From an uncultured Metabacillus sp. (lineage in GTDB: Bacteria > Bacillota > Bacilli > Bacillales > Bacillaceae), in assembly GCF_947503125.1 (NCBI RefSeq), contig NZ_CANNCR010000047.1:1-33408 (forward strand): a DNA stretch of 33,408 nucleotides, written 5' to 3'. This document shows positions 1 to 33,408 of this stretch, piece after piece. The notes under the pieces were generated by a model. It did no database searches, was not told where the DNA came from, and was given only the letters and a program-made list of their open reading frames with translations. The translations under genes were made by a program, and so were the position numbers. Position 1 is the stretch's first letter. The number at the start of each line of letters is the position of its first letter.

Positions 1-78
1 TATATGGACATTATAATCGTCTAATTCTGGACAGGCAATACCGTCAACTTTTGGTCATTTTGGGATGGCAATAACAAC

Positions 79-372
79 AAATATATTGTGGTAGCAAAAA
101 TAAAACATCCAGATTTATTTCCAACAAAAGTTTCTCCACATGTATTTAGACATAGTAAAGCGATGCATTTACTAGAAAGTGGAGTGAATTTAATATACAT
201 TAGAGATTTTTTAGGACATGCCTCGGTTACAACAACCGAAATTTATGCAAAATCAAATCCCGAAATCAAACGGAAAGCTATTGAGCAAGCAAGTCCTAAT
301 GTTCTCCCTGATGAAAAGCTTACAAAAAAAGACAAAGAAGATTTATTAAGCTGGTTAAAGGAGTTTATCTAG
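79..372 (+). pseudogene. Tyrosine recombinase (integrase) C-terminal fragment
   Basis: Only the C-terminal catalytic part of a tyrosine site-specific recombinase remains. Visible are the box II H-x-x-R (HVFRHSKA), the later histidine in FLGHAS and the nucleophile tyrosine in TTEIYAK. The tail ending [10 protein letters not shown] is typical of transposon-type integrases that carry [14 protein letters not shown]. Family members are usually about 300-340 residues, while here about 95 remain. The frame is open upstream to a stop at 22-24, but residues before about position 79 do not resemble the family, so the N-terminal and core-binding parts are gone and the GTG at 88 is unlikely to be a real start. 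It lies next to a palindrome and an IS21 fragment, so it marks a degraded mobile-element junction. The family call is secure; non-function is inferred from truncation. Confidence 0.8.
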
Positions 373-376
373 ATTT

Positions 377-447
377 TTATTATGCAAAGTTGGGTGTTAA
401 AAATCTTTGATTATACATGGGTTTTAACACTCAACTTTACATAATAA
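377..447. repeat. 26-bp imperfect inverted repeat (palindrome)
   Basis: The arms at 377-402 and 422-447 are complementary over 26 bp with two mismatches (one becomes a G-U pair in plus-strand RNA), separated by a 19-nt spacer. The repeated core is AAAGTTG(G/A)GTGTTAAAA. There is no T-tract after the right arm, so it is a poor terminator. It starts five bases after the integrase stop and ends just before the istB fragment, so it may be an element end, a recombinase site or a small palindromic insertion. Confidence 0.6.
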
Positions 448-461
448 TTAACTTTCCATAA

Positions 462-704
462 GATGAGCTGGGTTATATCCCCTTGCATAAACAGGGTGGA
501 GAGCTACTATTCCAAGTCATTTCAATGTGTTATGAGGCCAAGAGCATCATTATCACCACCAACCTGCAGTTCGGTCAATGGAACCACGTTTTTGGTGATC
601 CAATCTTGACAGAGGCAGTCATTGACCGACTGATTCACCACTCTCATCTGGTGGTATTCAACGGCGACAGTCATCGCTATAAAGAGTCATTATTACAAAC
701 CTAG
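462..704 (+). pseudogene. istB: IS21-family IstB ATPase, C-terminal fragment
   Basis: The reading frame from DELGYIPL through ITTNLQFGQW, VFGDPILTEAVIDRL and HHSHLVVFNGDSHRYKESL is the C-terminal half of IstB, the AAA+ helper of IS21-family transposases. The segment begins at the acidic pair that normally ends Walker B. An in-frame TAA at 459-461 sits where the preceding hydrophobic residues should be, and the Walker A region is absent. The TTG at 483 is therefore not a true start. No istA is present. It is a dead remnant of an insertion sequence. Confidence 0.85.
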
Positions 705-1022
705 CAATAATGTTGGCGAGTGGTTACATTTTTAACTGCCGTTTCATACATTTTTTACTTGCCAAATACACAAAAACTAAAGGAACAGGGATTAACGCCA
801 AGGGATGTTATGATAAGTGTTGAAAAAGATTTAAAACTTTCATTAAGAAACAAGTAAACTTTAAAGACATGATTCCCTGTTACGAGATTCCGTTATTGAT
901 AGGGTTTGATATGTAGAAAATAAAATACGAAGGAGATAAGGTGTAAAAAATGCCTTCTCTTCTTCGTATCCTTTGCTTGATTTGAACATTTTTATGATCA
1001 TCCCTGGTATTACCTTTACTTA
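705..1022. other. Intergenic remnant zone after istB
   Basis: No intact gene is visible. About 705-770 is probably non-coding IS21 end sequence. A short open tail on the plus strand (codons 771-857) reads KLKEQGLTPRDVMISVEKD and continues to a TAA. It looks like the end of a real protein cut by the insertion, but I cannot name it. The rest contains the terminator hairpin at 925-969. Confidence 0.35.
914..969 (-). terminator. Terminator of the exopolysaccharide locus
   Basis: The arms at 925-941 and 953-969 form a stem of about 17 bp with two mismatches and an 11-nt loop. Read on the minus strand it is followed by TTTTATTTT. It lies about 55 bases past the stop of the glycosyltransferase gene and fits as the end of the minus-strand transcript. 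Confidence 0.7.
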
Positions 1023-2087
1023 CTAATCAATTAATCTTAAAATATCTCCCGTAATTTCATCGACAGCATTGCGTTGACCTTTTTTATATGTTGTCTTTAA
1101 AAATGTATTCTTATCATCCAATACGAAATCTTTAAAATCTCTTCCACTAATTGTATCAGCGAGATTTTTGTCCTTTAAATACTCAATTGTATTCTTATCC
1201 TCTCTCATTCCTTCTCTTTCAATAATTAACAACGGCACTCCAGCTGCGACAGCTTCTCCTATAGTACCCCAACCCGCCTTGGTGATAACCAAATTACATG
1301 CAGCAATATAATGTTGGGTTTCTAAATAATCATTGGGTATTTTTGAAACATTTGGATGAGCGATGTCTAAATTGGAAGAAACAATAAAATGAGTATTAGG
1401 GCTATTCCATATTGGCAGGTTTTGCAGCTCCATAAGCTCCATTTTCATACCTAACCCTAAAAATACTAATCTTTTTTCCCGTCCAATGTTGGAACGGATA
1501 TTTTCAATTTCCTTAGAGTTCATTTCTCTAGAGTAAAAACCAAAATGTTGAGTTGCCTTGTTTCCCCATTTCTTTTCATTACTTCCCGCTAAAGCAAAGA
1601 AATAATCCATTTTCTCATAAGAAGCTTTGAAAGGAGCAAGAATTTCTAAAGGTACTAAATCCAAAAATGCAGTATACCAGGTAAAATTTGAAATACCTAA
1701 AGAAGGTACTGCCAATTGATCGGCAACTTCAAAAGCCAAAGGTGTGATATCTGAGATAATAAGATCAATTTTTTCGTTTTCCAACCTGTTTATTTCTGAA
1801 TGAATTAAGGTTGGAAATGCCTCTAAATAACTTTCGACTTCTACTATTTGTTTATGTTGATCAGGTTCTATCGATCCTTCTTTTAACATATATCCGATAT
1901 CAGTAGATAATTCAAAAAAGGAGACATTTTTATATGGAAGAGACCTTTTTAGAAAATCCTCTGCATACTGGTTGACAACTTGTATCTGAACATGAGGTGT
2001 TTGCCTAAGGATTTCCCTAATTACCGCTATACTCCTTGCAGCATGACCATACCCATACTCTGAGATATAATAAACAATCTTTTTCAT
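1023..2087 (-). CDS. MurG/GT28-like glycosyltransferase family protein
   Basis: This 354-residue protein opens with a Rossmann-like strand followed by EYGYGHAARS (residues about 9-18), the glycine/histidine loop of GT-B enzymes of the MurG/UDP-glycosyltransferase type. The C-terminal half has ITKAGWGTIGEAVAAGVP (about 270-287), the usual nucleotide-sugar-binding region with an alternating G-G-E pattern. No signal peptide or membrane segment is seen, so it should act at the cytoplasmic face. The start is supported by AGGAGAA about 9 bases upstream. It is the last gene of the minus-strand locus, before the hairpin at 925-969. A decayed relative lies at 4870-5155 beside the intact manC. Donor and acceptor sugars cannot be read from the sequence; a role in the polysaccharide is inferred from context. 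Confidence 0.75.
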   Translation of the reverse strand: MKKIVYYISEYGYGHAARSIAVIREILRQTPHVQIQVVNQYAEDFLKRSLPYKNVSFFELSTDIGYMLKEGSIEPDQHKQIVEVESYLEAFPTLIHSEINRLENEKIDLIISDITPLAFEVADQLAVPSLGISNFTWYTAFLDLVPLEILAPFKASYEKMDYFFALAGSNEKKWGNKATQHFGFYSREMNSKEIENIRSNIGREKRLVFLGLGMKMELMELQNLPIWNSPNTHFIVSSNLDIAHPNVSKIPNDYLETQHYIAACNLVITKAGWGTIGEAVAAGVPLLIIEREGMREDKNTIEYLKDKNLADTISGRDFKDFVLDDKNTFLKTTYKKGQRNAVDEITGDILRLID

Positions 2088-2127
2088 CTTTTCTTCTCCT
2101 ATGTAAAAAGGAGATCAAATGCTCCTC

Positions 2128-2521
2128 TTATAAAATTACTTTCGACTTTGTTTCTTTGAAATGGTTTAACACTTCATTCCAAGTATAATATAATCGGGTA
2201 TAGTCTTCATCACTAATTCCTATACCCGTTTGTTTGTACCTCAATAAACTCCAACTCTGTAATCGCATAAATTCCATGCTTTTTATTAGTTGGTAAGTGA
2301 ATGATATCAACAGCTTTTATACGATGAATATTATCAACTAGTGCAAGTTCTCCTTCACTTTTCACAGTCGTCCATACTTCATCACATAAATTATGATATT
2401 GGTAGGTAGAATTCTTACCTTCAAGGATACATATACGAGAGGCCTTATAAGCAATATCTGGAATAGAAGCAACAACTATATCCTTTGTTCCTACAACAGT
2501 AACTGGTATAACATTCGCCAT
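2128..2521 (-). pseudogene. Decayed second copy of manC (C-terminal cupin part)
   Basis: Two overlapping frames together match the end of the intact ManC at 5180-6565. IPVTVVGTKDIVVAS parallels IPVTVVGLSDVVVAA, NSTYQYHNLCDEVWT parallels NSTYHYHNLRNEVWT, and DYTRLYYTWNEVL parallels DFVRLYTNWNEIL. Relative to ManC about 40 residues are missing between the first two blocks. The frame breaks around 2220, after FIEVQT, where one A too many shifts the reading. The nucleotidyltransferase domain is absent. The first ATG directly follows the stop codon of the lyase gene. The divergence from the intact copy shows the duplication is not recent. It is non-functional as an enzyme, although a small cupin polypeptide could still be translated. 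Confidence 0.8.
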
Positions 2522-4531
2522 CTAGTTAGAATTCATAACTCCTGATGTACTCCATTTACTTAAAGGAAGAGGGTTTTTCCAATCTTTTTCCCTCTCTATT
2601 TTTCCTTTATCTGTAGTAAATATAACCGACAACGTAGTATCTTTCACACCATTTAGATGTATCGCTAATTTCTTAATATCATTATTATCACCCTGACCTG
2701 CTGGATTAGGTGAACTTGGTAGTGGCTTAGCATCCATGATACTAAAATGCCCCTGTGCCGGTGAAACGATATGACCATACAGCCTTTTTCCTGATAGGTG
2801 CAATGTGACTGTTTTTTTATCCTTACTTATCTCAATTTTTGATTTTGTATGCATAAACCAGTACACTTCAGAAGGTGCCTTAAGTTTTAGTTCATCCTGT
2901 AATACTACTATTGTACGGTCGCCTGTTAAAGCAATCCCTCTCCTAACAGAAATAGCATCTCTTTCATAAGCACTGCTCATATTTATAATTGTAAATCCCT
3001 GTCGGTCAGTAGAGCTAAAATCCGTAATTGTTGCGCTTGCCTTAATGTTTTGATCTGGTCCTTTATTAGGATTCACAACAAGAGTATTCTGTCCCTCTGC
3101 CCTCTTACGATAATAATTCCACCTACCAGAATTCATATCAAAATAACCAGGTAAATTGTAGTTATCTGAGCCAAGTTCATATGCCCATTGTACTCCTGAT
3201 GTATCAAATACAAAATCTCCAATATCAAGGTCACCATGAGGTTGTTGATTATTCCCAGCATGTATTCCAACAAAAGTTGCATCACTATTCCAACCACTAC
3301 GCATAGTTATTAAACCAATTTCCGAATTCATAAAAACCCTATCCAAAGAAAGGTTAGTTATATCTGATTTTTCCTTTTTTTGCTTTCTATACCAAATTAA
3401 ATTCATTGGATGGTTACCTTTTAATGCAAAATAGGAAAAATCTTGATTTTTATATTTATTGGCAAACCAAAACATTTGAGGCGCTGTTGTAATAATATTT
3501 GATCCTGCATCCCCTATATTAAAAGTGCCTTTCATTCCTTGCACATAAATCGGGTAATAACCTGTCTCTGAAATTCCTTCCATACTAGATAATCCATAAT
3601 CTGTACCAATTGCAGAATCTAGTGAAGATAAAAAGTAAGCCATATAAATAGTTGCATGGCTCCAATATGAAATTCCTTCTGGCATACCCCCATCTGGTGC
3701 ATAAACCGCTAAAGATTTTCTAATAGATTCTATTGCATATTGTAATACTTCGCCTGAAAGAGCTTCTGTTTCTGGCGACTCGTCAGCAATAGCTAGCGCA
3801 CCCACACCTATACCTCCATTAGAAATTGTATTCCAATTATGTGTCACATCCTTCCAAAACATTGAAATTTCTGAAGCTTTTGCAGTTCCTCTATATACCT
3901 CAAGTGCAGGTTGAAGTCCTTTCTTCATTAAAGCTGTACGCAATATCTCCTTTTGATTGAATGACAAGTAATCATAAAGCCAATCATAACCAATAGCCAC
4001 AGCAAGAGTCATCTCTGCTGTATCTAAAAAATGTGTCGGATTCCAGTTTGGAAATTGCTTATCATCCGCAACCGTACTTAGATCTTTCCAAGCACGATTC
4101 GCGTACCTATTATTACCTGTTAATCTATACATCATTGCTAGATTAACCGTTCTCTTTAGAACTTCTCCGCTAATAGGAAGTAACCGTTTACCATCTGAAA
4201 TTTCATACTTTACAGCAGGCTCTTGTAGTATTCTATCAGCTTCAAGTTGGAGGCTATTATACCATTTTTTTAAATTCTCATCTGTTTTTAATTCCTTTTT
4301 AATCCTTTTAAAATCTGTATCTGTTGCCATTAAACGAGGATGTTCCTTATTAGGAGAATTCTCTTTTAAACTTTTAATAATTTCTTGTCCACTTGGTAGA
4401 GCAGTATTTTGTGGAAATTCATGCTCAGTCTTTGTTATTTCCTCTTCTGAGTGTAAGCATCCACTTAAGAATACGCATAAAGACGTAATTAAATAAAAAC
4501 TTTTTCTAAAAAATCTTAGTTCAAAGTGCAC
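2522..4531 (-). CDS. Heparinase II/III-family polysaccharide lyase, lipoprotein
   Basis: This is a 669-residue secreted protein. It starts with a short basic N-terminus and hydrophobic stretch ending in the lipobox FLSGC (acylated Cys at about residue 25), so it should be anchored on the outer face of the membrane. An alpha/alpha-toroid region follows, including THNWNTISNGG (about 230-240) and YWSHATIYMAY (about 288-298). Next comes a beta-sandwich region with HGDLDIGDFVFD (about 434-445). This resembles heparinase II/III and alginate lyases, where Asn, Tyr and His in these blocks act in beta-elimination of uronic-acid polymers. The GTG start is preceded by GAGGGGGG. Its position inside a polysaccharide locus with a UDP-glucuronate pathway suggests it trims or releases the uronate-containing polymer. 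The exact substrate is unknown. Confidence 0.82.
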   Translation of the reverse strand: MHFELRFFRKSFYLITSLCVFLSGCLHSEEEITKTEHEFPQNTALPSGQEIIKSLKENSPNKEHPRLMATDTDFKRIKKELKTDENLKKWYNSLQLEADRILQEPAVKYEISDGKRLLPISGEVLKRTVNLAMMYRLTGNNRYANRAWKDLSTVADDKQFPNWNPTHFLDTAEMTLAVAIGYDWLYDYLSFNQKEILRTALMKKGLQPALEVYRGTAKASEISMFWKDVTHNWNTISNGGIGVGALAIADESPETEALSGEVLQYAIESIRKSLAVYAPDGGMPEGISYWSHATIYMAYFLSSLDSAIGTDYGLSSMEGISETGYYPIYVQGMKGTFNIGDAGSNIITTAPQMFWFANKYKNQDFSYFALKGNHPMNLIWYRKQKKEKSDITNLSLDRVFMNSEIGLITMRSGWNSDATFVGIHAGNNQQPHGDLDIGDFVFDTSGVQWAYELGSDNYNLPGYFDMNSGRWNYYRKRAEGQNTLVVNPNKGPDQNIKASATITDFSSTDRQGFTIINMSSAYERDAISVRRGIALTGDRTIVVLQDELKLKAPSEVYWFMHTKSKIEISKDKKTVTLHLSGKRLYGHIVSPAQGHFSIMDAKPLPSSPNPAGQGDNNDIKKLAIHLNGVKDTTLSVIFTTDKGKIEREKDWKNPLPLSKWSTSGVMNSN

Positions 4532-4869
4532 CTGAATCCCCCCTCGTACTTGATAATAAAAAAATCATCATTACTTACACAAACAGCACCAATTTATTGA
4601 CAAGACTTTACTTTATTTAGTAATTAACTCATACATGAAATCACAACAACATATTTATCGCCTTTTATAACCATTATAATTTTGCTACTTGGTATAAAGT
4701 ATCACTTCTCCTCAAAAGGCAAAAGCAGCAACAGATGTGGTGTATAAAAAAACGTACTACTGAAACATGCAAATTTGGTAACACAACAAAAGGGATTTTT
4801 ATTTACAATATAATCTTTCAAATTTTATTAAAATCAGATCAAAAACGAGTACGAGGACCACTCTAACTA
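4532..4869. other. AT-rich gap upstream of the lyase gene
   Basis: No coding region is convincing on either strand. A TATAAT hexamer on the minus strand near 4673-4680 could belong to a promoter for the lyase gene, but no good -35 element accompanies it. Otherwise I see nothing definite here. Confidence 0.3.
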
Positions 4870-5155
4870 TTACTTAATATGTACAATTTTAGAGTTTTCA
4901 CCAAAGATCATAATAATCATTTTTAAGTTGGCAAATACATTCGACATAATCCAACCCCAAAGAATGTAATGTAGCACATAGCCTATATCAATAACAACTT
5001 CATGATATATAACTTTGAATAGACGGAAGTGCAAAGGAATGACAAATAAAAATAACAATACGTATAGTTTGAGATGTCTTTAGAAGTTCATAAATAATAG
5101 CTATGGACAGCGTTCCATGCCCATAGCCATATTCGAAAATAAAAAGCAAAATGTT
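4870..5155 (-). pseudogene. Decayed second copy of the GT28-like glycosyltransferase
   Basis: Immediately after the manC stop, the minus strand reads ILLFIFEYGYGHGTLSIAII and continues YELLKTSQ, matching the N-terminus of the intact enzyme at 1023-2087 (EYGYGHAARSIAVIREIL). That frame stops at about 5010. A second frame then carries VIDIGYVL, matching STDIGYML of the intact protein. It continues to a possible trace of the GW...A...II donor-binding segment before ending at 4870. Most of the gene is deleted. The 62-codon open frame here is therefore the tail of a dead gene, not an independent protein. It preserves the manC-then-glycosyltransferase order found in the other half-dead copy. Confidence 0.75.
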
Positions 5156-5179
5156 TTCGTGATTACGACTTTTTAACCA

Positions 5180-6565
5180 TTAAACAATAACTTGTGCTTG
5201 AGAGTTATAGTAATACTGTAAAATTTCATTCCAATTCGTATATAAACGTACAAAATCAGTATCTACCACTTCACGCCCTGTTTGTACTTCAATAAATTCT
5301 AACTCTGAAATAGCACGTATTGCATGCTTCCTACCAACTGAAATATGAATAATATCTCCTGCTTTTACCCGGCGAATATTATCATCTAGGATAAGTTCTC
5401 CCTCTCCACGTACAATCGTCCACACTTCATTGCGTAGATTATGATAATGATAGGTAGAGTTTTTCGCTTCACGGATGCAAATACGTCTAGTTACCATCTC
5501 TTCATTTTCATATTTTGCATAATCCAGTACCCTTGACCAACCCCATATCCGCTCTTCGTACATAGGCGGTTGATCAAATCCTCCGATTAAATCTTTAATC
5601 TTCGGACTAGAGGCCTTGTCCGCTACAAGAATACCATCTGGACTAGCTGCTACCACTACATCAGATAGACCTACTACTGTAACTGGAATTTCTAACTCAT
5701 TTACTAAGTGTGTGTTGTTAGAATTTTCACAAATGATTCCTTTTCCTATTTGGGAAGTTGCCATCTCCTCTGTAAGGGTGTTCCAAGTCCCCAAATCTTT
5801 CCAATATCCTTCGTATGGCAATGCCACAATACGTTGTGCTTTCTCTACTACTTCATAATCAAAGCTTATCTTTGGAAGAGAACTATAGTTGTAGGAAAGT
5901 GCATCATACGTAATAGGGAGATTCTTTGCCTCTAAAATATCTATTAAATATTGAAGTTTAAACGCAAATACCCCACAGTTCCACAGAGCATTCTGTTCAA
6001 TTAGAGTTACTGCTTTCTCTTCACTTGGTTTTTCCGTAAAACGGTCAACAATGAAATATTTATTAATGTTTGCTTCAGTTGTAGGTACAATATATCCATA
6101 CTTAGAAGAAGGATAGGTTGGCGTTACACCCATAAGAGCTACATCAGCGCTTGAGTTGGTGAGTACCTCGTCTAGAAGTTTCACTCTCTCAAAGAAACTA
6201 TCATGTACATATGGATCAACTGGTAGCACAATTACAGTCTCATCTAGGTTAGCATTTTGTTCAGAAAAAAGAAAAGAACTTGCAAGCGCAATCGCAGGAA
6301 ATGTATCTCTTCTTTCAGGTTCGACAATTAACGGAACTTCACTCCCTAATTGGTTATGAATCATCTCTGTTTGTGTTTTAGATGTAGCAATTACAGAGGA
6401 ATCTGCTAACCCTACAGATTCTAATTGACTCCACACTCGCTGTACCATAGATTGACGTGTTCCTTTTTCATTTTCCAAAACCTTTAGAAATTGTTTAGAG
6501 CGTGTGTCATTGGATAACGGCCAAAGGCGTTTACCAGAACCTCCAGAAAGTAATACAAGTTTCAT
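5180..6565 (-). CDS. manC: Mannose-1-phosphate guanylyltransferase / PMI type II family
   Basis: It converts mannose-1-phosphate and GTP to GDP-mannose, the precursor of GDP-L-fucose made by Gmd and Fcl in this locus. The 461 residues are the usual length for the two-domain ManC family. The N-terminus has the nucleotidyltransferase loop LSGGSGKRLWPLSN followed by RSKQFLK, and FTEKPS is the conserved sugar-phosphate block. The C-terminal cupin contains STYHYHNLRNEVW and GDIIHISVGRKHA, corresponding to the metal-binding isomerase-like domain. It starts at ATG with GGAGGG five bases upstream. An intrinsic terminator lies directly before that Shine-Dalgarno site. A broken copy of its 3' part is at 2128-2521. 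Phosphomannomutase is not in the window and must come from elsewhere. Confidence 0.92.
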   Translation of the reverse strand: MKLVLLSGGSGKRLWPLSNDTRSKQFLKVLENEKGTRQSMVQRVWSQLESVGLADSSVIATSKTQTEMIHNQLGSEVPLIVEPERRDTFPAIALASSFLFSEQNANLDETVIVLPVDPYVHDSFFERVKLLDEVLTNSSADVALMGVTPTYPSSKYGYIVPTTEANINKYFIVDRFTEKPSEEKAVTLIEQNALWNCGVFAFKLQYLIDILEAKNLPITYDALSYNYSSLPKISFDYEVVEKAQRIVALPYEGYWKDLGTWNTLTEEMATSQIGKGIICENSNNTHLVNELEIPVTVVGLSDVVVAASPDGILVADKASSPKIKDLIGGFDQPPMYEERIWGWSRVLDYAKYENEEMVTRRICIREAKNSTYHYHNLRNEVWTIVRGEGELILDDNIRRVKAGDIIHISVGRKHAIRAISELEFIEVQTGREVVDTDFVRLYTNWNEILQYYYNSQAQVIV

Positions 6566-6577
6566 AAAATCCCTCCA

Positions 6578-6607
6578 TAAAAAAATCAGGACACTTGGTC
6601 CTGATTT
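6578..6607 (-). terminator. Intrinsic terminator in the manC leader (attenuator candidate)
   Basis: On the minus strand ATCAGGAC-CAAGT-GTCCTGAT forms a perfect 8-bp stem (10 bp counting flanking A-T pairs) with a 5-nt loop. It is followed directly by seven T residues and then, two bases later, by the GGAGGG Shine-Dalgarno site of manC. Only about 13 bases separate the T-tract from the ATG, so no promoter fits between. Any transcript that expresses manC must read through this hairpin. Confidence 0.85.
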
Positions 6608-6825
6608 AATTTTAAATAAATGTTATGATCGCTCGTATAATATTTATAACTTACGACCTATTAAATAATATTTATTTGGCAATTCTACATAATAGACAAT
6701 AATTTTAAATCATCAGTTTTTGGCTTGAAGGTTAACCCTAGAACAACTACGTTCACCCATTTTAAATCATCAAAATATTTTCGATATTTTTAAATAATTT
6801 GATCTATTAATTTTTATTTATTTCT

Positions 6826-8046
6826 CTATTTAATTATTTTTTTAGTCTTATTAAATAATAAACTAAATAGAATAATCTGTAAAAAACCAACTATACTTGT
6901 AGTATTAAATAAATTATTTTCAGTAATATTGAAACACCATATATAAAAATAGAATACTATTGGTAGAGCTGAATAAATTTTCATATTTAATTTTATACTT
7001 TTTCTTATTCCATTATTTATAATTCTTATTACTTGTATTCCATATAAAGTAATCCCTATATATCCCCAATTTAAAATTAATTCTAAATATCCATTATGTG
7101 CATGTGGTGTTTTAAAACCACCCATGTTCCTATCTATATATCCCCTTAGACTGTCTATCTTCCAAAAAGTGTTAGTACCAAAACCAAATATACTATTAAA
7201 TCTATTACTAGATAGCATCTCTACAATACTTGACCAAATTATCGTTCTTCCAGTAATTGTTGGATCCCTACCTAATAATAAAAAGATTTCTACAAAACCT
7301 GTAGTACCATAATAAATTAGAATAAACGAAAAAATAAATGGAGTTATTATTAAAATCGTTAATAATAATTTTCTATTTGTATTTTTGTATAAATAGAAAA
7401 ATACAATACATACAACAGATACTACCATTGTTGTAACAGCTTTTCCTAAGGCAATTAGAATTATTGATATAATAATATTAAATAAACATAAAATAATATA
7501 TTTATTTTTTCTAAAAATATATGCACTAACCAGAGAATATATTAATATTATTCCCATGTATCCAGCAAATCCTGTTCTGTAATAAAATAAACCTCTGTAA
7601 GTTAATCCACTTCTCGAATCAAATTGAATAGAAATATCCTTCATAAAAAGAATAGAGAAAATATTTAATATTAAAATCAAAGTAAAGAATACTAGAATTA
7701 CTTTAATAATATCTTCTCTTTCTAAATACCTTACTGCATTTAATGCAAAGATTATTAGTCCTAATAATAAGAAACTATTTTTCAGAGTTAAATTTGGATT
7801 TGCTGACCACAAACATGAAAATAATGAAAATATACCTATAGTTAAATAGATTATATTTCTTTTTATTAAATTTAAGTCTATAGAAATTACAAATATCAAC
7901 ATTGATACTACATATATCAATATTTCCAATTTATTAAAAATAGCATTTACCGTAAGATTCATATCAGATAAACTAACCATAACTATACAGATAGAAAGTA
8001 AATAGAACCATTTAACAGATTTATTCTTGCTTATTACTAAATTCAT
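6826..8046 (-). CDS. Wzy-type O-antigen/exopolysaccharide polymerase
   Basis: This is a 406-residue protein made almost entirely of hydrophobic segments (about ten to twelve predicted helices). A larger extracytoplasmic loop near residues 245-320 contains GFGTNTFW and PHAHNGYLELILNWG. The H-x-HN-x-xLE pattern is characteristic of the Wzy/WaaL O-antigen ligase-polymerase superfamily. It should join flipped repeat units on the outer face of the membrane. Primary sequence in this family varies strongly, and the very AT-rich composition matches the neighbouring wzx and glycosyltransferases, suggesting one exchangeable cassette. About 150 bases separate it from wzx. Nothing in the sequence reveals the linkage formed. 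Confidence 0.82.
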   Translation of the reverse strand: MNLVISKNKSVKWFYLLSICIVMVSLSDMNLTVNAIFNKLEILIYVVSMLIFVISIDLNLIKRNIIYLTIGIFSLFSCLWSANPNLTLKNSFLLLGLIIFALNAVRYLEREDIIKVILVFFTLILILNIFSILFMKDISIQFDSRSGLTYRGLFYYRTGFAGYMGIILIYSLVSAYIFRKNKYIILCLFNIIISIILIALGKAVTTMVVSVVCIVFFYLYKNTNRKLLLTILIITPFIFSFILIYYGTTGFVEIFLLLGRDPTITGRTIIWSSIVEMLSSNRFNSIFGFGTNTFWKIDSLRGYIDRNMGGFKTPHAHNGYLELILNWGYIGITLYGIQVIRIINNGIRKSIKLNMKIYSALPIVFYFYIWCFNITENNLFNTTSIVGFLQIILFSLLFNKTKKIIK

Positions 8047-8192
8047 CTAAACACCTATCTTTAACTATTCAAATAGAATGAGATTTTTAATATAAGAACT
8101 ATTGTTAATCCATCTGTTTAGAAAAACAATTATTTTGTCATCAGTTTTTATTTATCGGAAAACCCCTCACTAGCTAATTGGACTACCTAAAA

Positions 8193-9752
8193 TTACAACA
8201 TGTTTTCATTTTGCCTTTTAAAAACTTTTCTTTTAAGATTAACAACCAATTTAAAAAGTAGTTTTCTTATAAAAACATATTCCTCTGTTCGATGTAAGAC
8301 TAATACGTTAATAATAGTAACAATAAACCAACAGATAATCCCACCAATAATCACTTTAAAATATGAATTTTCTAAAGGTATTATTTTTATCATTACAAAA
8401 CAAATAAATGTATTAAAAGAGAAAAGTAATATATAAACCATCTGACGGGCCCAATATTTAATAAATGTAGTCTTCAAATCACAAAAATAGTACTTAAATA
8501 CTATTATACTTCTTGCTATCCAAAAAAAGGATTGACTTATAACAGTTCCAATTAACACTCCAGAAACACCGTAAAAAAAAGCTAACGCTATCGAAATAAT
8601 AAGATTTAGTATTGCACCCATTATTGAAATCTTTTTATCATAAGAGAAATAACCTAATCCGGCGATATAGTCAACCAATGCTCCATGAACAAAAGTGATA
8701 TACAATTCTACAACTATAAGTAAAGTTATATAAATGGGTAATACATAGTCTCCAGAAAGCCATACCATAATAAAAGAATCAATTAGTACTACTCCTGGAA
8801 TAAAAAGGAAACTACAACATAAGTATCTAATGAAAGTATATTTATTAAGCACCTTCAAAATATGTTCTTTATTATCATTTTGAGTTAATAATTCACCTAT
8901 AATAGGCTTATTAGAATTTAAAACATTATTTAGTACGTATTTTAACTGAATAAATATCTGCGTATAATTAGATAAAAATCCAACATACACAGTTCCCACT
9001 ACAGTCGAAATAACTAAGGCATCTGTTGAATAGTATATATACCCAGCAATTTTCCCCCAAAAAATATCTTTCACATCTTTGAATATTTTTGAGAAATATT
9101 CCTTATTAAATTTTTTATTTTTAAAATTATAATCAAAATGTTTATCACAATACCTAGCTATAGATATATTAGTAAGTAAGTTTTGGGCAAAAACAATTAA
9201 AACATAAGCAAGGTAACTAGAGAAAGATATAATAAAAACAATGTGTAATATTGATGCAAGCAACTTATATGCCGAAATGTATATATTTCTTACATAATCC
9301 AGTTTTAATGCATAAATTAAAGTCCTTTTATAACCTAAAAAATAGGTAATTGCAACACTCATTACCTGTAAATAATAGACAATATATATATATATATTAA
9401 CCTCTACGCCCTTTAAAATCTGGGGTAAAAATGGCATTATCCAAAGTCCTGCAACTAGAACAAAAATTCCAACAAATGTATATACTCTTTTTAGTATAAC
9501 TATAATATCTTCGACTATCTCTTTTTTATTCTCAGAAATTGGTTTATACAGACTATATATTATAGCCCCTTCAAAGCCTAATTCTGCAACGGCTAAAGCA
9601 CCTAAAATAGAACTGAATGTACCATTAATTCCAAGCAATTCAATTCCAATGTAAACTATAAACAATTTACGTACAACGAATTGTAACAAAATATCAGATA
9701 CTTGACACAGAAAAGTAATAGAACTATTCTTTAATGCCAATTTTCCCCTCAT
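8193..9752 (-). CDS. Wzx-type polysaccharide flippase (MOP superfamily)
   Basis: This polytopic protein of about 519 residues has some fourteen hydrophobic segments. Its N-terminal region, LGINGTFSSILGALAVAELG, is typical of lipopolysaccharide-biosynthesis and Wzx proteins of the MOP superfamily. It would flip undecaprenyl-diphosphate-linked repeat units across the membrane. I prefer the ATG at 9752 over the GTG nine bases earlier, because GAGGTG lies at correct spacing before the ATG. The end is basic (KRKVFKRQNENML). Its neighbour wzy is the expected partner. Confidence 0.85.
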   Translation of the reverse strand: MRGKLALKNSSITFLCQVSDILLQFVVRKLFIVYIGIELLGINGTFSSILGALAVAELGFEGAIIYSLYKPISENKKEIVEDIIVILKRVYTFVGIFVLVAGLWIMPFLPQILKGVEVNIYIYIVYYLQVMSVAITYFLGYKRTLIYALKLDYVRNIYISAYKLLASILHIVFIISFSSYLAYVLIVFAQNLLTNISIARYCDKHFDYNFKNKKFNKEYFSKIFKDVKDIFWGKIAGYIYYSTDALVISTVVGTVYVGFLSNYTQIFIQLKYVLNNVLNSNKPIIGELLTQNDNKEHILKVLNKYTFIRYLCCSFLFIPGVVLIDSFIMVWLSGDYVLPIYITLLIVVELYITFVHGALVDYIAGLGYFSYDKKISIMGAILNLIISIALAFFYGVSGVLIGTVISQSFFWIARSIIVFKYYFCDLKTTFIKYWARQMVYILLFSFNTFICFVMIKIIPLENSYFKVIIGGIICWFIVTIINVLVLHRTEEYVFIRKLLFKLVVNLKRKVFKRQNENML

Positions 9753-9781
9753 TAATGACACCTCATATTATATTTAATAAC

Positions 9782-10645
9782 CTATTGTAATTTCGCATTT
9801 ATCTTTGTCCACTCTGGTAAATAAAATTCCTCTTTCCACATATCTACTACCGGAGCAATTACAACCTTATCCTTGTGAGAGGCTAAATATGCTGCCCACC
9901 ATGAGAATGAACTATTACCTATTATGAGGTCTTTACATTTTGTCATTAGAGAAAACTCTTCTAAATCATTCAATTTTGCTTCTTCAGCCACAAATTTAAC
10001 ATTGCCCAAATTTGCAAAGACATCCTTGCAGTATTTAACATCATCTGTAAAAATAAAAAATGTAAGGTTAGATTTTCTTGTATTTGTTAAATAATTAATT
10101 GCTTTCATATAATAAGACATATCAAGACATTTTCCACCTTTAAAATTAACATAATCTCCACGTCTTATATGAACAGCAACAGAATTACCCTTCTCAATTT
10201 CATTAAGTAAAGACTTACCATGTTCATTAAAATTCACCACCGGTGTGAATTTTTCAACTATATCATCGCGATATTTATCAAAATACAAATAGTTTTGCCA
10301 ATAACCATTTAAATACAAATTTTTACCTTTATTATCAATATGTTGATACTTGAATTCTTCTTCTTCTAATATTACTTGAGCCTTATACTTGTATTTTATT
10401 CTAATTTTTCTTATCAACTTGTATAAATATTGTGAAACATTACTTTGAGAAGGAACGTAATTTACAACATGTTCATCGACAATTGAAGGGAAATTATTAA
10501 GCATATATTTTCTTAAAAAGTAACTTGTATCATATATATATCGATCAATAACTAATTCTGTATTATTTTCTTTTGCAATTCCATAAGCAGCTGCGTATGA
10601 AAACAATTGATTACCTAATCCACCTTTAATTTGAACAATTATCAT
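9782..10645 (-). CDS. Alpha-1,2-fucosyltransferase-like GT11 glycosyltransferase
   Basis: The 287-residue protein starts with VQIKGGLGNQLFSYAAAYG, the hallmark N-terminus of GT11 enzymes. It contains VHIRRGDYV (about residues 157-165), the conserved HxRxGDY GDP-fucose-binding motif, and GNSSFSWWAAYLA (about 243-255) near the C-terminus. It should transfer L-fucose from GDP-fucose to the growing lipid-linked unit in the cytoplasm. The donor is made by manC, gmd and fcl in the same locus, which makes the functional assignment stronger than for the other transferases. AGGTG precedes the ATG. It ends 29 bases before wzx begins. Confidence 0.88.
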   Translation of the reverse strand: MIIVQIKGGLGNQLFSYAAAYGIAKENNTELVIDRYIYDTSYFLRKYMLNNFPSIVDEHVVNYVPSQSNVSQYLYKLIRKIRIKYKYKAQVILEEEEFKYQHIDNKGKNLYLNGYWQNYLYFDKYRDDIVEKFTPVVNFNEHGKSLLNEIEKGNSVAVHIRRGDYVNFKGGKCLDMSYYMKAINYLTNTRKSNLTFFIFTDDVKYCKDVFANLGNVKFVAEEAKLNDLEEFSLMTKCKDLIIGNSSFSWWAAYLASHKDKVVIAPVVDMWKEEFYLPEWTKINAKLQ

Positions 10646-10652
10646 ATTACAC

Positions 10653-11585
10653 CTACGCCAATCTTAATTTTATTATTTTTTTTAAAGAAAATAGATTTGG
10701 ATGACTTAATAAAAAATTCTGTCCCTTGGCTTTTAAAATTTTCTTATCATTATTATTTTCTACTAAACGTGCAACACCAATAAATATATTAATATTCCTT
10801 CTTACAAATTCTAACATTAAGTTCTTTAGTTCAACATTTTCATTAATTCTAAGATATGCGTCATATGATCTAATTATATTTGTATACGCGCCTTCCAAAT
10901 GCTTAATACTTTTCTTTTGTGTCATAGTAGATAATTCTCTGATCCTTCTACAATGGAGGATTTTGTTTTGGTATGTTATCTTAGGTTTCTCAAATAATAT
11001 CTGCATAGTAAAAATTCTATCTTCATATAATACACTTTCAAACTGAATATTAGATTTCTTTAAGAACTCTATATCATAAAAATACAACCACACAGGAATA
11101 TAAAATTTATTGTGCTTTAAACTCTCATACAAGTATTCTATTCCCATCATGTTTTCACGCAAAAATTCTCTGTTACTATAATCAACAATAAACTCAGAAG
11201 TATCATATTTATCTACTCTAGAGTTAAATGTAACAATGTCAGAATTATTTTTCTTAGCAACAGTATAGACTTTTTCCATTGCATCTCTTACTAAATAATC
11301 GTCACTATCTAAAAAATAAATATAACGACCTCTAGCCATTTTCATTCCTTTATTCCTTGCAATACCTTGTCCACTATTATTTTGCCTTATATAAACAACG
11401 TTGGTATATTCTTTTGCATATTTTTTAGCAATCTGCGAACTATTATCTGTACTACCATCATCTATAAGAATTATTTCAATATCTTTTAATGTCTGCTGCA
11501 AAATACTTACTATTGCATCTTCTAAATATAATTCTTCATTGTAAAAAGGTATTATAACACTTATTTTAAATTCATTACTTTCCAT
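10653..11585 (-). CDS. Family 2 glycosyltransferase (GT-A)
   Basis: It is about 310 residues. It starts with ISVIIPFYNEELYLEDAIVS and the GT-A signature IEIILIDDGSTDNS, followed by NSGQGIARNKG and the DxD-type metal site FLDSDDYL (about residues 94-101). This is a classical inverting GT2 fold adding one sugar in the cytoplasm. The C-terminal part is basic with no clear membrane segment. The ATG at 11585 is preferred over the adjacent GTG, with GGGATAAG upstream. It ends seven bases before the fucosyltransferase start, so the two are co-transcribed. Sugar specificity cannot be inferred. Confidence 0.85.
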   Translation of the reverse strand: MESNEFKISVIIPFYNEELYLEDAIVSILQQTLKDIEIILIDDGSTDNSSQIAKKYAKEYTNVVYIRQNNSGQGIARNKGMKMARGRYIYFLDSDDYLVRDAMEKVYTVAKKNNSDIVTFNSRVDKYDTSEFIVDYSNREFLRENMMGIEYLYESLKHNKFYIPVWLYFYDIEFLKKSNIQFESVLYEDRIFTMQILFEKPKITYQNKILHCRRIRELSTMTQKKSIKHLEGAYTNIIRSYDAYLRINENVELKNLMLEFVRRNINIFIGVARLVENNNDKKILKAKGQNFLLSHPNLFSLKKIIKLRLA

Positions 11586-11697
11586 CACATCTTATCCCTT
11601 ATAATATTTAGTTAATCCGTAATAGGTCGGAATTCTTCAATCTAATCCACAATTTCTGGAATCATATTGTTATAAAACTCTTTAGCAACTATCCGTT

Positions 11698-12705
11698 TTA
11701 CTTAATAATTCCATCTTTAATTTTATATTTATTTTTCAAAATAATACTTCTTATAGGCTTAGCTATAATTGATATTAAAGACCTAGTTAAAGTGTATAAA
11801 TTATTATTTGGTTTACCTAATATACTTAACAAAATAAAGCCTATTTCTTTAATTGTTAAATGTCTATATTTTTCCAAATCCTGTTTAGCCTTTAATAGAG
11901 TTTTTACTGATTCCTTTCCGAAACAGCTCTGTAATAACATTGCATATTCATTTGTATAGTATTTATTCAATTCATCCTTACTTAGTTTTGATAGAGCAAA
12001 TGCAAAATCTTTATAAAACTTTTGCTTAATATTGAACAACCTGTGATATTGTGGTATGTTGTTATAACCACCAACCGCTTTTACAATTAATAGTTCATCT
12101 AAACAACAAACTTTATAATGTTCAAAAAATCTTACCATAAACTCCACATCTTGCAATCTGTAATAAGAGACATCAAAATAGCCAATTTTATCTATAGATA
12201 ATTTTCTAAGAAAAAGATTACTTCCTGTTCCCATCATATTCACATTAAATAGTAACTCTTTTTGCATATTGGAATCGTCAATTTTAGGTTTTACTACTCT
12301 CAAGATATGTGTGTTATCTGTAGCTATTACTCCACAAAACACCGCATCACTATTTTTATTCTCAGTTAGAGTTTTTACACACATTTCCACTTTTGTTGGT
12401 AAGTAATAATCGTCATCATCTAAAAAACCAACAAATTCTCCTGTTGCTACTTTAATTCCACTATTTCTAGCCGCGGCACCATTTAAGTTAGTTTCATGCT
12501 TAATATATTTAATATTACTTTCTTTATATTCCTTCATTATTTTTTCAGTTTCAATTCTTTCCACAGACTCTGGAGGATTATCATCAACAACTATAATTTC
12601 TATATTGGCATATGTTTGTTCTAGTAAACTTCTTATCGCTCTTCTAATACAGTTAGAACCTTTATACGTAGTAATAATTATGCTTACTTTTTCATTATTA
12701 AACAT
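11698..12705 (-). CDS. Family 2 glycosyltransferase (GT-A)
   Basis: The 335-residue protein carries VSIIITTYKGSNCIRRAIRS, then IEIIVVDDNPPES, NLNGAAARNSGIKVA and the metal-binding FLDDDDYYLP (about residues 94-103). These are the ordered elements of the GT2 nucleotide-sugar domain. A C-terminal region of about 120 mostly basic residues follows. AAGGAG lies six bases before the ATG. A 112-base gap separates it from the next GT2 gene downstream. The sequence identifies the fold and the inverting family, not the sugar. Confidence 0.84.
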   Translation of the reverse strand: MFNNEKVSIIITTYKGSNCIRRAIRSLLEQTYANIEIIVVDDNPPESVERIETEKIMKEYKESNIKYIKHETNLNGAAARNSGIKVATGEFVGFLDDDDYYLPTKVEMCVKTLTENKNSDAVFCGVIATDNTHILRVVKPKIDDSNMQKELLFNVNMMGTGSNLFLRKLSIDKIGYFDVSYYRLQDVEFMVRFFEHYKVCCLDELLIVKAVGGYNNIPQYHRLFNIKQKFYKDFAFALSKLSKDELNKYYTNEYAMLLQSCFGKESVKTLLKAKQDLEKYRHLTIKEIGFILLSILGKPNNNLYTLTRSLISIIAKPIRSIILKNKYKIKDGIIK

Positions 12706-12746
12706 TGTATCTCCTTATCCTACTATCTAATTTCTTTAGCAGGTAA

Positions 12747-12869
12747 TTAAGCAGCATGTACAGCTTTTATTTCCGAGAAAAAAGTATAATTAACCTTGCT
12801 GCATTTTATTCTTGTCTGCTGTTCTTTTAAAATTCCTATAACCTTTGCTCCAACACCAAGTTGTACTTC
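12747..12869 (-). pseudogene. Possible hexapeptide acyltransferase remnant
   Basis: Just after the stop of the upstream GT2 gene, the minus strand has 40 open codons starting EVQLGVGAKVIGIL. This resembles the left-handed beta-helix repeats at the C-terminus of serine acetyltransferase-type enzymes (V-x-I-G-x-G-A-K-V-x-G). The rest does not match, and no start codon or Shine-Dalgarno site is present. It may be the scar of a deleted acyltransferase gene in the cassette. The similarity is short, so this is tentative. Confidence 0.3.
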
Positions 12870-12870
12870 A

Positions 12871-13740
12871 CTATTTATTTAATAACAAATATCTAAAGAA
12901 GTTTTTATAAGACATTCTATATCGCTTATCTATAGAAGTTTTAAATGCATCGCGAACACCGGATTTATATTCTGAAAAAGTTTTCAATGTTATAGCTCTA
13001 TACAAATATGCCAATAAATAGTAAAGAAGATATGTTCCTCCACCCACAGGATGCATTTCACGGATTACAAATAACCTATTCCTTACTTTGTAGTAAAATC
13101 TTTTATTATCAACGATCCTTGTGATTGGCGTTACTCGATGCACAATTTCTACAGAACCAGTATATAGTACTGGAAGTTCATTATTTCCAAACATTTTCAT
13201 TACTAATTCAGTTTCTTCAAATCCAAAGAACATATCATTTGAGTAGCCATTTACACTTTTAAAGAAACTCTTCTTAATTGCATGTCCACAACCAATATAT
13301 TTATTACATTCAAAGGTTTCTTTTCGTTTTTTTAAAAGTTTTTTACCATATGGCCAATGAAATAATCCACCTTCCAAATCCTTAATTTGAAATGCAAATA
13401 TTTTATGAGGATTTTTATCCATGATATTCTCTATCTCAGATAATGCGCTTAATGAAACAAAGTGGGCATCATCATCTAAAAATATCATATTTTCAAAAGA
13501 TGCATAACGTACTCCTACATTTCTACCGCCAGCAACTCCAAGGTTCTTTTCCAATTTAATGTATACTACGTTATCATCATTTAAATGGGAAACAGCCTCT
13601 TCAGTTCCGTCAATAGAATTTTGATCGATTATGATAATTTCTAATACACCTGAATAATCTTGCTTTTTCAGGGTTTCTAAAGTGTGAATTAATTCATTTT
13701 TTCTATTGTACGTAATAATAATTAACGATAATCCTCTCAT
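12871..13740 (-). CDS. Family 2 glycosyltransferase, rhamnosyltransferase-like
   Basis: It is 289 residues from the ATG at 13740, which has AAAGAGG seven bases upstream. A longer frame to 13779 lacks a ribosome-binding site and overlaps the previous gene. The domain starts with LSLIIITYNRKNELIHTLET and continues with IIIDQNSIDGTEE, NLGVAGGRNVGVRYA and FLDDDAHF (metal site, about residues 82-89). FFGFEETELVMKM (about 190-202) corresponds to the acceptor/catalytic ED-type motif of rhamnosyltransferase-like GT2 enzymes. A C-terminal hydrophobic patch may touch the membrane. The transferred sugar is unknown. Confidence 0.84.
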   Translation of the reverse strand: MRGLSLIIITYNRKNELIHTLETLKKQDYSGVLEIIIIDQNSIDGTEEAVSHLNDDNVVYIKLEKNLGVAGGRNVGVRYASFENMIFLDDDAHFVSLSALSEIENIMDKNPHKIFAFQIKDLEGGLFHWPYGKKLLKKRKETFECNKYIGCGHAIKKSFFKSVNGYSNDMFFGFEETELVMKMFGNNELPVLYTGSVEIVHRVTPITRIVDNKRFYYKVRNRLFVIREMHPVGGGTYLLYYLLAYLYRAITLKTFSEYKSGVRDAFKTSIDKRYRMSYKNFFRYLLLNK

Positions 13741-13756
13741 ATAAATACCTCTTTTT

Positions 13757-14245
13757 TTAACCTTGTTCAATAAAATCAATCACTAATTTATTCATCTTAC
13801 TGTTATTGGAAACAAATTTACTTGGTACAAATGAATCTAACTCTTGAATACATTTAACCAATTCTTTCTTGTTTTTTGCACATAACACATTTTTGTTTCG
13901 AGTAAAAACTTCAGCCAACTCCAACTGATGATCATCATAATGTTCATCATATTGAGCCATCCTTGGGAAGATAATAACTTTCTTACCTTTCTTTAAACAT
14001 GAAGTAACTGTACCAGTTCCTGCATGAGAAATTATCAGGTCTGACTCATCAATAAGCTTTTTAAACTCTTCATCTGCAATCATATCAAAGGCTTTAAAAT
14101 TTTTAGGTTTATAGGCATCGAATCCAATTTGGGCGACTACCAGGTTACCATTCAAAATATTTTCTTCGCAGAGTTCATCAATAATATTGAATAATCTCGT
14201 AAACTTTTTTTCGACCATTGAACCGATTGTAACAAGAACTTTCAA
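13757..14245 (-). CDS. PssE/Alg13-like glycosyltransferase subunit
   Basis: About 162 residues form the catalytic donor-binding half of a split GT28-type enzyme. The N-terminus KVLVTIGSMVEKKFTRL and the C-terminal block SDLIISHAGTGTVTSCLKKG match the Alg13/PssE/EpsF type. Its partner is the preceding gene (PssD/Alg14-like), which anchors it to the membrane. A TTG at 14245 is the likely start: GGAGG lies nine bases upstream and the TTGA overlaps the partner's stop. The in-frame ATG at 14254 sits too close to the Shine-Dalgarno site. In streptococcal and rhizobial systems such pairs add the second sugar of the repeat unit; that role here is inference. Confidence 0.82.
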   Translation of the reverse strand: MKVLVTIGSMVEKKFTRLFNIIDELCEENILNGNLVVAQIGFDAYKPKNFKAFDMIADEEFKKLIDESDLIISHAGTGTVTSCLKKGKKVIIFPRMAQYDEHYDDHQLELAEVFTRNKNVLCAKNKKELVKCIQELDSFVPSKFVSNNSKMNKLVIDFIEQG

Positions 14246-14712
14246 TATATCCATCCTCCATAAACAGCTTTAGGATAATAATTTTCTAATTCTTCCCATT
14301 GAATAATAAACAAATCGGCAATTTTATAGATGAGCATTCCTGTCTTATTTGGAGTATTAATTCGGGCAAAACTTTCTATATAAATTACCTTTTTTTTGAA
14401 AACTTTACCTATTATACACATAGGAATAGCAACTGCTGCTCCAGTTGTAATGATAACATCAGGCTTTTCTTTTAAGAAAATACTCAGTTGTTCAATCATC
14501 ATTTTCGCCATTCTCATTACCGAAATAAATTTATTAGTGCGTACCAAGTCACTGACTATATACTTTTTTTGTTTCATCGCTTCGGTAGCTTTTGTACGAG
14601 TGACTACATAGAAGCAATCATAACGATCCATAACTTCCTTTAGCTGTTTAATTTGCTCTAAATGGCCACCAGAAGATGATATCAAACATACTATCTTTCT
14701 CCTCTGTTTCAC
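14242..14712 (-). CDS. PssD/Alg14-like glycosyltransferase membrane subunit
   Basis: About 156 residues carry ISSSGGHLEQIKQL near the N-terminus, VVTRTKATEAM, and a hydrophobic PDVIITTGAAVAIPMCIIGK. IYIESFARINTPNKTG follows. This is the full signature of Alg14/PssD/Cps14F proteins, which recruit the Alg13-like catalytic subunit to the membrane. A GTG at 14712 with AGGAAGG eight bases upstream fits better than the upstream TTG, which lacks a ribosome-binding site. The four-base overlap with the next gene implies translational coupling, as expected for obligate partners. Confidence 0.84.
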   Translation of the reverse strand: MKQRRKIVCLISSSGGHLEQIKQLKEVMDRYDCFYVVTRTKATEAMKQKKYIVSDLVRTNKFISVMRMAKMMIEQLSIFLKEKPDVIITTGAAVAIPMCIIGKVFKKKVIYIESFARINTPNKTGMLIYKIADLFIIQWEELENYYPKAVYGGWIY

Positions 14713-14929
14713 TCTCAATACCTTCCTAATCTTATATTTATACAATTTTTCAAGTTACATCTTTGTAAGAATACCTGATACAAGCTATTCAAAAAACAAT
14801 GCATCAAATAAAAAGATTATAACAATGATACTCACAATACCAAAAATATTTATATTAAATTCAAAAAATACTTAGAATTACGGAATACATATCACATTTG
14901 TATTATACGTAATATAAAGTAGCTTTTAA

Positions 14930-16195
14930 TTAGCACGACTTAATCTCTTCTACATACTTTTTTATAGAAACATCCTTAGTAAGATTCTTTTCCAAATAAG
15001 CCCTACCTCGCTTACCCATTTCAGTCAAAGTAGAAGTACCTTTTTCCTTTAGAAACCTCTCGATCATAGCTTCTACTTCTTCGTAGTTACCCGGATTAGT
15101 CACATACCCACACTGGGTCTCTTCTATAATTAATCGTGCTTCTGCACCAGGCTCTAATACCGCAAGCACAGGTCGCTGAGCCCCACAAATCCCATACAAT
15201 TTCGATGGAACTGAAACACCTTTAATGCCTTTTGCTGATACACACCAGTGAACATCACCGGCATTCAGGCTGTAGACTAGATCTGCTTTATCCTGATAAG
15301 GGATGAAAGTAACATTTTTGAGGTTGAATTTTTCCTTATATAGAACCAGCTTATCTCGGATAGAACCCTCTCCTACAAATGCGAAAGCCACATCATCCCT
15401 ATCTTTAAACTTCTTAATGACATGCATTAAGTTCTCAAGGTCATAATAGAGGCCTAGATTACCAGAGTACATTATGATAAATTTATTTTCCAATCTGTAT
15501 TTCTTTTTGAAAGCTACCACTTTTTCATTATCGGAAGGCAGAGGATAAATTTCCTTCTCATCAATCCAGTTATTGATAAACATATGATTCGGTACCTTCT
15601 GTCCTTTGAATCTACTCTTCAGAGTTTCAACCATATCACGACCTACAACTATTACCTTGTCAGCACGTTTACAACTAAATTTATCGAACCATAACATTGC
15701 TTTCAGAATTAGTTTATTATTACTATATCCAACAGCCATGGTCTGCTCCGGATTGAAGTCCTGAATATTGTAAATGAACTTTGCTTGCTTCATCCATTTA
15801 CCCCAAACGCCAATCAGACCTCCAAGGATAGGCGGTTGAGAAATGGAATACACATAATCCATCTTTCCAACTTTAAATGTGGCAACCATAGCTCCAAAGA
15901 AGTATGCTATGATATTTTTAATTCTGCTGATTTTGTTGCCCTTAGAGAATTCTGGAACACGGATTCGGATAATCTTTACACCGTTGATTTCTTCCTTATA
16001 AAACATCTTTGTCTTATACTCAGTAGCAACCTTGCCTGTATAAGAAGGAACGACACAAATTATTGTTATATCAAATGCATGAAGCATTCCTTCTGCCAAT
16101 TCTCTTAAAATCTGACCTGTGGAAGCGACATCTGGAATGTAGTAATGTGCATATATTAAAAGCTTCTTCTTTTCAGTCTTTATCTTTTCAATCAT
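14930..16195 (-). CDS. Family 4 glycosyltransferase, WbuB-like
   Basis: It has about 421 residues from the ATG at 16195, with AGGGAAGAG upstream. The longer frame starts at a TTG without a ribosome-binding site. It has the GT-B arrangement. The N-terminal half has LLIYAHYYIPDVASTGQILR and YSISQPPILGGLIG. The C-terminal half has MYSGNLGLYYDLENL and KGVSVPSKLYGICGAQRPVL, the EX7E-region equivalents of WbuB-type GT4 enzymes. WbuB relatives transfer fucosamine or similar amino sugars to lipid-linked intermediates, so it may act early in assembly. It is the first gene of the AT-rich transferase cassette, 184 bases before the PssD/PssE pair. Substrate is not proven. Confidence 0.85.
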   Translation of the reverse strand: MIEKIKTEKKKLLIYAHYYIPDVASTGQILRELAEGMLHAFDITIICVVPSYTGKVATEYKTKMFYKEEINGVKIIRIRVPEFSKGNKISRIKNIIAYFFGAMVATFKVGKMDYVYSISQPPILGGLIGVWGKWMKQAKFIYNIQDFNPEQTMAVGYSNNKLILKAMLWFDKFSCKRADKVIVVGRDMVETLKSRFKGQKVPNHMFINNWIDEKEIYPLPSDNEKVVAFKKKYRLENKFIIMYSGNLGLYYDLENLMHVIKKFKDRDDVAFAFVGEGSIRDKLVLYKEKFNLKNVTFIPYQDKADLVYSLNAGDVHWCVSAKGIKGVSVPSKLYGICGAQRPVLAVLEPGAEARLIIEETQCGYVTNPGNYEEVEAMIERFLKEKGTSTLTEMGKRGRAYLEKNLTKDVSIKKYVEEIKSC

Positions 16196-16721
16196 GTGTA
16201 TCTCTTCCCTATCTGTTGAGGCTCCATCCATATGCATCGATGGCAAAGATTAGACTACAATAGCCTCTATATACTTGTCTTTCGTTTAATCTCTCTTGTA
16301 AGGTCCCGACTTTATACCTATTTTCGAAAACGGCTTCAAGCTCATTACCGTATCAATTACTCTCTCAAATAAGATAAGAGATTTATCTCTCTTGTTTTAT
16401 GAAGTAAAACCAATTCGATAATTTAATTTCTGGTCAATTACTTCACTTATATCATATAATAGGTATTTTTAAATACGTGCCTAATTTATACCTAAACATT
16501 ATTGTACTTTTCATCTCTTAGAATGAACTCAACGTTATAAAACAAGCTTTTCTACTAATAAAGGAACTAGCTTGTACTGTACAGAATCTTACCGAGACTA
16601 TTATCACTGATTTCCGAACTAGATACTTGAAGTAGTTTCATGCTTCTCTTTATATATCACGTTCTGCTTATATTATTTTAATTAAATCTTATTTCAACAT
16701 AAATTGCTGAACTAAATATAA
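16196..16721. other. Long gap between gmd and the transferase cassette
   Basis: No gene is convincing. On the minus strand, short open stretches without a usable start lie at about 16287-16400 and up to about 16330-16200. They look like possible coding scars but resemble nothing I can name. There is an inverted repeat GTATTT-TT-AAATAC at 16463-16476, next to TATTAT/TATAAG-rich sequence, and a short AGAGAT palindrome at 16377-16390. A promoter for the cassette could be here, but I see no strong -35/-10 pair. Confidence 0.3.
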
Positions 16722-16781
16722 AGACGGCTGACTGTTTGGATGTACACATTATTGCTTTACCATCCTTACGGCTAGCCGTCT
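16722..16781 (-). terminator. Terminator-like stem-loop after gmd
   Basis: AGACGGCT at 16774-16781 (read on the minus strand) pairs with AGCCGTCT at 16722-16729, with an inner GGATG/CATCC pairing. The stem is followed by TTTATATTT. A local 12-nt palindrome ACGGCTAGCCGT at 16769-16780 offers an alternative fold. It lies about 20 bases after the gmd stop and could end that transcript or act as an internal attenuator. Confidence 0.6.
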
Positions 16782-16801
16782 CTGATCATACAATCTAAAT
16801 C

Positions 16802-17881
16802 TTAATCAAACATCTTCTTAACTCTATCTTCTTTCTCAACCTTTTTCATATCATGAGTTACCATAATACGAACTAACTCTTCAAAAGAGGTTTTAGTAGG
16901 ATTCCATCCCAATAAAGTTTTTGCTTTCGTAGGATCACCTAACAATTGATCAACCTCTGCTGGACGGAAGAATTTAGGATCAATCTCAACAATTACATCT
17001 CCTGTTTCCTTATTGACTCCTTTTTCCTCAACACCGTTTCCAGTCCATTCAATTTCAATCCCCGTATGTTTAAATGCTAATTCTACATACTCTCGAACAG
17101 AATGCATTTCACCAGTTGCAATTACAAAGTCCTCTGGTTTGTCATGCTGAAGAATTAACCACATACATTCAACATAATCTTTTGCATAACCCCAATCACG
17201 TAATGAATCTAAGTTACCTAGTGTTAGGTTCTTTTGTTTACCTTGTGCAATACGTGCTGCTGCGAGTGAAATTTTTCTAGTTACGAATGTTTCTCCACGA
17301 CGTTCTGATTCATGATTAAATAATATACCATTTACTGCAAACATGTTGTAAGATTCTCGGTAGTTCTTCGTAATCCAGAATCCATAGATTTTCGCTACAC
17401 CATATGGTGAACGTGGATAGAAAGGTGTTGTTTCTTTTTGTGGAACTTCTTGAACCTTTCCATATAGTTCAGATGTTGAAGCCTGATAGATACGAGTTTT
17501 CTCTGTTAATCCTAAGATACGTACCGCTTCAAGAATATTTAATGTACCCTTTGCATCTACATCTAATGTGTATCCTGGCATATCAAAGGAAACCCGTACA
17601 TGTGATTGAGCTGCTAGATTATAGATTTCATCAGGTTGTGTATCTCCTATAATTTTCGTTACATTTAAAGCATCTGTCACATCACCATAATGTAGGTGAA
17701 AGTTTTTGTTATTTAGTAACGCTTTCGCTTCTTCTTCACTAAGTAGATCCTCTAAACGCTCTTGGTTATAGGAAGAGGCTCTTCGAATAAGACCGTGTAC
17801 CTCATACCCTTTTTCTAATAAAAATTCAGCTAAGTAAGAACCATCTTGTCCTGTTATACCAGTAATTAATGCTTTTTTCAT
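16802..17881 (-). CDS. gmd: GDP-mannose 4,6-dehydratase
   Basis: It converts GDP-mannose to GDP-4-keto-6-deoxymannose, the first committed step to GDP-L-fucose. The 359 residues match the family length. The N-terminus has the NADP-binding loop [17 protein letters not shown] and then [11 protein letters not shown]. The catalytic tyrosine and lysine are in [14 protein letters not shown], with the serine/threonine in [27 protein letters not shown] is strictly typical of Gmd. GGAGG lies before the ATG. It follows fcl by 36 bases in the same operon. Confidence 0.96.
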
Positions 17882-17917
17882 AATGTCCTCCGATACCTCA
17901 TTTATCTATTATTTTAA

Positions 17918-18859
17918 TTAGTTAACTTTTGCTGTTACGTTATCTAAAAACCATTGGTAAGCTTTTTCTAATCCGTCTTCTAAAGTTGTATTTGCTTTCC
18001 ATCCTAAAGAATTCAATTTTGTTACATCAACAAGCTTACGCGGTGTTCCATCAGGCTTGCTGGTATCAAATTGAATTTCTCCTTCATAGCCAACAACTGC
18101 TTTGACTTTTTGAGCTAGTTCCTTTATGGAGATATCTTCGCCAACACCGATATTTACGATTTCATTTCCTTTATAATGATTAATTAAATAAACACAAGCG
18201 TCAGCTAGATCATCTGAATATAGGAATTCACGTTTAGGCGATCCTGTACCCCACACTTCAACAAATGGAGCATTCGTTTTCTTTGCTTCATGAAATTTGC
18301 GTATAAGTGCAGGTAATACATGTGATGTATGCAAATCAAAATTGTCATTTGGTCCATATAGGTTCGTTGGCATAACCGAAATATATTTAGTCCCATATTG
18401 ACGATTATAGGACTCACACATTTTAATTCCCGCAATTTTCGCAATCGCATATGGTTCGTTTGTAGGCTCTAACTCGCCAGTAAGCAAGTATTCTTCCTTC
18501 AATGGTTGTTGCGCAAATTTCGGATAAATACATGTACTTCCTAAAAATAATAACTTTTCAACACTATTTCGATAGGCAGCATCAATGATGTTTGCTTGAA
18601 TTAATAAATTATCTCTTATAAAATCAGCTGGATATTCATTGTTCGCTACAATGCCGCCAACCTTAGCTGCTGCTAAGAATACATAATCCGGTTTTTCTGT
18701 TTCAAAAAATTGATCAACTTGACCTTTATCACGTAAATCTAATTCTTTGCTAGTTTTATATACTAAGTTCGTATACCCTTCATTTTCCAATCTTCTTACA
18801 ATAGCTGATCCAACTAGCCCTCTGTGGCCAGCAACATAAATCTTTGAATCTTTTTTCAT
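17918..18859 (-). CDS. fcl: GDP-L-fucose synthase
   Basis: This is the epimerase/reductase that turns GDP-4-keto-6-deoxymannose into GDP-L-fucose with NADPH. The 313 residues are the standard length. The cofactor loop is [16 protein letters not shown], the serine region [12 protein letters not shown] and the catalytic pair [28 protein letters not shown] and [15 protein letters not shown] are conserved substrate-site blocks. It sits 36 bases upstream of gmd and 16 bases downstream of the initiating sugar transferase, so the pathway genes are in one operon. Confidence 0.96.
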
Positions 18860-18875
18860 CTATTTTCACCCTATC

Positions 18876-19559
18876 CTAAAAAGCATTTTTTGATCCGAAT
18901 AATACAATCACGGTTTTAAAAATAATCTTTAAATCAAACAAAAAGCTGCGATTTTCAATATAATATAAGTCCATTTCGACCATTTCTTCAAAACCAACAC
19001 TGTTTCTTGCACTAGCTTGCCAAACACCCGTACATCCAGGAGTTACAAGTAATCTTTGCATATGATATGGAGTGTATTCTTCGACTTCCCTCAGTAATGG
19101 TGGTCTCGGTCCTACTAGACTCATATCACCCTTTAATACATTGAATAATTGAGGTAATTCATCAATACTTGTTTTTCTTATAAACCTGCCAACCTTTGTT
19201 ACTCTAGGGTCATCCTTCATTTTAAACATGGCACCCTCTATTTCATTAAATTTCAGCAATTCTTCAAGCTTTGCCTCCGCATCAGTCTCCATTGAGCGGA
19301 ATTTATACATTTTAAACTCTTTTCCGTTTTTACCGATTCTTTTTTGAGAAAAAAAGATCGGCCCTTTCGGATCTTCAAATTTTATGAGTAATGCAACGAT
19401 GAATAATATGAAACTTAAAAGGACTAAACCAACTAGTGCACCAACAATATCTAAAGATCGCTTGGAAAAGGTATAGATGACACTTTGCTTTGCAAATTCT
19501 GCGGTGAGTGCTTCCTTTGAAGATGTATGAACTGAATCATGTTTTACTAGGTTTGACAT
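18876..19559 (-). CDS. Undecaprenyl-phosphate sugar-1-phosphate transferase
   Basis: This polyprenyl-phosphate hexose-1-phosphate transferase (short WbaP/EpsL class, about 227 residues) starts the lipid-linked repeat unit. One hydrophobic segment (KRSLDIVGALVGLVLLSFIL) forms the membrane re-entrant helix. PIFFSQKRIGKNGKEFKMYK and FRSMETDAE form the catalytic head with the Asp-Glu dyad region. DELPQLFNVLKGDMSLVGPR is the family signature, followed by TPGCTGVWQ. The ATG at 19559 has GAGGAG upstream; the in-frame GTG at 19577 directly abuts the galU stop and has no ribosome-binding site. The first sugar is probably glucose or galactose phosphate, which is not decided by sequence. Confidence 0.92.
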   Translation of the reverse strand: MSNLVKHDSVHTSSKEALTAEFAKQSVIYTFSKRSLDIVGALVGLVLLSFILFIVALLIKFEDPKGPIFFSQKRIGKNGKEFKMYKFRSMETDAEAKLEELLKFNEIEGAMFKMKDDPRVTKVGRFIRKTSIDELPQLFNVLKGDMSLVGPRPPLLREVEEYTPYHMQRLLVTPGCTGVWQASARNSVGFEEMVEMDLYYIENRSFLFDLKIIFKTVIVLFGSKNAF

Positions 19560-19577
19560 CTCATTCGCTCTCCTCAC

Positions 19578-20459
19578 CTACAGTTTTACTTTTTCGTTAG
19601 CTACTAGTTTCTCCATCAGCTCGAGAAGCTGCTCTTTTAGGTCGTCATGTTTTAATGCAAATTCAATCGTTGTTTGAATAAAGCCAAACTTCTCACCTAC
19701 GTCATAACGAACTCCTTCAAAGTCGTAAGCATAGACAGATTGTTCTTCATTTAAATGTTGAATGGCATCTGTTAGCTGAATTTCCCCGCCGGCACCTGTT
19801 TCTTGATTTTCTAATATTTCGAAGATTTGAGGAGTCAATATGTATCGACCCATAATCGCCAAATTCGATGGTGCAGTCCCTTTGGCAGGTTTTTCAACAA
19901 ACCGATTTACTTTATGAAGCTTCCCGTCCTTCTCTAATGGATCAATGATCCCATAACGGTGTGTTTGATCATCTGCAACATTTTGAACACCAATGACCGA
20001 AGAACCTGTTTTTTCATATTCATTAATAAGCTGTTTTAAGCAAGGTATATCTCCTTCAACAATGTCATCACCAAGTAAGACAGCAAACGGCTCATCCCCA
20101 ATAAACTTTCTCGCACACCAAACTGCGTGTCCAAGTCCCTTCGGTTCCTTTTGGCGAATATAATGAAGATTGATTTCAGATGAGTGCTTCACCTTTTCCA
20201 AAAGGTCGTATTTCTCTTTATCAATCAGATTCTGTTCTAGCTCAAAGTTATGATCAAAATGATCTTCGATAGCCCGCTTTCCTTTACCGGTTACGATAAT
20301 GATATCTTCAATTCCAGAAGCGATGGCTTCTTCGATAATGTATTGAATTGTTGGCTTGTCTACAATAGGCAGCATTTCCTTTGGCATTGCCTTTGTTGCA
20401 GGTAAAAATCGTGTTCCCAGTCCTGCTGCTGGTATAATTGCTTTTTTAACTTTTTTCAC
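19578..20459 (-). CDS. galU: UTP-glucose-1-phosphate uridylyltransferase
   Basis: It makes UDP-glucose from UTP and glucose-1-phosphate. The 293 residues carry [20 protein letters not shown] (nucleotide loop), [27 protein letters not shown] (metal site) and [20 protein letters not shown], all characteristic of bacterial GalU/GtaB. GTG is used as the start, with AAGGGGG upstream. It lies between ugd and the sugar transferase, feeding UDP-glucose to Ugd and possibly to the initiating transferase. The Bacillus name for this family is also gtaB. Confidence 0.95.
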
Positions 20460-20476
20460 TTTACATCCCCCTTGGC

Positions 20477-21805
20477 TTATCTAACATTGACTAATTTTTT
20501 ATTTATTACGGTTGGTCTACCCATTGAGTGATATTCGATAGGATAGTTTTCAACTTGCTTAGGATCATAGCAATTTCGACCATCAAAAATAACTGGCTGC
20601 TTCATACACTTTTCAAATGTTTCTAAGTCTAAATCTTTAAATTCATTCCATTCCGTTAAAATTAACGCAACATCTGCATCCTTTAATACTTCAATAGTGC
20701 TTGAAACATATTGAACCTTCGAATCCAGTAGTTTTTTAGCATTTTCCATCGCTACTGGATCATACGCAACAACAGTTGCCCCTTTTTGAATTAACTGTTT
20801 TGTAATAACAATCGATGCCGCTTCTCTCATATCATCCGTATTTGGCTTAAATGCTAATCCCAATACTGCAACCTTCTTACCTTCTAAGCTATCAAATCGT
20901 TTATCTAATTTATTTAATAGAATTTCCTGTTGCTTTTGATTTACACGAATAACACCTTTTAGCAATTCAAATTGATAATCAACATTGCCAGCAATTTGCA
21001 CAAGTGCTTTTGTATCTTTCGGGAAGCAAGAACCGCCATAACCAATTCCTGCATTTAAAAATTGCGAACCAATTCGGTTATCCTGCCCCATTCCATTGGC
21101 TACATCCTCTACATTCGCTCCAACCTTTTCGCAAATGTTTGAGATTTCGTTTATAAAGCTAATCTTTGTTGCAAGAAAGGCATTTGCTGCATATTTAATC
21201 ATTTCAGCACTGCGAATATCTGTTTTAAAAACAGGAATACCAAAAGGCTTATTAATTTCCTCTAGCGTAGATGCAGCTGCTTCATTATCTGCTCCGATGA
21301 CGATACGATCGCCATTAAAAGAATCATAAATTGCAGACCCTTCACGTAAAAATTCAGGATTTGAGACAATGTCAACCTTCACATTGTTCACAAGATTCAT
21401 TTGAATAACTTCTTTAATCCAGTCATTCGTTCCCACAGGTACTGTGCTTTTCGTCACAACAATGACATTCTTTTTAACATGAGTTGCAATGTCCTTAGCT
21501 ACTTGTTCAACAAATGAAAGATTAGCTGATCCATCTTCTTTTTCTGGAGTGCCGACAGCGATATAAATCACATCAGCATTTTCAAAGCCTTCATGATGAT
21601 CTGCCGTAAAAAACAAACGCTTTTCCTCAATGTTTTTCTTCATTAGTTCATCTAAGCCTGGCTCATAAATTGGCGATATCCCTTCACGCATTTTATTTAC
21701 TTTATTTTGATCAATATCAATGCATGTCACCGTATGTCCAATCTCAGATAAGCATGTACCAGTTACTAAACCTACATAGCCAGTTCCGACTACAGCAATT
21801 TTCAT
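20477..21805 (-). CDS. ugd: UDP-glucose 6-dehydrogenase
   Basis: It oxidises UDP-glucose to UDP-glucuronate with two NAD+. About 442 residues include the NAD loop [40 protein letters not shown] and the catalytic cysteine in [14 protein letters not shown] (about residue 257). The conserved [13 protein letters not shown] lies in the C-terminal domain. The ATG at 21805 is preceded by AAAGGTG; the GTG at 21814 lies inside that site. In B. subtilis the ywqF/tuaD enzymes are activated by tyrosine phosphorylation by the neighbouring BY-kinase. The same gene order here (adaptor, kinase, phosphatase, dehydrogenase) suggests similar control. Confidence 0.95.
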
Positions 21806-21843
21806 AATGTTCACCTTTTCCTATTAAAATAAAAGTAAAATAG

Positions 21844-21883
21844 TTAACGGAAAAGTACTTTTATATAAGTACCCTTTCGTTAA
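21844..21883 (-). terminator. Terminator-like hairpin upstream of ugd
   Basis: Arms TTAACG/CGTTAA and GTACTT/AAGTAC combine into a stem of about 17 bp with a 6-nt loop. The two plus-strand mismatches (53/74 and 54/73 of 218xx) become G-U pairs only in minus-strand RNA, which favours function on the minus strand. The stem is followed by a T-rich run (CTATTTTACTTTTATTTT) ending just before the ugd Shine-Dalgarno site. It is the first structure after the candidate RNA at 21908-22036. Confidence 0.6.
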
Positions 21884-21907
21884 ATATCTCTTTCATATTT
21901 AGTAAGC

Positions 21908-22036
21908 ATATAAATAAATGGGCATCTAACCCACCCTCACATCCCACTACCGACAACAAGTGTCTAAGGTACCGAAGGCACCCACAGCGTGACCGAGTGC
22001 CTCCATTGATAACGGTTAGGAGACATCACCAATGAA
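21908..22036 (-). ncRNA. Candidate structured cis-RNA (EAR/epsC-like?)
   Basis: The phosphatase-ugd gap contains about 120 bases that are clearly richer in GC and pairing than the surrounding AT-rich gaps. On the minus strand I can draw three helices. GAGGCACTC (22003-21995) pairs with GGGTGCCTT (21983-21975) over nine base pairs. TGTCT (22025-22021) pairs with AGACA (21965-21961). CTAACC (22019-22014) pairs with GGTTAG (21931-21926). The last two cross and would form a pseudoknot. Bacillales eps operons carry a pseudoknotted antitermination RNA (EAR, also called the epsC motif) between early eps genes. Position and style fit, but I cannot align the consensus from memory, so identity with EAR is inference. 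Confidence 0.5.
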
Positions 22037-22040
22037 CAAC

Positions 22041-22805
22041 TTAAAATATCCCTAGAAACTTCTTGCGTTTAATTTGCCTTGGCTCTTGTTTATACACGGT
22101 TTTTCCATGTATGAGAAGTTCAGCATTTTCATGAAAGAAATAAACTGCCTGTCTCCCAAACTCCTTTTCTACAACAGAAATCGATTCTCTCATTCGAAAG
22201 CTTCTCGTTGAGATATTATGGGCATCCGAAGAGATAAAATGAGTTTGGTTCGTTTCAATCAATTGCATCGAAAACTTTTGAATTTTCTTACCAAAGTGTC
22301 CTGTTATACTCCCCGCAGTAACCTGTGTTAGAGAGCCTTTCTTAACTAAGTTGAATAATATTTCAGGATTTTCAATCAATTCTGAATTTCTCTCTGGATG
22401 AACAATGACAGGAGTGAATCCTTTTAACTGAATATCAAATAGAAGCTTCTCCGTATATCTAGGAACATGTCCGGAAGGCAATTCAATAAACAAATAGTGT
22501 GAATGATTAAGAGGAAGAATATCTTCTTTGTCAAGGTCCTCAAGTAATTCGCCGTATATTCTTGTTTCCTGTCCCGGCAAAACCTCTAACGGAATATTCT
22601 CGTTTTGTAGAATGTTGTTAAGCTCAACAACTTTCTCTAAAATATCTTGTTTCCTATTAACATACTTTCCATTCTGATGATGAGGTGTAGCAATGATCTT
22701 CGTAACGCCTTCTTCTACAGCTAACTTAGCCATATTTATCGCATCTTCTACCGTTTGTGCACCATCGTCCACTCCAGGTAAAATGTGACTATGTATATCA
22801 ATCAA
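22041..22805 (-). CDS. ywqE: CpsB/YwqE-type tyrosine-protein phosphatase (PHP domain)
   Basis: A manganese-dependent PHP-fold phosphatase that removes phosphate from the BY-kinase and its targets. About 254 residues start with IDIHSHILPGVDDGAQ (metal-binding HxH and D) and continue with IIATPHHQNGKY. VLPGQETRIYGE, PVIVHPERNSEL and FISSDAHN complete the metal site. A TTG at 22805 gives the canonical start M-I-D-I-H, with GGGGGCGGG just upstream; the open frame extends to a GTG at 22820 that lies inside that purine-rich site. It lies 124 bases downstream of the kinase, separated from it by a two-tier hairpin. Confidence 0.92.
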   Translation of the reverse strand: MIDIHSHILPGVDDGAQTVEDAINMAKLAVEEGVTKIIATPHHQNGKYVNRKQDILEKVVELNNILQNENIPLEVLPGQETRIYGELLEDLDKEDILPLNHSHYLFIELPSGHVPRYTEKLLFDIQLKGFTPVIVHPERNSELIENPEILFNLVKKGSLTQVTAGSITGHFGKKIQKFSMQLIETNQTHFISSDAHNISTRSFRMRESISVVEKEFGRQAVYFFHENAELLIHGKTVYKQEPRQIKRKKFLGIF

Positions 22806-22908
22806 ACTACCCGCCCCCACTTAGAATTTATTGGTTATTATTTAATTCTATTTTCCTATAACTTTTCCATACTTTTAAACCTTGCATTGAAAAAACGCAA
22901 AGAAAAGA

Positions 22909-22941
22909 GGGGGATCTCGTCAAGCGAGACTATTTTCCCCC
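22909..22941 (-). terminator. Two-tier hairpin overlapping the kinase stop codon
   Basis: On the minus strand an outer GGGGG/CCCCC stem (22937-22941 with 22909-22913) encloses an inner TCTCG/CGAGA stem (22925-22929 with 22915-22919). The kinase stop codon TAG lies in the internal loop. The stem is followed by TCTTTTCTTTG. It may act as a weak terminator, an RNA-stabilising or processing site, or a way to lower phosphatase expression relative to kinase. Confidence 0.5.
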
Positions 22942-23640
22942 GTAGTAGTAATAATATTGACTGTCTTGAACCTTCTTGTTGTTTAATACCACACCGAGTA
23001 TTTTTGCTTTGGCACTTTCAAGTAGCTCTTTTGCCTTCTTTGCAGACTCTATCTCTGTTTTTCCGCTGCTCACAACGAGAACTACACCATCAGTTAAGTT
23101 TGACAATACTTGCGCATCTGTTACAGCTAATACCGGTGGCGAGTCAAAGATAATGACATCATACTCATCCTTCGCCTGCTCGATCATTGCCTGCATTCCT
23201 TTTGAACCTAATATTTCCGATGGGTTTGGAGGAATCGGACCGCTGGATAATATCCAAAGTTTATCTTGAGATGTTGTTTGAACTGCCTCTTCAAGTGTCG
23301 ATTGTCTTGTTAACACGTTTGATAATCCAATATGATTTTCAAGTCTAAAAGTATAGTGCACGGTTGGTTTACGTAAATCTGCATCTACTAATAGGACACG
23401 TTTTCCTTGCTGTGCAAACACAACAGCTAAGTTTGCAGTTGTTGTTGACTTTCCTTCTCCTGGACCTGATGAAGTGACAATCATCGTTTGCAGCTCTTCA
23501 TCAACACTGGAAAATTGTATATTGGTACGAATGGTCCGAAATTGTTCTGCAATTGGCGACTTCGGATTTGTCATCGAGATTAAGCTTCTATTTTGCAATT
23601 GGAATAATTGCTTCCGATCCTTACGAGCCAACAGACTCAC
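22930..23640 (-). CDS. ywqD: BY-kinase, CpsD/YwqD-type tyrosine-protein kinase
   Basis: This is the cytoplasmic catalytic half of a bacterial tyrosine kinase that controls polysaccharide polymerisation. The 236 residues include Walker A TSSGPGEGKSTTTANLA (about 55-71), Walker A' VLLVDADLRKPTVH and Walker B YDVIIFDSPPVLAVTDA. They end in the autophosphorylated tyrosine cluster DSQYYYYYGGK. The open frame starts at GTG 23640; a TTG nine bases later, closer to GAGGTGAG, is an alternative. It overlaps the end of its membrane adaptor by 20 bases, as is usual for the two-gene Firmicute system. Confidence 0.93.
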   Translation of the reverse strand: MSLLARKDRKQLFQLQNRSLISMTNPKSPIAEQFRTIRTNIQFSSVDEELQTMIVTSSGPGEGKSTTTANLAVVFAQQGKRVLLVDADLRKPTVHYTFRLENHIGLSNVLTRQSTLEEAVQTTSQDKLWILSSGPIPPNPSEILGSKGMQAMIEQAKDEYDVIIFDSPPVLAVTDAQVLSNLTDGVVLVVSSGKTEIESAKKAKELLESAKAKILGVVLNNKKVQDSQYYYYYGGK

Positions 23641-24367
23641 CTCGCGTTCTTAACGTTGTTGTTTGACTAGGTTGTTCCTTCATTTCATCATTCATATTAA
23701 TCGTTGTAATTGCGCCTAAAACTGGAAGGCCAAGTTGATTTTCAATATCTTGTTCCGTTTTAATTGTGTTATCTAAGTATTCAAGTAAGAATGCTAAGCC
23801 TACACCAACCATTAAGCCAACCACTAATGCAATCGCCATATTTAGCGCCGGCTTTGGTTTTATCGGTGATGGATCTTCACCAATTTGCGCTTGTGTTAGG
23901 ATTGTAACATTATCCACATTCATAATTTTAGAAACTTCCGTTTGAAAAGTTTTCGCAATGGAATTTGCAATCGCTGCTGCTTGTTTTGGATCTTCATTTT
24001 GAACAGCGATATTAACAACTTGAGAGTTTTGTTCACTAGATACGGTAACTAATTCATTAAGCTCTCCAGATGTCATATCTAGTTTTTGTTGTTGAATTAC
24101 TTTATCTAAAATAGCAGGGCTTTTAATAATAACATTGTACGTATTAATCAATTGAAGATTCGTTTGAACTTGGTTTGCACTGTATAACTGTTCTTCACTT
24201 TGTGTTTGGTTTACAAGAATTTGTGTTGAAGACTGATAAATTGGTGTTAGGAGAAAATAACTAACGATTCCGCTCGTTGCCGTTGCAATGGCTGCGATGA
24301 TTATAATAAGAGAAAGACGTTTCTTTAATGTGAGAAACAGCTCTTTCAAGCTGATTGTTTCTTCCAT
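23621..24367 (-). CDS. ywqC: Wzz-domain membrane adaptor of the tyrosine kinase (YwqC/CpsC type)
   Basis: About 248 residues. A basic cytoplasmic N-terminus is followed by a first membrane helix (LSLIIIIAAIATATSGIVSY), an extracytoplasmic Wzz-type domain (STQILVNQTQSEEQLYSA onward) and the proline-rich PSPIKPKPALNMAIALVVGL before the second helix. A short cytoplasmic tail activates the kinase. It sets chain length and stimulates YwqD. The ATG at 24367 with GGAGG five bases upstream is the start; the longer frame to 24391 would begin upstream of that site. It is the first gene of the minus-strand locus. Confidence 0.92.
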   Translation of the reverse strand: MEETISLKELFLTLKKRLSLIIIIAAIATATSGIVSYFLLTPIYQSSTQILVNQTQSEEQLYSANQVQTNLQLINTYNVIIKSPAILDKVIQQQKLDMTSGELNELVTVSSEQNSQVVNIAVQNEDPKQAAAIANSIAKTFQTEVSKIMNVDNVTILTQAQIGEDPSPIKPKPALNMAIALVVGLMVGVGLAFLLEYLDNTIKTEQDIENQLGLPVLGAITTINMNDEMKEQPSQTTTLRTRGESVGS

Positions 24368-24412
24368 GATAACCTCCAAAATTTTAATCAATTATAGTAA
24401 TAAGACTAGACT

Positions 24413-24441
24413 ATTATAATGAAATTCGTTCTATATATCTA
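24413..24441 (-). promoter_or_regulatory. Candidate sigma-A promoter of the polysaccharide operon
   Basis: On the minus strand TAGATA (24441-24436), a 17-bp spacer and a perfect TATAAT (24418-24413) lie about 40 bases before the ywqC ribosome-binding site. The -35 matches the consensus at four of six positions. Transcription would start near 24406. Confidence 0.5.
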
Positions 24442-24883
24442 TATGAAAGCTACATTTTTTTACAAAATAGGATGTTTTTCTCCTTGTTTTATTACTCGCA
24501 GGTTTCATTCTACCACTTTTCTGTCAGTTTTTTTACAGTTTTTTTAGAGAAATTTGTACCAAATTGTAACTGAAAACGGTTACTACATTGATATTACTCA
24601 AAAAAATTTTTTCAAATATATTTCAAATATATTTCAAATTTTTAATACTTTAGTCGTGACACACTTTCTGAATCTATGAGTATTGAACGTTTTAATTATC
24701 AGTCATATGTTTCATTTATCCTGCAAATCTTACCAAATTTTAATTTTGTACTGAAGTGTTTCTGTCATTTTTATAACAAAGATATACCTTTGGATTTAAT
24801 TGATATCAGACTTTTTTATTAACGATAATGGGACTGTTTGTGATATGAGTCGAGGGATCTAGAAAGATTTTGTTTCGAAGATT
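24442..24883. other. Long regulatory gap upstream of the polysaccharide operon
   Basis: No gene is visible on either strand in this very AT-rich stretch. It holds an inverted repeat GTAAC-8-GTTAC at 24566-24583 and three direct repeats of period 11 at 24611-24639 (next entry). A gap this long before a major operon usually means regulator binding; no specific regulator is recognised. Confidence 0.45.
24611..24639. repeat. Three 11-bp direct repeats
   Basis: TTCAAATATAT occurs twice in a row, at 24611 and 24622, and a third partial copy TTCAAAT starts at 24633, giving a regular 11-bp period, about one DNA turn. They lie about 200 bases upstream of the candidate promoter and could be a bend or a binding site for a regulator on one helix face. 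Confidence 0.55.
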
Positions 24884-24920
24884 AAGAGGCAAACATTGCA
24901 ATAGAAAACGAATGCCTCTT
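24884..24920 (-). terminator. Hairpin after the DUF3221 lipoprotein gene
   Basis: AAGAGGCA at 24884-24891 pairs with TGCCTCTT at 24913-24920, an 8-bp perfect stem with a 21-nt loop. It is 12 bases past the lipoprotein stop. The T-tract is better on the plus strand than on the minus strand, so termination of the minus-strand gene would be moderate. Confidence 0.5.
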
Positions 24921-24931
24921 TTTATCCATGG

Positions 24932-25441
24932 TCATTTATCTTGAATCGTGATCTCTTCCGTACCTCCCATCATATCTCCAGACTCTATGATCCATTTATC
25001 TGCTTCTTGATTATATTGAAACTTGGATAGAATTCGCGATTTTACGTTTGTGCTGTTAAAGGCATTCGCCAGCGCTTCTGCCTCCGTGAGATCTGCTCCA
25101 TCAGGTTTATGACTGTCTAACACCTTTATCTCCTTTGCTTCTGCCTGACCTGGGTATGATTCCATGAGCATGTCAAAAGAAATACGAACTTTGTCCCCTA
25201 TTTTGAGTGAATCTGGAGTGTTGGAAAAGTAAATCGGGCCGTAGTTTTGGTTATTGTCTTTTATGTTTGGATTGACAACCAGGACCTCGTTTCCATTCTT
25301 TTCAACGACATAGCCTTCTGTTTGCATCGAATGTGCCGCAGGCTTTTCATCAGTGCCTTGTGTTGTCGATTTGTTTGATCCACAGGCGAATAACAGACAT
25401 GAGATTAGAGTAAGTAGGATAAAAGCATATTTGCTTTTCAT
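24932..25441 (-). CDS. DUF3221-family lipoprotein
   Basis: The 169-residue protein begins with a hydrophobic segment and the lipobox LLFACGSN (Cys about residue 20), so it is secreted and membrane-anchored. The following domain (EGYVVEKNGNEVLVVNP, GPIYFSNTPDSLKIGDKVRI, SYPGQAEAKEI) is the short beta-rich YobA/DUF3221 type, whose function is unknown. Its C-terminal extension (LTEAEALANAF through WIIESGD) is shared with the broken paralogue just upstream. ATG has GGAGG seven bases upstream. The two genes are a tandem duplication and probably one transcript. Confidence 0.82.
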   Translation of the reverse strand: MKSKYAFILLTLISCLLFACGSNKSTTQGTDEKPAAHSMQTEGYVVEKNGNEVLVVNPNIKDNNQNYGPIYFSNTPDSLKIGDKVRISFDMLMESYPGQAEAKEIKVLDSHKPDGADLTEAEALANAFNSTNVKSRILSKFQYNQEADKWIIESGDMMGGTEEITIQDK

Positions 25442-25456
25442 TGGAAAACCTCCATT

Positions 25457-26049
25457 TTATAAATGATCCTCAATTGACAGGTCTGTTGTGGACTCATCCA
25501 TTAGGTTCATCACGTTTATCTGCCATGTGTCAGATGTTTTTTCGTAAAATACTTTTGATAAGATATGTCCTTGTTTTAGCTTCTGTTTATGTGTCTGTAG
25601 AGACAATTCTTATCGCCTCGGCCTCTGATAATTCAGCCCCTTGAGGCTTTCGGCTTTCTAGTTTCTTTGATTTTAGTTGTTTTTGCGTGTGCCGGGTAGG
25701 AGGTCTCCACGACTTCATAGGTTGCTTGAACTCTGTCGCCAATTTCAACTGAATGTGGGTCATTTGTGAACCAAATGGCATCATACATCGTCTTTCCCCC
25801 CTCTATTTTTCTTGGGCTCGGGTTAACGACCAGAATGTTGCCGTTTTCTTTTTTAAATACATAGCCCTCGATTTCTTTTGGTTTGATCTCATCAAACCAA
25901 GGCTTAGCTGCTTCTTCGGCTGGATCCTCCTCCCCCTCTTTTGATTGAGGTTGTTCACTTGTTGTCAAGGAAGTTTGTTTATTTGAACCGCACGCCAGTA
26001 CAAAAAAGGTGAGACTTAAAAACATCAATAAAAGCATTGTTTTTTTCAA
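25457..26049 (-). pseudogene. DUF3221-family lipoprotein paralogue, broken by two frameshifts
   Basis: It starts at TTG 26049 after AAAGGAGGG, with a signal sequence and lipobox FFVLACGSN. The frame carries IEGYVFKKENGNILVVNP and IWFTNDPHSVEIGDRVQ but stops at 25633. Homology continues in a second frame (QGAELSEAEAIRIVSTDT, to 25587) and then a third (GHILSKVFYEKTSDTWQI, to 25457), lining up with the whole paralogue at 24932-25441. The first break is a perfect 7-bp tandem duplication at 25645-25658. The second is at an AC-rich spot near 25590, explained by loss of one dinucleotide. A sequencing error is possible for the second, but not likely for a 7-bp duplication. Confidence 0.8.
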
Positions 26050-26176
26050 AAGACTCCCTCCTTTGCAAAAAATTGACACCATTACTAAATTAGACGACCT
26101 AGGTATGAAAGGGTTTCAGAGAAAATACTGGACTTTAAGCACGGATAAAAAAGTCGAAATTTGTAAGAATTTGCCC

Positions 26177-26220
26177 TTGTTTAGCAGAGGTTTCCTATAC
26201 TATAATTTAAAGCGCTTACC
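26177..26220 (+). promoter_or_regulatory. Candidate promoter with overlapping cre-like site
   Basis: TTGTTT (26177-26182), an 18-bp spacer and a perfect TATAAT (26201-26206) precede the small membrane protein gene at 26273. AAAGCGCTTACC just after the -10 resembles a CcpA cre box with about two departures from consensus. A site at the transcription start would repress. Confidence 0.5.
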
Positions 26221-26272
26221 TATAAATGAACAGTTTCACCCATAAAATAGAAAAAAGAAAGGGCTAAGTTTG

Positions 26273-26404
26273 ATGGCAAAATCGATATGGATGACTCCTG
26301 AGGAGATCGAGAGGACAAAGAAGCGAAATAAACTGATCTTAATGATTGCAGTACCAGCTGTGACGATTCTTCTAAGTGCCAGCTTAACGCTATTGATGCA
26401 TTAA
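26273..26404 (+). CDS. Small single-pass membrane protein (43 aa)
   Basis: Open frame of 43 codons: a charged N-terminus MAKSIWMTPEEIERTKKRNK followed by one hydrophobic helix LILMIAVPAVTILLSASLTL and a short tail. GAAAGGG lies upstream at a slightly long distance. A good promoter precedes it and a strong terminator (26511-26552) follows it, which supports a real gene. I do not recognise the family. Confidence 0.6.
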   Translation: MAKSIWMTPEEIERTKKRNKLILMIAVPAVTILLSASLTLLMH

Positions 26405-26510
26405 TTGATCACATAAGTACATACATACCTTGTTTGCATGATTGATTTGGTGTCTTTATTTTGCACTTATATTTTTTGAACATTCATCACATGTTAATAA
26501 GCAAACAACA

Positions 26511-26552
26511 AAAGCGACCTTGTCTTCTAAATGAGAATCACAAGGTCGCTTT
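26511..26552. terminator. Bidirectional terminator
   Basis: AAAGCGACCTTGT at 26511-26523 and ACAAGGTCGCTTT at 26540-26552 form a perfect 13-bp stem with a 16-nt loop. T-rich sequence follows on the plus strand. It separates the converging small genes at 26273-26404 (plus) and 26591-26725 (minus). Confidence 0.85.
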
Positions 26553-26590
26553 ATTCTTTCCTTTTTACCATTCCATTTTTTCCTTTCAGT

Positions 26591-26725
26591 TTAGACCGTT
26601 TTCTCCTTAGACTCTTCTCCAACCGTAGCAGATACTTGATTAACTAAATAGTTCAGGTAGGAATTTAACTCAAAGCGTTCACCCTTTATAAAATCCTTTA
26701 AATCAAGCTTCTTCTCCTTTGCCAT
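26591..26725 (-). CDS. Small acidic/basic soluble protein (44 aa), unknown
   Basis: Forty-four codons starting MAKEKKLDLKDFIKGERFEL and ending VGEESKEKTV, with AAGGAGAGAGGG immediately upstream of the ATG. The composition is hydrophilic with a central amphipathic stretch (YLNYLVNQV) and no signal. It is flanked by the terminator on one side and the IDEAL-domain gene on the other. I do not recognise it; the strong ribosome-binding site is the main support. Confidence 0.6.
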   Translation of the reverse strand: MAKEKKLDLKDFIKGERFELNSYLNYLVNQVSATVGEESKEKTV

Positions 26726-26809
26726 TTTCCCTCTCTCCTTTCTTCTTATCTCCATGATTACCAAACTAGTAAATTCTTATACTTAAAAACGATCAATTTT
26801 TAACATTTT

Positions 26810-27007
26810 TTAGTGAAGTTCGTTTAATGCCTTCGTCAAGCGCAGGAACTCTTCTCTGTTTCTCTCCTGTAACGACTGGTCAATTCCTTTGCGCAGCTGC
26901 TCCTTTTGAAAATCGCGTATCGCTTTGTCGACGATCAGCTCTGCAGCTAGAGCGTCAAACATTTCCTTTGTCTGTTTGTTCACGGTATTAAGTGAATTCT
27001 TATCCAT
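26810..27007 (-). CDS. IDEAL-domain small protein
   Basis: About 65 residues with the IDEAL domain in the C-terminal half: ELIVDKAIRDFQKEQLRKGI, then DQSLQERNREEFLRLTKAL. The family is small, helical and found in Bacillales; in YpiB it accompanies a DNA/UPF domain, while in short proteins it stands alone and often acts as an adaptor. ATG at 27007 with AAGGAG 11 bases upstream is preferred; the in-frame GTG at 27019 overlaps that site. Cytoplasmic location expected; partner unknown. Confidence 0.72.
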   Translation of the reverse strand: MDKNSLNTVNKQTKEMFDALAAELIVDKAIRDFQKEQLRKGIDQSLQERNREEFLRLTKALNELH

Positions 27008-27191
27008 CCCGACATCCACTCCTTATTTTTATCTCTTTCTACCTTATATAGCCATCCTCTTCCTGCCTTAAACCTGCTAACTTGTCACTTTAGCTAACGA
27101 GATGGTGCTGCCTGTTGCTTTTATTTTAAGAAATTTGGAAGGATCTTACCTTGTTCTTGTTACGTAAGATGACGTTCTTTCTGGGTGTTTG

Positions 27192-27217
27192 AAAAAGACA
27201 CCCCATGATCGGGTGCC
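27192..27217 (-). terminator. Terminator of the 69-residue gene
   Basis: On the minus strand GGCACCC and GGGTGTC pair (one G-U) around a 7-base loop and are followed by TTTTT. It begins two bases past the stop of the gene at 27219-27428. Confidence 0.75.
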
Positions 27218-27218
27218 T

Positions 27219-27428
27219 TCACTTTAAATACACGTCCAAATTCATTCCGTTCACATGGCTTTTCCAAATCTTTTTGTCAATTTTCTTCGCCTCTTTAAAT
27301 TCATCGATGAAAATGAGGTCTGCCCCTAATAAGGCGGTTAATTCAATTTGTGTGTGTTCTTTCTTCTCGATATGGTCAGCATAATGGAAGATGACCGTGA
27401 CTTTGCCTGAGTTGCCTTTTGCTCCCAT
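27219..27428 (-). CDS. Hypothetical protein (69 aa)
   Basis: Small soluble protein starting MGAKGNSGKVTVIFHYADHI, with KEAKKIDKKIWKSHVNGMNL near the end. Alternating hydrophobic residues suggest an alpha/beta fold. GGAGG lies seven bases before the ATG and a terminator follows at once, so it is likely a real monocistronic gene. I do not recognise a family or a function. Confidence 0.65.
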   Translation of the reverse strand: MGAKGNSGKVTVIFHYADHIEKKEHTQIELTALLGADLIFIDEFKEAKKIDKKIWKSHVNGMNLDVYLK

Positions 27429-27584
27429 CGTTATCGCCTCCTTTTCCTTGTGAAGTCTTAGTAGTTTTTGCCACTCTTTATCGTTTTATTACCTTTTGCA
27501 TATAGTCATAAAGACATAAAAACCAGGTCTAAACTTTTAAAATTTTAGGTTAAATTTTACTAATTTCCATAAAAACTATATACA

Positions 27585-27600
27585 TTGAAAGCGTTTTCAA
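27585..27600. promoter_or_regulatory. CcpA cre site, full consensus match
   Basis: TTGAAAGCGTTTTCAA matches the cre consensus (TGWAARCGYTWWCA type) at every position and is near-palindromic. A TATAAT starts two bases downstream at 27602. It lies 57 bases before the small membrane protein gene at 27657, so it probably controls that gene by carbon catabolite repression. Confidence 0.75.
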
Positions 27601-27656
27601 ATATAATAAGGACAAGCTTAAAGTAATCTACCATAAAAGATAAAGGAGTGCTGATC

Positions 27657-27758
27657 ATGGAACAACAAGGAAATGTGTTTAACGGAATTATGTGGGGAAT
27701 GTTGCTAAGTATTCCATTGTGGATGGCCTTCTTTCTAGTCGTTAAAAGCTTTTTATAA
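27657..27758 (+). CDS. Small membrane protein (33 aa)
   Basis: Thirty-three codons: MEQQGNVFNGIMWGMLLSIP followed by LWMAFFLVVKSFL, i.e. a short polar N-terminus and a single hydrophobic helix. AAAGGAG is at ideal spacing from the ATG, a consensus cre site lies upstream and a strong terminator (27786-27836) downstream. All the signals of a real gene are present despite its size. No family recognised; the opposite-strand frame across it is a shadow. Confidence 0.72.
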   Translation: MEQQGNVFNGIMWGMLLSIPLWMAFFLVVKSFL

Positions 27759-27785
27759 AATTTAGATCGTACAAATATATTCAAC

Positions 27786-27836
27786 CCATTCTTCCCCTTG
27801 TTTGCTTGATGGAACAAGGGGTAAGAATGGTTTTTT
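27786..27836 (+). terminator. Strong intrinsic terminator
   Basis: CCATTCTT and CCCTTGTT pair with AACAAGGG and AAGAATGG around a 10-nt loop, followed by TTTTTT. It ends the small gene at 27657-27758, and being two bases from the stop of the deacetylase gene on the other strand it may also serve that gene. Confidence 0.85.
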
Positions 27837-27837
27837 G

Positions 27838-28560
27838 TTATTTATGCCATCTGCTTTCCTTCATTTTTTCTGCTGTGTTGAAATAAGGCTTAACAGATGT
27901 ATGTCCGATCGCATAAAAGCCGTTTTCCGGGTCCCAAATTGAATACGCGTTTAAGCTTTCGGCAAAATCCTCATGATACTTTCCGGGAACCTTATAGATT
28001 CCTTCATACTCGAGGTTTTGATACTCTTGGACAGGTAGATAAAAGGTTCCGGATATGTCCTGCTCTTCCTCCAGGAATTCCTTTAATGCATAGCCTGAGG
28101 CAGCATGGTCATGATGCGGGTCATTGTAAGACAAGGCATGATGGGTTGCAGACGGATACCTCACATTCAATTCCTTCATAATCTCTTTGACCTCATCCTT
28201 TTGGATATCACCATCAGGCAGCTGGTACACATGAACATCTTCATCAGCCACACCTAAGGCTTTCACTGATTTTTTAAATTCCTTTACCCGCGCTGCTGCG
28301 AATTCGTCTCTTGATATCGTTGGCAGCCCTTTATCGGTTAGTTTTTGATTGACTTTCTCAAAGGCTCCGCTCGCCTTCCCCTCTGATAATAAAACAACCA
28401 CGATTTTGTCGCCGCGTACTCGATGTTCCAAAATCGATGGCCCTAAGCTAAGCACCTCATCATCGGCATGTGGCGAGTAAAAGACCGCCGTTTGCTTTTC
28501 ATTGCAGCCCGCTGCGATCGTCAATAAACATGTTGAAAGTAAGACAAAAAGAATTCTCAT
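27838..28560 (-). CDS. PIG-L/LmbE-family deacetylase, lipoprotein
   Basis: The 240-residue protein has a signal sequence ending in the lipobox TIAAGC (Cys 19), so the enzyme is displayed outside the membrane. The PIG-L signature FYSPHADDEVLSLG (about 28-41) gives the metal ligands His and Asp-Asp, and NDPHHDHAASGY (about 146-157) supplies the second histidine block. Family members are zinc-dependent N-deacetylases of GlcNAc-containing molecules. It is divergently transcribed from a membrane acetyltransferase-like gene 126 bases away. An action on cell-surface amino sugars is inferred; exact substrate unknown. Confidence 0.83.
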   Translation of the reverse strand: MRILFVLLSTCLLTIAAGCNEKQTAVFYSPHADDEVLSLGPSILEHRVRGDKIVVVLLSEGKASGAFEKVNQKLTDKGLPTISRDEFAAARVKEFKKSVKALGVADEDVHVYQLPDGDIQKDEVKEIMKELNVRYPSATHHALSYNDPHHDHAASGYALKEFLEEEQDISGTFYLPVQEYQNLEYEGIYKVPGKYHEDFAESLNAYSIWDPENGFYAIGHTSVKPYFNTAEKMKESRWHK

Positions 28561-28686
28561 TGAAATCCTCCATTTTCAATTGATACCAATTATGATAGCA
28601 TTTTTTTATATGTCATTTACCACTCATTCTACAAGCTAGTGTATAATTTCCTAGGAAAGAATAAAAGGATTTGAAAGGAAACCATA

Positions 28687-29811
28687 ATGGAACAATCGCA
28701 ACAAAAGCCTACTAAAAAAAGAATTTATTCCCTTGATATGGCACGGGGATTGATTGTCGTGTTATCCGTGTTTTTAAGCGCCATTCCCGCTGGCGGTTAT
28801 GAATATTTACGTCATGCAGGGTGGTACGGCCTGACGATCATTGATCTCATTTTGCCTGCCTTTATCACGATTTTTGGGACAAGCATGGCCATCGCTTATC
28901 AAAAAGGTGTCGTATGGGAAAAAATCATCAAACGAACGATACGCCTTATTGTATATGGCATCATTTTTACGATGATTGTCACCTGGAGCCTCGATTTTTC
29001 CACGCTCAGGCTAACAGGGGTGTTACAAATGTTTGCCTTGTTAGGGATTGCTACGGTGACGATTACGAAGTTTATCAAATCGCCAATCAAATTAGTATTG
29101 ATCGCCTGCTTTATTCTTTTTGTCTATGGAGCCGCCATGCTCTCAACAAGCCAGTCATGTGAAGGCGGCCTTCCACAGCCAACCTGTAACCTTTCAGGAC
29201 TTATTGATGAGAAGGTGTTTGGCGAAAACCATATGTATGCCCAAGGAGAAAGGGGCTTTGATCCAGAAGGACTTGTTACAAGCTTTGCCGCATTAGCGAA
29301 TGTCCTGTTCGGTTATGCGATCGGACGCTTAATCTTGACGAAAAAAGAGAGCGGCGGCTGGAAGGAAATCTTGTTGTTGGGTGTGTTGCTCGTGATTCTC
29401 GCCCTGCTTGTCCATCAAGTGCTCCCCTTTAATAAAAGAATGTGGATGCCATCGTTCGCTTTAATCTCTGCTGGTGTAACGGCCTTTTTAATTTCAGGCT
29501 TTTATTTACTTGCCGACTATCGGAAACACGTCGATGCGAAAGAGACAGCGCTTGGACCGCTTGTTACGTTTTTGGAAGCCTTTGGCCGCAACAGCTTTTT
29601 AATTTACTTCGGGAAGTTCATTATCGCTTCGGTAATGACACATATCACACTTGCAACAACGAAAGGACAGCAACCCTTATCAGCCCTATTGCTGCAATGG
29701 ATTGAATCCTTCAGTCCTCTGCCGCAATTAACCTATGCCTTGTTGATGCTGTTGTTTTGGACAATCGTTGCGCTTACGCTGCATAAGAAGAAAGTGTATG
29801 TGAAGGTGTAA
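28687..29811 (+). CDS. Membrane acyltransferase, HGSNAT/DUF5009-like
   Basis: The 374-residue protein has about ten hydrophobic helices. Its start, KRIYSLDMARGLIVVLSVFL, then EYLRHAGWYGLTIIDLILPA and FITIFGTSMAIA, matches the heparan-alpha-glucosaminide N-acetyltransferase-like (DUF5009/DUF1624) fold, in which a histidine near the first loop (here RHAGW) takes part in acetyl transfer across the membrane. RLTGVLQMFALLGIA and FGRNSFLIYFGK are the other conserved blocks. AAAGGAA lies before the ATG. Divergent pairing with a PIG-L deacetylase suggests acetylation chemistry on surface sugars; this is inference. Confidence 0.72.
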   Translation: MEQSQQKPTKKRIYSLDMARGLIVVLSVFLSAIPAGGYEYLRHAGWYGLTIIDLILPAFITIFGTSMAIAYQKGVVWEKIIKRTIRLIVYGIIFTMIVTWSLDFSTLRLTGVLQMFALLGIATVTITKFIKSPIKLVLIACFILFVYGAAMLSTSQSCEGGLPQPTCNLSGLIDEKVFGENHMYAQGERGFDPEGLVTSFAALANVLFGYAIGRLILTKKESGGWKEILLLGVLLVILALLVHQVLPFNKRMWMPSFALISAGVTAFLISGFYLLADYRKHVDAKETALGPLVTFLEAFGRNSFLIYFGKFIIASVMTHITLATTKGQQPLSALLLQWIESFSPLPQLTYALLMLLFWTIVALTLHKKKVYVKV

Positions 29812-30048
29812 TCGATAAAACGTGGCTGATCCATCGATTGAGCCGCACGTTTGGAAATTCGGACCTAGAATCTCTCATCCATTCCTACAAAGAGGCTGGA
29901 GAATATGTTTGGCCGCTGATGAAGGAGCATTGCCGAGTTTGGCTATTTTATCCAGGCTTAAGGAGAGATGGTTAGACAGACGCTTGAGGTAATATAGGTC
30001 TTTTCTATGAATGGGCGCAATTCCCGAGTAGAATTGCGCTCTTTTTTT
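29811..30048 (+). other. Coding-like stretch without start, then terminator
   Basis: After the acyltransferase stop the frame stays open for 54 codons (29811-29975), including WLIHRLSRTFGNSDLESLIH and KEAGEYVWPLMKEH. It has no start codon with a ribosome-binding site and resembles no family I know, so it is probably a gene scar. A strong terminator follows: GCGCAATTC (30015-30023) and GAATTGCGC (30031-30039), then seven T. The terminator's distance from the acyltransferase gene suggests a second gene was once present. Confidence 0.4.
30015..30048 (+). terminator. Intrinsic terminator
   Basis: Perfect 9-bp stem GCGCAATTC/GAATTGCGC with a 7-nt loop, followed by CT and seven T residues. Ends transcription from 28687. 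Confidence 0.88.
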
Positions 30049-30090
30049 ATGCCAATTTTCTTATTTTTTATCTAACTATTGCCAATTAAG

Positions 30091-30118
30091 TGTTATAATG
30101 TATGTGAAATGTATCACA
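30091..30118 (+). promoter_or_regulatory. Extended -10 promoter with Fnr/Rex-type palindrome
   Basis: TGTTATAAT at 30091-30099 is an extended -10 (TGnTATAAT); no clear -35 is needed. Four bases later TGTGAAATGTATCACA (30103-30118) is a perfect TGTGA-N6-TCACA palindrome, the form bound by Crp/Fnr-family regulators, and is also close to the Rex redox-sensor box. It covers the expected start site, so binding would repress. A 134-base leader follows before the ATG at 30252. Confidence 0.6.
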
Positions 30119-30251
30119 AATAAATAATCAGTTACATACAGTGAAATGACATGCTTCTTCTAAAATAAGATCTGCTTTCTTTCACCATTATGTTTTTACA
30201 ATCTACTATTCTATCATCCTAGTTTGAAACTTTATTATAGAGGTGATCCAA

Positions 30252-31169
30252 ATGAAACCGAAGCCGATCTATGTCGAAATTCCCATTCAGGCCAATATTG
30301 ATGAGGTATGGCGGATGACGCAAAGCCCTGAACTCCATGAGCAATGGGATTTGCGTTTTTCTTCCATTACCTATTTACCGAAAGAATCTGAGGAGGATCC
30401 CCAAGAATTTTTATATGAAACGAAAATAGGTCTGGGCCTTAAAGTGGCTGGCTGGGGAAAAAGCATCGGGACACATCATAAGAAGGATGGCTCAAAAACC
30501 TCTTCACTGCACTTTGGTACTGACCAGAAGATATCACCGATTCGTGAAGGGAAAGGGTATTGGCGCTACATTCAAGCAGATAATGGGATCATCTTTCTTA
30601 CGCAATATGACTATGAGGTGCGCTACGGTGCCCTTGGGCGGCTGATGGATCTTTTTTTTCGTCCGCTTATGGGGTGGGCAACTGCGCTTAGCTTTGATGT
30701 GCTGAAACGCTGGATTGAGAAAGGAGAATCTCCACGGGCACAGTACATACGTTTTTTTAGCAACGTCCTTATCACCATGCTGTTTTTCTTTGTTTGGCTG
30801 TATCATGGGCTGGTGCCGAAGCTGATTGCCCGGCATCCTGAGGAAATCTCCATGCTATCGCAATTGGCTGCATTTGAAAGAACTGCTGCTGAATTAGCCG
30901 TAAGCGCTGTCGGGATTCTCGAGATCCTTTTTGCAGTCGTTTGGCTCCTTTACCGTAAGAAAAGACATTTACTTAGGCTGCAGCTGCTTATTTTTCCGAT
31001 CTTAACCATTAGTGCCTTACTAGCTGATCCTTCAATCTCGTTACATCCGTTTAATCCTGTTACGTTTAATGCCGGTCTTTGGGTGCTTTCGTTGCTCGGC
31101 TTCTTGTTGGCAAAAGATGTGCCCACGGCAGCAAGCTGCAAGCGTACGAGAAAGGGTGGTGCATCGTGA
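30252..31169 (+). CDS. SRPBCC-domain protein fused to DoxX-like membrane domain
   Basis: About 305 residues from the ATG at 30252, with AGAGG eight bases upstream; the in-frame GTG at 30243 overlaps that site. The first 150 residues (YVEIPIQANIDEVWRMTQSP, WRYIQADNGIIFLTQYDYEV) have the pattern of a START-like SRPBCC ligand-binding domain. The rest has four hydrophobic helices in DoxX-like order, with FFFVWLYHGLVPKLI and LAVSAVGILEILFAVVWLLY. It is the first gene of a three-gene operon. The function is unknown; a lipid- or small-molecule-linked membrane role is plausible only. Confidence 0.75.
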   Translation: MKPKPIYVEIPIQANIDEVWRMTQSPELHEQWDLRFSSITYLPKESEEDPQEFLYETKIGLGLKVAGWGKSIGTHHKKDGSKTSSLHFGTDQKISPIREGKGYWRYIQADNGIIFLTQYDYEVRYGALGRLMDLFFRPLMGWATALSFDVLKRWIEKGESPRAQYIRFFSNVLITMLFFFVWLYHGLVPKLIARHPEEISMLSQLAAFERTAAELAVSAVGILEILFAVVWLLYRKKRHLLRLQLLIFPILTISALLADPSISLHPFNPVTFNAGLWVLSLLGFLLAKDVPTAASCKRTRKGGAS

Positions 31170-31777
31170 CAATCTATCGCGACCTTTTAGGGGAGGATTT
31201 CCAAAGGCTTCACCCGATGCTGCAAGCACGTTATGCCTTGCCTATTGACCAGCCGTTTTTTGCCGTTGGCACGATGGCAAAGATTGAAACTGGTGCTGCT
31301 TGGTTAACACCTTTTTTATCGATAGCGACCCGCTGGAATTTTCTTTTTCCCGAAAGCGGTGAGAATGTGCCGTTTTCTATTAAAAATACGTGCAGGCGCT
31401 TGCCAACCGGTGAAGCGGAAATCTATTGGGAGCGGAAATTTTACTTTGAAAAGGTGACAAGGCATTTCCATGCGTTTATGACCATTGATAAAAAGCGCAA
31501 GGTTGTGAAGGATTATTTAGGAGAGCCGAGCTTATTTTATTCCGACTTATCATTTACGGTAACCGCTGATGGGCGCATGCGCATCCACTCAGGTGCACAG
31601 CGTCTGTTGATCGGCAAGCATGAGCTTCCGATCCCGGCTATGTTCCAAGGAAATGTAACGGTTGAGGAAGGGTATGATGAGGTGCGGGAAGCATATTCGA
31701 TTCAAGTTGATATTCAAAACCGTTTGCTAGGAAGGTTGATGAGGTATGAAGGCGAATTTAAAGAGCAGTCTTATTAG
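31166..31777 (+). CDS. DUF4166 protein
   Basis: About 203 residues from a GTG that overlaps the previous stop (GTGA), with AAAGGGTGG upstream; the longer frame back to 31079 runs antiparallel in sense to no signal and is not used. Features are LGEDFQRLHPMLQARYAL at the start, ENVPFSIKNTCRRLPTGEAE and SYSIQ-like C-terminal residues in DIQNRLLGRLMRYEGEF. This is the DUF4166 family, unknown in function, often next to SRPBCC/DoxX-like or YndJ-like genes. It overlaps the next gene by 32 bases, so the two are probably translationally coupled. Confidence 0.75.
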   Translation: MTIYRDLLGEDFQRLHPMLQARYALPIDQPFFAVGTMAKIETGAAWLTPFLSIATRWNFLFPESGENVPFSIKNTCRRLPTGEAEIYWERKFYFEKVTRHFHAFMTIDKKRKVVKDYLGEPSLFYSDLSFTVTADGRMRIHSGAQRLLIGKHELPIPAMFQGNVTVEEGYDEVREAYSIQVDIQNRLLGRLMRYEGEFKEQSY

Positions 31778-33311
31778 TCCAATCACTATTGCAGGGCTTC
31801 TTTTCTTCTTAGGAAGTACAATTTTGACAGACCAGCCCTACCTGCTGATGCTGACAGCTGCACAACTGATCTTCGTGCCCATCATGCTCCAGCTGCTCTT
31901 GGAGACAAAGCGATACACCGTTCTCATTCATTGGATGGCGATGCTCGCCGTTTTCTTATTGTTTACTGTCACATCAAGTACAGGGCAGATTATTCTCGCT
32001 TTTCTATATTTGCTCTTTACTTGTTATGTTGCCTTTAGAGGTGCACAGCGCTTCTTTCAGCGTGGTTTTACCAATTGGGCAGAGATCTCAATTGATATCG
32101 GGATGATGTATTTATTTATCGGAGGATTATGGTTCTTTGCTTATATAGCGGGTATCGATACGGGCTTTAGTCCGCTCATCACTTGGTTAACAGCAATCCA
32201 TTTTCATTACTCGGCATTTTTATTGCCGGTTTCGCTTGGACTATTTGGCAGGCTGCATGATTCTGCCTTGTATCGGGTGATTGTCTCAATCATTTTGGCA
32301 GGCCCGATGCTCGTCGCGATTGGCATCACCTTTTCGCCGATCCTTGAGGTTCTTTCAGTCTTGTTGTATATTTTTGCGATTTATAGCTTTATCATTCTTG
32401 CTTTTCGCACTCGTTTTGCTTCACAGCTGCAGGGAGTACTTATTCGCCTTTCCTACTGTGCCTTAGGCATCACGATCTTATTTTCCATGCTTTATGCGGC
32501 AGGCAATGCATTTGGTCTTTGGTCTATTAGCATGGATGTTATGCTCACATTCCATGGCTTTCTCAACTGTGTTGTGTTTGGCTTGGCAGGTGTCATTGGC
32601 TGGGTGCTGGCCCCACCGGCAACGAAGCAGGGCGAGTGGAATTTCCCAGTTAGCCAACTTCGCGGGAGATTAAAAGATTCAGGCAAACCATATGCCGGGC
32701 TTGTTGATCATTTACATGAATTCGTTGACACAAAGGCGCTGCCAAAAACCATCGTGGATTTTTACGAACAAACAAATCAGTATCAATTATTGGCTTCCGT
32801 AAAATGGGCAGTCTGGTTTAAACCATTTGCTTTTTGCTACAAATTGATCAGCACCCGGCTTCAGCAGTTAAACCTGCCGCTCACAAGCAAGTGGACGGAA
32901 ATGACCTTTACCTTGCAAGCTGTTGATCCTCTGTTGGACGGAAGACAAAGGCCGCGCGCTTGGATACGTCAAGTGAACAACAAAACCGTTTTTACAGCGA
33001 TTTATTCACAGCATGAATCAGCAGGCAGAACGTATATGAATATCGCACTTCCTCTTCCGGGTTCATCGATGATCGGAATCCTGCAGCTTGACGTGGTAGG
33101 CGATTCTCTTATTCTATCAAGCAAGGGAAACGGAGACGCAGGTATTTATTTAGCAGTTGGCCGGAATCTTTTCATGCTGCCGCTTTCTGAATACTTTTAC
33201 CTTACAGAGACAAGCGAAGGACATCTTACAGCAAAGCACTGGATGCGGATCTTTGGCATTCCTTTTTTACAAATTGATTATTTGATTCATGCAAAGAAGA
33301 ATTTTACATAA
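31746..33311 (+). CDS. yndJ: YndJ-like polytopic membrane protein
   Basis: The 521-residue protein has about nine hydrophobic helices in the first 290 residues (for example MAMLAVFLLFTVTSSTGQII and IGMMYLFIGGLWFFAYIAGI), with the conserved WLTAIHFHYSAFLLPVSLGL. A cytoplasmic C-terminal domain of about 220 residues follows, starting near WNFPVSQLRGRLKDSGKPYA. This two-part architecture matches the YndJ-like family of Bacillus; its function is unknown. ATG has GAGG a few bases upstream. It is the last gene of the operon, and the 97 bases after it show no clear terminator before the window ends. Confidence 0.78.
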   Translation: MKANLKSSLISPITIAGLLFFLGSTILTDQPYLLMLTAAQLIFVPIMLQLLLETKRYTVLIHWMAMLAVFLLFTVTSSTGQIILAFLYLLFTCYVAFRGAQRFFQRGFTNWAEISIDIGMMYLFIGGLWFFAYIAGIDTGFSPLITWLTAIHFHYSAFLLPVSLGLFGRLHDSALYRVIVSIILAGPMLVAIGITFSPILEVLSVLLYIFAIYSFIILAFRTRFASQLQGVLIRLSYCALGITILFSMLYAAGNAFGLWSISMDVMLTFHGFLNCVVFGLAGVIGWVLAPPATKQGEWNFPVSQLRGRLKDSGKPYAGLVDHLHEFVDTKALPKTIVDFYEQTNQYQLLASVKWAVWFKPFAFCYKLISTRLQQLNLPLTSKWTEMTFTLQAVDPLLDGRQRPRAWIRQVNNKTVFTAIYSQHESAGRTYMNIALPLPGSSMIGILQLDVVGDSLILSSKGNGDAGIYLAVGRNLFMLPLSEYFYLTETSEGHLTAKHWMRIFGIPFLQIDYLIHAKKNFT

Positions 33312-33408
33312 ATTTCCCCCCAGAATGGTACCCGTATTGTAAAAACTTTTATATTAAAAAAGTTAATAATCTTTGAATTTAAGGGCTTTAAATGCAAAAA
33401 ACTTGCCA

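Follow-up and report, generated by a model that had tools for sequence, protein, structure and literature searches.

The minus strand of a polysaccharide locus from an uncultured Metabacillus sp. carries the EAR RNA (Rfam family RF01735, epsC), a known kind of RNA that very probably serves as a processive antitermination element near the beginning of an operon for capsule or exopolysaccharide synthesis, letting polymerase read through later terminators. What may be new is the strong hairpin that follows EAR in most of the relatives examined. Positions refer to the window, the whole analyzed stretch of 33,408 nucleotides, and the features are collected in the table below; surveyed loci are cited by L numbers.

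Coordinates of EAR, its helices, the neighboring genes, and the hairpins discussed
Feature	Positions	Strand	Basis or details
EAR / epsC RNA (RF01735)	21919..22031	-	cmscan, full length
EAR pseudoknot	22013..22031	-	22031-22028 (UGGU) with 22016-22013 (ACCG); 5' end and helix-1 loop
EAR helix 1	21998..22025	-	22025-22019 with 22004-21998; 857/868 cells paired; both-side changes 29 vs 3.3 shuffled
EAR helix 2, enclosing helices 3 and 4	21936..21997	-	21997-21986 with 21948-21936; covariation
EAR helix 5, 3'-terminal hairpin	21919..21933	-	584/620 cells paired; both-side changes 71 vs 25.0 shuffled
Post-EAR hairpin, terminator-like in the window	21837..21890	-	-17.6 kcal/mol
Wzz-type chain-length protein gene	23621..24391	-	Pfam PF02706
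BY-kinase-type ATPase gene	22930..23640	-	Pfam PF13614
CpsB/CapC-type phosphatase gene, upstream of EAR	22041..22820	-	Pfam PF19567, E 3e-59
ugd, UDP-glucose 6-dehydrogenase-type gene	20477..21814	-	Pfam PF03721, PF00984, PF03720
Remaining polysaccharide locus	1023..20459	-	Pfam
Canonical intrinsic terminator before manC ribosome site	6579..6607	-	AAATCAGGAC-CAAGT-GTCCTGATTTTTTT, read from sequence

EAR and its genomic setting

A covariance-model scan matched the RNA to positions 1-117 of the 117-position RF01735 model at 115 bits, against a curated gathering score of 42 bits, with E = 3e-21 for a 701-nt stretch and 1.4e-19 for the whole window. The matched sequence has a GC fraction of 0.54, lies in a 226-nt gap (21815-22040), and has the same orientation as the flanking polysaccharide genes. 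The first-pass annotation had described a GC-richer, structured minus-strand RNA in this gap and had offered EAR as a guess; both points are borne out, the match lying far beyond chance. EAR was the sole match in the window at the Rfam gathering threshold, and one copy was found in the organism's own genome. Six further matches in 21600-22300, to miRNA and snoRNA families, fell below their gathering scores (E of 0.9 to 5.8) and were taken as chance. The alternative proposal of a new structured leader that merely resembles EAR is highly improbable and was rejected: the helices initially described do differ from the EAR structure, but the match spans the whole Rfam model, and it is the EAR helices that covary, not the crossing helices of the earlier description. 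A riboswitch reading, both raised and doubted in passages of PMC2864571, found no support in this analysis.

The RNA is common among related bacteria. With the window's own genome included in each count, EAR was detected in 43 of 60 relatives, in 20 of 21 genomes of the genus, in 193 of 299 genomes sampled in the order, and in 5 of 249 genomes sampled in the phylum, all five of them within the class. The survey used below comprises 127 loci, namely the window, 56 relatives, 60 loci from the order sampling (mainly one per genus, among the matches listed), and 10 more, L195 having been dropped as a duplicate of L174; these loci include near-identical ones (e.g., L085, L086, and L088) and are not independent, and the counts are not corrected for kinship. 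One locus, L130 (3075-3287), holds a 213-nt EAR enlarged by an insertion of about 100 nt, which by eye falls in helix 3. A contig from a metagenome-assembled genome labeled Clostridia (L060) carries the EAR pattern and a strong hairpin after a CpsB gene, possibly as a mis-binned contig.

The Pfam content of the surrounding genes identifies a Wzy-type capsule or exopolysaccharide locus, in keeping with the mention of capsular operons in the title of the original EAR paper (Irnov and Winkler 2010). Beyond the individually tabulated genes, it encodes a galU-type nucleotidyltransferase, a bacterial sugar transferase, an epimerase, a GDP-mannose dehydratase (gmd), several glycosyltransferases including GT11, a Wzx-like flippase, a Wzy-like polymerase, manC-like and heparinase-like proteins, and a further glycosyltransferase. 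This gene content suggests a fucose-containing polymer, and one transcript would span the whole locus. The start of ugd is probably the ATG at 21805. The nearest named relatives of the CpsB protein occur in Bacillus sp. SA1-12 and Metabacillus species, which suggests a Metabacillus-type host. A tandem pair of DUF3221 proteins (24932-26082, minus strand) is encoded immediately upstream of the polysaccharide genes, and a phage-type integrase fragment (88-372, plus strand) was seen near the window edge.

Neighboring genes in the 127 loci were classified by blastp clusters, named either from window genes (CpsB, BY kinase, GalU, and Ugd) or from recognized sequence (EpsC-like). The gene before EAR belongs to the BY-kinase cluster in 54 loci and to the CpsB cluster in 51, with no upstream ORF called in four, while the gene after EAR is EpsC-like in 74, GalU in 26, and Ugd in 6. 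Since 51 of the 127 EARs follow a CpsB-cluster gene, a position after cpsB is ordinary; the position before ugd is a recurring minority, found after CpsB in five loci (the window, L103, L113, L124, and L125) and after a BY kinase in L134. The expectation of an unusual context for EAR is borne out only weakly, the context being mildly unusual.

A different arrangement was seen in seven loci, in which EAR is followed by a short frame with a type IV pilin-like N-terminus: L109 (3469-3855) and L118 (3697-4092), both with PF07963; L119 and L184, whose frames cluster with these; and L106, L133, and L129, with similar frames. The gene before EAR is galU-like in six of the seven and EpsC-like in L118, and none of the seven has a hairpin of -14 kcal/mol or below in the 120 nt after EAR. 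Elsewhere, the eps loci L085 (3614-3769), L089, L097, L101, L107, and L110, all of one genus, share a small ORF (MKEFDRFPKVMKKLVRYIKQ...; about 51 aa) that is conserved among them and placed after the post-EAR hairpin, ahead of the epsC-like gene; the L085 ORF had no Pfam match.

Covariation of the EAR fold and its pseudoknot

An alignment of 126 EARs (124 distinct) was made by sequence alone, omitting L130 with its long insertion, and pairs were counted against shuffled columns. The five Rfam helices are paired in 86.4 to 99.4% of cells, and each has more both-side changes than the shuffles (for helix 2, 1469 of 1488 cells paired and 83 both-side changes vs 15.9), although all loci were found via the Rfam model, so that these counts lean towards its structure, while the pseudoknot lies outside the model. 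Helix 3 is the least constant.

EAR contains a pseudoknot, because an NGGU/ACCN pairing between positions 1-4 and 16-19 of the RNA crosses helix 1. It is paired in 469 of 496 cells (403 shuffled) and shows 75 both-side changes, compared with 35.8 (sd 3.4) in shuffled columns; the outer pair is A-U, U-A, C-G, or U-G and the inner pair U-A, U-G, C-G, or A-U, with few others. This covarying helix is omitted from the Rfam structure line and is thus a checkable addition to it. A figure legend in Weinberg et al. 2010 (PMC2864571) credits a pseudoknot prediction to Winkler, presumably of the NGGU/ACCN pairing.

The first-pass annotation had also proposed a pseudoknot and suggested covariation as its check, and the outcome was divided: a pseudoknot exists, and it covaries together with the EAR helices, but it is not formed by the crossing helices that had been described. 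Across the 124 distinct EARs, 580 of 619 cells of UGUCU/AGACA are paired (581 on average when shuffled), and both-side changes number 2 (4.3 shuffled); for CUAACC/GGUUAG the values are 581 of 744 cells (579 shuffled) and again 2 (2.7 shuffled). The words are complementary, yet they pair as often as shuffled columns and do not covary, and both helices were rejected; they use bases of Rfam helices 1 and 4 and of helices 1 and 5, respectively. The 9-bp stem proposed alongside them could not be assigned to a particular Rfam helix without ambiguity.

The hairpin behind EAR

A terminator-like hairpin directly after the RNA, as anticipated from the window alone, proved to be a real and frequent companion of EAR. 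In the first 120 nt behind EAR, 95 of the 127 loci have a hairpin of -14 kcal/mol or below (the L124 hairpin, about 110 nt after EAR, being scored as absent), whereas 15 of 109 further gaps from these loci and 11 of 161 intragenic windows do; at -20 kcal/mol or below, the counts are 66 of 127, 0, and 0. The gaps used for comparison measure 70-600 nt, separate called ORFs downstream of EAR, and come mainly from loci with long downstream DNA, and the 120-nt windows can extend into the next gene. Most of the hairpins (87 of the 95) start 3-35 nt after EAR. A strong hairpin with a U-rich tail was found in 54 of 117 post-EAR sequences, as opposed to 5 of 702 dinucleotide shuffles. In another family of the class, represented by two loci, the outcome was divided, L207 passing the threshold narrowly (-14.6) and L206 falling short of it (-8.9).

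The stem is kept as structure and not as sequence in these strong hairpins. A set of seven similar hairpins, made up of the one in L182 and six from loci where ugd follows (that of L124 among them), was aligned to a 23-pair consensus stem in which 12 pairs show both-side changes, AACGAAA is invariant in the 5' arm, and the apex varies. The first-pass annotation had further noted that mismatches become G-U pairs only in the transcribed strand. This holds in the window, and the asymmetry is general. Of 96 post-EAR windows in which one strand or the other forms a strong hairpin, 79 have the fold that is more stable by >0.5 kcal/mol on the sense strand and 14 on the antisense strand (Wilcoxon p 3e-14, an optimistic value given the kinship of the loci), so that the transcribed RNA seems to be what selection acts on.

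It was considered whether the hairpin belongs to cpsB and not to EAR. Among 35 named CpsB loci, a sequence pattern detected EAR behind cpsB in 13. The hairpin is present in 11 of these 13 and in 8 of the other 22, several of the 8 looking by eye like ordinary operon ends. The comparison speaks against an origin with cpsB, but as a control it is weak, the pattern recalling 121 of 127 known EARs and one locus scored as lacking EAR (L056) seeming to hold a diverged one.

It is quite possible, if on balance doubtful, that EAR and the adjacent hairpin form a two-part device in which the hairpin is a terminator passed only by EAR-modified polymerase and so gates the operon; if true, EAR operons carry their own gate. 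A comparable arrangement is the phage antitermination site, behind which its first terminator comes next. The enrichment of strong hairpins over other gaps and intragenic windows, which at -20 kcal/mol leaves none in either, the excess of U-tailed hairpins over shuffles, the greater stability of the sense strand, and the both-side changes in about half of the consensus stem all favor such a device. So do individual loci: textbook terminators with clear U-runs follow EAR in L198-L200, and clear U-runs also occur in L037 and L038. U-tailed strong hairpins are commoner on the sense strand (67 of 127) than on the antisense strand (40 of 127), a difference that speaks for the device, but their frequency on the antisense strand at like strength speaks against it. 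Also unfavorable are the 32 of 127 EARs with no strong hairpin in the first 120 nt, the divided result from the other family, the stems of L079, L081, and L084, which have no U-run (a ribosome site follows the stem in L079 and L081), and the base composition around the stem: over 95 hairpins, U in the 3' flank (mean 2.61 of 8) is no richer than A in the 5' flank (2.65 of 8). In the window itself the tail is interrupted (ACUUUUAUUUU), and a simple terminator scanner run over 8000-26200 did not list this hairpin. Because a U-run is not general, the terminator reading counts as a rival only. The terminator-like post-EAR hairpins of L198, L199, L200, and L202 contain GAAAAGCGCTTACA or a near variant, which we take to resemble a catabolite-response (cre) site.

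Rather unlikely is a function unrelated to termination, in which the hairpin would serve RNA stability or processing, protecting or defining the 5' end of the mRNA segment that follows it. Conservation of the stem despite the lack of a general U-run fits this role, as does the sense-strand bias, which shows that the RNA form matters, and 43 of 95 hairpins have a word like a ribosome site beginning no more than 25 nt past the stem. Counting against such an element are the far higher frequency of the hairpin after EAR than in other gaps of the same loci and the many post-EAR hairpins that end in U-runs.

A broader proposal can be put forward tentatively: EAR may extend beyond its Rfam model and work, throughout Bacillales, as one half of a pair. 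The other half would be a hairpin, mostly 3-35 nt behind EAR, that evolves fast in sequence but keeps its structure and tests polymerase modification. No mention of a conserved post-EAR hairpin was found in the literature listings and passages searched, a set that does not comprise Irnov and Winkler 2010 or the Goodson and Winkler 2018 review.

Downstream terminators and the proposed action of EAR

A candidate for a later terminator that EAR could overcome lies 15.3 kb downstream of it, before manC. There, the ribosome site GGAGGG starts two bases after the U-run of a canonical terminator, leaving almost no room for a promoter, and a longer hairpin (6569-6621) surrounds the terminator. Transcription of manC from upstream would require polymerase to get past this terminator, as EAR reportedly allows. 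Among seven manC relatives inspected (90 nt upstream of each), two have a terminator in this place: L034 has the same terminator with sequence changes (before its first manC copy), and L090 has an unrelated one, with EAR 11.5 kb upstream on the same strand.

Passages of PMC7858274 describe antitermination by EAR at several distal intrinsic terminators of the B. subtilis eps operon and at heterologous ones, the activity is also stated in part of PMC2864571, and passages of PMC11658703 leave room for host factors in EAR action on RNA polymerase. Judged by this published behavior, the window's EAR would, once transcribed and folded, modify in cis the RNA polymerase that is elongating it, and the modified enzyme would read through later terminators, the first of them being the hairpin right after EAR and a later one the manC terminator. 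The canonical terminators at the manC ribosome site, which the window's type of operon and L090 have independently of each other, and the post-EAR hairpins would then be natural substrates for the EAR effect on RNA polymerase.

Antitermination by EAR is the best explanation of the locus in view of the full-length RF01735 match on the transcribed strand, the covariation of five helices and the pseudoknot, the breadth of EAR in the order, and the manC terminator, kept in L034 and independent in L090. Several observations count against it. Terminator-like sites in 8000-26200, a scan that leaves manC outside, number 11 on both strands, compared with 7.2 (sd 2.9) in shuffles, and some of the 11 are EAR's own terminal hairpin. 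The window's post-EAR hairpin is unlisted in that scan and has an interrupted tail, and the 3' flanks of such hairpins show no excess of U over the A of the 5' flanks. One terminator-like hairpin (22909-22941) precedes EAR, which could not help there, and a terminator before manC is found in only two of the seven relatives. Internal promoters may also lie in the long gaps at 16247-16801 and 4532-5179.

The window's element shares with EAR of the Bacillus eps operon its sequence, five helices, a pseudoknot, and a position early in a polysaccharide operon. It differs in preceding ugd instead of an epsC-type gene, and in having behind it a hairpin, outside the Rfam model, whose lower stem is AACGAAA...UUUC(C)GUU. 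The put RNAs of HK022, a phage of E. coli, are mentioned together with EAR in passages of PMC8955417 and PMC11658703; they are likewise antitermination RNA elements with no dedicated protein factor, the likeness being one of element type. LoaP and the ConAn1/conAn2 systems share with EAR processive antitermination of long operons but include a protein factor, according to passages of PMC7858274 and PMC8955417.

Two further features were seen downstream. The 555-nt gap that separates gmd from the glycosyltransferase gene after it (16247-16801, minus strand) has near its start a hairpin of -17.5 kcal/mol with a U-rich tail (16725-16778). Between wzy and manC, a short minus-strand frame (6685-6756) reads VNVVVLGLTFKPKTDDLKLLSIM before a stop and is ugd-like by eye; this decayed-ugd-like fragment suggests a past rearrangement of the locus.
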